Part shown: positions 1-64,000 of the stretch, in pieces
How the letters are laid out: each line of letters opens with the position of its first letter
How positions within the stretch are numbered: position 1 is the first letter of the stretch
NCBI GenBank assembly: GCA_017937925.1
Contig: JAGBCQ010000012.1
Coordinates: 275,939-339,938, forward strand
Source: Paraprevotella sp.
Lineage (GTDB): Bacteria > Bacteroidota > Bacteroidia > Bacteroidales > Bacteroidaceae
Length of the DNA stretch: 64,000 bases
Direction of reading: 5' to 3'
Translations under genes and position numbers: made by a program
The notes under the pieces: model-generated
What the model was told of the DNA's origin: nothing
Databases searched by the model: none
Seen by the model: only the letters and a program-made list of their open reading frames with translations

Positions 1-1217
1 AACTTTGTACCGATGCCGTCAATGATGGCAGAGCCTCTATTCAATTCGTTAAACACCAAACCTTTATCTTCCTCTTTTCCTAAAGCATAAGTAATGGTTT
101 GCGAAACCAATGTACCGACTCCTGTTTGAGGTACCAAATTCGGCATGTGACAATACAAATAACCGTATGCATTGTCGTCGGGAGCGACTCGAACCGTCAA
201 AGGTTTTTCAAACAAGGGGTATTCATTCCCATCGTAAGTAATCGTACCTTGCAATGTTCCGACTTCTGTCAGAGTTTCACCACGTTCTGTGACTGTAAAC
301 ACCCCTTCATCAAAATTCAACCGTCCTTTTCCTTTTGGTTCATCAAATGGGATATAACTCCATTCTACCTCCCCATAGGAACACGTTGTCGGTAGGCGTA
401 ATTCATTATGTATAAAGGTAGCGGCCTGAGACAAAATCAAATCCTCACGGTCTATCCTGAGCGCATTGGCAATATCCATCACCAATGATTGTGATTGGGG
501 ACGCGCCTCGTAAAGGGCTGTTACTTGTTCAGCCGTTAAAGCACTATCGTAAACCTTAAAGTTATCCATCAGCGTGTTAATCATATAAGCATCGCCACTG
601 AACGGAGAACGTCCTAAATAATTACCGGTAAGCGTTGCTGCAAAATCAGAGGGTTTCAATGTTAGCGATGCCGTTCCTTTTGCCACTCCATCCAAATAGA
701 ATGTTGCGACACCGGAGGCTTGTGTCACCGTGATAGTATGCCATTCATCAGTAATCAGTCCACTTCCGGAACGAACACTTTGGGCTGTTCCGTCTTTTAT
801 TTCATAATACCAATTAGCATTCCCGGCTGCATTGACCATACCTAAATACGTGCCTGTACCATTGGTAAAAGCCCATGCCCATGAGAACCGGTTGAGGGCA
901 TTGACAGCATCAACGCAAAGATCTATACTTATAGTATAATCTCCTGTCAAACGACTCAAAACGCCACTGCCTACACTCGTACCTAATTCCAGATAACCAT
1001 TTTTATTACCGGTGGACAACACACGATTACCGTCATCGGTAGGCAACACCATCGCATTGTTGTGCAAAGTATAAGGATAGTTTCCACTTTCATCAACCGC
1101 CTCTGTCTGTTCGAACGTATATGATAAAATAGGGGTCACTTCTTGCGCCTTTGCGACAATAGATAATGATGAAATAACAAGGGCAACGAGGCCCATCATC
1201 CAATTTTTGTTTTTCAT
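1..1217 (-). CDS. Secreted LamG-domain enzyme, probable GH43 glycosidase (3' part outside window)
   Basis: Only the first 405 codons are inside the window; the gene runs off the left edge. The start ATG at 1215-1217 opens a clear signal peptide (MKNKNWMMGLVALVISSLSI, then VAKAQ). Residues about 30-225 look like a LamG/concanavalin-type sheet domain (YTFEQTEAVDESG, WHTITVTQ, LYEAR). About 240-345 resembles an atrophied Ig-like domain as found before GH43 catalytic domains in gut Bacteroidales. The last residues (AYGYLYCHM, ITYALGKEEDKGLVFNELN) look like the first blades of a GH43-like five-bladed propeller. An outer-membrane or periplasmic arabinan/xylan-degrading enzyme is inferred. The catalytic residues lie outside the window, so the GH43 call rests on architecture. 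A TAAATTTG promoter box lies at 1253-1260 on the same strand. Confidence 0.6.
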   Translation of the reverse strand, partial: MKNKNWMMGLVALVISSLSIVAKAQEVTPILSYTFEQTEAVDESGNYPYTLHNNAMVLPTDDGNRVLSTGNKNGYLELGTSVGSGVLSRLTGDYTISIDLCVDAVNALNRFSWAWAFTNGTGTYLGMVNAAGNANWYYEIKDGTAQSVRSGSGLITDEWHTITVTQASGVATFYLDGVAKGTASLTLKPSDFAATLTGNYLGRSPFSGDAYMINTLMDNFKVYDSALTAEQVTALYEARPQSQSLVMDIANALRIDREDLILSQAATFIHNELRLPTTCSYGEVEWSYIPFDEPKGKGRLNFDEGVFTVTERGETLTEVGTLQGTITYDGNEYPLFEKPLTVRVAPDDNAYGYLYCHMPNLVPQTGVGTLVSQTITYALGKEEDKGLVFNELNRGSAIIDGIGTK

Positions 1218-1252
1218 TTTGCGTCTGATTTAAGTTTGTTCATTTTACGGCA

Positions 1253-1260
1253 CAAATTTA
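1253..1260 (-). promoter_or_regulatory. Bacteroidetes -7 box for the LamG/GH43-like gene
   Basis: The minus strand reads TAAATTTG, a perfect match to the Bacteroidales TAnnTTTG -7 element, 35 bp upstream of the start codon. No convincing -33 TTTG was seen. Confidence 0.5.
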
Positions 1261-1352
1261 AAAGAATGATGCATGAATCGCAAATAAGGAAGTACAAAAT
1301 TGCCATTCTCAACCTTTTTTTGTTCCTTTGCCTTATAATCATATCATAACCT

Positions 1353-1892
1353 ATGAGAAAACAACTTAGACTATTAGGAGTAATGTGCATCACTGCACTT
1401 TTGTGTTATGCCTGTGGCAACAAGCAGACGGAACAAGCGAGCGGATACAGTCAGTTTGAAAAACCGGACACTACAAGTAGTGTTCAACGCATGAAAGACT
1501 ATCACTACAGCGCGACAATCGAAAATGGTAGCGAACAATACACTTATGACATCACACGTAAGGTGGACGACACGCAACCTACAATAATGACTGACGAAAA
1601 AATCGTCTATGCGGATAATTATATCAATTTGAAAGTGAAGAAAGGTGAGACAGACATCCTAAACAAGACTTTTACCAAAGCTTTGTTCAAGTCATATCTT
1701 GACCAAGAGTTTTATGATATGTCTATCCTTGAAGGTATGGCGTTCAACAAAACGGAAGAGAAGAACTTATGCTTTGTGGCAAGTGTCAGCCATCCGGACA
1801 CCGACCTTTTCGTGTTGTTCTCCATCAAAATAGCTCCCGACGGTTCCTATGTCATCGACGAAGAGGACAACCTTGAAATGAATGAAGATTAA
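1353..1892 (+). CDS. Small Bacteroidales lipoprotein of unknown function (possibly DUF4738-like)
   Basis: The 179-aa protein starts with a lipoprotein signal (MRKQLRLLGVMCITALLCYAC) in which LCYAC is a good lipobox, with Cys21 as the likely lipidated residue. The mature part is acidic, has no membrane segment, and contains a patterned beta-rich stretch (YTYDITRKVDD, IVYADNYINLKV) ending in IAPDGSYVIDEEDN. I recall similar Bacteroides/Prevotella proteins annotated as DUF4738, but this is memory rather than a search result. A TTCCTTTG box at 1323-1330 with TTG 21 bp upstream could be its promoter. It converges on luxS with a shared terminator between them. The biological role is unknown. Confidence 0.75.
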   Translation: MRKQLRLLGVMCITALLCYACGNKQTEQASGYSQFEKPDTTSSVQRMKDYHYSATIENGSEQYTYDITRKVDDTQPTIMTDEKIVYADNYINLKVKKGETDILNKTFTKALFKSYLDQEFYDMSILEGMAFNKTEEKNLCFVASVSHPDTDLFVLFSIKIAPDGSYVIDEEDNLEMNED

Positions 1893-1896
1893 AAAA

Positions 1897-1929
1897 AAGA
1901 ACCGCAAGTCACACAAACTTACGGTTCTT
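1897..1929. terminator. Bidirectional terminator between the lipoprotein gene and luxS
   Basis: AAGAACCGCAAGT and ACTTACGGTTCTT form a 13-bp stem with one mismatch and a 7-nt loop. It is flanked by an A-run on one side and a T-run on the other, so it can stop transcription from both convergent genes. Confidence 0.85.
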
Positions 1930-1949
1930 CTTTTTATCGTTACCATCTA

Positions 1950-2429
1950 TCAGGCGGGATATACCAAATTACATTCTTCCATACATTCCAATACCTCATG
2001 CAGATATTTTGCTGCTTCCCACTTTGCCATAGGCAAATCCTGTAATAGGTAATTGCCACAATCGCGTGCCGTCGCTCCGGGTATCTCTCCCTCATAGTCA
2101 GCGATAAAACGGTAAGTTTCTTTCATCAACTCCACAACATCCGCAGAGGTCAAGTCACCTTTCAATAACAGATAATTACCAGTAAGACATCCCATCGGTC
2201 CCCAATACACAACCTTGTCAGCCCATGTGGGATGGTTGCGTAGGAAAGTAGCCGCCAAATGCTCAATAGTATGTAACGCTCCCTGTCCCAACGCCGGTTC
2301 TCTGTTAGGTTCCTTCATACGAACATCAAATGTCGTCACTACGTCGCCACCAACTTCGTCCTTGCGAGAAACAAATATACCACGTGACAAACGGGTATGG
2401 TCTATCGTAAAACTTGCAATCTTCTTCAT
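1950..2429 (-). CDS. luxS: S-ribosylhomocysteine lyase LuxS
   Basis: LuxS cleaves S-ribosylhomocysteine to homocysteine and DPD, the precursor of autoinducer-2. The 159-aa length is typical. The metal site is visible as HTIEH (His53, Glu56, His57) together with Cys124 in ARDCGNY. GPMGC supplies the conserved active-site Cys81. The gene lies 19 bp downstream of mtnN on the same strand, so the two form the activated-methyl-cycle pair in which the nucleosidase product is the LuxS substrate. The cytoplasmic enzyme's function is certain; whether AI-2 signals here is not shown by the sequence. Confidence 0.98.
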
Positions 2430-2448
2430 ACGTCCAACTTTTATTTCA

Positions 2449-3144
2449 TTATAACTTTTCGGGCAAACTTTCCAGGAACGTGCGGACTACTCCGAAAGAG
2501 CGGTCGGCCATAGTCTCCCAGAAGTTTTCGTACTGTTGCCAATGCTCATCGGCTCCGGGTGTATCGCTGATGATACGGAAACTGATAAAGGGCACGTCAT
2601 AGATATGACACACTTGTGCAATAGCACCGGACTCCATATCAACCGCCAATCCTTGTGGAAACTTGCCTTTTATCTCGTCTAATTCAGTACGATCGGTAAT
2701 AAACTTATCACCACTGCAAATCAATCCCGCATGGATGCGCGTTTCTGTTTGCAAACTGCCTGCTAACGCACATAGCTCCTCACTACATTCAAACATCGGT
2801 GGCATACCTTGAACCTGTCCATAGGCATTGCCCATGCCACACCACACGTCATGATAGACCACTTGTGAGGAAGCAACAACTTCCATAACACCCACAGACG
2901 TATCTATCCCGCCTGCCACACCGGAACTGATGATTACATCCGGTTGCAACCGACTAATCATGCGCACCGCTCCCACTGCTGCATTCACTTTGCCAATGCC
3001 GCACTCCATGATATACATGATATTCTCTCCCAACCGGCCTACGGTATATTCCAACTGACCGTCACTTTCGGTACGCAAGTCGGAAAGGAGACGTGAAAGT
3101 TGCTCACGCTCCGAACTCATGGCAGCTATAATTCCTATTTTCAT
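2449..3144 (-). CDS. mtnN: 5'-methylthioadenosine/S-adenosylhomocysteine nucleosidase
   Basis: This enzyme removes adenine from SAH and MTA, detoxifying products of methylation and polyamine synthesis. The 231-aa sequence has the family's landmarks: MKIGIIAAM at the start, [10 protein letters not shown], the SGVAGG phosphate loop, [13 protein letters not shown] with the catalytic Glu region, and [11 protein letters not shown]. It is the first gene of the mtnN-luxS operon, with a TATCTTTG promoter box 23 bp before the start codon. MTA removal also links it to the carboxynorspermidine dehydrogenase encoded at 60 kb, although the two loci are far apart. Confidence 0.97.
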
Positions 3145-3166
3145 TTTTACTGATTGTTTTCACACA

Positions 3167-3174
3167 CAAAGATA
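3167..3174 (-). promoter_or_regulatory. -7 box of the mtnN-luxS operon
   Basis: The minus strand reads TATCTTTG, an exact TAnnTTTG match 23 bp upstream of the mtnN ATG. The remaining intergenic DNA up to 3388 holds no other gene that I can see. Confidence 0.55.
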
Positions 3175-3297
3175 AACGTTTTCTTTCATTTAACGATATT
3201 TTCTATGGTAAAAGGAGGATGATTCATCTGCATCATGTGTAGTAACAGTGCCTCTTTAGAGTTAAACAATCTTAAACATCCTTAATTACCCCCCGAA

Positions 3298-3329
3298 TTG
3301 TGTTAAAGATTTTTAATATGCTATCTTTA
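3298..3329 (+). promoter_or_regulatory. Probable promoter of the surface-protein operon
   Basis: TATCTTTA (3322-3329) matches seven of eight positions of the Bacteroidales -7 box and is preceded by TTG at 3298-3300. It leaves a leader of about 55 nt before the ATG at 3389. Confidence 0.4.
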
Positions 3330-3388
3330 CCAACAACTATTGCTTTGCAATAGAGTGACGAGATACAAACAATTAAAACCATATAGAT

Positions 3389-6300
3389 ATGAAACAAAAA
3401 TTAAGACTTTGCCATTGGGTGATTCTATCCGTTGGGATGTGGTTTTGGATGGGAATACAAGCCAAAGCACAAGAATCTACATTCGTTTTCGAAGCCACCA
3501 ATGCAGGTGATTTTGCAGTTGCCCATTCGGGTACGGATTTCAGTACATACGAGCAGACAACGCTCAAGGTTACCGGTCCGCTCAACGGCGATGACATCAA
3601 CCGTATAAGGAATGCGGTAAGCACTCACTTTACGGAATTGGACCTCGGCGAGGCGAAGATTACGTCCGAAGGACAGTATACCGGCAACAACAACACTTAC
3701 GAAATGCAGGAAGACACTATCGGACAATATATGTTTTCGCGCCTTGCGAATTTGAACCACATTGTTTTTCCTGCAGGGCTCAAGTGCATTGGCAATTATG
3801 CTTTCTATTGTCCTTCCTCTCCTAGTTGTCTGTTGTCGGTTGAATTGCCGGCTTCTGTCAGATCCATCGGACAGATGGCATTCAGTTACAACCGCTTGAC
3901 AGAAGGTGTGACCTTGAACGAAGGATTGGAAAAAATAGGATCTAGTGCTTTCGCTTATTCCACATTGAAGTCTATCGAAATCCCCGGCAGTGTCACTTCT
4001 GCAGACGGAGCATTAAACTCAGCAAGTTCCCTTTCTGCCGTCACAATAGGTATGAAGAAGGTGCCGGGAAATCTAATTTCAAGCAGTGTATCATCCGGTG
4101 GTTCTGTCGTTACGGCGATATTTACCGAGGGAGTGGAAGAAATCGGCGACGAACTGTTCTATAAAAGTTCTGCAAATTACAACCCTCTCAGCAGTGTCAC
4201 TTTCCCATCGACGCTTAAGAAAATCGGTTCCAAAGCATTCAGCCACGCAGGTAAGTTGACCAACATCGTGCTGCCGGCTTCATTGGACACCATCGGGGCC
4301 GGAGCTTTTGAATATTGCCAATTTGCGGAGCTACAACTTCCTTCCGGTTTAAAATACATCGGAGAAGAAGCATTCAGTAACAGTGCACTTACCCATATAA
4401 CCATTCCCGACTCTGTGGAATACATTGGGGAAAGAGCTTGGTATTATTGTAGAAATCTGACTACTATCACATTGTCTAAATCTCTTGAAAATATACCATC
4501 TCAACTTTTTTATAACTGTAGCAATCTGACTACTGTGAATTTGGGTGAACTCACCCAACTGGAATCCATTGGTGCATACGCCTTTTATAATTGTACTGCC
4601 CTTACAGGCATAGAGTTACCGAGCAACCTGTCTTCCATCCAATCAAATGCATTCTATAATTGCAGCAACATCACTTCTATTGTCATACCAGATGGAGTGA
4701 CATTGTTAGGGGATGGCGCATTCGGCCATTGCAGCAGCATGGAACAAGTAACTTTGCCTTCTGCTTTGAACAGCATCAGCAATAACACGTTTTATTATTG
4801 TTCCAAACTTTCGTCCATCAATCTGCCTGAAAACCTTACTTCAATAGGGAGCAGCGCATTCAGTAACACAGCCCTGACTTCTGTTGACATTCCGGACAAT
4901 GTCACAACTATAGGCAACAGCGCATTCGCAAGTTGCAGCAAATTGAATAGTGTAAACCTTCCTGCCGGATTACAAGAAATATTGGCAAGTACATTCAAAG
5001 GTTGTTCCTCGCTGTCTGCCATAGAGATACCGGCTTCGGTGACAAGTATCGGCAACCAAGCATTTCAAAATTGCGACAAATTGTTACCCACCTTTGCTTC
5101 TGGTTCACAACTCCGGTCCATTGGCTACAACGCTTTTTATAATTGCTACACAATGACCGGCATTGCCCTCCCGAATACGGTGGAGGAAATCGGCTCAAGT
5201 GCTTTTTCGGCTTGTAATGCACTGAAGACCGCCAATCTGCCAACTTCTTTGAAAGCAATACCGGAAGGGATGTTCTCCAGTTGCAGCCAACTAAGCAACA
5301 TAACTATCCCTGCATCAGTAAAGTCCTTAGGTGCCAATGCGTTTAATGGTTGTAGCACTATCACAGAAATGGCAATACCGGAAGGTATCACCGCTTTACC
5401 TGATGGATTCTTCAAAAACTGTTACAAATTATCAAGTGTCACCCTGCCTTCCACACTCACCTCTATTGGTAATAGTACATTCATGGGTTGTACAGCATTG
5501 GAGACAATTGATTTGCCTGACAACCTGACAACGATAGGTGACAATGCTTTCAGAGGTTGTAGCATGTTGCATGAATTAGAATTATCAAACAATATAACAT
5601 CAATAGGTAATAGTGCGTTCAGAAATTGTAGTGCATTGGTCAGCATCATCCTTTCCGAAGGCTGGACCAGTATACCCAACGAATTGTTCTATGGTTGTAC
5701 ATCACTGCAACACGTGACTTTGCCGAATGGAATTACCGCATTACCGGCATATCTGTTCTATGGTTGTACATCCTTGCAGTCAGTTGACATGCGTGATGGC
5801 ATTATCTCCTTCGGTTCATACTGTTTCAGCGGATGTACTTCGTTAAGGGATTTTGACCTCCCTTCATCATTGAAGACCATCAATGATAACGTTTTCCAGA
5901 ATTGTGCTACACTAACCCGTATGAACATACCGGAGGGAGCAACCAACATCGGCAAATATGCTTTTGAAGGTTGTATCAATTTGACGAGTGCCACTTTACC
6001 GTCAACACTCACATCGGTAGGCACTTATGCGTTCTCTGAATGCAGTTCTTTGACAAACGCACAACTACCGGAGAGTATTAAGATTATACCAAGCCACCTT
6101 TTCTCTAATTGTAAAGCACTGAAAACAGTCACTGCAGCAAGTGATTTAACGGGAGTCGGTTCTTACGCATTCTATAATTGTGCTGAGCTTGAGTCCTTCA
6201 ACATCCCTGCTACCGTAACAAATATTGAGGGGCATGCATTCTATGGATGTAGTTCAATATATGGATTAGATCTTCCTGTGGCTTTGACTAATCTTGGTCA

Positions 6301-8422
6301 AGGCGCATTCTATGGCTGCGCAAAGTTGGATAGTCTGACCATACCTCAGGGTATCACCTCTGTACCTTCATCGCTATGCCAAAATTGTTCATCCATGGTA
6401 TACGTCGGATTCGCATCAGAAGTGACGGAAATAAACAGCAAGGCTTTTTCGGGTTGTATTTCATTGAAGGATATTGAATTGACGGAGGGACTGAAGACCA
6501 TTGCATACGATGCCTTCAGATACACAGCACTCAGCGACGTAAAATTGCCATCAACAGTAACAAGTCTTTCATCCAATTCATTTGGAGACTGCGACAACAT
6601 CATAACTTTCAGAGTCAACGAGGGATGTACGTCCATCTGTACAACAGGTTCACCTTCAGCATGGAATGGATGCGACAACCTGACGGTACTTTATCTGCCT
6701 TCCACCGTGACAAACATGTATTACGCCACATTCACTGACATTCCTAATATCAAGGAAGTACACATCAAGGCGACAACTCCGCCGTCGCCTGCAGTGGGTA
6801 GTTATAATTTCGGAAAATCAGGTTGTACCTTGTATGTTCCGGAAGGCTGTGCTGCAACCTATAAGGCACACAACTACTGGAATAACCGTTGGGATGCCAT
6901 TGTAGAAGAGGCGTATGGACTGGCTTCCATCTCGGACGAAGAATGGAACATTCTGAAACAACTCCCTACCCTCACCGGTGGCGAGAACTGGACAAGAAAA
7001 TGGGCGTTGGGTGCTACGAAAGCAGAAACAGAACTGCCCGAGGGAGTGACCGTCAGCAACGGACACGTAGTGAGCCTCAGCCTCTGTGGTAACAACCTCA
7101 CGGGACGCATACCGTACGTTGTCTTCGGTATGCCTTATTTAAGAAGTCTTGACTTGTCGGGCAACCGACTCAGCGGTGACATTGGCGCTGACGATCCTAC
7201 ACAAATCGTTATTTGCGACTCAGTACGCATGCTGGACATTTCGAGCAACCAACTCACAGGCGACCTTTACGATGTGATGACATTTGCTCCGAATCTGACC
7301 ATGTTGTATGCCAACAAGAACAAGATACGCGACATCAGTCAGCCATTACCTGTTTACACTCTTGAATACTATGGTCAGGACTTGACCGATAGTTATACGG
7401 TGAACTACTCAGAGTTCTTCAACCTGAAAGGAGATGCTCAGACTGCTGTGCCTACTATCCTTACCTACAACAACAAACAGAACAGTACCGAGTCTGAGAA
7501 TATAGACGGCTACAACACTTACATGTATGTTTATTTGTCGGATGTTGGTATCAAGACATCCGGAAACAACTGGTATATGACGTTGAACCAAAGACTGACA
7601 AGCAACAGCACTACGAGTTATTACTCTTACGAATCATGGTGTGATGGGTGGTATACCTATCCGTCGGGTACAACCATGCCTGCCGGTATAGGAAGTTCTT
7701 ATTGGGACGAACGTCACAAATTCAATATCGTGATGGACTATGCCATGGGGGATGTAAACTTTGATACTCAGGTGGACGTGTCGGACATGCAGAGGACACT
7801 GAACACCGCACTGGACGAAACTTATTACAGCAGATATTCTCCTTTCAACTTCTATGCAGCAAACATTATCGCGACTGACGCTATCATCAACGTGCAGGAT
7901 GTGGTGGCAAACATCAACCTCATCCTCAACCAAGAAGTGCCGGTTGCCATGAAGCGCAACATGAAGCGCAACAGCGAAGAGGAACAAACGGTTGAAGCAG
8001 CGTTGTATGTGGAGAACGGACAACTGATTTTGAACACATCGCGCCCCATCGCAGCCCTTGATATCTGCCTGACAGACCGCAATGTTAAATGGTCGTCTGC
8101 CATGAACCTGTTCAGCAAGTCTGAACGCAACGGACGCACCATCTTCTACTCTATGTTCGGAGATGAACTGCCTGCCGGTGTAACCGTACTGGCAGAGACC
8201 AACGGACAACTGACCAATGCCATGCTTGTGGACCTTGATGCCAATAAGGTAGCCGTACGTTTGGAAAAGGGAGATCTGAACAGCATTGAGAATCTACCGG
8301 TTGACACGAACCACAACGATGCCATCTACGACCTGCAAGGCCGCCGTTACGACAAGACAATGCGCCGCCATTTGCAACCCGGCATCTACATCATCAATGG
8401 TAAAAAAGTGGCCATTCAATAA
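3389..8422 (+). CDS. BspA-like leucine-rich repeat surface protein with dockerin-like segment
   Basis: The 1677-aa protein begins with a signal peptide ending near IQAKAQE. Residues about 110-1130 are dozens of BspA/LRR_5 repeats of roughly 22-24 aa built on the pattern 'LP..L..IG..AF..C..L'. These are followed by a few plant-type LRRs (LDLSGNRLSGDI) at about 1225-1310. Residues about 1450-1515 (GDVNFDTQVDVSDMQ, then ATDAIINVQDVVANINLIL) read as two calcium-loop helices of a dockerin-like module. The C terminus (IYDLQGRRYDK, then LQPGIYIINGKKV) is the sorting-type tail common in Bacteroidales surface proteins. BspA-type proteins are known to bind host matrix or other bacteria; the ligand here is unknown. 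The next gene begins 43 bp downstream. Confidence 0.9.
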   Translation: MKQKLRLCHWVILSVGMWFWMGIQAKAQESTFVFEATNAGDFAVAHSGTDFSTYEQTTLKVTGPLNGDDINRIRNAVSTHFTELDLGEAKITSEGQYTGNNNTYEMQEDTIGQYMFSRLANLNHIVFPAGLKCIGNYAFYCPSSPSCLLSVELPASVRSIGQMAFSYNRLTEGVTLNEGLEKIGSSAFAYSTLKSIEIPGSVTSADGALNSASSLSAVTIGMKKVPGNLISSSVSSGGSVVTAIFTEGVEEIGDELFYKSSANYNPLSSVTFPSTLKKIGSKAFSHAGKLTNIVLPASLDTIGAGAFEYCQFAELQLPSGLKYIGEEAFSNSALTHITIPDSVEYIGERAWYYCRNLTTITLSKSLENIPSQLFYNCSNLTTVNLGELTQLESIGAYAFYNCTALTGIELPSNLSSIQSNAFYNCSNITSIVIPDGVTLLGDGAFGHCSSMEQVTLPSALNSISNNTFYYCSKLSSINLPENLTSIGSSAFSNTALTSVDIPDNVTTIGNSAFASCSKLNSVNLPAGLQEILASTFKGCSSLSAIEIPASVTSIGNQAFQNCDKLLPTFASGSQLRSIGYNAFYNCYTMTGIALPNTVEEIGSSAFSACNALKTANLPTSLKAIPEGMFSSCSQLSNITIPASVKSLGANAFNGCSTITEMAIPEGITALPDGFFKNCYKLSSVTLPSTLTSIGNSTFMGCTALETIDLPDNLTTIGDNAFRGCSMLHELELSNNITSIGNSAFRNCSALVSIILSEGWTSIPNELFYGCTSLQHVTLPNGITALPAYLFYGCTSLQSVDMRDGIISFGSYCFSGCTSLRDFDLPSSLKTINDNVFQNCATLTRMNIPEGATNIGKYAFEGCINLTSATLPSTLTSVGTYAFSECSSLTNAQLPESIKIIPSHLFSNCKALKTVTAASDLTGVGSYAFYNCAELESFNIPATVTNIEGHAFYGCSSIYGLDLPVALTNLGQGAFYGCAKLDSLTIPQGITSVPSSLCQNCSSMVYVGFASEVTEINSKAFSGCISLKDIELTEGLKTIAYDAFRYTALSDVKLPSTVTSLSSNSFGDCDNIITFRVNEGCTSICTTGSPSAWNGCDNLTVLYLPSTVTNMYYATFTDIPNIKEVHIKATTPPSPAVGSYNFGKSGCTLYVPEGCAATYKAHNYWNNRWDAIVEEAYGLASISDEEWNILKQLPTLTGGENWTRKWALGATKAETELPEGVTVSNGHVVSLSLCGNNLTGRIPYVVFGMPYLRSLDLSGNRLSGDIGADDPTQIVICDSVRMLDISSNQLTGDLYDVMTFAPNLTMLYANKNKIRDISQPLPVYTLEYYGQDLTDSYTVNYSEFFNLKGDAQTAVPTILTYNNKQNSTESENIDGYNTYMYVYLSDVGIKTSGNNWYMTLNQRLTSNSTTSYYSYESWCDGWYTYPSGTTMPAGIGSSYWDERHKFNIVMDYAMGDVNFDTQVDVSDMQRTLNTALDETYYSRYSPFNFYAANIIATDAIINVQDVVANINLILNQEVPVAMKRNMKRNSEEEQTVEAALYVENGQLILNTSRPIAALDICLTDRNVKWSSAMNLFSKSERNGRTIFYSMFGDELPAGVTVLAETNGQLTNAMLVDLDANKVAVRLEKGDLNSIENLPVDTNHNDAIYDLQGRRYDKTMRRHLQPGIYIINGKKVAIQ

Positions 8423-8465
8423 GTGCAGCCCACGATAACTGGAAAATAAAAACAAAACATACGAT

Positions 8466-11400
8466 ATGAAACAGTTCAAATTACTTAGGCTCATGGCAGT
8501 GATGTTGCTGCTGTCCCTAAAAGCAACGGCGCAAGACGTGAACAAGTTCTACCCGGGCAACGTGAGTTGCATGAAGGGGTTGTCCATCGACTTGCCACTC
8601 TACATGGAGAACACGAACCCCAACATCGTGGCACTGCAGTTTGACATTGTCACTCCGCAAGGAGCAACGTTGTCCACTTCAAGTTCAGAAAACAAGGTGG
8701 ATGCCACACGTACAGTGGATCACCGCATCAACATCCGCAAATTGTCAACTTCGGGCGACAATCGCTATCGCCTCATTCTGCTCTCGCCCACCAACAAACC
8801 TTTCAGGGCCAACAAAGGCATATTGGGAACGGTAAAGATGACGATTGCCGACGCAGCGGCATTGGAAGAAGAAGAGACCTATCCGCTTACGGTATCGAGC
8901 GTCATCCTCAGCGACTCGTTGGGTAACAACGTGATGACCGCCTATGAAAACGGCTCTTTGAACATTGGTGCCAACCCCGACTTCGTGGTGGAAAACGTAC
9001 GCCTTACCGGCAATACTACCGTCAATCCGAAGGACTCCATTGCTATTACATGGAGCGTCAGAAACAGCGGTTCGGCAGCCGCCAATGGGGGATTCCGCGA
9101 AAGTGTCCATCTGGTTTCTACCACTACCGGCGAACAAATCAATTTGGGAACGGTGTACCACAACAATGTGATACTCGCAAGTGGAGCAACACATAATGTG
9201 ACGTCAAAATTCCTCGTGCCCCGCATTGTGGGATTGGACGGATTGTTCCGCATCAAGGTGACACTCACCCCCAATAGCGATTCAGGTGAGCGCAAGGAAT
9301 ACCAATCCAACAACACCACCCTCAGCAGCGAGTCCGAGAACTACACGATGAACAAAGTGCTGTACCTCACTCAACGCGATGCCATCACCGAAACTGATGC
9401 CTCCAGCCGTTATGCCTACTATGTGGAGCGAAGCGGTAGTCGCGCAGAGGAAATGACATTCCCCGTCACATTGACAGGAGGTGACTCACGCCTATCACTC
9501 AGTGCCAATGAGATTATCCTCAAGAAAAACAGTTATTCGGAATATGTATACCTCTATGTAGCAGGAAATAATTCTCTTGAGGGGGACGTAAACTTCACCG
9601 TCGGCATACCGGCCACTCATAACTATCAGGCATTGGAACGCCCCGGAAAGCTCATTGACGATGAAATTCCCGATCTGAAAATTGCACCCTCACAAGAATC
9701 AATCACCGAGGGCAGCATCTTCTCTTTTACCGTTACAGCATCTCGCGCTGCAGAGGAAGATGTGACCATCCGATTGGGCAACAATGCCACCACTCGTTTC
9801 GGTATTCCATCGTCTATCATACTGCCGAAAGGAGAATGTTCGGTCGATGTAGAGGTGCAAGCTTACGATGACAATGATGTACAGGAGGAATATACTTACG
9901 TTTTGTTCCATGCATCGGCAGACAACTACGGAAGTGGCGATTGCACCATTGAATTGGTGGACAACGACATGCCGCAGTTGACACTGGACATGACACCCGA
10001 TATCATCAGCGAAAGTGCCGGTCCTCGCGCCATCAGCGCATGTCTGAGACGAGACGTAGCACACTCCGGTTCCAAACTGACGGTGAAAGTCACCACAACC
10101 AATGAAAGCCGCTTGTACAGCAACACCAAGACCATCACCATGAACCCGGGTGTACAAGAAGCGAATTTCTCTTTCGCAGCAGTGGACAATGCCTTGAAGG
10201 ACGGCGACGAAGACATTACCGTTACAGCTACCGTCTATATTTCTTCCTGCCGTTGCTCAGCCAACGGCTCATTGGGAGGTATGGTAATCAAAAACGTAAC
10301 AATTCTAGACAACGATGGTCCTGCCATCACATTGGAAGCTGCCAAGAGCAACATGCTGGAAGGCAGTACAAACAACAAATTCACGGTGAAACGCAACGAC
10401 AGTCCGACAAACAGTCTGACCGTAGCGCTCTCCTCTACCGGCAGCGACCTCGTGTTCCCTTCCACGGTCACCATTCCTGCCGGGCAGACATCGGCTGACT
10501 TCTATGTGGAACTGCAACGCAACAGCATACAGGGAGATTCACGCACCATCACCTTCACAGCCGAAACCAACGGCTACGCCAAAGGTACCTGCTGGGTGAT
10601 GTCGACCGACCAAACCCTGCCTGATGTTTATGCTTACGGCGTGACTGTAAGCGGTGATGTGTACGCCACTCTTGAATCGGACGTATCGCTGACGGTTCGC
10701 AACATCGGTTATGACGTACTGCCGGCCAAGACTCCTGTAGTGCTGACTTGTGGGGCGAACAGAGTCAAGACTGTGCTGTATACAGAAAACGACATCGCCG
10801 CAGGAGACGAAGCCACAGTCAGTGGGAAAATAATCCTTTCCGATGCCGCAGGAACATTCAAATTGAGCGCTACGGTCAATGACGACCGCGGAGTGAAGGA
10901 ACTGAACTATTCGGACAACACATCGGAACAGATTGATTTAGTCGTCAATCCGCTCATCAGCGCCACCAGCGTAAGCACAAACAAAGCTGTATACGCTACC
11001 GGAGAGAAGGTGATCATCACCGGAAAGACAACAGGTATGGTCTTCCGTGAGGCAGACATTGAGGTCTATCTTGTCAATGGCGGCAACAGATATACTGTAA
11101 ACGGAAAGACAGACAGTAACGGTGAATTTGAAGTGGAGTGGGCTCCTGCCGGCAACGTAGCAGGTGTGTTCAGCGTAGGTGCGTGTATGCCAAAAGAGAA
11201 CCTTAAGAAGGAGTACACCAGCATCGGCATCTATGGTTTACGCCGTGCTTCAACAAAATATCTGACTCATGAGTTTAAAGTTTCTGAGGTGAAGGAAGGA
11301 TTCATTGATGTTTACAACCACGGTAATGCTAAACTTACTGACATTACTGTCGAGGCCATCGATATGCCGGACAATATCACTTGCGAATTTGAAGGACTGG

Positions 11401-14400
11401 CAACATTGGCTGCCGGTACTACAGGACGCATCGTCTACAGAATGACCGGTCTGGAAGCGTCGAAATCGTATGACGCTTGGCAGATTTTCAAGGCGCACAT
11501 TACCTCGGCCGAGGGAGCTGTGCTTGATGTTCCTCTCCATTATGCTGTATACAAGAGTATCCCACAACTTAAGGCAAGCACAAATACCATCAACACCACC
11601 ATGATAATGGACACTGTGCGTTACCATGAGTTCACCATCCGCAACGAAGGACTGCTGGAAACCGGTGCAATCAATGTGGACTTGGGCGACATCTACTGGT
11701 TGTCTACTGCCACGCCCCAAAAGATGGCTTCGCTCAAAACCGGCGAAGAGGCTACGGTAGTACTGCAATTTAAACCAGACGAACGTACCCCGCTGAACAG
11801 CATCTACACCGGTAACATCTATTTGGCGTGTGAGAACGGCGGTGGAGTATCGGTCAATCTGAAAGTGGAATGTGTATCTGATAAAACCGGAACATTGGTG
11901 ATTGACGTATGGGATGAGTTTACCGCCAACACTCCTAAAGCGCCTCATGTAGAAGGAGCTACGGTAAACTTATTGCATCCTGTAACACAGAAACTGATGC
12001 GTCAATATGTGACAGGTGCCGACGGACTTGCCACGTTCGACGAACTGCCTGAAGGAAAGTACCTCGTAAAGGTGACACACCCGAAACACTCATCATGGTC
12101 GCAGAACATCATCGTGAGTCCGGGACGCGAGACACGTCAACGCGCTTTCATACAGTATAGCGCTGTGACAATCAAGATGGAGTATGTGAAGACTGAGATT
12201 GAGGACGAGTACGACATCGTGACTACGGTGACATACGAAACTCACGTTCCTAAACCGGTCGTACTGTTAGACATACCTAAGAAACTCATTCTTGACTCGA
12301 TTCAGACTCCTTATGTATTCTATGCTACAATGACAAATGTGGGCTTGATTACAGCGAAAGACGCAACTTTCGAAATGAATGGAGAGCATAACGGATATAT
12401 GTTTACGCCGCTCATCGAAGGTCCATGGCAGATTCTGCCTAAACAGTCGATTGTTATTCCTGTGGAAATCACAAAAATTGGTGATGTAGCAGAAGTAAGC
12501 CCCAACCTGGCCCGTGTTAAGAAACGCGCAAGTGCTTTTGAATGCGGAAAAGAGGCTTTGGGTAACTTCTTCCATGATTGTGGTGCAAGCGGCGGACCTC
12601 TCTCTAGCAACCATATAAAAGCTTCGATGCAGACCAGCGACGCTTGCAATTATATGTCTAGCGGTGGAGGTGGAGGTAGCAGTGATGACACTACAGCCGG
12701 TGCGCCTTCAGGAGGAGGTGATGGGTCGTCAATGCAATCCAGTAGTGGTGGTAACACTTCTTCAGGAGGCAATTTCAGTTATGTTTCTTGCGACCCTGAC
12801 CTCAAATGCTGCGGCGAGGATTATATTGATGAGCTCACCGGCATCAGTGGCGGTAAGGATGCAGCAAAAGCTATTCCCGGTCTTCTTCCGCCATGTTCAA
12901 AGGCTCATTGTATGCAACATGTCAAAAGCGCAATGAAACGCATAGTGCTCAGGAATTCAAGTGAGGCAGTGGAAGTGGACTGGGAGGCACTTGACAGTTT
13001 GGATTTGTCTGAACAAATGAAAGTGTATCGTTCAATGACAGAATTCCTGAATGGGGTATATGCCGACGACAGAGAGGCAAAACCTGTAACATCGGACATG
13101 GTGGAGGAAATTAAGCACAATTTATCCTTGCCTGACGGACAGCCTTCATATCTCAAAGCGGCATACATCGCTATGGCTCCGGCTATAGATTACTCTTATC
13201 ACTCAAAACTATATGTACACCACGTTCTTGGCAGTTGGGATTTGCCAACTTGCGAATATGAAGAGATAAAGAAATTGGTGGAAACCATACGAATGAATGT
13301 GAACCTCAGCGATGACGAGATGCAGGGAATGAAGCCTGCAGCCTTGACTGATGAGCAGTATGAGGCGCTGTTGGTGCGCCTGGAAGGGGATGTGCTTGAC
13401 TATGACTTCCTTGACGAATGTGCACAGCGCATGAGCAAGGACGTGATGGCGGCACAGCGAAAAGGCTATGCGAGTCTGGACGAAATGACAAAAACGGAGG
13501 CTGACAAGGCTGTGGAACAGATGCAGGATGGAGTGAACTCTGTTTGTGCAACGGTGAAATTGGAAATCGGCCAGCGCATGACCATGACGCGTGAGGCAGT
13601 GCGAGGCATCCTGACAGTAGAAAACGGCTCTACATCGGCGGCAATGAGAAATATTCGCCTCAACTTCGTGGTAACCGACCCATACGGCAATGTTGCCACA
13701 TCGCGCATCATGGAAATCCACACAGAGAGCAAGACCGGATTTACCGGAGCAGACGACTACGAAAGCGGATGGGATTTGGCTGCCGGCGCCAAGGGCGTGG
13801 CAAACTTCCTGTTCATCCCGACGAAGTATGCCGCTCCAACAGTGCCGTTGCAGTATACGTTTGCCGGAACCATCACGTTCATTGACCCGTTCACCGGATT
13901 GGAGATGACTCGTGAGTTGGAAACTGAGCGCCTGACAGTGAATCCAAGTCCGAACCTTGAATTGGTTTACTTCATGCAACGTGACATTCTCGGTGACGAC
14001 CCATTAACAGAAGAGGTGGAACCAATGGTGCCATCGCAGTTCTCACTTCTGATCAACAACCACGGTTATGGCGATGCTACAAAAGTGAAGATGGTAACCC
14101 AACAACCTAAAATTGTTGAAAACGAAAAGGGACTTCTCGTTGACTTTGAAATCCTGAGTTCACAACTGAACGGTGGAGAGAAAACATTGGCAATGGGTAC
14201 AGCAGTAGCTACCGACTTCGGTACCATCCCCGCTCAATCGCACGTTTATGCTCAGTGGTGGATGACCAGTACGCTGACGGGACACTTCACCAGTTACGAT
14301 GTCAAGGCCAACCATGTAACCTCATTTGATAATCCCGACTTGTCGTTGCTCGATTCTGTACACATCCATGAACTGATTCATCAAGTGGAAATTCCGGGTG

Positions 14401-16277
14401 CGAACACCACCCCACCGCTCATCGGTTTCATGGCAAACGACACAGAAGATACCTATGACTACCCCGACAAACTATATATGTCAAACGGAACAGTGCACGA
14501 CATCTACGAGGCAGAGAGTGTGTCTTTGAAGATGAACAGTTCAACTGAATATGTGCTCACCGTAGGTAGCAGTGCGACAGGATGGAATTATGGCAACATT
14601 GCCGACCCTACCGGCGGACGTAGAAAACTGCAAAGCGTGGTGCGCAAGAGCGACGGCGCCAACATCCCACTCGCCAATTTCTGGCTGACGGACAGAACAT
14701 TGGTGGACAAGGGAGAACCGGTATACGAGAACCTGTTGCACTTTGCAGACTCTATGTCCATCCATGGCGAAACTTACACGTTGACATTCGAGGAACGACC
14801 GGCTATGGAACTCGAAGTCAGGGAGTACTCCGGTATCAATCAGGAAACCACATTCATTCGTGAGAAGATAGACACTGTGACTGTGGCGTTCAATAAACCT
14901 ATTGACGAAGCAACATTTACTATTGACGACCTTTCATTGATGTTCGAAGGCGAATACCAAGACCTTTCAACTGTAGAAATCGTCAGAGTGAACGACCAGA
15001 CCTACAAGATTGCCATCGGACAACTAACCGACTTAGACGGATTATACAGCCTGACCGTACAAACAACTACCATCAACGATACCGAAGGATTCTACGGAAC
15101 TGCTAGCAAGATGGCAAGTTGGATTCAAGTAAGCGATGGTATGGCTAACCTCACTATGGAAGTTTCTCCTGAAGGTGCCGGTATCGTCACTCCGGGCAAC
15201 AGCAAGCAACCATTCGATGGTGATGTGGCTTTGACTGCTACTCCTAACGAGGGATACAAGTTCTTGCAGTGGGTATGTGAAGAAGAGATTCTCAGCGAAG
15301 AACCGAACTACACCTTCCACATGTACGGCAAGAAGACGGTAAAAGCTGTATTCTCTCCTATATTATATAATGTAACCATCAACTGCGACGAGGAACGCGG
15401 TACCGTGACAGGTGGAAGTACCGGCCCATACGGATACAACGAGGTATTGACGCTCAAGGCTACTGCCAACAGCGGTTACTTCTTCGCCGGGTGGAAGAAG
15501 GATGATGTTATCATCTCTTACGACGAAGAAATTATAGTGACCATCGCAAGCGAAGTGACTTACACCGCATGCTTTGAACCTCTTGAATTGGTGACAGTTA
15601 CGCTGGACGAGAACGCATCAGACAACACCTCCATCTTTGAGAATACTTACGGAAAACGTTATGAAATCACGCTCAACCGTAAACTCAGCGCATGGCAGTG
15701 GAACACCTTCTGCGTACCGTTTGATATCTCCGAACAACAGATCAACAAGACTTGGGGCTATGCCACCAGCATTGTGGAACTGACTGAAGTGAAGAATGGA
15801 ACATTGATCTTTGACGGTGTATACAACATCAAGGCAGGTGTGCCCTACCTCATCAAACCGGAACGCACTGTCACGGCACCATCGTTCACGTTCAACAACG
15901 ATATCAACGTGAGCCTGACACCGCGCGAAGAACAAATCTCGATGGACGGATATGACTACGTAGGTATCTACTCGCCACATGCATGGAGCAACATCCGTAG
16001 CGAGTACTACTACGGAGTGAAGGCGGGCAACATCATCAAGGCGAAGCCGACCACTGCCCCACTCAAGGGAATGAGAGGCTATTTCCTTGTGCCCGAAGGT
16101 ATGCCGGTGAATATCCGCATCTTTGAAGATATTACCGACATGGGCGACAGCATTGATGAGCAACCCATTGAAGATATACGAATTTACAACATGCTGGGTA
16201 TCTACCTCGGAAACGATGTGGAGCGACTCGCACCCGGTATTTATATTATTAACGGAGAAAAGACTATTATCAGATGA
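8466..16277 (+). CDS. Giant multidomain secreted surface protein (cohesin-like, CARDB, Calx-beta, InlB-type repeats)
   Basis: The 2603-aa protein has a signal peptide (MKQFKLLRLMAVMLLLSLKA, then TAQ). Residues about 25-165 resemble a cohesin fold (LSIDLPLYMENTNPNIVALQ, then FDIVTPQGATL). After this come a CARDB-like segment (170-265), two or three Calx-beta-like repeats (about 400-720; each ends near 'VDND'), more CARDB/Ig-like sheet domains, and a carboxypeptidase-regulatory-like domain near 1140-1230. A Gly/Ser linker (about 1399-1437) leads into a Cys-containing region, and two divergent InlB B-repeats lie near 2220-2375. The tail is RIYNMLGIYLGN, then LAPGIYIINGEK. It is probably a cell-surface adhesin or scaffold; no catalytic motif was recognised. 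It appears to be co-transcribed with the LRR gene, and its stop codon overlaps the next start. Confidence 0.85.
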   Translation: MKQFKLLRLMAVMLLLSLKATAQDVNKFYPGNVSCMKGLSIDLPLYMENTNPNIVALQFDIVTPQGATLSTSSSENKVDATRTVDHRINIRKLSTSGDNRYRLILLSPTNKPFRANKGILGTVKMTIADAAALEEEETYPLTVSSVILSDSLGNNVMTAYENGSLNIGANPDFVVENVRLTGNTTVNPKDSIAITWSVRNSGSAAANGGFRESVHLVSTTTGEQINLGTVYHNNVILASGATHNVTSKFLVPRIVGLDGLFRIKVTLTPNSDSGERKEYQSNNTTLSSESENYTMNKVLYLTQRDAITETDASSRYAYYVERSGSRAEEMTFPVTLTGGDSRLSLSANEIILKKNSYSEYVYLYVAGNNSLEGDVNFTVGIPATHNYQALERPGKLIDDEIPDLKIAPSQESITEGSIFSFTVTASRAAEEDVTIRLGNNATTRFGIPSSIILPKGECSVDVEVQAYDDNDVQEEYTYVLFHASADNYGSGDCTIELVDNDMPQLTLDMTPDIISESAGPRAISACLRRDVAHSGSKLTVKVTTTNESRLYSNTKTITMNPGVQEANFSFAAVDNALKDGDEDITVTATVYISSCRCSANGSLGGMVIKNVTILDNDGPAITLEAAKSNMLEGSTNNKFTVKRNDSPTNSLTVALSSTGSDLVFPSTVTIPAGQTSADFYVELQRNSIQGDSRTITFTAETNGYAKGTCWVMSTDQTLPDVYAYGVTVSGDVYATLESDVSLTVRNIGYDVLPAKTPVVLTCGANRVKTVLYTENDIAAGDEATVSGKIILSDAAGTFKLSATVNDDRGVKELNYSDNTSEQIDLVVNPLISATSVSTNKAVYATGEKVIITGKTTGMVFREADIEVYLVNGGNRYTVNGKTDSNGEFEVEWAPAGNVAGVFSVGACMPKENLKKEYTSIGIYGLRRASTKYLTHEFKVSEVKEGFIDVYNHGNAKLTDITVEAIDMPDNITCEFEGLATLAAGTTGRIVYRMTGLEASKSYDAWQIFKAHITSAEGAVLDVPLHYAVYKSIPQLKASTNTINTTMIMDTVRYHEFTIRNEGLLETGAINVDLGDIYWLSTATPQKMASLKTGEEATVVLQFKPDERTPLNSIYTGNIYLACENGGGVSVNLKVECVSDKTGTLVIDVWDEFTANTPKAPHVEGATVNLLHPVTQKLMRQYVTGADGLATFDELPEGKYLVKVTHPKHSSWSQNIIVSPGRETRQRAFIQYSAVTIKMEYVKTEIEDEYDIVTTVTYETHVPKPVVLLDIPKKLILDSIQTPYVFYATMTNVGLITAKDATFEMNGEHNGYMFTPLIEGPWQILPKQSIVIPVEITKIGDVAEVSPNLARVKKRASAFECGKEALGNFFHDCGASGGPLSSNHIKASMQTSDACNYMSSGGGGGSSDDTTAGAPSGGGDGSSMQSSSGGNTSSGGNFSYVSCDPDLKCCGEDYIDELTGISGGKDAAKAIPGLLPPCSKAHCMQHVKSAMKRIVLRNSSEAVEVDWEALDSLDLSEQMKVYRSMTEFLNGVYADDREAKPVTSDMVEEIKHNLSLPDGQPSYLKAAYIAMAPAIDYSYHSKLYVHHVLGSWDLPTCEYEEIKKLVETIRMNVNLSDDEMQGMKPAALTDEQYEALLVRLEGDVLDYDFLDECAQRMSKDVMAAQRKGYASLDEMTKTEADKAVEQMQDGVNSVCATVKLEIGQRMTMTREAVRGILTVENGSTSAAMRNIRLNFVVTDPYGNVATSRIMEIHTESKTGFTGADDYESGWDLAAGAKGVANFLFIPTKYAAPTVPLQYTFAGTITFIDPFTGLEMTRELETERLTVNPSPNLELVYFMQRDILGDDPLTEEVEPMVPSQFSLLINNHGYGDATKVKMVTQQPKIVENEKGLLVDFEILSSQLNGGEKTLAMGTAVATDFGTIPAQSHVYAQWWMTSTLTGHFTSYDVKANHVTSFDNPDLSLLDSVHIHELIHQVEIPGANTTPPLIGFMANDTEDTYDYPDKLYMSNGTVHDIYEAESVSLKMNSSTEYVLTVGSSATGWNYGNIADPTGGRRKLQSVVRKSDGANIPLANFWLTDRTLVDKGEPVYENLLHFADSMSIHGETYTLTFEERPAMELEVREYSGINQETTFIREKIDTVTVAFNKPIDEATFTIDDLSLMFEGEYQDLSTVEIVRVNDQTYKIAIGQLTDLDGLYSLTVQTTTINDTEGFYGTASKMASWIQVSDGMANLTMEVSPEGAGIVTPGNSKQPFDGDVALTATPNEGYKFLQWVCEEEILSEEPNYTFHMYGKKTVKAVFSPILYNVTINCDEERGTVTGGSTGPYGYNEVLTLKATANSGYFFAGWKKDDVIISYDEEIIVTIASEVTYTACFEPLELVTVTLDENASDNTSIFENTYGKRYEITLNRKLSAWQWNTFCVPFDISEQQINKTWGYATSIVELTEVKNGTLIFDGVYNIKAGVPYLIKPERTVTAPSFTFNNDINVSLTPREEQISMDGYDYVGIYSPHAWSNIRSEYYYGVKAGNIIKAKPTTAPLKGMRGYFLVPEGMPVNIRIFEDITDMGDSIDEQPIEDIRIYNMLGIYLGNDVERLAPGIYIINGEKTIIR

Positions 16278-16438
16278 AAAAGAAAGAATATATAATACCG
16301 CAAATAGTTGTCATGGAGATGGCGGACGACATCATGGTGCTTTCCGCATCGGATATCCCCGTTGGTGAGAATCCGGACCCCGGATATGAGGAAGACCCCA
16401 ATGCGATAAATAAAGACATGAATTGGGAGTTATGGTAA
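16274..16438 (+). CDS. 54-aa peptide translationally coupled to the giant surface protein
   Basis: The ATG overlaps the stop of the 2603-aa gene (ATGA), which implies coupled translation. The product starts MKKKEYIIPQIVVMEMADDI, continues MVLSAS, then has a short acidic Pro/Gly/Asn-rich tail ending MNWELW. I recall many Bacteroidales short proteins with an MKKKYxxPxxxVVEM start and an 'LSAS/LAAS' motif beside secreted proteins; their function is not established. No signal peptide or membrane helix is evident. A strong terminator follows within 20 bp, marking it as the last gene of the surface operon. It could be a secreted peptide precursor or a chaperone-like partner; this is inference. Confidence 0.7.
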   Translation: MKKKEYIIPQIVVMEMADDIMVLSASDIPVGENPDPGYEEDPNAINKDMNWELW

Positions 16439-16455
16439 AACCATCATATAATCAT

Positions 16456-16488
16456 AAAAAGCTGCGTTCCGAAGGACGCAGCTTTTTT
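16456..16488 (+). terminator. Rho-independent terminator of the surface-protein operon
   Basis: The hairpin GCTGCGT/ACGCAGC, extended by A-T pairs, is preceded by AAAAA and followed by TTTTTT. It lies 18 bp after the small gene's stop. Confidence 0.9.
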
Positions 16489-16530
16489 ATATATGGAGTG
16501 CCATAAGTAATTGGCACCTTTTCTCGTTGG

Positions 16531-17526
16531 TCATCGTTGTTCGTATCTGTCGAGAGCCTCGCTCATCAATGCCCTGCCCTTTTCTGCTATTTCCTGCGCT
16601 TTGGCATAATCGGCAATCTCGCCATAGGCATCGAAAGACATCTGTACCAAGATATCTGGCGGACAAAGTTGTAACATCAGTTCCGTGTTTCGATGGTTCT
16701 GCAAACTGAAAGTGCGGTCCAACAAATCGTAATAGGTGTCACCATAGTCCAAAGCCGTATCTTCATCGTATAATTTCTGATAACCGACAATATCTTTTAC
16801 CAACGACAAGCCGTGACTCCCGACATACTTCAAACGCTCAACCAATCCCAATTCGTTCTTCCCACGAATTTCCTCTATGAGTTCCTTCATCTCTAAGCGT
16901 TTGGCTATATGGAAACGCTCGTCCTCTCGCTGAGCCCGATGCTCACTCTCCAAGATAGCCTTTATTTCTGCCACATTCACATCGTTGACATCAAATGCAA
17001 TCAGAATATCATCGGAATGGCGCTCCACTTTATCTACCGGCAAACAATTGACTATGCCTCCGTCTATCAACGTGGACAATCCGTATTTGACAGGACGTAA
17101 CAAAGAAGGAATGGATATGGACGCTCTAATAGCGGTAAAAAGTTTTCCACGCTCGAAGAGCACTTCTTCACCGGTATATAAATCAGTGGCAACGGCACGA
17201 TATGGTATCGGCAAATCTTCGATATTCACATCCGGGACAATTTCCATTATGGCATGGATTATCTTCTCACCTTTTACAAAATGATTCTTACCGATAGAAA
17301 GGTCCATCAACGAGAATACCTTCCACGTGTCCAATGAATACAACCATTCTTTGAAATCCGCCAACCTACCGGCAGCATATATACCACCGACCAAAGAACC
17401 TATAGACGAACCGGCGACCGACGTAATCCGATAACCTCTCGCCTCCAGTTCCTCTATGGCTCCGATATAGGCGAACCCTCTCGGTCCCCCACTTGACAAT
17501 GCCAATGCCACATCTTTCTTCTTCAT
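16531..17526 (-). CDS. Patatin-like phospholipase family protein (RssA-type)
   Basis: The 331-aa cytoplasmic protein carries the Ser-Asp dyad of patatin-like acyl hydrolases. The oxyanion segment is SGGPRGFAYIGA, the nucleophile elbow is GSSIGS, and the catalytic Asp is in the DGG motif (LIDGGIVNCLPVD). No signal peptide is present. The C-terminal third is a charged helical region (REDERFHIAKRLEMKELIEE) without a recognised domain. It stands alone between two terminator or spacer regions and has its own TTCCTTTG promoter box at 17546-17553. The substrate is unknown; hydrolysis of phospholipid or acyl esters is the family activity. It differs from the patatin at 56.9 kb, which has a beta-barrel. 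Confidence 0.9.
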   Translation of the reverse strand: MKKKDVALALSSGGPRGFAYIGAIEELEARGYRITSVAGSSIGSLVGGIYAAGRLADFKEWLYSLDTWKVFSLMDLSIGKNHFVKGEKIIHAIMEIVPDVNIEDLPIPYRAVATDLYTGEEVLFERGKLFTAIRASISIPSLLRPVKYGLSTLIDGGIVNCLPVDKVERHSDDILIAFDVNDVNVAEIKAILESEHRAQREDERFHIAKRLEMKELIEEIRGKNELGLVERLKYVGSHGLSLVKDIVGYQKLYDEDTALDYGDTYYDLLDRTFSLQNHRNTELMLQLCPPDILVQMSFDAYGEIADYAKAQEIAEKGRALMSEALDRYEQR

Positions 17527-17545
17527 AATGCGATGTTATCTATAG

Positions 17546-17553
17546 CAAAGGAA
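17546..17553 (-). promoter_or_regulatory. -7-like box for the patatin gene
   Basis: The minus strand reads TTCCTTTG, one mismatch from TAnnTTTG, 19 bp before the start codon. The same variant precedes the lipoprotein gene at 1353. Confidence 0.35.
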
Positions 17554-17659
17554 CAAAAAAAACAGAGATTACCACAGATTCACCTGTTTTTTTAACGGAC
17601 TTTATAAGACACCAATATTTTTATTATGACATTAACTAAGCGACTTAATTACAGATAAG

Positions 17660-19987
17660 TTATTTGCTTATAATAATTTTACCCTCTGATACTACAGCAT
17701 AACGGGCATTGACTTTTATTTTACCCCATCTCATTTTCGTTTTCTCAGGAGCAGAGAATATGTAATCAGTACGACCGTTTTTCAGTACCACTTTAATACC
17801 TACCGCATCTTTGCCTGTAGGAGTAAAGAAAGTTACATCCGCTATTTCTGATGGATGATTCTTACTACTAGGTTCGAATACGGCAACGAACGGATGACTC
17901 CACGCTTCTCCCTTTTGACGCGCAACAAAAGTGAGCACTGGTTGTTCATCTACCTTATAAGGTATATAGTCACCCAAACGTTCATACTCCAAATTCGCAG
18001 GCGATAAAGATTGGAACACTTCACGATTATGCGAACCGCCCATCCACATTGTCATATCAACGTGATGCTTTTCTCCTGGCCATTTCATGGAGAAGCTTGC
18101 CTTAACCGGCAAATCCGTCTTGGCAGACTCTTTATGATGTATATAAGAATAAGCGTATAAATGACCTCCGGCAAAAGCTAATTCGTTAGTTGGTTTCAAC
18201 CCAAGCGGTTTTCCGTCGACAGAAGTCAAATCCATCGTTTGTCCCAGATTATGATAAAAATAATCATGAAACTTGTCTTTTCCATCTTGTCGGCGACTGC
18301 GAAAAATGTCAATATAGTAACCAGAATAAGAAGTTTTCACTATTCCATTGGTGCGTAATTGAATAGCCTGTGTTTCAGGCTCAATAAATCTCACCTGACT
18401 GCAAGTAGTCATGGATTCACTATGTAGCATCTCTACTTCAAAGGCATGTTGCGACATCATCACTGGATAACTTGAAACGCCATCTACACAAACAGTGTTG
18501 TGCGCAGGGAACTGTGAATAATATTCAGAGTAGTCTAATCCGCTGTAAAGATTACGACCTATACCGGCATCAGGGGCTAACACATAACCATGACCATAAA
18601 GTTCCATTGATATACCATTGGCATGTTGGTGATTTCCTAACGAAGCGTTCAACGATATCATCAAGTCGCGGTCTTGGTCCATTCCTGTACGCTGTACCAA
18701 CCACGAAACATTAGGAGAATAGAAAGTAGGTGATACAAAACGATTGATGCTTTCCTTCGATGACTCCGGTTTGATGGCCGCAAGCAAAGAATCTGCCCTA
18801 TTAAGTAATACCTTGTCACCATGTTGCTCAGCATAAGCACGTAACAACTCTATTGGCTTACTTTTCAGATATCCCGGATGAGTATCTCCAAAACCACATA
18901 TCATACGGTTAGGGAAGAGATACTGTGGCTGTGCAAAAACAGCCTCAACAATGACAGGAATTTGTTTAAAAAGGTCAATGCCTGCCTCAATATCCATTTT
19001 ATTGGCCAATACGATAAAGTCTGACACAACACCCGTACTGTAACCCGGTGATTCGCACCATATTGATGTATTAGAATCAAAACCGTATTCAGCCAACTTA
19101 CTTATTCCCCACTGTCGAATACTATTTTCGTTTACTACCACGTTGAGGTAGTGTTCACGCCCCTTTCCGTCAGAATAATCTTTATCCGATTGCAGTACTA
19201 AAGCGATACGCATCAAATAGGTCGCTTGAATCAAGTTCCAATTGTTGTGAGGCACCCCACCGGCTATGATATTTTCTGCCCATTTCTTTAATGCTGCATC
19301 ATAAATATCGCGATTCTCAAGAAACGGCTCATAGTCACTTAACAATGGATACATCTCAGTAATCTCGTTTATTACATCTTCGTGTATTACCTCAAATGTT
19401 GTCATTCCAACAAGGGTTTGTTGGTGACCATAGTTCAAGTCTATAGGAATATTTCGGCAAAAGATTCCCTTCAAAAAAGTGTCAAAAACACCGAATGCCA
19501 TTAGTGCATAGCTCTCATCACCGCTATCTTTATACAAACGGGCAGCATCACGTGCTACACCCATTATTTGTCTATTTATGGAAGCAATATTACATCCCGT
19601 CTTGGATGGATGCGTTTTTTCCATCATACGGCTTTTCTTGTTAATGAATGTAACACTCCCCTGCTCGTCATCGTCATAAGGCAACAGTTTATCTAACGGA
19701 GGACGATCGTAATCAGTAGCCATGCTACGCGAGCCATTATATTTTACTGTAGGCCATTTAGCACGCTCCCCACCTGGATGACTGAATGTTTCTCCGTGAA
19801 CAAATACATCCGATGCACATGTTCTCCAATACATTTGCAATCGACTTAGTAGCCAGTCACTTTTACTTTCACAACTATCTTTATAAGCATCTGTACGACT
19901 CTTCAAACGTGTACGTTCTGCTAAAGTCAGTTGAGCCGATGCAGATAAAGTAAGAAAAAACGAAACCAATAATACATAAATTCTCAT
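17660..19987 (-). CDS. Heparinase II/III-like polysaccharide lyase, secreted
   Basis: The start is taken at the ATG at 19985-19987 (MRIYVLLVSFFLTLSASAQ), which gives a clean signal peptide; an upstream TTG in frame would only add 11 charged residues. The 775-aa protein has an alpha-helical toroid-like first half (VPHNNWNLIQATYLMRIALV; WCESPGYSTGVVSDF) and a beta-sandwich second half. The second half contains the family's conserved histidines, NHQHANGISMELYGHG (His453, His455) and HNTVCVDG (His496). This order fits heparinase II/III-like lyases acting on uronic-acid polysaccharides in the periplasm. The exact PL family and substrate cannot be fixed by eye. No sulfatase or SusCD pair is adjacent, so it is not in an obvious utilization locus in this window. 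Confidence 0.8.
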   Translation of the reverse strand: MRIYVLLVSFFLTLSASAQLTLAERTRLKSRTDAYKDSCESKSDWLLSRLQMYWRTCASDVFVHGETFSHPGGERAKWPTVKYNGSRSMATDYDRPPLDKLLPYDDDEQGSVTFINKKSRMMEKTHPSKTGCNIASINRQIMGVARDAARLYKDSGDESYALMAFGVFDTFLKGIFCRNIPIDLNYGHQQTLVGMTTFEVIHEDVINEITEMYPLLSDYEPFLENRDIYDAALKKWAENIIAGGVPHNNWNLIQATYLMRIALVLQSDKDYSDGKGREHYLNVVVNENSIRQWGISKLAEYGFDSNTSIWCESPGYSTGVVSDFIVLANKMDIEAGIDLFKQIPVIVEAVFAQPQYLFPNRMICGFGDTHPGYLKSKPIELLRAYAEQHGDKVLLNRADSLLAAIKPESSKESINRFVSPTFYSPNVSWLVQRTGMDQDRDLMISLNASLGNHQHANGISMELYGHGYVLAPDAGIGRNLYSGLDYSEYYSQFPAHNTVCVDGVSSYPVMMSQHAFEVEMLHSESMTTCSQVRFIEPETQAIQLRTNGIVKTSYSGYYIDIFRSRRQDGKDKFHDYFYHNLGQTMDLTSVDGKPLGLKPTNELAFAGGHLYAYSYIHHKESAKTDLPVKASFSMKWPGEKHHVDMTMWMGGSHNREVFQSLSPANLEYERLGDYIPYKVDEQPVLTFVARQKGEAWSHPFVAVFEPSSKNHPSEIADVTFFTPTGKDAVGIKVVLKNGRTDYIFSAPEKTKMRWGKIKVNARYAVVSEGKIIISK

Positions 19988-20475
19988 CGTTACTTGTTTT
20001 TTAGTTTTACGATTGAACAATTAAAATACGTATATACGTTATTCTTTTCGTAATAGAATTAAGATAATTCATCAATAAACATGTCATTCATGACCATCGT
20101 GCCTATATCAGAGGAAGAAATCAAACGGTGACAAATTATAACCCGTTGAAACAACAAACCGAGAATTGTAAAAAAACGAATTTGGATTCGGATATAAATA
20201 AAGGGGGCAGTAGAAAAAAAGCAAGCTTGTAGCAAATCTGTCACATTTTATTGATATGGGTAGGCATTGTAATACACAATATATTCCGTACGCTATAAGC
20301 TAGAAGTCCTTTCCTTGACAAATGGGTCTGGATGGTTATTGTATTCCTTAAATAATGCCATGTTTTTCTTTTAAAGGTACAAAAAAGAACGATATGGACA
20401 AAATCCAACTATAGAATTCTTTATTTTAGAATATATTTAATACTTTTGCGTTAGAACTAAATATATTTTGAAATA
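19988..20475. other. Gene-poor spacer between host lyase gene and the defence island
   Basis: This 488-bp stretch holds no gene I can support. The only long reading frame (20059-20244, minus) encodes a low-complexity hydrophobic 61-aa product with no recognisable start context. A perfect 12-bp palindrome ACGTATATACGT lies at 20028-20039 upstream of the lyase gene. The right end holds the promoter of the XRE gene. No copy of the dnaK-end 15-bp repeat was found here. Confidence 0.5.
20441..20448 (+). promoter_or_regulatory. -7 box for the XRE regulator / hsd island
   Basis: TACTTTTG is an exact TAnnTTTG match 27 bp before the ATG at 20476, in an A+T-rich leader. It is the only clear promoter seen upstream of the whole hsd gene run. 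Confidence 0.55.
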
Positions 20476-20676
20476 ATGGCAAATCTTAATCGTATCAAAG
20501 TAGTACTTGTTGAACAGCAAAAGACAGGTAAATGGTTGGCAGAACAAATGGGAAAATCCGCTTGTACAGTCAGCAAATGGTGTAGCAACTCCAGTCAGCC
20601 AGATTTGGCGACATTGGATAAAATTGCTACATTATTAAATGTGGATAGACGAGATTTGATTGCACCTTCTAAATAA
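20476..20676 (+). CDS. XRE-family HTH regulator, first gene of the hsd island
   Basis: The 66-aa protein is a single Cro/C1-type helix-turn-helix domain: LAEQMGKSACTVSKWCSN is the HTH and LDKIATLLNVDRRDLI the closing helices. Size and place resemble small controller proteins upstream of restriction-modification operons, so it probably delays or balances hsd expression. That role is inferred from context. It starts 27 bp after a perfect -7 box and precedes the DUF2971 gene by 72 bp. Confidence 0.85.
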   Translation: MANLNRIKVVLVEQQKTGKWLAEQMGKSACTVSKWCSNSSQPDLATLDKIATLLNVDRRDLIAPSK

Positions 20677-20748
20677 ATATAGTCAACCCAAATCCCTTTA
20701 TGTAAATATAAAGAAATCACAGAGGTAACTATATCTGAAATTAATAAT

Positions 20749-21513
20749 ATGGAACTAATCAAACTATATAAATATTTGGATGCAGATGGAGGGTTGGCGA
20801 TGTTGTCAAATGGCAATATCCAGTTTACTAATGCAACCAAATTGAATGACCCGTTTGATTGCCATCCCAGTTTGATTGATTTCTCGCAAGTGCCCATAGA
20901 AAGATCAAGAGCCTGGGGCAAGGAAGCTATCATGGATTTAGAATCTAATCGTTTCGAACGGAATAGAGATAATACATGGTTATGTAGCCTTTCCAAGAAC
21001 TATGATTCTTTATTAATGTGGAGTTATTATAACTGCCACAAAGGTATTTGCATTGGAATCGATATGGAGAAAGCAGATAAATATCTTTCTCGTATATGGG
21101 GTTCCATCATTTTAGGCTATATAAAGTTTGAAGTCCAATACAAAGACATTGTTGAGAAACCTGATTTCTTTAAAAGAAAACAAGATTTGTGGAGTTATCA
21201 GTTGTCAACCAAAGCAAAGGCCTGGGAACATGAACAGGAAGTACGTTTGGTAATTATTGATCCTTCAAGAATCTTTCCACATTATGTGCCAAAAGAATTT
21301 CAAAAGAAAGAAATTATTGATTACAAGGAAATAAGATTCATTCCTAAACTTGGTGATGAATGTTATGATTCGATTTATTTGGGAGTGAATATTAATGATG
21401 AGAAACGGACAGAAATCATAAAGGCAGCTAAGAACCTGAATCCAGACATCAAGATATACCAAATGAAAGTAGATGCAAACGCTTTCAAGTTACAAACAGA
21501 ACAAATCATTTGA
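20749..21513 (+). CDS. DUF2971 family protein
   Basis: The 254-aa sequence shows the DUF2971 pattern: LYKYLDADGG near the N terminus, FTNATKLNDPFDCHP, LWSYYNCHKGICIGIDM, and KAWEHEQEVRLV. The function of the family is not established. It is often found inside or beside defence and mobile regions, and the conserved polar residues suggest an enzyme. It ends 7 bp before the HsdM start codon, so it probably belongs to the same transcript as the type I system. No membrane segments are visible. Confidence 0.75.
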   Translation: MELIKLYKYLDADGGLAMLSNGNIQFTNATKLNDPFDCHPSLIDFSQVPIERSRAWGKEAIMDLESNRFERNRDNTWLCSLSKNYDSLLMWSYYNCHKGICIGIDMEKADKYLSRIWGSIILGYIKFEVQYKDIVEKPDFFKRKQDLWSYQLSTKAKAWEHEQEVRLVIIDPSRIFPHYVPKEFQKKEIIDYKEIRFIPKLGDECYDSIYLGVNINDEKRTEIIKAAKNLNPDIKIYQMKVDANAFKLQTEQII

Positions 21514-21520
21514 AAAGATT

Positions 21521-23326
21521 ATGACCAATATAAAGAAACTCGAAACCGAATTATGGGAGTCGGCCGATTTGCTCCGACAAGGTAGTAAACTTACCAGCAG
21601 CCAATATTGTATGCCGGTACTTGCCTTGTTATTCCTTCGCTATGCCTATAGCCGATTCAAGATGGTAGAAGCCGAAATCTTACAAAACAGACCATCAAGA
21701 GGAGGACGAGTGATGCCCGTCGAACCGAGTGACTTTGAAGCCAAGAGTGCCTTATATCTTCCTCGCGAAGCACAATACGACTATTTAGTGAATCTTCCCG
21801 AAAACATTGCTGATGCCGGATTGAAGACCAAGGACGGCCAAGATATCAACTCTTTGGGCGAAGCCGTGAACTATGCCATGCAATTGGTAGAGAGTCAGAG
21901 CGAACAACTTACGGGTATTTTACCTAAAAGCTATACTATGTTTGCCGACGACTTGCTCAGCGATTTGCTTCGTATCTTCAACAACAAGACCATCGACGAG
22001 GTGGGTGGTGATGTAATTGGTCGTATCTACGAATATTTCCTCTCAAAATTTGCCAAGGCAGTAGCTTCTGACGATGGCGTATTCTTCACGCCGAAGTCAT
22101 TAGTAAAGATGCTGGTCAATGTATTGGAGCCTACATCGGGCATTATGCTCGACCCAGCTTGTGGTTCGGGCGGTATGTTTGTGCAGACGGGTGATTTTGT
22201 GAATCATGCAGGATTGAACGCCAATACCCAAATGACTTTCTACGGTCAGGAAAAAGTGGAATACAATGCCCAACTTTGTTTGATGAACATGGCTGTTCAT
22301 GGATTGAATGGAAAGATTGTATCTGGCGATGAAGCCAATTCTTTCTATCACGATACCCACAACTTGGAAGGTAAGTGCGACTATGTGATGGCTAATCCTC
22401 CGTTTAATGTCGATAAAGTAAAGTCTGAATCAGCATGGGCAGCCGGTCGTTTGCCTTTTGGCTTGCCGGGTGTAAATGCCAAGAGTAAGGAGATAGGCAA
22501 TGCCAACTACCTTTGGATCAGTTATTTCTATGCCTACCTGAACGACCACGGGCGTGCAGGCTTCGTTATGGCAAGTTCAGCTACGGATAGTGCCAACAAA
22601 GACCGTGACATTCGTGAAAAATTGGTTCGTACAGGCGATGTGGATGTGATGGTGAGTGTAGGCAATAACTTTTTCTATACTCTTTCACTTCCTTGTTCGT
22701 TGTGGTTTTTTGATAAGAATAAACGTGCAGAAAATAGAGATAAAGTACTCTTTATTGATGCACGCAATTACTACACGGTAGTTGACCGTACACTTAATGA
22801 ATGGACCGAATGGCAGCTTCGCAATTTGCAAGCCATCGTACACCTATATCGTGGTGAAACAGAGAAATACCAAGCATTACTCAACGATTATAGACAAGTA
22901 TTGGGCGATATTACGGTAGCATCTGCCCAAGCAGCACTCGACAAGCAGAAATCCGAAGCTAAGGAAGCCATTGCTAATGCCTCCCGCAAGGACAAGAAAC
23001 GCATCGAGGCAGAAATGAAAGCCATTGAAGATGCGTTAGAAGATACTTTGGAAACCGCACGCCAATACGAATGGCTGACCGAGAAATTTGGCGAAGGAGA
23101 ATACAAGGATGTACTTGGCCTTTGTAAGATTGCCACTATTCAAGAGATTGAGGGAAAGAACTATTCGCTTACTCCGGGTGCTTACGTGGGTGTCGCAGAA
23201 GTCGAAGATGATGGCGTGGATTTCCACGAACGTATGAACGAAATTCATGCAGAACTCAAATGCTTGAACGACGAAGCCAACGTGCTGATGTGTGAGATAT
23301 TAAAAGGTTGGGAGGTATTGAAATGA
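21521..23326 (+). CDS. hsdM: Type I restriction-modification DNA methyltransferase subunit (N-6 adenine)
   Basis: The start is taken at ATG 21521 (MTNIKKLETELWESADLLRQ), the usual HsdM N terminus; this leaves 7 bp after the DUF2971 stop. The 601-aa product has the N-terminal helical HsdM domain (LTSSQYCMPVLALLFLRYAY) and SAM-binding motif I DPACGSGGMF near residue 211. The catalytic motif IV NPPF is near residue 292. A coiled-coil-rich C terminus (KSEAKEAIANASRKDKKR) is expected to contact HsdS. It methylates adenine in the sequence selected by HsdS and is part of the M2S and R2M2S complexes. Its stop overlaps the Fic start (ATGA). Confidence 0.96.
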   Translation: MTNIKKLETELWESADLLRQGSKLTSSQYCMPVLALLFLRYAYSRFKMVEAEILQNRPSRGGRVMPVEPSDFEAKSALYLPREAQYDYLVNLPENIADAGLKTKDGQDINSLGEAVNYAMQLVESQSEQLTGILPKSYTMFADDLLSDLLRIFNNKTIDEVGGDVIGRIYEYFLSKFAKAVASDDGVFFTPKSLVKMLVNVLEPTSGIMLDPACGSGGMFVQTGDFVNHAGLNANTQMTFYGQEKVEYNAQLCLMNMAVHGLNGKIVSGDEANSFYHDTHNLEGKCDYVMANPPFNVDKVKSESAWAAGRLPFGLPGVNAKSKEIGNANYLWISYFYAYLNDHGRAGFVMASSATDSANKDRDIREKLVRTGDVDVMVSVGNNFFYTLSLPCSLWFFDKNKRAENRDKVLFIDARNYYTVVDRTLNEWTEWQLRNLQAIVHLYRGETEKYQALLNDYRQVLGDITVASAQAALDKQKSEAKEAIANASRKDKKRIEAEMKAIEDALEDTLETARQYEWLTEKFGEGEYKDVLGLCKIATIQEIEGKNYSLTPGAYVGVAEVEDDGVDFHERMNEIHAELKCLNDEANVLMCEILKGWEVLK

Positions 23327-24366
23327 GTAAAGAAAGTCCATACGAAAAATTAATGGCTCTATTGGATGAGTATCATCGTCTGGGCATTGCTGAGCAGATA
23401 GACTATCAGAAGTTCTATCTCTACTCTCTGATTACGCATTCCACCGCCATCGAGGGAAGTACCGTAACGGAAATAGAGAATCAATTGCTATTTGATGAAG
23501 GTATCTCTGCCAAAGGAAGAAGTATTCAGGAGCAAATGATGAATCTTGATTTGAAGAACGCATACGAACATTCCATGCAGTTGGCACGCCAACATACCGA
23601 CTTCTCCGTAGAGATGCTGAAAGGATTGTCGGCATTGGTCATGAAGAATACCGGTAGCGAATACCATACCATGCAAGGTACATTTGATTCTTCTAAAGGC
23701 GACCTCCGTTTGTTGGGCGTAACAGCTGGTGTGGGGGGCAGTTCGTATATGAATTATCAAAAGGTACCGGCCAAATTAGAAGAATTCTGCCAACAACTGA
23801 ACGAGCGAAGAAAGACATTGTTGCTGAGCAATGATGTTATTGAAAAATATCTATTGAGTTTCTATGCTCATTTCCAGTTAGTAACCATCCATCCGTGGGT
23901 AGATGGCAATGGTCGTATGTCACGATTGGTGATGAACCATTTACAATACGAATTTGGCCTGATACCATCAAAAATCGTCAAAGAAGACAAAGCCGAATAT
24001 ATTCAGTCATTGGTAGATGCTCGTGAGCAAGAAACGTTGGCTCCTTATCGGGTGTTTATGGTAGAAGAGCATATCCGTAATTTGACCCGAGAAATAGAAT
24101 CATTCAAGAAATCGCAACTTGCTGACCCGATAAATCCGTCATTTGACCCGATAAAATCATCTTCTGACCCGATAAAAGATAAACTTTATCAGGCCATAGT
24201 GAAGGACAATACATTGAACTATGCTGCATATGCTGCTATGATTGGTGTATCCGAAGCTACCGTAAAACGTCGTTTGGGTGAATTGAAGAAGGAAGGTATC
24301 ATTACACGTGTTGGTAGTAATAAGAATGGACATTGGGAGATTGTAGGAAAGGAGGATGAAGTATGA
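23323..24366 (+). CDS. Fic-family adenylyltransferase with C-terminal winged helix, inside the hsd operon
   Basis: The start is the ATG at 23323 overlapping the hsdM stop. The 347-aa protein carries the Fic active-site loop HPWVDGNGRMSR (His190). It also has an N-terminal inhibitory motif STAIEGS (Ser40-Glu44-Gly45), so the AMP-transferase should be self-inhibited at rest. Residues about 268-285 form a linker of three DPI(K/N)-type repeats, encoded by copies of TGACCCGATAAA every 21 bp (24123, 24144, 24165). A winged-helix domain (IGVSEATVKRRLGELKKEG) follows. The family transfers AMP to hydroxyl side chains; the target here is unknown. Its place between hsdM and hsdS, with ATGA overlaps at both ends, implies co-translation with the methyltransferase complex. 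Confidence 0.93.
   Translation: MSKESPYEKLMALLDEYHRLGIAEQIDYQKFYLYSLITHSTAIEGSTVTEIENQLLFDEGISAKGRSIQEQMMNLDLKNAYEHSMQLARQHTDFSVEMLKGLSALVMKNTGSEYHTMQGTFDSSKGDLRLLGVTAGVGGSSYMNYQKVPAKLEEFCQQLNERRKTLLLSNDVIEKYLLSFYAHFQLVTIHPWVDGNGRMSRLVMNHLQYEFGLIPSKIVKEDKAEYIQSLVDAREQETLAPYRVFMVEEHIRNLTREIESFKKSQLADPINPSFDPIKSSSDPIKDKLYQAIVKDNTLNYAAYAAMIGVSEATVKRRLGELKKEGIITRVGSNKNGHWEIVGKEDEV
24123..24176 (+). repeat. 21-bp-period repeat in the Fic linker
   Basis: TGACCCGATAAA occurs at 24123, 24144 and 24165, encoding three DPI(N/K) units in a linker. The period is a multiple of three, so copy-number change would alter linker length without a frameshift. Confidence 0.85.
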
Positions 24367-25520
24367 GAAAAAAAGTTTGTATAGGCGATTTGGGTACTAT
24401 CGTAACAGGTAATACACCACCAAGGAATAGACCTGAATTATATGGGAATCATACTCCTTTTATTAAAGCTACAGATATATCAGAATCAGAAAAGTATACT
24501 TATAATCCCGAAGAATGTTATTCAGAAGAAGGATATAATAAGTATATTAAAAGCTTGATACCAAAAGGTTCTACATGTGTAGTAACAATTGGCTCAATTG
24601 GTAAAAAAATGACAATGGCTCATTGTGATTTGTTCATTAATCAAGCAATGAATGCCATTATCCCAAATGCTTGTTTTGATAGTGAGTATGTCTACTACGC
24701 AGTTAAGAATGTTTTAGGAAATATAAAGACACTTGATTCAGGTACTGCATCAGGACGAGAAAATGTTTCCAAATCAGCATTTTCAAAAATGGAGATTTGG
24801 GTTGAAGAAGAGTTGCCTATTCAACAACGAATCGCAACCATCCTTTCCCGTTACGATTCCTTGATAGAAAACTATCAAAAGCAAATAAAGCTATTAGAGG
24901 AATTCGCTCAACGTCTCTATAAGGAATGGTTCATTGACCTCCGTTTCCCAGGTCACGAAAACACCAAGATTGTGGATGGTGTACCTGAGGGGTGGGTGAA
25001 GAAAACATTAGATTCATTTTGTAATGTATTTACAGGAAAGAAAAATGCTAATCAAGGAGTATCTAATGGCAAATATAAGTTTTTTACTTGTGGTGATACA
25101 CCACTATTGATAAATAGTTATATTTATGATGGCCCTGCTATTATTATATCAGGAAATGGTTCTTATACAGGAAGAACAACTTTTTACGAAGGGAAATTTG
25201 ACTTATATCAAAGGACCTATGCATGTAGCATGAAAGATATGCAGGATGAAAATTTAATCTATGGGTTGTTTGAATTAGTAAAATGTGAATTAACCAATAA
25301 GATTTCAGGAGGTACACATGGTGCGGCAATTCCTTATATTGTAATGTCTGATGTGGCCAAGTTTGATTTTTTATATGAAGAAAATATTATGCGAAGATTT
25401 TCATTGAAAATGCAAAATATTCTTTCCCAATCCTTGAATTTAATAAATCAAATTCACCACATAACTGAAGCTCGTGATCGCTTGCTTCCCAAGTTGATGA
25501 GTGGAGAAATAAAAGTGTAA
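24363..25520 (+). CDS. hsdS: Type I restriction-modification specificity subunit
   Basis: The 385-aa protein has the two-TRD layout of HsdS. TRD1 (about residues 1-145, with FIKATDISESEKY) is followed by a central conserved helical spacer (LPIQQRIATILSRYDSLIEN, then LLEEFAQRLYKEWFIDLRFP). TRD2 begins with VPEGWVKKTLDSFC, and the closing conserved helix ends RDRLLPKLMSGEIKV. The TRD-coding parts are more A+T-rich than the spacer, as expected if TRDs are exchanged by recombination. The ATG overlaps the Fic stop. It determines the split recognition sequence of the system; the target cannot be read from the protein. No silent hsdS copy or recombinase was seen in the window. Confidence 0.93.
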   Translation: MRKKVCIGDLGTIVTGNTPPRNRPELYGNHTPFIKATDISESEKYTYNPEECYSEEGYNKYIKSLIPKGSTCVVTIGSIGKKMTMAHCDLFINQAMNAIIPNACFDSEYVYYAVKNVLGNIKTLDSGTASGRENVSKSAFSKMEIWVEEELPIQQRIATILSRYDSLIENYQKQIKLLEEFAQRLYKEWFIDLRFPGHENTKIVDGVPEGWVKKTLDSFCNVFTGKKNANQGVSNGKYKFFTCGDTPLLINSYIYDGPAIIISGNGSYTGRTTFYEGKFDLYQRTYACSMKDMQDENLIYGLFELVKCELTNKISGGTHGAAIPYIVMSDVAKFDFLYEENIMRRFSLKMQNILSQSLNLINQIHHITEARDRLLPKLMSGEIKV

Positions 25521-25538
25521 TTATATTAGTTTATATAT

Positions 25539-27221
25539 ATGAAACTAACAACGAATAATCAGAAATTGATAGACGAATGTATTCGTCTAGACTTGAGTGA
25601 AAATGATAATTTCACACAAGTGAATGAATATTTTGAGTTTTTTGCTTCGTCTATGGTCCTTAAAGATTATGACCTTTCTGATGATGATATATTTAATGGG
25701 ATAACAGGCAAAGGAAATGATGGAGGAATCGATGGCTTTTATTTGTTTGTGAATGGAGAATTAGTTACGGAAGATTTAGTAGAAGATATAAATATTCCAC
25801 GTGCTTGTCCAATAGATTTGATTATAGTGCAGGCAAAGTATGTTTCATCATTTGGTGAAGATGCAATATTGAAATGGAAAACAGCATCTTCAAACTTATT
25901 GGAGATGAAACCCTTAGACCAATATAAGAAGAGATATACAGAAAAGGTTATTGAGAATTTTACTTTATTTGGTAAAATTATAAAAAAGTCGATTCGCTTA
26001 CAATGTAAGTTACGTATTTCATATTATTATACTACATTAGGCCTAAGAAATGAAATACATCCAAATGTGATAGCACAGAAAGATGAATTAATTGGTATTG
26101 TTAATTCTATATATCCATCCGCAAATGTTACTGTTCATTTTTGGGATGCTGATCAGTTAATGGATACCTATAATAGATTGCCAAAAACATCTGTGAATAT
26201 TTCTTTTGCTGATCAACCGATATCTTTAGGAGCATCTGATATGGTGGCATTAGTTAATCTTGGAACATATTATAATTTCATAACAGATGAATCTGGAAAT
26301 CTTAATAAAAGATTCTTCGAGGCTAATGTTAGAGACTATCAAGGGACTAACTCTGTAAATAAGTCAATAGCAGAAACCCTTTATGCACCTGGTAATGAAG
26401 ATTTTTGGTGGCTAAATAATGGTGTTACTATTTTGGTGTCCAGTTTGTCGCGTGTTACCAGTAAAGAAATCGTTATAGAAAATCCCGAAATAGTTAATGG
26501 ACTTCAAACATCTAGAGAGATTTATAACTATTTTACAGGTAATGAAGATATGCTAGCTGCAGAAAAAAGAAATATTCTTGTAAGAATTATAAAGCCTGCA
26601 GATGAGGACTCTCGTGATAAAATAATTTTTGCGACAAATAACCAAACAAATATTCCACAATATTCTTTACGCGTAACAGACAACATTCATATACAAATAG
26701 AGCTTTATTTTAAAAGTAAGGGCTTATATTATGATAGACGAAAGAATTATTATAAGAATTTGCGTAAAAAGCCATCAGATATTATAGGAGTATCTTTTCT
26801 TGCACAATGTTTGATTTCAATAATTCTGAAGAAACCTGATTACGCACGAGCTCGTCCTTCAACATTATTAGCGGATGAAGCTATTTACAACCATTTATAT
26901 AGCGGAGAACAAGATCTAGAAGTTTACTATAAAGCAGCTATGATTGGCAAGATTGTAAAAACTACTTTAAATACTTCTCAATTATCAAAATCAGCTAAAA
27001 ATGATATCCTTTTTTATGTAATCTATGTTGTAGTTGCAAAAATGTTAGGTAAAACAGATATAAAGTTTGATGATCTATTAACTATTGATTTAACACTAGT
27101 GGATAGTGTTGCTGTAAATGATGCGATAATTATAGTTTATAGTAAATATACAGAAAAAGGAGCTTCTGGTAGTGTTGCCAAATCCTCGTCTTTTATTAAA
27201 GATATAATCGATACATTATAA
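25539..27221 (+). CDS. AIPR-family (abortive infection phage resistance) protein inside the hsd operon
   Basis: The 560-aa product shows the AIPR signature: NNGVTILVSSL, PEIVNGLQTSREI, and RIIKPADEDSRDKIIFATNN, then NIPQYSLR. The N-terminal quarter (GNDGGIDGFYLFVNGELV; LIIVQAKYVSSFGEDAILKW) has the D...Q-x-K pattern seen in AIPR and related putative nucleases, which suggests a restriction-like nuclease fold. The gene is distinctly more A+T-rich than hsdM and hsdR on either side, so it may have been acquired separately. It sits 18 bp after hsdS and 17 bp before hsdR, which implies co-expression. AIPR proteins have been linked to phage resistance; the mechanism here is unknown. Confidence 0.88.
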   Translation: MKLTTNNQKLIDECIRLDLSENDNFTQVNEYFEFFASSMVLKDYDLSDDDIFNGITGKGNDGGIDGFYLFVNGELVTEDLVEDINIPRACPIDLIIVQAKYVSSFGEDAILKWKTASSNLLEMKPLDQYKKRYTEKVIENFTLFGKIIKKSIRLQCKLRISYYYTTLGLRNEIHPNVIAQKDELIGIVNSIYPSANVTVHFWDADQLMDTYNRLPKTSVNISFADQPISLGASDMVALVNLGTYYNFITDESGNLNKRFFEANVRDYQGTNSVNKSIAETLYAPGNEDFWWLNNGVTILVSSLSRVTSKEIVIENPEIVNGLQTSREIYNYFTGNEDMLAAEKRNILVRIIKPADEDSRDKIIFATNNQTNIPQYSLRVTDNIHIQIELYFKSKGLYYDRRKNYYKNLRKKPSDIIGVSFLAQCLISIILKKPDYARARPSTLLADEAIYNHLYSGEQDLEVYYKAAMIGKIVKTTLNTSQLSKSAKNDILFYVIYVVVAKMLGKTDIKFDDLLTIDLTLVDSVAVNDAIIIVYSKYTEKGASGSVAKSSSFIKDIIDTL

Positions 27222-27238
27222 TTATAAATTAATTTACT

Positions 27239-30200
27239 ATGTCAAAAGACTACAGCGAAGACCAACTGATACAGAAAAGTGCAGCCGATTTGTTGGAAAA
27301 AGAACTTGGTTGGACCAGTGTGGTAGCATGGGATGCAGAGGTGCTTGGTGAAACTGGCACCTTGGGCAGAAAGAGCTATCATGAAGTGTTGCTTGTGCGT
27401 CATTTCAGCAAGGCGTTGAAGATGCTGAATCCGTGGATGACGGAGAAGCAGTTGGCCGAAGCGGTAGAACGGATGACAGAACGCATGAGCAGCCAAACAT
27501 TGATGCAAATCAACGAGGAGAAATATCAGTACATCAAGGATGGCATACCCGTAACCCGTACCAAACCGAATGGCGAAACAGAAGAGGTAAAGGCTAAAGT
27601 TATAGACTTTGCCTCACCGCAAAAGAATGAATTCATATGTGTACGAGAACTATGGGTATATGGTGCTTTGTACCGAAGAAGGGCTGATATCGTAGGTTTT
27701 GTAAATGGCATTCCCTTGCTCTTTATGGAGCTGAAGAACCACGATGTGGAGGTTGTGGATGCATTCAATAAAAACTATCGGGACTATCTGGATACCATAC
27801 CGCAACTGTTCCACCACAATGCATTCATCATGTTTAGCAACGGATTGGAAGCACGAGTGGGTACCATTGATTCGAAGTGGGAGTTCTTCCACGAATGGAA
27901 ACGACTCAACGAATCGGAAACCGGGTGCATCGAACTGCCTACCATGTTGCGTGGTATCTGCAAGAAAGAAAACTTCCTCGACCTGTTGGAGAACTTCATT
28001 CTATACGACCACTCGGACGGGCGTACGGTTAAGATTATGGCTCGCAACCACCAATATTTGGGAGTAAACCAGGCGGTAGAGATGTACAAGAACCGCGAGT
28101 ATGTCAATGGCAAGTTAGGCGTATTCTGGCACACGCAAGGTAGTGGAAAAAGTTATTCCATGGTGTTCTTGGCACAAAAGATTCGACGTAAGTTTGCCGG
28201 CTCGCCAACCATTGTGGTATTGACCGACCGCGAAGAATTGAATAAGCAAATTAGCGGAACATTTGAGAATTGCGGCATGTTGGGCAAAGTTAAGGCAGAA
28301 ATGTTTATCGCCCAAAGTGGTGAGGACCTGATAACCAAACTGAAAGGGAATCCATCATTTATCTTCTCGTTGATTCAGAAGTTTAACCGACCAGATGCAG
28401 AACCTATTTATCCCGACCACGACATTGTGGTAATCAGTGATGAAGCGCATCGCACACAGAATGGAATCTTTGCTGATAACCTGATGCACCTGTTGCCTAC
28501 GGCCAGCCGAATAGGATTCACGGGTACTCCTTTACTCTCCAACGACAATATCACAGCTCGTACCTTTGGTGGATATGTCAGTATTTACGACTTCAAGCGT
28601 GCGGTGGAAGATAAAGCTACTGTACCATTATATTATGAGAATCGGGGTGAGCGTTTGCAGGATTTGCAGAACCCTGAAATAAATGAAGAGATAGCAGCGG
28701 CCTTGGAACAGGCAGGCGATATGGATGCTTCGCAATTGGCAAAATTGGAACGGGAGTTTGCCAAGGAAGTGCATCTGCTTACGGCCAAGAAGCGTTTGCG
28801 TATCGTAGCCAAAGACTTTGTGCATCATTATAGTGACCTTTGGACATCAGGAAAGGCCATGATGGTGAGCTACAATAAAGTGACATGCGTACGGATGTAC
28901 GAGTATGTGCAGGAATATTGGCAAAAAGAAATAGCCGCATTGGAAAAACAGATTGCCGCATCCACATCCCAACAGGAGGTGCAGGAACTGAACCGCAAGC
29001 TCACATGGATGCAAGAAACGGAGATGGCAGTAGTGGTATCGCAAGAACAGAACGAGATACAGACCTTCCAGAAATGGGGATTGGATATACTGCCACATCG
29101 TAAAAAGATGGAAGATCGGGAGCTTGACAAAGAATTCAGGGATAAGGACAACAAAGTGAGGGTAGTATTCGTCTGTGCCATGTGGCTTACGGGTTTTGAT
29201 GTGAAAACACTATCGTGCCTGTACATCGACAAGCCAATGAAAGCACATACACTGATGCAGACCATTGCCCGTGCCAATCGTGTGGCAGAAGGTAAGACCA
29301 ATGGACTCATCATTGACTACATAGGTATCGTAAAGGCTCTTCGTCAGGCATTAGCCGACTATACTGCAAATCCTGAAGGAGGGGAAGGCGGAAATGACCC
29401 TACCATAGATAAGCAAGAACTGATAAAACATGTACACGAGGCGATAGCGGCCGCTACTGCTTTCTTAAAAGAGCATGAATTTGAATTACAGAATCTAATA
29501 GAAGCGGATAATTTCTATAAGTTATTCTTATTGAAAGAAGCTGCCAATGCTATGTGCGAAACGGCAGAGGTAAGAAAGACTTATTGTACTTATGCTACTA
29601 CCTTGCTAAAACTTTGGAAATACTTGGACCGTGAAGACATTACAGCAGAAATGAAGCAGCATAAAGATGCCATAGAGGCTATTTTCAAGGAATTGCAGAA
29701 GAAACGGAAACATGCGGACATCACAGATTTGAGTGTAGCCATCAATGACATTGTGAATGAACATATACAGATAGATGTTACCACGTTGAAAGATGATACA
29801 GCAGCTCGCCGTTTCGACATCAGTGGCATTAACTTCGATTTGCTCAGACGGGAGTTTGCCAAAAGCAAGGAAAGGAACTTGATACTAAAAGATATTCAAG
29901 AGTTGTTGCAGGAGCGCATCGCACAAATGTTGGCACAAAATCCTTCGCGCATCAACTTTTATGAGAAATATCAAAGCATCATCAACGAATATAATCAGGA
30001 ACAAAACCGCGTGAACATCGAAAGGACTTTTGAGGAGTTGATGCAACTGTCACACCAACTCACGGAAGAAGAGAAACGCTACGTCCGCGAAGGATTTGAA
30101 AATGATGAGCAACTCTCGATATACGATGTACTGATGAAAGAAAATCTTTCGAAAGAAGATATCAAGAAACTGAAAAAGGTCGCAGTGGAGCTATTGGCAA

Positions 30201-30388
30201 AGATTAAAAACCTGATAGAGACAATGGATCATCCTTTTGATAAGCAAGAAACAAAAGCGACAATCATCATTGCCATCCGTAATACGCTCTGGAGCGATTT
30301 ACCAGAAAGCTATTCTGATGAAAGCATCAACTACTATAGAGATGCCGTATATAACTATGTCAGCCAGCGGTATGGGGGGATTGCATAA
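27239..30388 (+). CDS. hsdR: Type I restriction enzyme motor/endonuclease subunit
   Basis: The 1049-aa protein is a full-length HsdR. The N-terminal PD-(D/E)xK nuclease is at about 140-166 (RRADIVGFVNGIPLLFMELK). The Walker A motif is HTQGSGKSYSM near residue 297, the DEAH box is VISDEAHR near 401, and motif III is GFTGTPLL. RecA-like domain 2 contains VVFVCAMWLTGFDVKTL and MQTIARANRV. The C-terminal helical HsdM-binding region follows. It translocates DNA by ATP hydrolysis and cleaves unmethylated DNA far from the site. The gene order hsdM-fic-hsdS-AIPR-hsdR is intact with no frameshift, so the system looks functional. Confidence 0.96.
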   Translation: MSKDYSEDQLIQKSAADLLEKELGWTSVVAWDAEVLGETGTLGRKSYHEVLLVRHFSKALKMLNPWMTEKQLAEAVERMTERMSSQTLMQINEEKYQYIKDGIPVTRTKPNGETEEVKAKVIDFASPQKNEFICVRELWVYGALYRRRADIVGFVNGIPLLFMELKNHDVEVVDAFNKNYRDYLDTIPQLFHHNAFIMFSNGLEARVGTIDSKWEFFHEWKRLNESETGCIELPTMLRGICKKENFLDLLENFILYDHSDGRTVKIMARNHQYLGVNQAVEMYKNREYVNGKLGVFWHTQGSGKSYSMVFLAQKIRRKFAGSPTIVVLTDREELNKQISGTFENCGMLGKVKAEMFIAQSGEDLITKLKGNPSFIFSLIQKFNRPDAEPIYPDHDIVVISDEAHRTQNGIFADNLMHLLPTASRIGFTGTPLLSNDNITARTFGGYVSIYDFKRAVEDKATVPLYYENRGERLQDLQNPEINEEIAAALEQAGDMDASQLAKLEREFAKEVHLLTAKKRLRIVAKDFVHHYSDLWTSGKAMMVSYNKVTCVRMYEYVQEYWQKEIAALEKQIAASTSQQEVQELNRKLTWMQETEMAVVVSQEQNEIQTFQKWGLDILPHRKKMEDRELDKEFRDKDNKVRVVFVCAMWLTGFDVKTLSCLYIDKPMKAHTLMQTIARANRVAEGKTNGLIIDYIGIVKALRQALADYTANPEGGEGGNDPTIDKQELIKHVHEAIAAATAFLKEHEFELQNLIEADNFYKLFLLKEAANAMCETAEVRKTYCTYATTLLKLWKYLDREDITAEMKQHKDAIEAIFKELQKKRKHADITDLSVAINDIVNEHIQIDVTTLKDDTAARRFDISGINFDLLRREFAKSKERNLILKDIQELLQERIAQMLAQNPSRINFYEKYQSIINEYNQEQNRVNIERTFEELMQLSHQLTEEEKRYVREGFENDEQLSIYDVLMKENLSKEDIKKLKKVAVELLAKIKNLIETMDHPFDKQETKATIIIAIRNTLWSDLPESYSDESINYYRDAVYNYVSQRYGGIA

Positions 30389-30418
30389 ATAAAGGAACTT
30401 TATAATATTGGTTTTATA

Positions 30419-31651
30419 ATGAAAGAAAAGATAAACACAATAAAAATAGGTACAGATTATGAAAATCGTGTATTTAAACTTTTCTCTTCGTTTTTGCAAA
30501 AAGATGAACTTTCTTTTGTATCCCAAAAGTATTCAAGGATATTTCAGCATAAAAGCTATAAATGCGTAGGACTTGACAGAACCATTGATTTCGATATTAC
30601 AATAGAAACATACAATCCTTATTCTAAAGAAAATGAATGGAGTTCTCTTGTTATAGTTGAATGTAAATGCCTAACACATAACGTTGATATTTCAGATTTG
30701 GACGAATTTGAAACTAAAATGAACAAGGTCTCAAGTTCAGGAATAAAGGGTATAATGGTCACGACAAGAGGTTTCACGAAAAAAAGCATCGAACAAGCTC
30801 AGAAAGCTCATATTGCTTTAATGGTCCTCTCTGAAGAGCAATATAATTGGATTGTAACTCGTGACATCAATAAACCTGAGCATCAAATGCAAGTATTGCT
30901 TGGAAACGAGCAATCCGGATTAGTGCCTACAGCATATAGTAATGGATTATTTGTGCCATTGTATGAATGTCTTGACAATATGGGTATATCTATAACGGAA
31001 CAAAATATTGTCAACATTCCATGGCTGGATAAAAAACACATTAAAGAAAAAGCTAATGAATTATATCAGAGATGTGGCATTTCATCTAATGATATTGCAG
31101 GAGAAGTTCTTGCGCAACAGTATCCAGAGTTTAGTATTGAATTTGCTGATTTCCCCCAAGGGGTTTTAGGCTCTATAGCATATTCCAAGAAGGTTATCAA
31201 TATATCGAATGAAATACAAACTGATGTACATAGGAGAAACTTCACATTAGCTCATGAATTGGGACATTTATATCTCCATCAATCTTTCTTGGAATCATTT
31301 AATAGCGAATTACTTGACTATGATGAGAAAGGTGTTTTAAGTTTACCTGATGAGATTATCAAACGTATGGAGATACAAGCAAATTATTTTGCATCATATC
31401 TATTGATTCCTCAAGAAATATTTAAAAATGAAGTCGTTCGGTTATTCAATATTTATTCTATATCTAAAGGAAGGTTATATTTAGATTCCCAACCTTGTAA
31501 TAAATGTGCTGTTTTGGCAATACTTGGAACATTATCTACTAAATTTAATGTATCGAAAGAAGCGATAAAAATACGTTTGAAAAATGAAGGATTATTAATC
31601 ATTGATGATAGAGAACCTCAAAGAATTAATCAAATTATTACAAACTATTGA
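30419..31651 (+). CDS. Fusion of Mrr-like nuclease domain and ImmA/IrrE metallopeptidase domain
   Basis: The 410-aa protein has two recognisable parts. Residues about 1-145 show a PD-(D/E)xK pattern (TIDFDITIE, then VIVECKC with Glu81 and Lys83). They end with MVTTRGFTKKSIEQAQKAHI, the usual tail of Mrr-type restriction domains. Residues about 215-350 are an ImmA/IrrE (DUF955) zinc peptidase with LAHELGHLYLHQS (HExxH at about 279-283) and the downstream IQANYFASYLLIP helix carrying the third ligand region. ImmA-like proteases cleave repressors after DNA damage or phage signals, so a protease-gated nuclease is one reading. It begins 30 bp after hsdR and may be co-transcribed. Confidence 0.82.
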   Translation: MKEKINTIKIGTDYENRVFKLFSSFLQKDELSFVSQKYSRIFQHKSYKCVGLDRTIDFDITIETYNPYSKENEWSSLVIVECKCLTHNVDISDLDEFETKMNKVSSSGIKGIMVTTRGFTKKSIEQAQKAHIALMVLSEEQYNWIVTRDINKPEHQMQVLLGNEQSGLVPTAYSNGLFVPLYECLDNMGISITEQNIVNIPWLDKKHIKEKANELYQRCGISSNDIAGEVLAQQYPEFSIEFADFPQGVLGSIAYSKKVINISNEIQTDVHRRNFTLAHELGHLYLHQSFLESFNSELLDYDEKGVLSLPDEIIKRMEIQANYFASYLLIPQEIFKNEVVRLFNIYSISKGRLYLDSQPCNKCAVLAILGTLSTKFNVSKEAIKIRLKNEGLLIIDDREPQRINQIITNY

Positions 31652-31682
31652 AAAGACTTTTAATAAAATCCCCTCCATAAAT

Positions 31683-31775
31683 ATGACCAAGAAACAAGCG
31701 ATACAATTATTTGAAGGACGTAAGGTGCGTATTGTTTGGGATGATGAACCTAGAAGAGGGCTAATCAAACCATGA
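31683..31775 (+). pseudogene. Truncated Bro-N/antirepressor-type gene remnant (30 codons)
   Basis: The short frame MTKKQAIQLFEGRKVRIVWD, then DE, matches the start of Bacteroidales Bro-N domain proteins, which normally continue as a ~250-aa protein. Here the similarity stops after 22 residues and a stop codon follows at 31773-31775, 33 bp before the RhuM gene. It appears to be the 5' stump of a gene whose remainder was lost when the RhuM gene or neighbouring DNA was joined here. The family match is from memory of the conserved N terminus. Confidence 0.55.
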
Positions 31776-31808
31776 CAAATCACCACCTGTTGATAATGAA
31801 AAGAACTT

Positions 31809-32834
31809 ATGGCAAATCGTAAAGAAATAAGAAATAGTACAGCAGAGTTTCTAATCTTTCAAATTGAAGGGAAGGAACAAGGTGTTGAAGTCTATTATAA
31901 AGATAAGACAGTTTGGTGTACCCAGAAAGCTATGGGTATGCTGTTTGATTGCTCTACAGATAACATCGGACTTCATCTAAAGAATATCTTTGCTTCTGGG
32001 GAACTTGAGAAGGATTCAGTTACCGAGAAAATCTCGGCAACTGCTTCCGATGGCAAGAAATATATGACGCAGTTCTATAATCTCGATGCGGTTATTAGTG
32101 TAGGTTATCGTGTAAACAGTATCCGTGCAACTCAATTCCGTCAATGGGCAACGAGCGTATTGCGAGAGTTCGCTATACGTGGATATGTTTTGGATAAGAA
32201 GAGAATGGAGAACGGTTCGTTCCTTGGCGAAGATTATTTTGAGCATCTGTTAGCTGAGATACGGGAGATACGTCTCTCTGAACGACGGTTCTACCAGAAA
32301 CTGACAGATATCTATGCCACTGCCGTTGACTACAATCGGGATGCACCGACCACACGATTATTCTTCAAGATGATGCAAAACAAGATGCATTATGCTGTTC
32401 ACGGACGTACAGCCGCAGAACTGATTGTAGAACGAGCTGATGCAGAGCAGGAACACATGGGGTTGACTTCGTGGGAGAATGCTCCAGATGGTAAAATCGT
32501 AAAGACAGACGTGGCAGTTGCCAAAAACTATCTTAAAGAGGTTGAACTGGCAGATATGGGACAGTTGGTGAATGGTGTGCTTGAATTGGCCGAAAGAATG
32601 GCAAAACGTCATATTCCAATGACAATGGAGGATTGGGCCAAACAGATTGACACCATTTTGGCTGCTGGTGGTAACGTAGTTCTGCAAACGACAGGAGAAG
32701 TAACTGCCGAACAAGCGAAAGAACATGCTGAAACGGAGTTTGAAAAGTATCGAATCATACAAGATCGCCTATTCCAAAGTGACTTCGATAGGTTTATGGA
32801 TGCTCTTCCTTTTGAAGAAGAGCCCAAAGAATAA
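31809..32834 (+). CDS. RhuM family protein
   Basis: The 341-aa sequence fits the RhuM/virulence family: VEVYYKDKTVWCTQKAMGML (wHTH-like start), DNIGLHLKNIFASGEL, FYNLDAVISVGYRVNSIRAT, FRQWATSVLREFAIRGYVLD, and a C-terminal helical region with FFKMMQNKMHYAVHGRTAAE. RhuM-like proteins are common companions of type I restriction loci and mobile elements; their biochemical role is not settled. It ends 37 bp before a strong hairpin terminator and is the last gene before the left attachment repeat of the mobile element. Confidence 0.88.
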   Translation: MANRKEIRNSTAEFLIFQIEGKEQGVEVYYKDKTVWCTQKAMGMLFDCSTDNIGLHLKNIFASGELEKDSVTEKISATASDGKKYMTQFYNLDAVISVGYRVNSIRATQFRQWATSVLREFAIRGYVLDKKRMENGSFLGEDYFEHLLAEIREIRLSERRFYQKLTDIYATAVDYNRDAPTTRLFFKMMQNKMHYAVHGRTAAELIVERADAEQEHMGLTSWENAPDGKIVKTDVAVAKNYLKEVELADMGQLVNGVLELAERMAKRHIPMTMEDWAKQIDTILAAGGNVVLQTTGEVTAEQAKEHAETEFEKYRIIQDRLFQSDFDRFMDALPFEEEPKE

Positions 32835-32871
32835 ATTTCAACATACGAGCATAATTGAAGAAAAATTGCAT

Positions 32872-32910
32872 AAAAACAGCGTGTAACTATTTTGGTCACA
32901 CGCTGTTTTT
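32872..32910. terminator. Strong bidirectional terminator at the left edge of the mobile element
   Basis: AAAAACAGCGTGT and ACACGCTGTTTTT form a perfect 13-bp stem around a 13-nt loop, usable in both directions. It ends RhuM on the + strand. On the minus strand it lies 21 bp past the 15-bp repeat that matches the end of dnaK, so it may have been the original dnaK terminator before the element inserted. Confidence 0.9.
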
Positions 32911-32931
32911 ATATTTATTCAAATCCTTGAA

Positions 32932-32946
32932 TTACTTCACTTCCTC
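32932..32946. repeat. Left attachment-site core (copy of the dnaK 3' end)
   Basis: TTACTTCACTTCCTC is identical to the last 15 bp of the dnaK coding strand complement at 54762-54776 (codons EEVK-stop). A 15-bp identity to a gene end next to an integrase is unlikely by chance and is the expected footprint of site-specific integration. Confidence 0.75.
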
Positions 32947-33051
32947 AAATCTAAATACCACTATGCATCAGCTATTTACGAATACGCGTAAACGATAAGA
33001 GGATGTAAAAGAGGCTGTTAAGCCTAACAAATATAGAAATCCACAACTTAG
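32947..33051. other. Non-coding left arm of the element
   Basis: This 105-bp stretch between the left core and the first 69-bp repeat has no gene. It contains the inverted repeat TTTACG/CGTAAA (32975-32992, 6-bp arms), which may be an integrase arm-binding site. That role is a guess from position. Confidence 0.35.
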
Positions 33052-33120
33052 TTATTTGTGTTTCTTGCCAAGCACCTTTTCTTCCAACTCTGGCAGATGC
33101 TCTAAGATATTCTCGTCTAT
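33052..33120 (-). repeat. 69-bp direct repeat, orphan copy of the two-TM gene 3' end
   Basis: The minus strand reads IDENILEHLPELEEKVLGKK, then HK and stop, without a start. It is identical to 38446-38514 except for three bases. It sits exactly at the end of the PD-(D/E)xK gene, so the SIR2 cassette (33121-38445) is precisely flanked by the two copies. Confidence 0.92.
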
Positions 33121-33121
33121 A

Positions 33122-34879
33122 TCAATTAACACTAGTGATTTTCTTTTTAAGTCCTAATGCGTTTAATGATTCATTAAACATTTTCTGTCTCTCTAATTTC
33201 GATATTTTATAGTGTTCCATCATAAATGTATCAAAATCTGCAAAAGGATTAAAAGACCAATGGATTCCATCTTTCTCATATTTGGCCGCTTTACTATAAT
33301 AATTATCAAATATGGTATGGAAACCAAATCTAGCAAAGGCTTGTCTATACCATATTAGTGTGTTTATGGACATTACAACAAGCGGATGACACATTTGATT
33401 TGGTAGCTCTTTATCAATTAAATCCTTATACCAAGAGTTGATGATACCTGATATACCAGGAATGACAAGATGAGTATCTTCCAATACTAGCACTGGGTAA
33501 TACGCCACTTCGTCTGGTATGTTTTTATCAAGCTCAAAAACATCATCGTCTATAAGTTTCATTTGATTAACAAGCTGCTTTACTCCCAAATCTTCAGGTT
33601 TCTTTTTCTCCTTACGCGATTTATCAGTGTTCTTGGTTGACTGATAGAGTTTTTGTTTCAACAAATCCTGCAGTTCTATAATGTCAGATTTATCTTTTAC
33701 CTCACCTTTAATTCTGATTGCTTTACACTCAAAGAGTATTATGTTATAATCTTCTCTAACATAGAAATCTGGTTGCTCGTCAATCTCTGTAGGGGCATTC
33801 AATTCTTCTACATCGTATTTAGTAGGCAAAAAGAACGACGTATGCTTTGAAAGAGCAGCAAGAGCTGCAGGTTGAAACAATCGTCGCTCAACAAATTCTT
33901 TATTATAAAATGCAAAAGCATTCTTGAATCCATCCTTTATATCAAAGAATAGACTGCTGTATAGTCTCTCTAGTAACAAGTGAAGACTATAAATCAGATA
34001 TTTACCACTATCAATTTTCACCAGAGGGTGTGAACGGAAAGTTCTATAATCTACATTATTATCTCTTGATTCCGCATCTTCTGCATCATACGGTATAGTA
34101 GCCGTTATGTCTATACAGAGATTATCCAGCACAGACTTACTTATAAGATGATCTTCATCTTGCAACTGATTATAGTCAAAGATAGGACATGCTTTTACAC
34201 CACTCTTTAAATATCCCATTGATAGCGACACTAATGACATCCAAGTTTTGGAATACTCATCAATTGAATTAATCCCCATCTTTTGCATGAATACTTCATA
34301 TGCATTAGCACATTTAGGGTGATTCTCTAAGAAATCCACTAGTTTCTTATAGTGTGTAATCTGACGAACAAAAGAATCACTCTGATTTTGATTAATTATA
34401 TCATTCTGCACGTAGTAGTTGGCGAACAACAGTGTTGCTAAATCTAATTGACCAACATGGGAAAAAGCCATCAAATTTTCATTAAGCATCAGCACAGAAC
34501 GAAACAAATCATATTCAAAATCTTCTTTTTGTCCTTCATTCTTGTACTCTTGTACGGGAATAGAAAAGGCCACTCGCATCAACTCTAATGCTGTTTTCAC
34601 TGTACAATAGCATACTCTATCCTGCCCTGTTGTATTAAGATATTTAGATATTTTTTCATTTAGACCAGGAATGTGTTTCTTGCTTACCTCTGAGAAAAAA
34701 GTATTATTATCGTCTGGAATAAAGGCTGCATTGCTGTAATTATTGCATAGGACATGACAGCAACGAACAATATACTCACGGCTATATTTCTTCAGTATTG
34801 TTCGCACGTCCAAATCTTTTTCCTTTGGAAATAAGTCGTGGAATTCTAGTATTTTTTGTATTGTATATTCCATTTTCAT
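33122..34879 (-). CDS. PD-(D/E)xK-like partner of the SIR2 protein
   Basis: The 585-aa protein matches no family I recognise as a whole. The middle carries a plausible PD-(D/E)xK nuclease core: PDFYV (Asp371), then ILFECKA with Glu384 and Lys386, the spacing expected of this fold. The remainder is helical, with no signal peptide or membrane segments. The start ATG shares its A with the SIR2 stop (TAATG), so the two are translated together, and a second ATG two codons on is an alternative start. As an always-coupled second gene it may be the DNA- or RNA-cutting effector, or a regulator of the SIR2 NADase. Its last codons end one base before a 69-bp direct repeat. Confidence 0.7.
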   Translation of the reverse strand: MKMEYTIQKILEFHDLFPKEKDLDVRTILKKYSREYIVRCCHVLCNNYSNAAFIPDDNNTFFSEVSKKHIPGLNEKISKYLNTTGQDRVCYCTVKTALELMRVAFSIPVQEYKNEGQKEDFEYDLFRSVLMLNENLMAFSHVGQLDLATLLFANYYVQNDIINQNQSDSFVRQITHYKKLVDFLENHPKCANAYEVFMQKMGINSIDEYSKTWMSLVSLSMGYLKSGVKACPIFDYNQLQDEDHLISKSVLDNLCIDITATIPYDAEDAESRDNNVDYRTFRSHPLVKIDSGKYLIYSLHLLLERLYSSLFFDIKDGFKNAFAFYNKEFVERRLFQPAALAALSKHTSFFLPTKYDVEELNAPTEIDEQPDFYVREDYNIILFECKAIRIKGEVKDKSDIIELQDLLKQKLYQSTKNTDKSRKEKKKPEDLGVKQLVNQMKLIDDDVFELDKNIPDEVAYYPVLVLEDTHLVIPGISGIINSWYKDLIDKELPNQMCHPLVVMSINTLIWYRQAFARFGFHTIFDNYYSKAAKYEKDGIHWSFNPFADFDTFMMEHYKISKLERQKMFNESLNALGLKKKITSVN

Positions 34880-37800
34880 TATGAATTAGCGAGACGGACT
34901 CCTATTTCAAATCCGTTTCTGACATCATTCTTTATATGTCCTTTTTCCATATAAGTCTGCCAAGCACTTAAACCTGCCCAGTCGGGCCAAATTTTTGTCA
35001 TAATACCAGCTATTTGATTTGCATAATATCTTATATCGTCTTTAATTTCTTCTGATACCGAACATCGTTCTATTCTATATGGCAGGTTATTCACCCACTC
35101 TTCTAACTTGACATGTGCTTCTTTACTTATCCCCTTATTCAATAAGACATCTCTTATAATACGAAGATATGTATGAGTACTCTCATCAAAGACATAAGAC
35201 ACCTTACTTATTATGTCTTTAATTATGGTTTGATTAACTTTTGAACCTTGCTTGGTAGCCGTATAGATTAAAGCCTGACCAGCATCACGGACTAATGAAC
35301 TAGATTCTGAGAATATTGCTTTATTCACGTAACTTTTGATAGTAGTCTTGTTCCATATGCCCCAATAAACAAGGTGAGTCATAATTGTTAATACTGGATA
35401 TCCGTATTTACGGTATCGTTCAATTACGTTTTTAAAAGACAGCCAGATATCATTCTCTTTTGACGGAAGACCCTCTACTTGGCTATAATAGTTCAAATAG
35501 GAGAAAATCCTCTCTACATGAGAACGAAAGCCTCCAAAGAAACTGTCTGAATCATCCTTTTTGAATGCATCTTCATTTTCTGTAAGAATTTTTATTACTT
35601 TGTTCAAGAATAGCGAGTGTTGTTCCTCTGTAAAACGAGGGAAGCCTATTTGAAGACGGAATAATTTATTCGAGATTTTATCTATGAAGGCAGAAGAATT
35701 CTCATTTGTGAAGTCTGTAGCCAAAAACGAATCTAACTCAGAAGCCGCTATGGATTTCATCGTATTTTCCTCTGCAGGAAACTCATAAAAAGATTCTAAT
35801 TTATCATCAGATAAAGGCGGTATTGTTCTCCATACATTAATGCACGTATCTAAAACAGAAGAAGTTAAATCATCTTTCTTTGTCCGTTTTAAAATTCTGA
35901 GTCTTTTGTAAGCTGCTTGTCGCTCTTTAATTACATCAGACGATAAACCTGTCATGGCGATGTTACCAGCCTCTATAGAATAATCAATTTCATCTTTCAA
36001 CAAATTGGGCATTTTAAAATCTTCTTCTCTAACGCCTGATTGCAAAATTGGTTGTTCCAAAGCTTTTTTCTGGCAGCGTTTCAACGATTCTCCAGACAAA
36101 TTGTCGTATAAAGTTTGGACTTGTTTTCCATCATACTTTCGTGAATGTTGACGATATACGATACAAAGCGCATTAAATACACGTTCCATTCTTTCCTGCG
36201 TAAGCAAAACTGAAAGTTTTACCAGTATGGGCAACAGACAAGTCAAAACTCGTTTCTGTAGGATTCTTCCTGCATACTGGTCAAGACCTATTTCGCAAGA
36301 TGCAATCGACTTGTCAAAAAACGCACAAGCATCTTCTCGCCTAATATGTAATAATGTTTCACGGTTTAATGCATTTATAGTTTTTGTCTCACAACATCTA
36401 ACGATCCATTGTAATGCATACTTCGGATAATAACGCATTAATCGCTCTATCATAAAAGTCTTAGTCTCAACTTCCGAAGAAAAACCTACAGGCATACCAA
36501 ATGGGAATCCTAACTTTTCATATAGTCGGAAATAACGAATCGCCCCATAATAATCTCCTCTAAATCCACTTCCGCCAAAATTCCATTGTTGACCAGTGTC
36601 TAATAGATTGAAGCCATGTGTTATTTGGTGATGCGATGGTTTGTTTTCTTCTTTAACAATCATGTCGCGACAAGTTCTCGCAATCTCAGCAAAGTCGAAA
36701 TCTGGGTTAGATTTATCCATGGAATACATATAATCCATCCTCCATAGGAAGAGTTCTATGGCAGAGCGAACAGAAGACAACTGTGCGGAGTACTTTGATG
36801 TTAGAATATTCCTTTTCACTGACTTCAATAAGTCACGAAGCATTACTTGGGATTCTCGCAACTGCCCCATCTCTATCAGCATCCCGGCTTTCCACAAGTG
36901 GCCTTGATAATCAAATGAGCGGAGGTTCCAGTCATCAACAACTTGTTGAACGTTGGAATAATTCAATGTCGAGATGGCATATAGACATTTTATATAATTC
37001 AACTGCCGTTTATGCTCGTAAGTGAGTTGAGAAATGTGAGTCTCAATGTTTTCTAACAGATGAACATAATCATCATCTGCACCTTTGAAACGATAGGTGT
37101 TGAGAAGAGAAAGCTTTAATCCCAATAGCTTCTGATATGTAGCATTGTCCAAACCATTTGCATCTTCTGAAGGCAATTGTTTTAAAGCTTGTAGATACCA
37201 TTCAATATCAGGAGATGCCAATGCAGTTTCAATACGCCAATTTACTTCGAACAAGAAATTCACTTGCTTTATAACATCATTAGCACACTTCGCATATATG
37301 TTGGTCCAGAAAGGTATATATTCCTTCGTGTCGGAAAATTCACGCATATGAGATGCTGGCAATACAATCCATCCTGGATACGATTCGCGTATCATCCTCA
37401 TTTCTTTTATAAGAGCATCGACGTCGTAATTTTCTCCGATGTGTATTGATGTATGGGCATTTTTTAACTCTCCCGACCAATCCGTTTTATATTCCTTGCC
37501 TATATACATCAAGAAAAAATCCAACGCTTCCGAGAAACCACTAACTTTTTTTATGTCTGCAAGGTTGATGACATCGATTCCAAGGTCGTGCGATAGATGA
37601 ATATTAGAATCGTGCATTTGGTTGTTATACGTGATCTGATACACAGGAGAGGCCTGTTCTCCCATAACATCACGCAACCAGCCTATCCAACTGAGAAAAT
37701 TTGGATCATCACCAGAGAACCCAATAAGGCAAAGAACATTTTCTATTAGAGACTGTCGCACTGTATTTACGAATTCTGGAAATCGTTGTGGATAAGTGCG

Positions 37801-38355
37801 ATAGTCTTCTTCGGTTATAATAAATGGACGTATATCGGGAAAACTGCCATGCAACTTAATCAACCTTGGATGAGGAGTGTACAATAATGTTTCCTTATTT
37901 GTTACCTTGTAGTAATACCTATCAGCTTCTATAAAAGCCTTTTCTAACAGTGTGTCATAATTTGTAGTAAAAACATCAGACCATGGCAATTTCATTAGTT
38001 CGATATGCAAGCGTCCCGGATATACACGCTCATCAGGCAGAGAATTTTGAATCAAAGATTCTAGCTCCCCTCTTCCTTTGGATGCCTCTACTTGAGATGC
38101 CAACCTAAGAACATTCTTGTATCTTACATTCTTATCGTCTGGCTTTTCTCCATATAGAGTCTCATAGAAGTCATCTGCAAGCTCGAACCAATCTTTCATA
38201 TGAGTGGCATCATCCATTTCGGCATTCTTGCTAAAGCCTGCACCAACTAAACAAGAAGCTTTTCCCTCATGTAAGTTCATACGTATAGCATTCAACTTCA
38301 TTTTAAGGGAAGGATTCAGCTCTTTATATAATTCATTGTATCTATTTTGTTTCAT
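34879..38355 (-). CDS. SIR2-domain defence protein with large helical C-terminal region
   Basis: The 1158-aa protein starts with a SIR2_2-type domain. The NAD loop is VGAGFS (37-42), the core is WSDVFTTNYDTLLEKA (Asn132, Asp134), the catalytic histidine is in KLHGS (His169), and GFSGDDPNFLSWIGWLRD is at about 212-230. About 850 residues of helical, repeat-like sequence follow with no recognised domain. Bacterial SIR2 proteins of this layout (for example DSR-type and Thoeris ThsA) deplete NAD+ on phage infection, and the long C terminus usually senses the phage; this mechanism is inferred here. It is the first gene of a two-gene cassette with a 90-bp upstream region that holds its promoter. 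Confidence 0.88.
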   Translation of the reverse strand: MKQNRYNELYKELNPSLKMKLNAIRMNLHEGKASCLVGAGFSKNAEMDDATHMKDWFELADDFYETLYGEKPDDKNVRYKNVLRLASQVEASKGRGELESLIQNSLPDERVYPGRLHIELMKLPWSDVFTTNYDTLLEKAFIEADRYYYKVTNKETLLYTPHPRLIKLHGSFPDIRPFIITEEDYRTYPQRFPEFVNTVRQSLIENVLCLIGFSGDDPNFLSWIGWLRDVMGEQASPVYQITYNNQMHDSNIHLSHDLGIDVINLADIKKVSGFSEALDFFLMYIGKEYKTDWSGELKNAHTSIHIGENYDVDALIKEMRMIRESYPGWIVLPASHMREFSDTKEYIPFWTNIYAKCANDVIKQVNFLFEVNWRIETALASPDIEWYLQALKQLPSEDANGLDNATYQKLLGLKLSLLNTYRFKGADDDYVHLLENIETHISQLTYEHKRQLNYIKCLYAISTLNYSNVQQVVDDWNLRSFDYQGHLWKAGMLIEMGQLRESQVMLRDLLKSVKRNILTSKYSAQLSSVRSAIELFLWRMDYMYSMDKSNPDFDFAEIARTCRDMIVKEENKPSHHQITHGFNLLDTGQQWNFGGSGFRGDYYGAIRYFRLYEKLGFPFGMPVGFSSEVETKTFMIERLMRYYPKYALQWIVRCCETKTINALNRETLLHIRREDACAFFDKSIASCEIGLDQYAGRILQKRVLTCLLPILVKLSVLLTQERMERVFNALCIVYRQHSRKYDGKQVQTLYDNLSGESLKRCQKKALEQPILQSGVREEDFKMPNLLKDEIDYSIEAGNIAMTGLSSDVIKERQAAYKRLRILKRTKKDDLTSSVLDTCINVWRTIPPLSDDKLESFYEFPAEENTMKSIAASELDSFLATDFTNENSSAFIDKISNKLFRLQIGFPRFTEEQHSLFLNKVIKILTENEDAFKKDDSDSFFGGFRSHVERIFSYLNYYSQVEGLPSKENDIWLSFKNVIERYRKYGYPVLTIMTHLVYWGIWNKTTIKSYVNKAIFSESSSLVRDAGQALIYTATKQGSKVNQTIIKDIISKVSYVFDESTHTYLRIIRDVLLNKGISKEAHVKLEEWVNNLPYRIERCSVSEEIKDDIRYYANQIAGIMTKIWPDWAGLSAWQTYMEKGHIKNDVRNGFEIGVRLANS

Positions 38356-38445
38356 GTTCGTCCTGTTTCTACTATACCGACTAGTATTAGCTGTACAAGT
38401 TTTATCGAGAGTGAAAATAATATCAATGTTATTTGCAGATTGCTT

Positions 38446-38514
38446 TTATTTATGTTTCTTGCCAAGCACCTTTTCCTCTAACTCTGGCAGATGCTCTAAG
38501 ATATTCTCGTCTAT
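38446..38514 (-). repeat. 69-bp direct repeat, copy within the two-TM gene
   Basis: This is the intact copy: the last 22 codons and stop of the two-TM gene, with 66 of 69 bases shared with 33052-33120. The SIR2 cassette begins immediately beyond its end. Confidence 0.92.
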
Positions 38515-39396
38515 CTTAATTGAGTATGTACCTGTTGTGTTATGGAGTGTCTTTTGTATCGTGCCCTTTTCGGTATTCTTGAACCAAGAATGGAACAGAT
38601 TGACTACAAACATAGCCAGCACCTCGGAGTCGATGTTATATTGATGGCCGATGTTCCAAGCAAAGTTCTTTAGGTCGGTCTGCTTCAGTTTCTTCTTTTC
38701 AATCTTCACCGATACGCAATTCACAATGCCATTGTATTGAACAAGCAGTTTAACGGCCTCCTCAATCTGGAAAAGCTCTTCATCACTGAATCCGTGAGGA
38801 AGAAATACAAGACGAGTATATCTAAGGATCTTGTCAAGTTTATCCTTCTCTTGCTTTTCTTTCGCTTCTGCCATTTGGGTGCGGTCAATGTGCAGTTGTT
38901 GAATGAACTGAGCCAAATCTCGCTGTGCGTTTTTCAGCGTCTCTTCGAGTTCTGACATAATCTGTGGCTTCAAATCATTTACCTTTTCCGATGTCTGAGG
39001 CTCTTGTTGTACTGGCTGTGGAACCACATCACATGGTGGTGTTTCTACCGCAGGCTTTGTTTCCAGCTTGTTCTGAATATCCTCCAGATGCTTTATGATG
39101 CAAGCATCCATGTTCTCTTGGTCTGCTCGATTGTTCAACTCCTTTCTGTTGCTCTTGAAGTAAGCATATAGACATTGTTTGATGCCATGAAGCAACAATA
39201 CGAATACAGCATATCCACCTATAAATATAGGTATAGTGACAAGAAAGCAAAGTAGCTCCTTGTCCTCACCTATCAGTTGTTGAGCAATTTTGTAAGCGCC
39301 AACTATGTAGGTAATAATAATAAGCCCTAAGAGTGACGTTCCAATATAGCGATGCACTCCTTTTGCAGATGGAACGGGAAAGATGTCTATCTCCAT
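38446..39396 (-). CDS. Two-TM, coiled-coil protein paired with an XRE regulator
   Basis: The start is taken at ATG 39394-39396 (MEIDIFPVPSAKGVHRY), 2 bp after the XRE stop; an in-frame upstream start would overlap that gene. The 316-aa protein has two membrane helices (TSLLGLIIITYIVGAY and LLCFLVTIPIFIGGYAVFVL). A charged coiled coil follows (SELEETLKNAQRDLAQFIQQ), then a C-terminal soluble domain (FAWNIGHQYNIDSEVLAMFV). I do not recognise the family. Its last 22 codons are duplicated at 33052-33120 on the other side of the SIR2 cassette, which implies that the cassette was inserted at this gene's 3' end while its reading frame was preserved. Confidence 0.75.
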   Translation of the reverse strand: MEIDIFPVPSAKGVHRYIGTSLLGLIIITYIVGAYKIAQQLIGEDKELLCFLVTIPIFIGGYAVFVLLLHGIKQCLYAYFKSNRKELNNRADQENMDACIIKHLEDIQNKLETKPAVETPPCDVVPQPVQQEPQTSEKVNDLKPQIMSELEETLKNAQRDLAQFIQQLHIDRTQMAEAKEKQEKDKLDKILRYTRLVFLPHGFSDEELFQIEEAVKLLVQYNGIVNCVSVKIEKKKLKQTDLKNFAWNIGHQYNIDSEVLAMFVVNLFHSWFKNTEKGTIQKTLHNTTGTYSIKIDENILEHLPELEEKVLGKKHK

Positions 39397-39398
39397 AA

Positions 39399-39692
39399 TT
39401 ACAAAGTCTTTATTTTCTTCTGTGCAACGATAATAGCATCGTTGCACAAGTCCCGTTCCTGCTCATCTTCAACAGCATCAATGAACTTGTCTGCTAACCA
39501 CAAGGTAAGCATTTCCTTTTCATCCTGATGAAGATACTCCGCAAGTTTGATGACCTGCTCACGCTTTGCTCTTCTGTCACCACGTTCAATCTTACTGAAC
39601 ATTGGGGTGTCAATCTCTAGGAATGCAGCCAACTGGCGTTGTAGCAAACCTTGCTCTTCTCTGAGCTCTTTAATCTTATCTCCGAATAACAT
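39399..39692 (-). CDS. XRE-family HTH regulator
   Basis: The 97-aa protein has an N-terminal Cro/C1 helix-turn-helix (IKELREEQGLLQRQLAAFLE, then IDTPMFSKIERGDRRAKREQ) and an acidic helical C terminus. It is followed after 2 bp by the two-TM gene and preceded by the AlbA_2 gene by 12 bp. A regulator tightly paired with a membrane coiled-coil protein suggests an autoregulated two-gene unit, perhaps toxin-antitoxin-like, but no toxin is recognised. Confidence 0.85.
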   Translation of the reverse strand: MLFGDKIKELREEQGLLQRQLAAFLEIDTPMFSKIERGDRRAKREQVIKLAEYLHQDEKEMLTLWLADKFIDAVEDEQERDLCNDAIIVAQKKIKTL

Positions 39693-39704
39693 ATCACTAT
39701 AATC

Positions 39705-41189
39705 TTATTTTTCTTCTTTGTTTATAATCTCCCAATAACCGCCAAAATCACCACCGATACGAAAGATGAAACCTTCTTCCTTCAATCGATTGATATGCTT
39801 TTGAATAGTACTGGGGGCTACTCCAATGGTGTTAGAAAGCATTTTTCTTGTGATTTTCGGATTCTCTTTTATCAGTCGAAGAACTTCTGCAATGGTTGCG
39901 TCAATATCTGTCTGACCACTTGTCTGACCACTTGTCTGACCACTTGTCTGACCACCTGTCTGACCACTTGTCTGACCACCATGTTCTGTAACGTTATCAG
40001 GAATAACGTAAACACCTTCTACTCCATCAACATTAAACTTTGGCAGAGTGAGAATGAAACAATTCCAAGGTGTAGAGAATTTAGGATCCATACCTTCGGT
40101 GTAGCCATCATGTCCTTTGTATGCAGAAACTATTTTTTTGAAGCCTGAGCCACGACGCTCCATATACTTCAAACGACTAAATATGTCGGCAAGCACAGGA
40201 TTGCGACGACGAGAAGCCATATTCATCACATCCATATCTTTGATAGAGCCTCCATCAAGGAGACCGCCAGGTGAGAATATTTCAAGTCGGTCATCATACA
40301 TATCAATGTGTACTTCACTACCCAACTCAAGATAATTACGATGGATAAGAGCATTCACCAATCCTTCCTCCACGGCACGTTCTGGGTACTCTGGATATTC
40401 CAGGCGATTATCAGAGGTCTTGCGCCATGCTTTCTTAGAGTTACGACGTACAAAATCAAGTCCAGCTTGCAAAAGTGTAACTAAACTTCCAGTGTATTCT
40501 TCATCGTCCAGAGCGTCCATCACTCCATTAGCCTTGTCTAGTCCATTCCAACGTGTACAGAATAGGCGAGAGTGACGCACTGGGGAATAGTCTGCAAGCA
40601 GAGCACCGGCATTCGTCAGTTCGCCCTTCTCATTGACGATTCCAAAAGACTCATAGTCACTATCTTCAAATGAACGATTGGTGCGCTTGAAGTATGTCGC
40701 GCGTAGTACAGTGAAAGCCATATCCTCAAATTTCCAACGGGACACAAGACAGTCATACGACATATTAGACCCCTTTAGCACCAATTCTTTATGTTTCGAC
40801 ATACTTGCTACTACACTTTCGTTGCCCACACGAACGAACGCTTGCATCTGCCCATCACCAATATAGTAATAAGGAGTCTGTCCCCCTGGCAAAACATCCA
40901 ATACCACAAAGTTTTTCCCTTCTGCCTTGACAAACGAAAGATTAAAGTCCGGGATAGGATCAAGGTGTGTCTTGATGGTTTCACTGATTTTCTCAGCATC
41001 GCCCTTTGCATCTGCGAGTCCAACTAGCGTATCATCGTCTGCAATACCCCAAACAAGTTTGCCTCCAATGCCATTGGCAAAGGCACTCACACTCTTGCAC
41101 CAGCTTTTGGGTTTCTTCACCTCCAAAGCCTGTTTCTTATCGTATTCTGTAGCTTCGCCTATCAACTGGCAAATATTAAGCTTCTCCAT
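39705..41189 (-). CDS. AlbA_2/Schlafen-like ATP-binding transcriptional regulator with repeat linker and winged helix
   Basis: The 494-aa protein has an N-terminal AlbA_2 domain (ALEVKKPKSWCKSVSAFANG, then GGKLVWGIADD) and a GHKL-type ATPase segment (EGLVNALIHRNYLELGSEVH; DRLEIFSPGGLLDGG; RRRNPVLADIF). A Gly-Gln-Thr repeat linker and a C-terminal winged helix (NTIGVAPSTIQKHINRLKEE, then GFIFRIGG) follow. Proteins of this architecture are often labelled RecG-like or divergent AAA-4 but lack helicase motifs; DNA binding with nucleotide-dependent control is the likely job. The linker is encoded by a 12-bp tandem repeat. It lies between an AlbA_2 fragment gene upstream and the XRE gene downstream. 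What it regulates is unknown. Confidence 0.85.
   Translation of the reverse strand: MEKLNICQLIGEATEYDKKQALEVKKPKSWCKSVSAFANGIGGKLVWGIADDDTLVGLADAKGDAEKISETIKTHLDPIPDFNLSFVKAEGKNFVVLDVLPGGQTPYYYIGDGQMQAFVRVGNESVVASMSKHKELVLKGSNMSYDCLVSRWKFEDMAFTVLRATYFKRTNRSFEDSDYESFGIVNEKGELTNAGALLADYSPVRHSRLFCTRWNGLDKANGVMDALDDEEYTGSLVTLLQAGLDFVRRNSKKAWRKTSDNRLEYPEYPERAVEEGLVNALIHRNYLELGSEVHIDMYDDRLEIFSPGGLLDGGSIKDMDVMNMASRRRNPVLADIFSRLKYMERRGSGFKKIVSAYKGHDGYTEGMDPKFSTPWNCFILTLPKFNVDGVEGVYVIPDNVTEHGGQTSGQTGGQTSGQTSGQTSGQTDIDATIAEVLRLIKENPKITRKMLSNTIGVAPSTIQKHINRLKEEGFIFRIGGDFGGYWEIINKEEK
39911..39982 (-). repeat. 12-bp tandem repeat coding a (G/S)GQT linker
   Basis: Six near-identical copies of TGACCACTTGTC (two with C for T) lie back to back. 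The repeat is translated as GGQT/SGQT units inside the AlbA_2 protein. The unit is a multiple of three, so slippage would change linker length and keep the frame. Confidence 0.9.
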
Positions 41190-41210
41190 TTATATCTGAA
41201 TATTTTAAAT

Positions 41211-41483
41211 TTAACTGAGGCAAAGCCAGTTCTCCAATTCCTGTTCACCTTTCTTTTCAAGTTGAAGACGCACCTTAGTACCAATAATCTCATGAGTACC
41301 ATCATCCACGCCCCAAATCATATAGGCATAATCACGATCGTTCAAAGTGGCACTATTAGCAAGAGCACTAATGTCCTCACCAACCATTGTTGGCTCACAA
41401 TTGTTATGTTTGAACTCAACCCAGCCCACTTCCTTGGGCAGCTTGCAGAGTTCTTTTACCAGTATGTCGATATTTCCTATCAT
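41211..41483 (-). pseudogene. Truncated AlbA_2-domain gene (90 codons)
   Basis: MIGNIDILVKELCKLPKEVG, then WVEFKHNNCEPTMVGEDISALANSA (read in parts) and YAYMIWGVDD, is the N-terminal half of an AlbA_2 domain, similar in pattern to the gene just downstream. Intact relatives run to 400 residues or more; this one stops at 41211, 21 bp before the full-length AlbA_2 start. It is probably a remnant of a tandem duplicate or of a replaced regulator. A functional small AlbA_2 protein cannot be excluded because the frame has no internal stop. Confidence 0.6.
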
Positions 41484-41590
41484 TTTAATTTCTAATTTAC
41501 CTTTTATCTTGTTTTAGAACCACAGACATGGTTGAGAATCATCTTAAGAATTATTTATCTACAAGTTGGTATTTAAATCTTCTGTATTTC

Positions 41591-44233
41591 TTATACTTTA
41601 GAGGTTTCGCCATCTTCTCGTTTAGGCAAAATAGATGATGGTATTTTGTTAATTAGTCCGAGGTCTGGATTTTTTACTCCGTAGTCATGCTTTGCCAAGC
41701 ACTTTTTTATTAATGTAGGAAATGCTCTCAAATCGCTGTCATCAAGAAATCCGAAACGATATTGGGCTCTCATTTCATTTAAGATTTCAAATAAGAAAAA
41801 AGAGTCTTTGGGCAAATCAATTATATATTTCTCAATATAAGAATACCATTTTGGAGGTCTACTAATAATAAGAAGAATTGCAATCTGCTGTTTTACCAAA
41901 GGTGTAGAAGGATGCTCAAATGCATCATATAATAATGGGGCTACTTTAGAAGCATAAATATCCTCTTTGAAAAAGCCAACAACATTAGTAAGAATGACAA
42001 ATAGTATATTTTTTGCTCGCTCCTCCTCTGTTTCTCCAAAATCATCAGAAAGCAAAAAACCAGCACCTCCATATTCAGCACGCCCTTTTGCTGCTAAAAC
42101 AGGTATAAGGGCAAAGAGTACTTTTGCAATTTGTAACCATCCACGGAGAATTTCTTGCAATAATTCTTTTTTTATGGAAGCATCAGCATAGTCACTATTT
42201 CTTAAGGCTCTAGATGAGGATTTTATCTCCTGCATCAAATTATATACATAATATTCCTCAAAGAATTCATGAATAACGACATTCTGATTATATGGTGTTA
42301 ACTGATTATAATGATTGTCCTGAAATCTATCTTTTATTGTTACAGGCAAACCAGAACTTAAAACCATATCACTAACTTCCTGCTGCATACGTTCTATATG
42401 CTGAGATGCAGGATTCCATTTTGCAAAACGATAAGGATTAAAAGAGTCTGGTATTGATATCCTTGCAAATACCGTATCACACGTGCTTTTGATATCTTGC
42501 AACAAGACAGTTAACGCATCTGTTCTGTTACGATCAATTCCCGTGTAAAACTCTATTATTTCAGGATAATCTAAATACTTCTTTGAAATAAAAATGTATT
42601 TAGCAAAATCATTGTTGGCATGCATCCTTAAGGCCGCAAAATATAGCAGCCAAAAAGCAGATTTAAAAGACACATGTCCATCCATCTCAAGTATGATGCT
42701 ATTTTGTAATAGTATATCGTACAAGGATTTAACATTTAGATTAATTAGGTTCGTATCACAAAAACCTCTTGATTTTCTAAAGAATTCGTCAGTTGTAAAT
42801 TCTGAGCGGTTCTCACGAATTAACATTTCGCAAAAGCACCCCATAACAAACTGACAATCTTTTACGTCAGGTGTAGTGTTATACTTCGGTAAATCTGAAA
42901 ATTCGAAAAGAACATACAAGACATCCTCCAGCATCTGGCATCTATTAACAGGATTGTTATCAAACTTTTTCTCGTCAACTTTCAATAGCGTAAGACAATT
43001 CTGTGGTGTCCTGTGAATATTTAGTGTTGCAATATCGTTTACAATCTTCTCCAATAATGTTTCATCATCGGCTATTTTGGCGACATGGTTATACTCTGTC
43101 ACCACATAGCGAACTTGGCTACGTGTCATTGGAAGAAGAGTAAAAGAACTAAATTCTCTTTCTATTTTTACATCCTCAAGTTTTCCTTTTAAAAATTTTG
43201 TCCCCTCTACAGTACGCATTAACAATACTGGAATGTCGGCGAAAATATCACAAACAGCTTTTAGTTTTTTTAAGGTACCGCCTTCTGTCTGGGACCACTC
43301 ATCTAAAACTACAGCCTCAATAGGGATATTAGTATCAATCCCTAAATCCTGGTAATCGTTGTTGATGTATTGCTCGATATTGTTTGCTTTCAACTTTCTA
43401 GAATCAATATATAGCCAGTGTGATCCTTTCTTCCATGCTTCTAATACCATATAATGTGACAAACATGTCAAGCCAAATTGTGGCGGAGCAGAAATAATAA
43501 CAGACGACGGATTTGCAATAATATCGGCTACATCTACATGTTCAACTTTGTTATCATCAGGATTAATAGAAATTTCACTTCTGGAACTTATTATTGGCTC
43601 AACCCAAATCCGAGGTTGGCCACTAAACAATTTTAAAGCCTTATTTAGCCTTTCTTCTAAAATGAAATGCACACGAGTTAAACGTTCTGCATCACTTCGA
43701 TTATCGCTTGTATAATGGTCATTGAAGTATTTGTTCAGATGCTTACGCAATTTTTCTTCGAAATCATCAATTCCATCATACACTGAATACATACATTTTT
43801 GGCCCACCACCTGATCCCGGAAAGAGCGGACTTTCTGATATTGTTCAATATCTATCTTACTAGGATTGATAGCTTCGTCATTGAAGTAGAACATGATCTC
43901 CATGTTCTTTAATTCTTGTGCTTTCTTATACGCAATCTCAAACTCTTCGACGGTACCAGACTCGGCTCGGTTTGTTGGAGAACCAAATTTAGTATACATT
44001 ATACCAATGAATAAATCGTATTTGTCTTCTATTTGGCGATTTATTACATCTTGCCCATCTTCTCCAATTGCTGGGTAAACATCATTTTCCCATCTTAATG
44101 ATTGGAGTTCAAATCCATATGGTACTCCAATGCCATTGTTTATTTCAGCAAATACTTTCTCGCATATATTACGCTCTGCCGTAGTATCACCAGGTGAAGC
44201 AATAAAGCATTTAATAATCTTTTTTTGTTCCAT
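41591..44233 (-). CDS. DUF4062 protein with STAND-like P-loop region lacking the lysine
   Basis: The start is placed at ATG 44231-44233 (MEQKKIIKCFIASPGDTTAE); ATG 44284, preceded by AAGGA, would add 17 residues. The 880-aa product has an N-terminal DUF4062 domain (FIASPGDTTAERNICEKVF; YDLFIGIMYTKFGSPT; SGTVEEFEIAY), a TIR-like fold often used as a sensor or effector. Residues about 240-400 resemble a STAND/NACHT ATPase: the P-loop-like SAPPQFGLTCLSHY has Leu where Lys is expected, and EAVVLDEW is a Walker-B-like strand. A long helical C terminus follows. It is the last gene of a five-gene run. Whether it hydrolyses ATP is doubtful given the missing lysine. Confidence 0.75.
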   Translation of the reverse strand: MEQKKIIKCFIASPGDTTAERNICEKVFAEINNGIGVPYGFELQSLRWENDVYPAIGEDGQDVINRQIEDKYDLFIGIMYTKFGSPTNRAESGTVEEFEIAYKKAQELKNMEIMFYFNDEAINPSKIDIEQYQKVRSFRDQVVGQKCMYSVYDGIDDFEEKLRKHLNKYFNDHYTSDNRSDAERLTRVHFILEERLNKALKLFSGQPRIWVEPIISSRSEISINPDDNKVEHVDVADIIANPSSVIISAPPQFGLTCLSHYMVLEAWKKGSHWLYIDSRKLKANNIEQYINNDYQDLGIDTNIPIEAVVLDEWSQTEGGTLKKLKAVCDIFADIPVLLMRTVEGTKFLKGKLEDVKIEREFSSFTLLPMTRSQVRYVVTEYNHVAKIADDETLLEKIVNDIATLNIHRTPQNCLTLLKVDEKKFDNNPVNRCQMLEDVLYVLFEFSDLPKYNTTPDVKDCQFVMGCFCEMLIRENRSEFTTDEFFRKSRGFCDTNLINLNVKSLYDILLQNSIILEMDGHVSFKSAFWLLYFAALRMHANNDFAKYIFISKKYLDYPEIIEFYTGIDRNRTDALTVLLQDIKSTCDTVFARISIPDSFNPYRFAKWNPASQHIERMQQEVSDMVLSSGLPVTIKDRFQDNHYNQLTPYNQNVVIHEFFEEYYVYNLMQEIKSSSRALRNSDYADASIKKELLQEILRGWLQIAKVLFALIPVLAAKGRAEYGGAGFLLSDDFGETEEERAKNILFVILTNVVGFFKEDIYASKVAPLLYDAFEHPSTPLVKQQIAILLIISRPPKWYSYIEKYIIDLPKDSFFLFEILNEMRAQYRFGFLDDSDLRAFPTLIKKCLAKHDYGVKNPDLGLINKIPSSILPKREDGETSKV

Positions 44234-44324
44234 ATTCTTAAATGATATTGAGTTCAACGATCCATTTTTTTGCATTGAAAGCATTTTGTCCTTGTTTCCA
44301 AGAATGGTATGTTTATATTACGAA

Positions 44325-44498
44325 CTACCATTTAATTTTCTTTACACAAAATAAATCTCTTTTTATTGTCTCTTTCATCTCCTTTTGGAAATTTTCGAAT
44401 GATAGAGATTTTTCATAATCACCATTTTTAATATGTTGAGATGCCGCCAATGCTTTTTTGCTTGAATTTTTGTTGGAATAAATTGTAGCCATATTCAT
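44325..44498 (-). CDS. 57-aa protein overlapping the Ntn hydrolase gene
   Basis: The start ATG shares a base with the stop of the Ntn hydrolase gene (TAATG), which supports it as a real, translationally coupled gene despite its size; an ATG two codons later is an alternative start. The product is MNMATIYSNKNSSKKALAAS, then QHIKNGDYEKSLSFENFQKE and a basic C-terminal helix (MKETIKRDLFCVKKIKW). The size and charged helical pattern recall small antitoxins, but I do not recognise a family. The DUF4062 gene starts 40-91 bp downstream. A role as inhibitor or adaptor of its neighbours is inference only. Confidence 0.65.
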   Translation of the reverse strand: MNMATIYSNKNSSKKALAASQHIKNGDYEKSLSFENFQKEMKETIKRDLFCVKKIKW

Positions 44499-45775
44499 TA
44501 TTTTTGTCGTTCGAAATAGTGAGGATTAAGTTCTCTATTAAAATAATGTTTTCGCTTTATCCATATAAAACCGTCTCCTTTTGTTATTACAGCTACATCT
44601 ACTGGTCCCCCAACACTTTCTTCATCAGTTGTAATATGCCTTTTTAAACATGTCATACGTACAAGACTTTCTGCCATATCTGCAAGGTCTTCTTTTGACA
44701 AGAAAGCAACAGTGTTCAAAAGTTTGTCAATATAGTTGTTTTGGATATAATCATTTAAAAAACTAATAAATGAACTTGTTTGGTTGGATATTTCAATATT
44801 ACGTAATGCATCTAGTAAAGTATCCGGAGCACCTGCTTGGGATAGTACATCTATAATGTTGTTTCTAAAGCCATCAAATGCTAATAATAAACTCTTGTTA
44901 ATGGTATCTCTTAATTTTTGGTCAATACCTCTGACTACAGTGTTGGACACATCCGTTTGAGCGAACGGAGCAACACAAGCGTTTTTTTGATTAGAAACTT
45001 CATAGTTACTTAGCTCTACATATTTTATTTTGTTGTCAAAAGCTAAAGAGACTTCATAGTGATAATATGAAGGAAATAATTCCTCCTCACCGTATCCCCA
45101 GAAAACAAGGCCTGTTTGAGATAAATAAACTATTGTATCTGCTGATATTATAGAAAAAAGCGTAGAAAGAAATATTTTGGGGAAATCTTTAGGACATGCT
45201 GTGTCCAGTATTAAGTCAGATAATACGGAGTCGATGACTTCATTAGCATAATTCTGAAATTGACTTATTTTATATGAATTAAATTCAGATGTTTTGTTAT
45301 GCAATTTGTAGTCTTCCGACAATCCTGTTAGAAATGAAATCATTTCACTGAATAATGAATTTGAATCAATATCTGTCTTGCTTAGCTCTAATTGCTTTAT
45401 GGCTGTTGATTTTGCTTCTTCCTTAAGTTGGTGAGCAAGATAGGCTACTTGAGCTTTTTGATCTTCAACACTAACTCTTGTCAGAATAACACTATGAAGA
45501 TACCCCCAAAAATCTTCTGCATAATCTTTCAACTTGGGGAATGATTTGTCTTTTAAATGAACATCACGATATGTTTTAAAAATAATTTCCCATGGGATTC
45601 CATGAAAATCTAAGTTGTTATAAATAGCAATGCCAACTGGATATTTTTTGGATAATTCAAATATCTTGTTGGTGTTGTTTGTTATTTTATTAGTTGCGGA
45701 CGTGGAATAAGTTGCGGCACTATCTGCAGCAATAGCAATTCCCCTTTTGTTTAGTGTTCCTACAATAGCCGTCAT
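44498..45775 (-). CDS. Proteasome-beta-like Ntn hydrolase family protein
   Basis: The start is ATG 45773-45775, giving Met-Thr; a TTG two codons upstream would hide the Thr and is rejected. After normal Met removal the protein (425 aa) would begin TAIVGTLNKRGIAIAADSAA. Thr1 and Asp17 fall at the proteasome-beta active-site spacing, and Lys36 (NKIFELS) or Lys29 could serve as the Lys33 equivalent. The strand pattern GIAIAADSAAT... KIF... VGIAIY repeats that of proteasome/HslV subunits. The remaining 300 residues are helical and unrelated to proteasomes that I know. It lies between the methyltransferase-HIT gene (13-bp gap) and the 57-aa gene (overlap). Peptidase or amidase activity is inferred; the substrate is unknown. 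Confidence 0.72.
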   Translation of the reverse strand: MTAIVGTLNKRGIAIAADSAATYSTSATNKITNNTNKIFELSKKYPVGIAIYNNLDFHGIPWEIIFKTYRDVHLKDKSFPKLKDYAEDFWGYLHSVILTRVSVEDQKAQVAYLAHQLKEEAKSTAIKQLELSKTDIDSNSLFSEMISFLTGLSEDYKLHNKTSEFNSYKISQFQNYANEVIDSVLSDLILDTACPKDFPKIFLSTLFSIISADTIVYLSQTGLVFWGYGEEELFPSYYHYEVSLAFDNKIKYVELSNYEVSNQKNACVAPFAQTDVSNTVVRGIDQKLRDTINKSLLLAFDGFRNNIIDVLSQAGAPDTLLDALRNIEISNQTSSFISFLNDYIQNNYIDKLLNTVAFLSKEDLADMAESLVRMTCLKRHITTDEESVGGPVDVAVITKGDGFIWIKRKHYFNRELNPHYFERQK

Positions 45776-45788
45776 ATTCAAAATTTAT

Positions 45789-46658
45789 TTAATACTTCTG
45801 TTTACTTGGAATAACTCCCCTTACTCCTCCTTTGGGATTCTCAACATCTCCTTTGTAGCGTGGAATCAAATGCATGTGGCAATGGAATACACTTTGTCCA
45901 GCATATTCACCAACATTGATGCCTATATTGTAGCCGTCAGGATGGAAACGTTCATCAACTTTCTGCTTCACATATTGCAACACTACATTCATTGCCTCGC
46001 GCTCGTGATTAGTGAGGTCAAAATAGTTGGCAACATGCCGTTTGGGAATTATCAGGGCATGACCTGGAGAAACAGGATAACCATCGTAGAATGCAACGCA
46101 CGTAGCAGTCTCACATATTATTTCAACCCTCCTTGACAACCTACAGAAAGGACATTTCTCACCGTCCTTGCGAGGTAGTTTGTTAAAGTGGTTGTATTGA
46201 TACAGTTCGTAACTCTTGTTGACAACGAGACTCTTGTATGGTAATTTGACGTTGCACTGATAAGTATATTGTTTATGGATGGCGTGGAGTCGGAAACCTT
46301 CTTCTGTCAAGTCACGACGTACTGCAAAATATGCAGTTCCTTTTGGAGAGAGCAGATTAGTAACATTCATTAATACCTCTGCTTGGGCATAGGGCTCAAG
46401 AACATTCAGTACATAATTACAGAAGATGGTATCAAACTTTCCTTCGGGGAAGTCGGGCCGATAGTAATAATCATATCCTGTAATGTCGTATCCTTGCTTT
46501 TTCAGTTCGTCAGTATCGAATCCGAAACCGCAACCGAAGTCAAGAATCTTTCCTTTCAGCAGTTGATGTTGCATGAGGTATCTAGTCGGCACAGAAAAGT
46601 CTGTGCGTTTGATAGCCGTGAGGTAGGGATGATTTATTTTCTCTGGTTCCATAATCAT
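45789..46658 (-). CDS. Fusion of SAM-dependent methyltransferase and HIT hydrolase domains
   Basis: The start is ATG 46656-46658 (MIMEPEKINHPYLT), 1 bp after the HNH stop; MEPEK two codons on is also possible. The 289-aa protein has an N-terminal class I methyltransferase with SAM motif ILDFGCGFGFDTDEL (about 38-52) and the DTIFCNYVLNVLEP motif IV region. A possible zinc knuckle (CPFC, 168-171) follows, then a complete HIT domain: SPGHALIIPKRHVANYFDL and the HxHxH catalytic triad HCHMHLIPRY (259-268). HIT proteins hydrolyse or transfer nucleotidyl groups. The fusion suggests linked methylation and nucleotide processing of the same molecule; the substrate is unknown. Confidence 0.85.
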   Translation of the reverse strand: MIMEPEKINHPYLTAIKRTDFSVPTRYLMQHQLLKGKILDFGCGFGFDTDELKKQGYDITGYDYYYRPDFPEGKFDTIFCNYVLNVLEPYAQAEVLMNVTNLLSPKGTAYFAVRRDLTEEGFRLHAIHKQYTYQCNVKLPYKSLVVNKSYELYQYNHFNKLPRKDGEKCPFCRLSRRVEIICETATCVAFYDGYPVSPGHALIIPKRHVANYFDLTNHEREAMNVVLQYVKQKVDERFHPDGYNIGINVGEYAGQSVFHCHMHLIPRYKGDVENPKGGVRGVIPSKQKY

Positions 46659-46659
46659 T

Positions 46660-47730
46660 TTAGTATTTCCAGACCTCAAACCCCATATTAAGGGCAATTT
46701 GGTTGATTGGGTTAAACGTTCTTTCGTATAGTTCGCGGAAATGAGCACCATCCATGTCCGCCAGTTCTCTTGCCGTATAACCGAGAGAAATAAAATCCTC
46801 CATAACCTTTGGTTCCTTATTATTCTTAATTAGCAATTGTATGGAATGATGTTGTAATTCAGCCAATTTAGGCAAGTAAACGTTCAAGTCTGGGAGATTA
46901 TTACTCTTTGAAGAATTGATGCTGCCGTCAGAAGGAATCAGGTTCCATAACAAATCATGAGAAACAAAACTCCATGGGATAAAATGATCAAGATCATAAT
47001 CTTTCGGGTGAAGTTCCTTGTCAGTATAGATGCAATGAATAGGACCTCCTATTTCCATCACCATATCCCAATAATTATGCTGCCTTGCAAGTGAATTTCT
47101 AACTTCAGGACGAATCAATTTGCTAGAGATGGCTGGTACGTTGGGATTCCTTGTTTGCAAGAATAACGTAAGATTCCAATAAGCAAAATCTATTAAAATA
47201 TTGTAATGTGTATGCAGATAAGTGTCCCAAGCATTATTGAGAACGATGTAGAAATCCGAGTCCTCCTTGTACAAAGCATATAGACTTCCATTCTCCAATG
47301 TCTGGGAACGTTTGACCATCTCCTTGTCATCAGAGGTGTCAATCCATGGGCGCAGGAAACGAAAGGGAACATTCAGTGTAAGTGTGTTTAATAGTCGCTT
47401 TATCTGTTTGTCCTCTAATCTGCTTTTCAAGCCTTCAATGATTATCTGAGAATTGGCATCAATGGGAATCTGTGTGATGTGCTGTAAATCCATCACAATA
47501 TCAAATAGAGAATCGCTCTTACCAAAGGACAGGCGGAAATAGTGAATAGGATACCATGCATTTGCGACCATTCTGATTACGATGTCCCATACGCTAATTC
47601 TCGGATTGTCCGATTTTGCGTGTATCTGCATAATCGATACAAACCAGAAGAATTTGTATGTTGCAACCGTATTTGAGAAAATCTTCCCAAGCCGGTTCGT
47701 GGTAAGTATGTCAGACGTCGGTATTTGCAT
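46660..47730 (-). CDS. HNH-endonuclease domain protein, first gene of the five-gene operon
   Basis: The 356-aa protein has a C-terminal HNH-type motif: HCIYTDKEL, then YDLDHFIPWSFVSHDLLWNL (Asp248-His249), then INSSKSNNLP with the final Asn/Lys region. This is the DHxxP...N...K pattern of HNH nucleases, with only one Cys of the usual first CxxC pair. The N-terminal 200 residues are helical and unassigned. It leads the operon; an exact TATCTTTG promoter box lies 74 bp upstream. It ends 1 bp before the methyltransferase-HIT start. Cleavage of phage or plasmid DNA is a natural guess, not shown. Confidence 0.8.
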   Translation of the reverse strand: MQIPTSDILTTNRLGKIFSNTVATYKFFWFVSIMQIHAKSDNPRISVWDIVIRMVANAWYPIHYFRLSFGKSDSLFDIVMDLQHITQIPIDANSQIIIEGLKSRLEDKQIKRLLNTLTLNVPFRFLRPWIDTSDDKEMVKRSQTLENGSLYALYKEDSDFYIVLNNAWDTYLHTHYNILIDFAYWNLTLFLQTRNPNVPAISSKLIRPEVRNSLARQHNYWDMVMEIGGPIHCIYTDKELHPKDYDLDHFIPWSFVSHDLLWNLIPSDGSINSSKSNNLPDLNVYLPKLAELQHHSIQLLIKNNKEPKVMEDFISLGYTARELADMDGAHFRELYERTFNPINQIALNMGFEVWKY

Positions 47731-47803
47731 TAAATATTCATTATTTCTAAGTATGTTTTAATATCTGTGAATTTTCTTATTCTGAATTGTCAATTTTTGA
47801 ATA

Positions 47804-47811
47804 CAAAGATA
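47804..47811 (-). promoter_or_regulatory. -7 box of the HNH/MTase-HIT/Ntn operon
   Basis: The minus strand reads TATCTTTG, an exact match to TAnnTTTG, leaving a leader of roughly 65 nt. No other good promoter box was seen in the gaps further down the five-gene run. Confidence 0.5.
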
Positions 47812-47884
47812 ATAATAAATAATGTAAAAGCTGCAATGTTATGTGAAAAACTATAGTATTTTTTTGCAGAATTAACAATAAAAG

Positions 47885-47916
47885 GCAACTATAGGTGACA
47901 TTTTTCCTATAGTTGC
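47885..47916. terminator. Bidirectional terminator after the mobilization operon
   Basis: GCAACTATAGG and CCTATAGTTGC form a perfect 11-bp stem, flanked by AAAAG and CTTTT. It lies 45 bp past the stop of the last mobilization gene and separates that operon from the HNH operon promoter. Confidence 0.85.
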
Positions 47917-47960
47917 GCTTTTGAATAGAGACTTTCCGTTTCACTCCCTATAAGATTCAA

Positions 47961-48488
47961 TCAATACTTCAACCACTGAAGGGCCATTTGTAAAAGGCAC
48001 CAGAGTGAATATAGTGAAGTGGCATACGAGATGCCTGCCCACCACCAGAATACCTTGGGTGACAGGAACACTCCTTGACAAGACTTTATGAAAGACATGA
48101 TTTCTTCGTTCTGATTGCGAAATTCTTGTAGCTGCAACTTTCTATGGCAGGCAAGTAAATCGGTCTCAGACTGAATCAGTTTCTCTCTTGCAGATTGGAT
48201 GGCGGTTAAGCACTCATCGGTCATTTCAACCTTTAAGACTGTAGCCTCGGCCCGGGTTACAGCACGGCAGAATGCGAAAACAGCCATATTCATGCTATCG
48301 GTGGCAGCTTTCATCGCAATCACCATATCTGTTCCGTCTTTGCGAGCCTTCTCAACTTTTTGAATGCTATCGTGCAAGTTGCTTATCGCTTGCTTAAGAA
48401 GTTGAAGTTCATTGTCAAGGTTAGCCTTTTGTTCCTTGACCTCTTCCTGTTTGTCGATTTCTTCGACAAGATTACTATATTTGGACAT
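47961..48488 (-). CDS. Mobilization-associated coiled-coil membrane protein
   Basis: The 175-aa protein is largely a charged coiled coil (VEEIDKQEEVKEQKANLDNE; SAREKLIQSETDLLACHRKL). It ends in a single hydrophobic segment (FWWWAGISYATSLYSLWCLL), which predicts a C-terminal membrane anchor. It follows the relaxase gene by 12 bp, the place where Bacteroides mobilizable elements carry accessory mob genes. It may tether the relaxosome to the helper secretion system; that role is inferred from context. Confidence 0.65.
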   Translation of the reverse strand: MSKYSNLVEEIDKQEEVKEQKANLDNELQLLKQAISNLHDSIQKVEKARKDGTDMVIAMKAATDSMNMAVFAFCRAVTRAEATVLKVEMTDECLTAIQSAREKLIQSETDLLACHRKLQLQEFRNQNEEIMSFIKSCQGVFLSPKVFWWWAGISYATSLYSLWCLLQMALQWLKY

Positions 48489-48500
48489 AACGAATTGTAT

Positions 48501-49736
48501 TTAACGGTGTGGACCTTTATATTTTCTAATTGGTTTGCATAGCCAGTTGGCATGTTGGGCACAACGTCGAGCCTTCTCACGCTCATCCTCATCATCGTCT
48601 TTTCCCCAGTTTGATGGTGTGGAGCCACCGCCACCACAGGATTCAGAAACGGTTGTGGCAGCATCAACGTAGTTCATGAACAGTAGCATAGCCACATTCA
48701 AGACGTTTTCAATAGGCACAGATTCGTCAGGTGATTCGATGGTCTCCTTCATAGCCTTGTAAGCATCTACTGGCATTACGATGGAATAATTCTTTCCATC
48801 AACAGACAATATTTTCCTGAAGACAGATGGCGCTTCTGACTTGGATTGGGCGACGCTCTGATGTGCAGAGTTGTGTTCTGTGAACGACTTTCGTTCTGTA
48901 GTCTGAGTGGTGCCAATAGTATAACTGGGCTTATCAACGCTTGGAGCTACAGGATGAAGCTTCTTCCATGTGGCTTCAAGTTTAGGAATGGTTAGGTTAC
49001 GACCTTTGCCCAACGTGGATGACTTGAAACGGGAGTTACCGCGAAGTATGGTATATCCATGTAATATACCTTGCTTGTCACGTTGCTCATGCACTTTATA
49101 ACCACGACTTTCAAGCCCGTGCTTATAACTGCTCCAGTCGTAGCTTGACATTCCACGAAGGATGTTATAACAAGCTTCCGTTATCTCCTTCTCGTGTGTC
49201 TTGTGAATATCTTCGGGCAACTCCCATCCACGTTCAATGTTGATGGCATGGGCAGCCTTGACTGCACTATCGCCAATGAAGGAGTCATTCATCAGGTTTC
49301 CGTCAAGGTCGATTCGGTTGATGAGAATATGAAGGTGAGGGATGCCTGACTTCGCATCAAAGTGAAGACAGGCAAATATCTGTGCTCTGTCCAGATTGAA
49401 CTTGCTTTTTCCTTTCTTCTTACCTTCTTGGGCTTGGACTTCTTTTTTGAACTCATCGAGAAACCGAATCGCATAGTCGTACCAGTCATTGAGTGTCCAG
49501 CCCTTTGTTTCTTCAAGGGATGGGGAAACCTCCATTCGAAGGGTCGGCTTGGTGACAGGCTTGCGTCTGAATTTCGGTTCATACTTCTGATGGATAGTTT
49601 CCATCGCTCCCCACATGGCGAGAGGAGTAAGCCCATCGCCAAGATTACGTGTCAGCACTATGTCAGCACGATTATGCTTGGTGGCATAGTTCGTCATGGC
49701 TGAGCCATGCGATATAGACCTCGCTTTTGCTATCAT
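48501..49736 (-). CDS. Relaxase (MobA/VirD2-like mobilization nuclease)
   Basis: The 411-aa protein begins with MIAKARSISHGSAMTNYATK. It carries the three-histidine metal site of HUH relaxases: HFDAKSGIPHLHILINRID with His125, His134 and His136. The relaxase nicks one strand at oriT and stays bound to the 5' end during transfer. The Gly-rich tail near the C terminus (CGGGGSTPSNWGKDDDEDER) is a linker. It lies 4 bp after mobC and before the membrane accessory gene. No coupling protein or conjugation genes are present, so the element is mobilizable rather than self-transmissible. Confidence 0.92.
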   Translation of the reverse strand: MIAKARSISHGSAMTNYATKHNRADIVLTRNLGDGLTPLAMWGAMETIHQKYEPKFRRKPVTKPTLRMEVSPSLEETKGWTLNDWYDYAIRFLDEFKKEVQAQEGKKKGKSKFNLDRAQIFACLHFDAKSGIPHLHILINRIDLDGNLMNDSFIGDSAVKAAHAINIERGWELPEDIHKTHEKEITEACYNILRGMSSYDWSSYKHGLESRGYKVHEQRDKQGILHGYTILRGNSRFKSSTLGKGRNLTIPKLEATWKKLHPVAPSVDKPSYTIGTTQTTERKSFTEHNSAHQSVAQSKSEAPSVFRKILSVDGKNYSIVMPVDAYKAMKETIESPDESVPIENVLNVAMLLFMNYVDAATTVSESCGGGGSTPSNWGKDDDEDEREKARRCAQHANWLCKPIRKYKGPHR

Positions 49737-49740
49737 ACCA

Positions 49741-50103
49741 TTATCTTTTGAAGATTCCTTCTATTTCAACTAATCTTCGGATAAGGCTGTTAACGCCCTC
49801 AATCCATTGGCGCATGAACTGCTCGTTGCGGAAATACTTCTTACGCTGTTCCTGGGTAGTGCCATGAAGAGCATTCTTAATCAGAATGAGTTCGCCTCGG
49901 GCAGCTTTTAGTGACATCAGGGCATCTGCCTCCTTGTCGCTCATCATCACCTTTGGCTCCTGTCCCAGAGAGGTGTCGTGGATATATTGGCTTTTCTTCA
50001 GCCCACAGGCAGAAGCCATCTCTATAATTCTCTGGTTCTCGTCGGGCGTATAGCACACGGTGATACGTGGATTGCGCCCTTTGTGTTCTGTAATCTTATT
50101 CAT
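49741..50103 (-). CDS. MobC-like relaxosome accessory protein
   Basis: The 120-aa protein has a ribbon-helix-helix-like start (RNPRITVCYTPDENQRIIEM, then ASACGLKKSQYIHDTSLG) followed by a helical MobC-type region (FRNEQFMRQWIEGVNSLIRR). MobC proteins bind oriT and help the relaxase open the strands. It is the first gene of the mobilization operon, directly downstream of a 249-bp non-coding region that probably holds oriT. Confidence 0.85.
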   Translation of the reverse strand: MNKITEHKGRNPRITVCYTPDENQRIIEMASACGLKKSQYIHDTSLGQEPKVMMSDKEADALMSLKAARGELILIKNALHGTTQEQRKKYFRNEQFMRQWIEGVNSLIRRLVEIEGIFKR

Positions 50104-50352
50104 TTGTAGATGGTTTTTATCGTTAAGTTATAATTGGGATTGGTCAACCCGATGCGAGCCTGCGAGTATTGCAAGAGGTCAAACAGTCTGGCAAGTAGCG
50201 AAGCAGATTGTCGGACATTGACACTTCTTGTTTAGAGAGTACGAAAATTCAGGCTCCTTTAGGTGGCATTTCCTTTCCCTATCGTTATCTCAATTAGAAT
50301 GGCTGATTGCTTTGATGCTGAGTCTCGACAGCCAGCCATTCTCCATTAACAT
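50104..50352. other. Candidate origin of transfer (oriT) region
   Basis: The 249-bp gap upstream of mobC has no gene. It contains several inverted repeats: a 10-bp perfect pair AGAATGGCTG (50296-50305) and CAGCCATTCT (50333-50342), and an imperfect pair around CAGTCTG...CAGATTG near 50188-50215 within GTCAA...TTGAC. Position beside mobC/relaxase is the usual site of oriT; the nick site cannot be named from sequence alone. The 10-bp pair, next to the 50353 stop, could instead be that gene's terminator. Confidence 0.45.
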
Positions 50353-50895
50353 TTAGGGATTCACGACAACTCCTTTGATACTCTCGTAAGTGTCCTCATT
50401 CTCGTCTTTTTTGAGAGAGAATGCCTTGAGTGTAACCATAGGGAAATGAAGAGTAATCAAGCTGTTGTAACGAACAATAGCTTCAGAAATCTGCTTTTTG
50501 GACATCATCTCAAAGCAAAGTTCATCAAGAGGAGTGTCGCAATTAGTCCCCTTATGCACCACATCATCAGTAGAGACGAAACTTGTGATGCATGGCTCGA
50601 TAGCGAATTCATTCTCGGAGAGTGAATACTTTATCAATCCGTTCTGCTCCAGGTTGTACATGATGTGGAGCACATCCTTGGGAGTAACCTCCCAACGCTC
50701 TACGAGTTCGTAGAGATGGAAGAAGGCTGTAGGCCCATACACGAGTTGGGGATCTGTATCGTCTTCATCCATAGAAAACGATGCTGTGAGATGGGACATG
50801 ATGTCCATGAAGAACTTGGCATTAATGCCGTTCATGAGGAAATTGAACTCCTTCTGTGATAATCTTAGTGTCACGGTCTTGATGTTTGAAATCAT
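50353..50895 (-). CDS. Conserved mobile-element protein of unknown function
   Basis: The 180-aa protein is acidic and soluble, without a recognised motif. The middle (VERWEVTPKDVLHIMYNLEQ, then NGLIKYSL) looks like a winged-helix segment, which suggests DNA or partner-protein binding. It follows the DnaC-like gene by 33 bp in the same operon, so a role in replication or excision of the element is plausible. I cannot name the family. Confidence 0.6.
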   Translation of the reverse strand: MISNIKTVTLRLSQKEFNFLMNGINAKFFMDIMSHLTASFSMDEDDTDPQLVYGPTAFFHLYELVERWEVTPKDVLHIMYNLEQNGLIKYSLSENEFAIEPCITSFVSTDDVVHKGTNCDTPLDELCFEMMSKKQISEAIVRYNSLITLHFPMVTLKAFSLKKDENEDTYESIKGVVVNP

Positions 50896-50928
50896 AATTT
50901 TACATGATTTAGAAAGTTTGTGAATTAG

Positions 50929-51594
50929 TTAATTATTGCGGTATGTACCGTTCTTGAATACTATTTTCTCCACCATCTCGTTGAGACGGTCTGCGATGCG
51001 GTCATCGTAGTGCTCTCGGATTTGTTGTGGAGTGAGGTTAGTGGTGATGACGGTAAAAAGCTGCTCTTCGTAGCGCTTTGTCAACAGGTCAATGACTGGA
51101 GTATAGACATTGCCATAATCCATCACCTCCGAAGGCTCTGTGCCAAGATCATCGATGCCGAGCATATCCACACTGATGAGTTTGCGGTATGCCTCATAGT
51201 TGTTCTTGCACAAGTATGCAATGTATTTAGCATCCACTATCTGGATTCCGTATGTGCCATCGTTGAATGATTTTGGAATACGCAGATTGTTTAGTAGCTG
51301 TTGGAATGCTTTGAGCAAGGTGCTCTTGCCATTACCACAACCACCACATAGTAGCATGCCGAACTTGGGGGATGACGAGGTAAGCCAATGAGCTATCTCA
51401 TGAAGTTGATTCTCCATATCCTCGCCAGTACAGAAGCTACGGTGGCGATATTCCACCTCAGCCATCATTGCTGCTAACAGATAAGCATATGCCTCGTCTT
51501 CAGACATAGGCAACTTAAAACGAGCCTTCATAGGGCGACGCTGTAGTAGAGATTTCTTTAATGCCTCTACGTCGATTGTGAGTTTCTTTTCCAT
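50929..51594 (-). CDS. DnaC-like helicase-loader ATPase of the element
   Basis: The 221-aa protein is a DnaC/IstB-type AAA+ ATPase: Walker A GGCGNGKSTLL, Walker B MLGIDDLGTEP, sensor region VITTNLTPQQIREHYDDRIA, then DRLNEM. It probably loads the host replicative helicase on the excised circular or single-strand form of the element. Its start overlaps the upstream replication-like gene by 80 bp, which implies coupling. No transposase is adjacent, so the IstB reading is less likely. Confidence 0.85.
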   Translation of the reverse strand: MEKKLTIDVEALKKSLLQRRPMKARFKLPMSEDEAYAYLLAAMMAEVEYRHRSFCTGEDMENQLHEIAHWLTSSSPKFGMLLCGGCGNGKSTLLKAFQQLLNNLRIPKSFNDGTYGIQIVDAKYIAYLCKNNYEAYRKLISVDMLGIDDLGTEPSEVMDYGNVYTPVIDLLTKRYEEQLFTVITTNLTPQQIREHYDDRIADRLNEMVEKIVFKNGTYRNN

Positions 51595-51985
51595 TGCTTA
51601 AAATTGTGACAGAATCCTTTTTATTAAAATTATCTTTCTCTTTATCTTTTAAAGGGGTAAAGTTTGCCGTCAATTCATCCGTCAACTCTACCGTCAATTC
51701 ATCCGTCCAAATTAGTAGTGAATATTTGGACGGTACATGACGTGATTTGCCTTCAGTAAAAGAGATAAGTCCACGCTTGGCAAGATTCTTACGAGCGGTG
51801 CAAAGTGTCTGTTTGGACATGTGCAGCATCTCGCAGATCCGTACCGTAGAGCATGGCACTGGCATGTTCCAGCGGTGTTGGTTGCACTCATTCACTATAA
51901 AAGCGTAGAGTGCAACCTCGCTGGTGGACATGTACTCCAAAGATGAAGCACGCCAGAACTGATTCATGTAATCAATGTACGTCAT
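51515..51985 (-). CDS. Winged-helix replication-initiator-like protein
   Basis: The 156-aa protein has an N-terminal winged helix (EVALYAFIVNECNQHRWNMP, then STVRICEMLHMSKQTLCTAR) similar to DnaD/RepA-type initiator N-domains. A low-complexity region with repeated DELT (TDELTVELTDELTANFT) and a basic tail follow. It overlaps the helicase-loader gene by 80 bp and is preceded by the excisionase-like gene by 1 bp. Together with the loader it likely supports replication of the mobile form; this is inference from the pairing. Confidence 0.7.
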   Translation of the reverse strand: MTYIDYMNQFWRASSLEYMSTSEVALYAFIVNECNQHRWNMPVPCSTVRICEMLHMSKQTLCTARKNLAKRGLISFTEGKSRHVPSKYSLLIWTDELTVELTDELTANFTPLKDKEKDNFNKKDSVTILSNGKETHNRRRGIKEISTTASPYEGSF

Positions 51986-51986
51986 A

Positions 51987-52346
51987 TTATATTCCTCGTC
52001 TCATAGAGCTATTCGCTACGTATGCACGCGCTTCATCGTAGATGTCATTGACAGACTTACGAGAGGTCTGCATTAACCAGTTGTCAATTTCCGACTTACG
52101 AAAAATGATACTCTTACCATTCTTATGATAAGGAATGGTGCGATTACTCGTCCAACCGTAAACTGTCTGTTCGGCAGGATGGTTAGGGAGGTAATTGCAT
52201 AGGTCTTGCAGAGAGAACCAGGCATCAGCCTCTACATTGTTGTTAGACTGCAGAGCGTCGAACTTCTGTTCAATCGTCTCCAACTTCTTGAGGATGGTAG
52301 CCACCATTTGTGGCATCGCATCGAATGAAAGAACATCTGAATTCAT
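51987..52346 (-). CDS. Excisionase-like helix-turn-helix protein
   Basis: The 119-aa protein has a central HTH_17/MerR-type excisionase domain: WFSLQDLCNYLPNHPAEQTV, then YGWTSNRTIPYHKNGKSIIF and RKSEIDNWL. Such domains bind DNA arms and direct integrase to excise, and they also act as regulators. It is the first gene of a transcript running through the replication-like genes. The promoter and repeated operator-like sites upstream (52415-52600) are the likely targets of this or the integrase-partner HTH protein. Confidence 0.78.
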   Translation of the reverse strand: MNSDVLSFDAMPQMVATILKKLETIEQKFDALQSNNNVEADAWFSLQDLCNYLPNHPAEQTVYGWTSNRTIPYHKNGKSIIFRKSEIDNWLMQTSRKSVNDIYDEARAYVANSSMRRGI

Positions 52347-52414
52347 TATAGAATTGTGTTAAAGTTGGCTGCAGCAATATGCTACAGTCACTCTCTTTGG
52401 TAAGAAAGCGACTG

Positions 52415-52422
52415 CAAAAGTA
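52415..52422 (-). promoter_or_regulatory. -7 box of the excisionase/replication operon
   Basis: The minus strand reads TACTTTTG, an exact TAnnTTTG match, about 69 bp upstream of the ATG. A TTG at 52433-52435 (minus) is placed for a -33 element. A repeat unit (ATGGTGATTT, 52435-52444) covers this -33, so binding there would block the promoter. Confidence 0.5.
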
Positions 52423-52434
52423 TCGTTAAAAGCA

Positions 52435-52599
52435 ATGGTGATTTTGGCATGATTCCGTCCACCATCAATCCATCATTTTCTTATCTGTGTTATTTGCATA
52501 ACTCGTTGACAGTCAAGCAAAACGAATATTCAAATAAGTGAAAAATATTTTTATGGTGATTTCGTGGTGATTTGAATCACCATCAAATCATCATTTTTT
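52435..52599. repeat. Operator/arm-site repeats between excisionase and integrase genes
   Basis: ATGGTGATTT occurs at 52435-52444 and 52553-52562, with a GTGGTGATTT copy at 52564-52573. Inverted copies CCATCAATCCATCATTTT and CCATCAAATCATCATTTT lie at 52462 and 52580. One direct/inverted pair makes a perfect palindrome GGTGATTTGAATCACC (52566-52581). The two-cluster arrangement in a 367-bp gene-free gap fits binding sites for the excisionase, integrase arms or a repressor. Confidence 0.7.
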
Positions 52600-52624
52600 G
52601 GGATAGAAAAAAGGGTAAAAATGA

Positions 52625-52660
52625 AAGAAGCCACTCACACGCAAATGTGAATGGCTTCTT
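52625..52660 (-). terminator. Hairpin after the integrase gene
   Basis: AAGAAGCCACTCACA pairs with TGTGAATGGCTTCTT (one mismatch) around a 6-nt loop, 53 bp past the integrase stop, with A/T-rich flanks. It is a probable terminator of the integrase transcript and a partial barrier toward the repeat region. Confidence 0.75.
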
Positions 52661-52713
52661 GAAAAATGATGTGAAAGTCGCTATAAAAGTCGACTTGATA
52701 TAGTGATTATGTT

Positions 52714-54003
52714 CTACTGATTATTGGAACCGTCAGGAGACTTAATCTGGTCGTTTGAGAGGGAAATGCGGATTGCATCAGCGGCAGCCTCTTTCTTCTC
52801 ATCGACAATCTTAGCGTATATCTGTGTTGTGGTCACCTTTCTATGACCAAGCATCTTGCTGACGGTATAGATGTCTGTTCCATTGGTAAGCTGTAGTGTG
52901 GCATAGGTATGGCGGAAGCAATGGAAGGTTATGTGTTTCGTGATACCAGACGCTTCAATCCATTTCTTGACAGGTCGGTTAATCCATGACGGATCCTGCA
53001 AACCTTCAAATACAAGTCGGTCTGCATCGCCTCGTTCACCACAAAGTAGATAGGCTTGGTCAGATATCGGCATGTACTCTACACCTTTGGTCTTCTGCTG
53101 GGTGAAAAGAAGTCGATAGTGTCCCACGTTTTTCACCACATCACACCATTTCAACTGCTTGATATCACAGTGGCGCAATCCTGTTAAAGCGGAGAAAAGA
53201 GCAGCTCTTCTGAGAATATCGCTCTCGCATGGAGTAGAGGCAAGTTGGTTGAGTTCCTCCAATGTGAGGTATTCGCGTTGGCTTTCCTCGTAGGAAATGT
53301 TCTTCACTTTGGCTGCAAGGTCTATAGTCAGGTAACCATCAATGAATGCTTGATGGAGTCCTGCCTTGAAGATGGAGAAATAGGTAGAAGCTGTATTTGC
53401 CGATATGGTACCAGACTTACCTCCGCCCTTAGGCGCATTGAGGAGATAGTCCCTATAATCTTCAATGAGCGTTAGGTCGATGCAGCCAAATGGAAGAGGT
53501 TTGTTGCCTGTGTATAGTTTCATCAATGCCAGCTCACGGCTCCAGTTTACTTGAATTGACTTGGAGCTATTCCTATGGCGCTTCTCCTTCAGTTCATCGA
53601 AGTATTTGATGAAATCACACTTCGCTCTTTCGTTTTGAGCTGCTTGTTCAGCCTCGCTATCTGTGTACAATGACTGATTATCGTATTCGTGCTGGCGAAG
53701 GTCACGAACCTTATCGGCAAAGATACATGCCTCTTGGTCCTTTTGTGAACGGCACAAGATGATTCCATTGGCATCACGCTTGGGGCGATAGTAGGCTTTA
53801 CCATCGGCCAATGTTCTTCCAGAACTGTTCTTGTCAAAGATAGGAGTAGTTATAAACCGCCCAAGTGGCTCATGTTTGCGTAGAGGCTTATCCTTGCCTG
53901 GCTCAAAGACAGGAAAACTTTCTATGAGCAACGACCACTGCTCTTTGTATTCGGATTTGCGGAGTATTACCTTGAATACCGTGCGCTTCATTGGAGTCTT
54001 CAT
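52714..54003 (-). CDS. Tyrosine recombinase (site-specific integrase)
   Basis: The 429-aa protein has an N-terminal arm/SAM-like region and a C-terminal tyrosine-recombinase catalytic domain. The visible residues are Arg in ALTGLRHCDIKQLKW, His-x-x-Arg in HCFRHTYATLQL, the later His in MLGHRKVTTTQIYAKI, and the Tyr nucleophile in that last segment. It most likely inserts the element at the 3' end of dnaK, since its gene lies within 0.8 kb of a 15-bp repeat covering the dnaK stop. Its start overlaps the stop of the preceding HTH gene (ATGA), so the two are made together. Confidence 0.94.
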   Translation of the reverse strand: MKTPMKRTVFKVILRKSEYKEQWSLLIESFPVFEPGKDKPLRKHEPLGRFITTPIFDKNSSGRTLADGKAYYRPKRDANGIILCRSQKDQEACIFADKVRDLRQHEYDNQSLYTDSEAEQAAQNERAKCDFIKYFDELKEKRHRNSSKSIQVNWSRELALMKLYTGNKPLPFGCIDLTLIEDYRDYLLNAPKGGGKSGTISANTASTYFSIFKAGLHQAFIDGYLTIDLAAKVKNISYEESQREYLTLEELNQLASTPCESDILRRAALFSALTGLRHCDIKQLKWCDVVKNVGHYRLLFTQQKTKGVEYMPISDQAYLLCGERGDADRLVFEGLQDPSWINRPVKKWIEASGITKHITFHCFRHTYATLQLTNGTDIYTVSKMLGHRKVTTTQIYAKIVDEKKEAAADAIRISLSNDQIKSPDGSNNQ

Positions 54004-54563
54004 AACTTGATAGATTTATAGAGTTTGTCAATTTCTGATTTTGGAGCGTAAACATAGTTGCCTATCTGTCGGGTAGGGATGGAGAACTTGCGGATGTGAG
54101 CCCATACGGATGAATCATGGATTCTGAACTTCTTCGATATTTCTCCGATGGTATAGCAGTTCTCTGGTTCCATGTTGTAGGTTTTAGGAATTGGCTTTTG
54201 CGCCGCTTTCCTTACCTTCTTTCTTCTTGGGTAGCGCTGTTCCAGGTCTGCACGGTTCAATCTCAGTTGCTTTGTGCCAAGGTTGACTGCAGGAATCTTG
54301 CCTTTACGAATCTCGCGATACAAAGTGTCTCGTTCAACACAATAAACGGCAACGGCTTCCTGAACAGAAAGAAACTCTCTGATGTCAGGAATCTCCTTAG
54401 CCAGTTGATCATACTTTGCTTCTTTAGCCTCTCTGTCCTTCTTCCTCTTATAGGCAACATCTGAGCAGTGTTTTGAACAATACACAGAATCGATGGTGCG
54501 TATCTGGAATACCGCACCACAGATAGGACATTTCCTTCGAATCTCGTATTTTGCCTGAGCCAT
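54000..54563 (-). CDS. Zinc-finger/double-HTH partner protein of the integrase
   Basis: The 187-aa protein starts with a four-cysteine zinc ribbon (CPICG, then CSKHC), followed by two MerR/excisionase-type HTH segments: FLSVQEAVAVYCVERDTLYR, then EIRKGKIPAV; and YTIGEISKKFRIHDSSVWAH, then IRKFSIP. Proteins of this shape directly upstream of integrases are usual in Bacteroides mobile elements. It may select the direction of recombination or bind attachment-site arms. The gene overlaps the integrase by 4 bp. Confidence 0.82.
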   Translation of the reverse strand: MAQAKYEIRRKCPICGAVFQIRTIDSVYCSKHCSDVAYKRKKDREAKEAKYDQLAKEIPDIREFLSVQEAVAVYCVERDTLYREIRKGKIPAVNLGTKQLRLNRADLEQRYPRRKKVRKAAQKPIPKTYNMEPENCYTIGEISKKFRIHDSSVWAHIRKFSIPTRQIGNYVYAPKSEIDKLYKSIKL

Positions 54564-54696
54564 AAATGTTATATATAATAAGGTGTTACTACTGTTTGTT
54601 GAACATCATCGACCAAAGTGTCGCGTTAACGATTTGGTGAAAATATACAGTAAAAATCCGAAAAGTGGCAGAAAATTACAAAGTTTAACTAAAAGT

Positions 54697-54731
54697 AAAT
54701 CCCGCATAACTACTTGAGTTATACGGGATTT
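54697..54731 (-). terminator. Terminator downstream of dnaK, lying inside the element
   Basis: AAATCCCGCATAACT pairs with AGTTATACGGGATTT (one mismatch) around a 5-nt loop, 30 bp past the dnaK stop. By the proposed boundaries it belongs to the element and replaces the terminator displaced to 32872-32910. Confidence 0.88.
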
Positions 54732-54761
54732 CTATAATTGCTTATTATTTGCTTATCAAAC

Positions 54762-54776
54762 TTACTTCACTTCCTC
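54762..54776. repeat. Right attachment-site core at the dnaK stop codon
   Basis: This is the dnaK-end copy of the 15-bp repeat at 32932-32946. It encodes Glu-Glu-Val-Lys-stop, the conserved C terminus of DnaK, so integration leaves the protein unchanged. Confidence 0.75.
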
Positions 54777-56666
54777 GAAATCCGCATCTTGAATTGTCTC
54801 GTCAGAAGATGAGCCTGCATTAGTACCACTTTGTGCACCGGCATCAGGTCCGGGTTGTGCACCACCTTGATACATCTGTGCGCTTGCTGCTTGCCATGCA
54901 CCATTCAACTCTGCAATTGCTGCGTCGATTGCATTAAGGTCTGCAGCTTTATGAGCGTCTTTCAACTTTTGAAGAGCACCTTCAATTGCCGGTTTCTTGT
55001 CTGCCGGAATCTTATCACCTAACTCTTTCAACTGATTCTCTGTCTGGAAAATCATTGAGTCGGCTTGGTTCATCTTATCTACTCTCTCGCGTTCTTTCTT
55101 GTCTGCATCTGCATTGGCTTCTGCTTCTGCTTTCATACGGTCAATCTCTTCCTTGCTCAAACCAGAAGATGCCTCGATACGAATAGCTTGCTCCTTACCG
55201 GTAGCTTTATCCTTTGCTGATACCTTCAAGATACCATTGGCATCAATATCAAAAGTTACCTCGATTTGAGGAACACCACGACGTGCCGGTGCAATACCTG
55301 TCAAGTTGAACTGACCAATAGACTTGTTTTGTGCTGCCATAGGACGCTCACCTTGCAATACGTGGATAGTCACTTCTGTTTGGTTGTCTGCTGCAGTACT
55401 GAATACTTCACTCTTATTGCATGGAATAGTTGTGTTCGCATCAATCAACTTTGTCATCACGCCACCCATTGTCTCAATACCCATTGACAACGGTGTTACG
55501 TCCAACAACACGATATCACCTACTCCGGCTTCCTTATTCAAGATAGCACCTTGGATAGATGCACCTACAGCAACTACCTCGTCCGGATTCACGCCCTTAG
55601 AAGGAGCCTTACCGAAGAAATCTTCTACCAACTTTTGGATAGCCGGGATACGGCTTGAACCACCTACAAGGATTACTTCGTCAATATCTGAATTACTCAA
55701 ACCTGCATCCTGCATTGCCTTTTGGCAAGGAACTTTACATGCTTGTATCAAGTGGTCTGCCAATTGTTCGAACTTAGCACGTGTCAAACTCTTAACCAAG
55801 TGTTTAGGTACACCGCCTACAGCTGTGATATAAGGCAAGTTGATTTCTGTAACTGTTGATGAAGACAACTCAATCTTTGCCTTCTCTGCCGCTTCTTTCA
55901 AGCGTTGCAAAGCCATTGGGTCTTGTGTCAAGTCAACACCTTCTTCTGTCTTAAAGTCATTTGCCATCCAATCGACGATTACCTGGTCAAAGTCATCACC
56001 AACAAGGTGAGTATCACCATTGGTTGAAAGGACTTCGAACACACCGCCACCAAACTCAAGGATAGAGATATCAAATGTACCACCTCCGAGGTCGAATACA
56101 GCAATCTTCATGTCCTTGTTTGCCTTATCTACACCGTAAGCCAAAGCTGCAGCTGTCGGTTCATTCACAATACGTTTTACTTCCAAACCGGCAATTTGTC
56201 CTGCCTCTTTTGTTGCTTGACGTTGTGAATCAGAGAAGTATGCCGGTACTGTAATAACGGCTTCTGTAACTTCTTGTCCCAAATAATCCTCAGCAGTTTT
56301 CTTCATTTTTTGAAGAACCATGGCTGAGATTTCTTGCGGTGTATATAAACGTCCGTCAATATCAACACGAGGTGTGTTGTTTTCACCCTTGACTACATTA
56401 TAAGGTACGCGTGAGATTTCTTTCTGAACTTGGTCATAAGTTTCTCCCATGAAACGCTTGATAGAGAAGATAGTCTTCTTTGGGTTAGTAATAGCCTGAC
56501 GTTTTGCAGGATCACCTACTTTACGTTCACCACCTTCGACAAAAGCTACGATAGAAGGGGTTGTACGCTTACCCTCACTGTTGGTAATAACCACCGGTTC
56601 ATTACCTTCAAATACGGAAACACATGAGTTTGTTGTTCCTAAGTCAATTCCAATAATCTTTCCCAT
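54762..56666 (-). CDS. dnaK: Molecular chaperone DnaK (Hsp70)
   Basis: The 634-aa protein is a complete Hsp70: [20 protein letters not shown] at the N terminus, phosphate-binding [16 protein letters not shown], the adenosine motif [13 protein letters not shown], the interdomain linker VVLLD-like segment ([18 protein letters not shown]), and a substrate-binding domain. The C-terminal lid ends with a Gln/Gly/Ala-rich linker and the conserved DAxFEEVK motif (here DADFEEVK). It folds proteins with DnaJ and GrpE, whose genes are not adjacent. The last five codons form the attachment site of the mobile element. No heat-shock element could be recognised upstream. Confidence 0.98.
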
Positions 56667-56807
56667 AATCTATAATTTTTAATTTGTTATTATTCTTATT
56701 ATTCTTGGCGCCGTTCACACTTTGACGAACGCCTTGCATCTTTAAAAGGACAAACCGTGTGCCAAACTTTTCCGAAAATCAGAAAAAATCATAAAAAAAG
56801 GATATTC

Positions 56808-56839
56808 TTTACGTCCATTGAGTTTTTCAGTTATCTTTG
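56808..56839 (+). promoter_or_regulatory. Promoter of the patatin/beta-barrel gene
   Basis: An exact -7 box TATCTTTG (56832-56839) with TTTA about 21 bp upstream. It lies downstream of a TTG codon at 56818 that opens the long frame, which argues against that TTG and for the ATG at 56905. Confidence 0.6.
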
Positions 56840-56904
56840 CTCCCATAGAATCAATGACATTTGTCTTTCAACTAATGACAAAATGTCCGAAAAAAGCATT
56901 TAAT

Positions 56905-58953
56905 ATGACAAGAATATCATATTTCCTACTCATCGTCTTTATTTTTTGCCAAACACTATGTTTGACAGCAAGACCTCGTGTCGGTATTGTATTAAGTGGT
57001 GGAGGTGCAAAAGGGATGGCACATATCGGTGCGCTGAAAGTGATTGAAGAAGCCGGTATTCCCGTTGACATGATTGTTGGCACAAGCATGGGTAGCATCA
57101 TCGGAGGTTTGTATGCCATTGGATATACCACTGAACAATTGGACAGTATAGTAATGGCACAGGATTGGAGTCTTATGCTAAGCGACAAAATCAGTCCGAA
57201 GAAATTAAGTCTTCAGACACGTGAACAGAATTCGCAATACATCCTTTCTGTTCCATTTTTTGAGCGACCAAAAGACTTAATCGGTGGAGGAGTCATCAAA
57301 GGCAGAAATATCGGGCAGATGTTATGGCAAATGACAGAAGGTTACCACGACTCTATAGACTTCAAAAAGCTACCTATTCCTTTTGCTTGCGTTGCACAGG
57401 ATTTAGTTAGCGGGGATGAAATTGTTTTCAAAAGTGGCATCCTACCTATTGCCATACGTTCAAGCATGTCTATACCGGGAGTATTTGCACCTGTGGCATA
57501 TAACGAACAACTACTGATAGACGGAGGATTGATGAACAACTATCCTGTTGATATTGCGAGAGAAATGGGGGCAGACATTATCATTGGTGTTGACGTACAG
57601 GACCCCATGAAAAGTGCCAAAGAAATGCAAGGAAGTATTTTGGCGCAGTTAAGTCAACTCATAGATTTGCAGGGAAAGGAAAAATGGCACAAGAATATTG
57701 AAAGTTCTGATGTCTATATAAAAGTAAATGTAGAGGGCTATAATACTGCAAGCTTCACAACTACAGCCATTGACACTCTGATAGAACGCGGAGAAACCGC
57801 CGCACGTTTAAAAATAGATACCTTAAGAATCATCGGGAAAAAATTAAACAAAGAGAAAAGTAAAACAATACATTCCGCACCACCTTATTATAATATATAT
57901 AGAACAGAAATGCCATTACAGTCAGAATCTGCTGCACTAAAAACTTTAATAGGCGATGCCCCCACAAGTTCCATTAACGTAGGTTTCAGATTTGACAATG
58001 AAGAGTTGGCTGCGCTCATCTTCAATGGGCAATTGCGTAAAGGCATAAAAAAGAATCATCAAATGTCACTAACTGTACGGCTAGGAAGACAAGTGTTCGG
58101 CGATGTGCATTACAACTTTTTATTAGGTAAAAAGTGGGTTTTCTCAACTGCATATCGCTTTACATATAACGACTTTAACATTTACGAAAAGGGAGAGAAA
58201 GCCTATAATGTGGATTTCAAGAATCACTCGGCAAAAACTGGATTTGTTAGAAGTTGGAAAAACATGACCTTGAAATTAGGAGGCAGTTTTCAGCATTACA
58301 ATTATGGTTCATTCTTATACAGTATGGGCAACAATTCAACCACTAACATCAGCAAGGAAAGTTTCTTGATGTTTGGTACTCAATATACCATCAACACACT
58401 TAATGACACCTACTTTCCCACACAGGGAAACAAATTAGGATTGGAATATCATTATGCGATACCTTTAACGCAACATAAGAAGACATTCCACGTTGCCGAA
58501 TTACATTGGAATGGTGCTTATTCCTTTAACTCGCGCTTCACGTTACTTCCAAGATTAGAAGGTAGATATCTGACTACCGAAAATACGATTACTGAAATGA
58601 ACACATTGGGCGGACAAGAACGTGGGAAATACTTTCAGCAACAAATGTGCTTTTATGGTATCAACAATTTTGAAATCACACGCAAAACTTTAGTCGTAGC
58701 AGGTATTGAAGCCAGACAACGTATTGGTGGCAAACACTACGTCAGCGGTGCTTTCAATCTCGCCATGACCTCTAACGATTGGGCACACTTCTTTAAGAAT
58801 AGTTTTGGCAAAGACGAGAGCAAAGGATTTCGCGCATGGGGCGGTGCTATCAGATACGATTTGCGCACGTTCTTTGGTCCGATTGGCATCACTTTACAAT
58901 ATAGCGACCGTGCAAAATTTTCAGGTTACGTCAGAGCCGGATTTAATTTCTAA
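56905..58953 (+). CDS. Patatin-like phospholipase fused to an outer-membrane beta-barrel
   Basis: The start is taken at ATG 56905 (MTRISYFLLIVFIFCQTLCL, then TARPR), which gives a proper signal peptide and lies after the promoter. The 682-aa protein has a patatin domain: oxyanion SGGGAKGMAHIGAL, nucleophile GTSMGS (Ser61), and catalytic DGG (Asp206). A short POTRA-like stretch and a BamA/Omp85-like barrel follow (repeated aromatic strands such as MSLTVRLGRQVFGDVHYNFL), ending VRAGFNF with the terminal Phe expected of outer-membrane proteins. It resembles type Vd secreted phospholipases, although the lipase may stay tethered. The lipid substrate is unknown. Confidence 0.9.
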   Translation: MTRISYFLLIVFIFCQTLCLTARPRVGIVLSGGGAKGMAHIGALKVIEEAGIPVDMIVGTSMGSIIGGLYAIGYTTEQLDSIVMAQDWSLMLSDKISPKKLSLQTREQNSQYILSVPFFERPKDLIGGGVIKGRNIGQMLWQMTEGYHDSIDFKKLPIPFACVAQDLVSGDEIVFKSGILPIAIRSSMSIPGVFAPVAYNEQLLIDGGLMNNYPVDIAREMGADIIIGVDVQDPMKSAKEMQGSILAQLSQLIDLQGKEKWHKNIESSDVYIKVNVEGYNTASFTTTAIDTLIERGETAARLKIDTLRIIGKKLNKEKSKTIHSAPPYYNIYRTEMPLQSESAALKTLIGDAPTSSINVGFRFDNEELAALIFNGQLRKGIKKNHQMSLTVRLGRQVFGDVHYNFLLGKKWVFSTAYRFTYNDFNIYEKGEKAYNVDFKNHSAKTGFVRSWKNMTLKLGGSFQHYNYGSFLYSMGNNSTTNISKESFLMFGTQYTINTLNDTYFPTQGNKLGLEYHYAIPLTQHKKTFHVAELHWNGAYSFNSRFTLLPRLEGRYLTTENTITEMNTLGGQERGKYFQQQMCFYGINNFEITRKTLVVAGIEARQRIGGKHYVSGAFNLAMTSNDWAHFFKNSFGKDESKGFRAWGGAIRYDLRTFFGPIGITLQYSDRAKFSGYVRAGFNF

Positions 58954-58966
58954 ACATAAGAAAAAA

Positions 58967-58992
58967 AGAGGTTGTGCCGCAGCACAACCTCT
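58967..58992 (-). terminator. Terminator of recA
   Basis: AGAGGTTGTGC and GCACAACCTCT form a perfect 11-bp stem with a 4-nt loop, followed on the minus strand by a run of T. It lies 34 bp past the recA stop and may also slow read-through from the + strand gene. Confidence 0.9.
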
Positions 58993-59026
58993 AACTGAAT
59001 ATTCTATTCATGTAGCAGTATAATCA

Positions 59027-60061
59027 TTATTCTACAGCATCTTTCATTGCCTCTGCAATTTGTGCTTCTATCTCTTCACAAAGTTCAGGATTATCTTTCA
59101 GCATATTCTTCACTGCATCACGCCCCTGCCCTATCTTGGTTTCGTTATAACTGTACCATGAACCACTCTTCTTTAAGATTCCGAGTTCTGTTCCTAAATC
59201 TACAATCTCTCCCACCTTTGATATTCCTTCGCCGAATGTGATTTCAAACTCTGCTTTACGGAACGGAGGAGCAACTTTATTCTTCACCACCTTAACGCGT
59301 ACCTGATTACCGATAACTTCGTCACCATCCTTGATGCTTGTCACACGACGGATATCCAAACGGACACTTGAGTAAAACTTCAGTGCGTTACCTCCTGTAG
59401 TCGTTTCGGGATTTCCGAACATTACCCCGATTTTCTCACGCAACTGATTGATAAAGATACACGTTGTGTTTGTCTTGTTAATGGTCGAAGTCAATTTACG
59501 CAATGCCTGACTCATCAAGCGCGCTTGCAAACCGACCTTATTATCCCCCATATCGCCCTCAATTTCAGCTTTCGGTGTCAATGCCGCCACTGAGTCTATC
59601 ACAATAATATCTATTGCTGACGAACGTATTAACTGATCGGCAATCTCCAATGCCTGTTCACCATTATCAGGTTGTGAAATCCATAAGTTATCCACATCCA
59701 CGCCTAACTTAGCAGCATAGAAACGGTCGAATGCATGTTCTGCATCAATAAATGCTGCTATGCCACCGGCTTTCTGAGCCTCAGCTATGGCATGAATAGC
59801 CAAAGTCGTTTTACCTGAACTTTCAGGACCATAAATCTCTATGATACGTCCTTTGGGATAACCACCTACTCCCAAAGCAGCATTCAATGCAATAGATCCA
59901 GTGGGAATCACATCAACTTGCTCAATATGGTCGTCACCCAACTTCATGATAGAACCTTTTCCAAAGTTCTTCTCTATCTTATCCATAGCAGCCTGCAAAG
60001 CTTTCAGTTTCTCACTGTTACCACCGGCTACTGTTGCCATCAAATCTTCTTTCTTTGCCAT
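59027..60061 (-). CDS. recA: Recombinase RecA
   Basis: The 344-aa protein is a typical RecA: Walker [10 protein letters not shown] (78-86), Walker [11 protein letters not shown], the DNA-binding loops [16 protein letters not shown] and [20 protein letters not shown], and an acidic C terminus. It drives homologous recombination and DNA-damage response. The gene is 23 bp downstream of the carboxynorspermidine dehydrogenase gene on the same strand, so the two are probably co-transcribed; no separate promoter box was obvious in the gap. Confidence 0.98.
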
Positions 60062-60084
60062 ATATTTGTTTCGTTATATTTTTC

Positions 60085-61278
60085 TTACAGTTCCAAATCA
60101 CCATCGAACACTTCATGCCAAGGCAAACCGTCCTTGTTCAATTCTTCCATGAATGGGTCCGGATCAAACTCTTCTACATTCCATACACCCGGTTTCTTCC
60201 ATATTCCTTTCAAGAACATCATAGCACCAATCATTGCCGGTACGCCGGTGGTATAACTAACGCCTTGCATTCCTGTTTCGAGATATGCCTCATGATGACT
60301 GCAATTATTATAAACATAGTAAGTACGTTCCTTACCGTCTTTCACACCACGGATACGACAACCAATACTTGTTTCGCCCTCGTAATTCTCACCTAAGTCC
60401 TGTGGGTTAGGAAGAACTGCTTTCAAGAATTGCAACGGAACAATCTTTACTCCATTATAATCTACTTCGTCTATTCTGGCCATACCAATATTTTGGATTA
60501 CGCGCAAGTGCGTCAAATATTCTTGTCCGAATGTCATCCAGAAACGAGCACGCTTAATGGTTGGGAAATTCTTTACCAAAGATTCTAGTTCTTCATGGAA
60601 CAATAGATATGAATCACGCGGACCGATGTTAGGGTATGTCAAATCTTTGTGTATTTCCATCGGTTGTGTCTCTATCCACTGGCCGTTTTCGTAATAACGA
60701 CCATTTTGTGTAATCTCACGAATGTTAATTTCCGGATTAAAGTTCGTTGCAAAAGCTTTATGATGATTACCGGCATTACAATCCACAATATCCAAGTAGT
60801 GAATTTCATCAAAATGGTGCTTTGCTGCATACGCCGTATAAACACCGGAAACACCGGGGTCGAAACCACAACCTAAGATTGCAGTCAGCCCAGCCTCTTC
60901 AAATCGTTGTTTATACGCCCATTGCCAACTATATTCGAAATGTGCCACATCCTTTGGTTCGTAATTGGCTGTGTCAAGATAGTTGCAACCGGTTTGCAAA
61001 CAAGCCTCCATAATGGTCAAATCTTGATATGGCAATGCCAGATTCATAACGATGTCCGGCTTATACTCATTCAACAATGCCACTAGTTCTTCTACACTGT
61101 CGGCATCCACCTTCGCTGTCTTGATAGCCGGATTACCAATCGCCTTTACAATAGCATCACATTTGGATTGAGTGCGACTTGCTATCATTATCTCATCAAA
61201 CACTTCCGGATGTTGAGCCACTTTATGAGCTGCTACTGTTGCAACTCCCCCGGCTCCGATAATTAAAACTCTTCCCAT
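60085..61278 (-). CDS. Carboxynorspermidine dehydrogenase (saccharopine dehydrogenase family)
   Basis: The 397-aa protein has an N-terminal Rossmann fold (MGRVLIIGAGGVATVAAHKV) and the saccharopine-dehydrogenase-like middle (ILGCGFDPGVSGVYTAYAAK, then HHFDEIHYLDIVDCNAGNHH). It corresponds to the enzyme that makes carboxy(nor)spermidine from diamine and aspartate semialdehyde in the alternative spermidine pathway used by many Bacteroidetes. It sits upstream of recA, with an exact -7 box TAACTTTG at 61312-61319. The decarboxylase partner gene (nspC) is not in the window. Some genomes label this family lysine-pathway saccharopine dehydrogenase; length and motifs favour the polyamine role. Confidence 0.88.
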   Translation of the reverse strand: MGRVLIIGAGGVATVAAHKVAQHPEVFDEIMIASRTQSKCDAIVKAIGNPAIKTAKVDADSVEELVALLNEYKPDIVMNLALPYQDLTIMEACLQTGCNYLDTANYEPKDVAHFEYSWQWAYKQRFEEAGLTAILGCGFDPGVSGVYTAYAAKHHFDEIHYLDIVDCNAGNHHKAFATNFNPEINIREITQNGRYYENGQWIETQPMEIHKDLTYPNIGPRDSYLLFHEELESLVKNFPTIKRARFWMTFGQEYLTHLRVIQNIGMARIDEVDYNGVKIVPLQFLKAVLPNPQDLGENYEGETSIGCRIRGVKDGKERTYYVYNNCSHHEAYLETGMQGVSYTTGVPAMIGAMMFLKGIWKKPGVWNVEEFDPDPFMEELNKDGLPWHEVFDGDLEL

Positions 61279-61311
61279 ATTCAGATTTATTTTATTGATT
61301 TTGTTCTAATG

Positions 61312-61319
61312 CAAAGTTA
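61312..61319 (-). promoter_or_regulatory. -7 box of the dehydrogenase-recA transcript
   Basis: The minus strand reads TAACTTTG, an exact match to TAnnTTTG, 33 bp before the start codon. Confidence 0.5.
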
Positions 61320-61359
61320 ATTACTTTTTCCTATTTATTCTGTGTCACCCTTTTTTTCT

Positions 61360-61938
61360 TTACTTAAAATCATCTGCCCTTATCCCCAAAGCATTCATCA
61401 ATGAGTAACCAAGAATTTCTTGTTTAAAGCCACTTCCTGTCTGCGGTTCCATTGACAACAAGGTTATTTCCTTACCATCCACACGCGACAAAATAGGGCG
61501 TATCTTATGAGCATATTTCTCCATGTCCGGCACTACAACCATTCTTTTTACTTCCTTAGTATCGGCCAATGTCTCTAACGATTGGGCAAAGAGTTCTTCC
61601 GAAGAAACTAAATTTTCAACCCTCACTGCGCTCAATCTGAATTCACCTAAGTACGCATCACTGAACGCCATTCCGTCCAACTCAGTCTTGAAGTTCGCCG
61701 GCACAAAATTTTCAAAAGCCTCCTTCTCCTTTCCATGTACTAAGACCACTTGAACTTCGTGCTGTCCTTGCTTCAATCCTCCGTCCAGCGCCGCACAGAC
61801 CAACCACTGCGCTAAGTCGGCTTTCGCAATCGGGCGATTCAGCATCCTCTCGAAATTCACCGTCAAGTTGAAAGCCACACTATCCACGTAATCGGCATCC
61901 ACTAAAATAACATTCTCACACCATTCTGTTGTTTCCAT
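61360..61938 (-). CDS. Conserved Bacteroidales protein of unknown function
   Basis: The start is taken at ATG 61936-61938 ([20 protein letters not shown]); an in-frame upstream start would add 23 residues without domain value. The 192-aa soluble protein has alternating beta strands and helices ([49 protein letters not shown]) and no catalytic motif I recognise. I recall similar Bacteroidales proteins beside clpB labelled DUF6621; this is not verified. It diverges from clpB, and the 232-bp gap between the two holds the clpB promoter. Confidence 0.75.
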
Positions 61939-62157
61939 GGGGATAAATTTACAAAAAAAAGAATATCGGTACACTAAAAGCGTACAACTTTTGTCCGAAC
62001 ACGCCAAAAATTCTTCATTTCGTCCTTTTTATTCTGCCACACTTACGGTTTTTAAGTCAATTTGTCAGTATTTAGTCATTGGCAAGTCTTTTGACGCTTT
62101 TTTTATGGATGCAACCAACATCCTAGTAATAGAACTTTGTATAAAACAACTAATAAA

Positions 62158-62163
62158 AAGGAG
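62158..62163 (+). promoter_or_regulatory. Ribosome-binding site of clpB
   Basis: AAGGAG lies 7 bp before the ATG at 62171, a rare strong Shine-Dalgarno for this organism. A GAACTTTG -7-like box is at 62132-62139. Confidence 0.6.
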
Positions 62164-62170
62164 AACAGAC

Positions 62171-64000
62171 ATGAACTTTAACAAATTTACTATCAAGGCA
62201 CAAGAAGCCATTCAACAAGCCATCAGTCTGGTTCAATCTAAAGGGCAACAAGCCATAGAACCGGAACACTTGCTGGCCGGAATTATCCAAGTAGGAGAAA
62301 ACGTAACCAATTTCTTATTTCAAAAATTAGGTATCAATGGAAAACAGATTGACGTATTATTGGAAAACCAAATAGCATCGCTTCCTAGAGTACAAGGTGG
62401 CGAACCTTACTTGAGCCGTTCAAGTAATGAAGTACTCAACCGTGCGCAAGATTTGGCAACCAAAGGAGGCGATGAATATGTTTCCTTGGAACCTATGATA
62501 TTGGCATTACTTACAACCAATAACACTGCCGGAAAAATTCTTAAAGATGCCGGCATGACAGAAAAAGATTTGAAGATTGCTATCAACGAATTACGGAAAG
62601 GCGAGAAAGTGACATCACAGACTAGTGAAGATACTTATCAGTCGCTCGAGAAGTATGCCAAGAACCTGATTGAGGAAGCACGTAACGGTAAACTTGACCC
62701 CGTCATCGGACGTGATGATGAAATCCGCCGTGTCCTTCAAATCTTAAGTCGCCGTACTAAGAACAACCCAATTCTTATCGGCGAACCGGGAACCGGAAAA
62801 ACCGCTATTGTTGAAGGATTGGCACACCGTATCTTACGAGGTGACGTTCCTGAGAATTTAAAAGATAAACACTTGTATTCTTTGGATATGGGAGCGCTCG
62901 TTGCCGGAGCTAAGTACAAAGGGGAGTTTGAAGAACGACTCAAATCCGTTATCAATGAAGTGACAAAGAGTGAGGGACAAATCATATTGTTCATCGACGA
63001 GATTCACACATTGGTAGGCGCCGGAAAGGGTGAAGGAGCCATGGATGCAGCCAATATCCTTAAACCCGCCTTGGCACGTGGTGAGCTGAGAAGTATCGGT
63101 GCTACTACCCTTGACGAATACCAAAAGTATTTTGAAAAAGACAAAGCGCTCGAACGCCGTTTCCAAACCGTCATGGTAAACGAGCCGGACACACTGAGTA
63201 CCATTTCCATACTACGTGGATTAAAGGAACGTTATGAGAATCACCACAAAGTACGTATTCAAGACGATGCTATCATAGCAGCTGTTGAACTGTCCAATCG
63301 TTATATTACCGACCGTTTCTTACCGGACAAAGCTATTGACTTGATGGACGAAGCAGCAGCGAAACTCAGAATGGAAAGAGATTCCGTACCGGAAGAATTG
63401 GATGAGATTGAACGTCGTCTAAAACAATTGGAGATTGAGCGTGAAGCGATTAAGCGTGAGAACGACGAACAAAAGTTACAACAACTGAGCAAAGACATTG
63501 CCGAACTCAAGGAACAAGAAAGCAACTATAAAGCAAAATGGGAAGCTGAACGCAGTTTGGTAAACAAAATCCAACATAACAAGCAGTTGATTGAACAACT
63601 GAAGTTTGATGCTGAACGAGCAGAAAGAGAAGGGAACTATGGGAAAGTTGCCGAAATCCGCTATGGCAAGTTGAAAGAGTTGGAAGACGAAATCAACCGC
63701 ATCCAACAACAACTTAAAGAAGCGCAAGGTGCTGATGCCATGATTAAGGAAGAAGTCACCGACGAAGATATTGCCGATGTCGTAAGTCGTTGGACAGGCA
63801 TACCTGTAAGCAAAATGATGCAAAGCGAACGCGAAAAACTGTTGCATCTTGAAGAAGAGCTACACCTGCGTGTTATTGGACAAGACGAGGCTATACAAGC
63901 CGTCAGCGATGCCGTACGTAGGAGTCGTGCCGGACTGCAAGACCCCAAACGCCCCATCGGCTCATTCATATTCCTCGGTACGACCGGTGTTGGAAAGACA
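62171..64000 (+). CDS. clpB: ATP-dependent disaggregase ClpB (3' end outside window)
   Basis: The first 610 codons are present. The N domain starts [23 protein letters not shown]+ domain 1 has Walker [15 protein letters not shown], Walker [10 protein letters not shown] and pore loop residues in [12 protein letters not shown]. The long coiled-coil middle domain (about 400-535: [20 protein letters not shown]) distinguishes ClpB from ClpA/ClpC. The start of AAA+ domain 2 ([10 protein letters not shown]) is cut by the window edge. ClpB rescues aggregated proteins with DnaK, which is encoded 6 kb away. No frameshift is visible. Confidence 0.97.

Follow-up and report, generated by a model that had tools for sequence, protein, structure and literature searches.

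Two adjacent gene pairs in the cargo of a Paraprevotella mobile element, one a candidate mobile protease module with a small partner protein

Do five tightly spaced genes in the cargo of a mobile element amount to one defense system, or do they only look like one? The question arises in a 64,000-nucleotide stretch of DNA from Paraprevotella sp. (hereafter the window), where genes for an HNH nuclease, a methyltransferase-HIT fusion (MTase-HIT), a proteasome-like Ntn hydrolase, a small protein, and a DUF4062 protein follow one another on the minus strand. The features of the window are as follows.

47804..47811, minus strand: promoter-like box TATCTTTG, 73 bp before the HNH gene; alone not above chance
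46660..47730, minus strand: HNH_4 nuclease (Pfam HNH_4, 7e-11), first gene of the HNH/MTase-HIT pair
45789..46658, minus strand: methyltransferase-HIT fusion, ATG at 46658, second gene of the HNH/MTase-HIT pair
44498..45775, minus strand: Ntn hydrolase, proteasome-beta-like, 425 aa, ATG at 45775, starting Met-Thr; phrog_5990
44325..44498, minus strand: small partner protein of the Ntn hydrolase, 57 aa (start at 44498) or 55 aa (ATG at 44492)
41591..44284, minus strand: DUF4062-STAND protein, PDC-S60-like, a neighbor outside both pairs
48501..49736, minus strand: relaxase (MobA/VirD2-like) of a mobilizable element
52714..54003, minus strand: tyrosine integrase

The original prediction described the layout accurately: the coordinates confirm the gene order, with gaps of 1 bp between HNH and MTase-HIT and 13 bp between MTase-HIT and Ntn, a 1-bp overlap between the Ntn stop and the start of the 57-aa ORF, and 40 bp from there to the DUF4062 gene. 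The gene identities and the placement in mobile-element cargo hold up as well. Comparison with relatives favors the ATG at 44492 as the start of the small protein. The exact TATCTTTG box said to lead the genes is indeed there, but the window holds eight such boxes against a shuffle mean of 3.8, and 5 of 100 shuffles reach eight; being this near the shuffle range, the box by itself is weak evidence. A consensus scan found no minus-strand terminator-like site between these genes, one within the Ntn gene and one within the DUF4062 gene, at a frequency similar to that in shuffles (6 versus 4.1). A single transcript across the five genes is plausible.

The proposal of a single multi-step system made of all five genes fares worse, as the parts do occur apart in other genomes, an outcome that the original prediction itself named as refuting. 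Across 295 genomes of the order, Ntn matches occur in 9 (two of them partial, and a third a remote relative with 65 residues aligned), HNH matches in 11 (E <= 1e-10), and matches to MTase-HIT or to HIT alone in 22 (E <= 1e-20); the window's own genome is the sole overlap of the Ntn list with the other two. Among 182 loci around Ntn relatives, some with just 1.5 kb of flank, a single one (L032) also carries HNH and MTase-HIT, and DUF4062 similarity appears in two, at distances of 2.4 and 3.4 kb and in the opposite orientation. We therefore rejected the five-gene system on co-occurrence across both sets. What speaks for it is the tight spacing in the window and the fact that L032 has the first four genes in the same order, at 77, 90, 83, and 68% identity, in a setting different from that of the window. 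When the window is compared with L032, synonymous sites have reached saturation in HNH and MTase-HIT but stay below it in Ntn and the small protein, and G+C content differs between the pairs (0.39 and 0.42 versus 0.33 and 0.28). We consider a single defense system of all five genes most improbable. These comparisons indicate that the stretch is two separate, independently mobile two-gene modules side by side, followed by an unrelated defense candidate, and the case illustrates how adjacent two-gene modules can mimic a single operon.

That last candidate, the DUF4062-STAND gene, is a separate neighbor, unlinked to either pair elsewhere. Its DUF4062 match lies under the Pfam cut-off (21.6 versus 24.7 bits). 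The first ~175 residues match PADLOC PDC-S60 at 6e-57, and the middle of the protein matches NCBIfam DS8_antiphage at 1.3e-9, far below the model cut-off; both matches are partial.

The HNH and MTase-HIT genes are, by their recurrence, a conserved pair separate from the Ntn pair. HNH stands directly before a full-length MTase-HIT in all 11 loci of the order and in 15 of 16 loci from the wider phylum (the exception is L287), and the fusion matches Pfam HIT at 2e-26 and Methyltransf_23 at 2e-11 and retains the SAM motif and HxHxH. The nuclease does not always have its partner: among the 10 other HNH-positive genomes of the order, two (G268 and G250) lack MTase-HIT within ~1.5 kb and a third (G271) has HIT alone. 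Genes that follow the pair include Hachiman and a DdmD-like helicase, and in the order set it had the appearance of a general leader of defense operons. We discarded that idea when the downstream genes in the wider phylum were found to vary or to face the opposite way, and the claim is limited accordingly: the pair can precede defense genes, and may be a nuclease-based accessory able to stand before different ones. No description of this block was found among the literature matches listed.

We then turn to the Ntn protein. The window protein matches phrog_5990 (PHROGs v4) over its full length, at E 5e-102. Searches found 541 and 162 relatives, and the best 80 of each were retained; no start could be assigned in 5 of the 160 loci, and one further locus (L041) was excluded from the conservation count because of its length. 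In the 113 aligned sequences the residue after the start Met is Thr in 111 and Ser in 2, although starts were picked to precede such a residue close to the aligned position, which makes the start, but not the residues, partly a matter of choice. Asp18 and Lys37, corresponding to proteasome Asp17 and Lys33, are invariant (113/113), and the combination of a Thr/Ser nucleophile with these two residues, as in the proteasome and HslV, is thus found in every sequence. A profile of 105 family members ranks archaeal proteasome beta subunits first to third among PDB sequences, at a weak E of 6e-4, with two aligned segments that are weak singly (i-Evalues 33 and 0.22). PF00227 is matched by 35 of the 105 at E <= 1, the best at 1.6e-4. 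For the window protein the match to PF00227 (Proteasome) is sub-threshold (E 0.074 and 0.096; 12.8-13.1 bits versus a curated cut-off of 22.4), so we call it proteasome-like rather than a member of the proteasome family. Together, the residues and profile matches mark the Ntn protein as distantly related to the beta subunits of the proteasome, with Thr1 directly after the start Met.

A small ORF lies directly downstream of Ntn in 103 of 110 representatives and is absent in 7 (3 of the 113 were excluded from this count for short flanks), versus 193 of 740 control genes. Homologues of the window's small protein follow Ntn in L002 and L032, and between the window and L032 the small gene has a dN/dS of 0.13. 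We compared 37 pairs, which are mutually non-independent and include 15 with saturated dS in the small gene; in 21 of the 22 computable pairs dN/dS is 0.06-0.27, and the sole value above 1 (L070/L080, 1.23) comes from a group that lacks a clear partner. Of 103 small genes, 40 have a terminator after them, and the Ntn/small-gene junction has one in 0 of 106 cases; base shuffles, not other genes, served as the control and gave 2 of 515. A search for natural fusions of Ntn to its partner turned up only C-terminal extensions, in L149 and L017. As judged from gene order and divergence, Ntn and the small protein are a conserved pair in which the small protein is dedicated and faster-evolving.

Where does this pair reside? 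Ntn relatives occur in satellite phages of streptococci, in phages, on plasmids, and in prophages, islands, and chromosomal loci; some of the plasmids have no phage genes in view, and the phyla assigned to these loci rest on record titles because MAG contigs are possibly misbinned. Repressor, Q, or lysis genes often adjoin them. In phages the pair sits in the interval between Q and holin, after lysin, or next to holin and lysozyme but on the opposite strand; in E. coli prophages it adjoins Q (on the other strand) or an HTH repressor, and in the E. coli prophage locus L224 Ntn starts at the ATG at 7886 and its partner at the ATG at 9208; in a Porphyromonas prophage Ntn lies among head genes; and in the satellite Javan103 the pair follows Gp49 and HTH genes resembling a toxin-antitoxin pair. 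The strand of Ntn is mixed in 41 viral loci (mostly opposite in 13, mostly same in 14). In two sister Rac-type prophages of E. coli the Ntn slot is occupied by other small, unrelated genes, for which we found no match to a known exclusion family. Among the 82 neighbors of 43 viral representatives, phrog_4 (repressor) occurs 9 times and phrog_79 (Q) 8 times, and among the 128 neighbors at cellular loci the AbiH, AbiE, PtuA, SIR2, and type I methylase families turn up once or twice each, the commonest neighbors there being non-defense (ALAD 4, beta-lactamase-like 3); both sets exclude very long proteins and refer to the first 25 families tabulated. Ntn is thus carried by temperate phages and satellites outside their core genes, as a lysogenic accessory module is. 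No PADLOC model matched Ntn or the small protein at E <= 1. The original prediction knew of no described system with the five-gene composition, and we too found no named one; neither the composition nor the Ntn family is described among the literature matches listed, whose coverage is partial and leaves absence from print unproven.

We agree with the original prediction that an antiphage role is plausible, and put at about even chances a reading in which Ntn and the small protein are a mobile protease module with its regulator, expressed by the element and excluding other phages. In such a module the Ntn enzyme would be a protease whose Thr1 nucleophile is exposed by removal of the Met, with no propeptide needed. 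The resident element would express the pair for superinfection exclusion, the small partner would restrain or aim the protease, and upon infection the protease would cut host or phage proteins and so halt the incoming phage. In favor of this reading are the conserved residues and profile matches, the conserved small ORF, and the phage settings. Weighing against it are the remoteness of the proteasome relation, the non-defense character of the commonest cellular neighbors, the mixed strands in viral loci, the Rac-type slot filled in sister prophages by genes unlike known exclusion families, the 7 representatives that lack the small ORF, and the lack of a PADLOC match. A broader idea, to which we give somewhat less than even chances, is that phages, satellites, plasmids, and bacteria of many phyla share this superinfection-immunity module, a self-exposed Thr protease of proteasome fold with a tiny, fast-evolving sensor or inhibitor that sets the phage trigger. 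The E. coli prophage copies make the pair directly testable.

Other readings account for part of these observations. Two close genes with a small, fast-evolving second product, spread widely on plasmids and satellites, could be an addiction module akin to toxin-antitoxin pairs, in which the uninhibited protease harms the cell and the element is retained, with no need for a response to phage. The frequent repressor, Q, and lysis neighbors in prophages are not predicted by addiction alone, however, and in Javan103 the pair already stands behind a toxin-antitoxin-like pair; we regard this reading as unlikely. A role of the protease in the life cycle of its own element, whose repressor, late protein, or capsid protein it would trim or destroy, is a little less likely still. 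Adjacency to repressor or Q and the position among head genes in Porphyromonas would fit, yet Ntn is also found in chromosomal loci and on plasmids lacking phage genes in view, gives way to unrelated genes in the sister prophages, and in several phages lies on the strand opposite the late genes. Finally, the enzyme's substrate might be a small molecule or a peptide rather than a protein, which would make it an amidase or acylase and not a protein protease. Other Ntn families hydrolyse small amides, and no AAA unfoldase stood out among the neighbors in family scans; in contrast, proteasome beta subunits are the nearest relatives found by sequence, and the Thr1/Asp17/Lys33 set is conserved, which leaves this reading very doubtful.

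How do the two pairs compare with known systems? In the first, the HIT half of MTase-HIT matches Thoeris ThsC (HIT) at 8e-12, and the N-terminal part of the methyltransferase half matches the phosphorothioation-associated methyltransferase TIGR04096 at 8e-17, both far from full-length or from the cut-off; unlike in either, the two halves are fused in the window and paired with an HNH_4 nuclease. For the second pair, phrog_5990 is a function-unknown cluster that offers no mechanism and does not list the small partner. The Lit protease of prophage e14 and SieB-type exclusion are cases in which a prophage-encoded protein stops another phage, and the likeness we draw to them concerns the way of working only, with no sequence relation claimed. 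With the archaeal 20S proteasome beta subunit and HslV (PF00227) the Ntn family shares the Thr1, Asp17, and Lys33 equivalents and a C-terminal GG-x-x-DVAVI segment. Unlike them, the Ntn protein is ~425 aa long, has its matched segments separated by a long insert, is predicted to lack a propeptide, is mobile, and has a small partner and not a known ring ATPase. Proteasome-type proteases are known as housekeeping degradation machines; if the preferred reading of the Ntn pair as an exclusion module is true, a compact protease of this type, encoded with a tiny partner, would bring a new class of protease effector into phage-phage conflict.

Translation of the window recovered the five minus-strand genes of the original prediction, all in one direction and with the spacing it described: HNH, a methyltransferase-HIT fusion (MTase-HIT), a proteasome-beta-like Ntn hydrolase of 425 aa, a 57-aa protein and DUF4062-STAND. 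Its domain calls held for HNH_4, methyltransferase plus HIT, and DUF4062/STAND; the Ntn protein is proteasome-like but falls below threshold by itself. The proposal that the five genes form one multi-step system fared worse. Of 295 genomes of the order Bacteroidales, 9 contain an Ntn match, 11 an HNH match and 22 a match to MTase-HIT or to HIT alone, and the window's own genome is the sole overlap of the Ntn list with the HNH and MTase-HIT lists. Around Ntn relatives (182 loci, not dereplicated, each with between 1.5 and about 10 kb of flanking sequence), HNH and MTase-HIT are present at a single locus, L032 from a Bacteroidales MAG, and DUF4062 similarity at two, on the opposite strand and 2.4 and 3.4 kb distant. 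Given these nearly disjoint genome lists and the one locus in 182, we rejected a single five-gene unit.

L032 is 77% identical to the window in HNH, 90% in MTase-HIT, 83% in Ntn and 68% in the small protein; from reading the translations, leucine-synthesis-type genes precede its block and a SIR2-like gene follows it instead of DUF4062. Between the two loci, synonymous substitution has reached saturation in HNH and MTase-HIT, but not in Ntn and the small protein. G+C likewise differs, at 0.39 and 0.42 for the first pair vs 0.33 and 0.28 for the second. Elsewhere in the window, the SIR2 cassette (33122-39447) consists of a SIR2_2 protein (34882-38355) between proteins of 585 and 333 aa, neither of which has a Pfam match; a Schlafen AlbA_2 / HATPase / winged-helix protein lies at 39705-41189, with TSGQ-type repeats running in-frame.

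HNH and MTase-HIT form a pair of their own. Full-length MTase-HIT directly follows HNH in 11/11 loci of the order, four of them with a weak and partial HNH match, and in the wider phylum at 15/16 loci (all but L287); the catalytic motifs of the pair are conserved. HNH can also stand without this partner: MTase-HIT is missing within about 1.5 kb in two of the 10 other HNH-positive genomes of the order, and a third carries only HIT. Within the order, the genes beside the pair change from locus to locus:

L228, 21 bp after the pair: Hachiman HamAB
L229, 21 bp after the pair: DdmD-like helicase
L235, after the pair: PbeC/LmuB-like protein
L236, 361 bp after the pair: TOTE primase-helicase
L230, just before HNH: PDC-M30 genes
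L227, after the pair: protein without a match
L234, after the pair: amylase-type gene

In the wider phylum, the genes that follow are variable or oppositely oriented. Compared with window 45789-47730, locus L226 is 85% identical in MTase-HIT and just 52% in HNH; by this comparison, the HNH gene appears to be faster-evolving or exchanged.

Relatives of the Ntn protein were found at 541 genome-contig and 162 viral-contig loci; the best 80 of each were retained, giving 155 start-assigned proteins and 113 representatives at 80% identity. Comparison with relatives makes ATG 45775 the best start in the window, since Thr then directly follows Met, as it does in them. Of the 113 aligned representatives, 111 have Thr as their second residue and two have Ser, and all keep Asp18 and Lys37 (Asp17 and Lys33 in proteasome numbering). 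When a profile of 105 members was compared with PDB sequences, the top three matches were archaeal proteasome beta (E 6e-4), aligned over N-terminal and C-terminal segments that are individually weak and separated by a long insert; PF00227 matches 35 of the 105. By record title, the hosts include Bacteroidota, Bacillus and Clostridium types, a cyanobacterium, Acidobacteriota, Nitrospirae, Planctomycetota, candidate phyla and a Euryarchaeota MAG; ten plasmid records add alpha- and gammaproteobacteria and Enterococcus, and 13 phage records also match. Locus L009 (Bacteroidales genome G107; minus strand, reverse-complement 949-1677) encodes a shorter Ntn-like protein of about 240 aa, with N-terminus MSLLVTLYVPEGIIIAGDSRLTL and a C-terminal VGGPIDIIAIKP segment but no long insert, possibly a minimal cousin of the family.

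The gene after Ntn is a real partner. A small ORF, 34-95 aa long and with its start between -60 and +25 bp of the Ntn stop, is present in 103/110 testable representatives vs 193/740 other genes of the same loci. A strict terminator lies within 120 nt after the small gene in 40/103 cases and at the Ntn/small-gene junction in 0/106 (2/515 base shuffles). The small gene's dN/dS is 0.06-0.27 in 21 of 22 computable pairs (1.23 in the other; 15 further pairs are saturated), and between window and L032 is 0.13, with 0.08 for Ntn. Several sequence types can be told apart among the partners, and no obvious motif is shared by them all. For the 57-aa protein, PADLOC, NCBIfam and PHROGs gave nothing at E <= 1, and Pfam gave a single match at E 0.1, far under the family cut-off. 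In five gut Bacteroidales loci (L046, L056, L068, L072, L090), the Ntn C-terminus is different and a clear small partner is absent, possibly marking a partnerless branch.

Ntn and its partner are the last genes of the streptococcal satellite phages Javan103 and Javan468; Ntn lies further inside satellite Javan421, and after the lysin, as the final gene of the record, in phage Javan85. It occupies the Q-holin interval of a Providencia phage, adjoins holin and lysozyme on the opposite strand in a Stenotrophomonas phage, and is surrounded by head genes in a Porphyromonas prophage. Of 5426 E. coli genomes searched at the DNA level, 22 contain it: nine carry a copy at least 99% identical adjoining Q (opposite in strand to Q and the lysis genes in the one examined), and 13 a divergent copy, matching in part only. 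In the two of these 13 examined, the gene belongs to a Rac-type prophage and adjoins its HTH repressor; one of the two also has a 34-aa partner, immediately followed by a terminator. Two sister prophages hold other small genes in this slot, which matched no known exclusion family. The 43 viral representatives contributed 82 neighbour proteins, 9 of which match a repressor family and 8 a Q family; since surrounding genes are mostly on the opposite strand at 13 of 41 viral loci and mostly on the same strand at 14, strand alone is not decisive.

Beside cellular copies, defence families occur in small numbers and the commonest families are non-defence. Directly before the Ntn gene of Javan103 is a toxin-antitoxin-like Gp49-like plus HTH_3 pair (L025:8601-9252). 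Four rhizobial plasmids (L011, L013, L014, L017) carry Ntn and, at a distance of 1.5 to 3 kb, a multiubiquitin / ThiF-type E1 cluster; this proximity of a proteasome-like protease to a ubiquitin-like system may be chance. Four flavobacterial loci (L040, L054, L055, L066) have a gene of equal length and position just before the module, probably hemB because ALAD matches 4 of 128 cellular neighbours; the site is probably an insertion hot spot.

At the level of sequence, these results show a mobile two-gene unit with a conserved active site. We propose that Met removal would expose Thr1, that the enzyme would cleave proteins, that the small partner would restrain or aim it, and that the module would keep out other phages. 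The paired genes could also be read as an addiction module, which we consider rather unlikely, and the repressor and Q neighbours as a sign that the module controls its element's own life cycle, a less probable account. The enzyme might be an amidase rather than a protease, which we doubt further given the proteasome beta matches, and the five-gene system is very improbable on the genome lists.

Our preferred reading, then, is a mobile accessory module with a putative proteasome-like protease, undescribed so far as we found. Among PADLOC and NCBIfam models the Ntn protein has no useful match, the plasmid, phage and E. coli records examined label it 'hypothetical protein', and the literature covered by the searches gave no account of the family among the matches listed. 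The family corresponds to phrog_5990, a PHROGs cluster without assigned function. We read the HNH / MTase-HIT pair as a separate accessory that may combine a nuclease with nucleotide chemistry; Thoeris II also has a HIT protein, with turnover of the signal nucleotide hypothesised as its role (PMC8565338).
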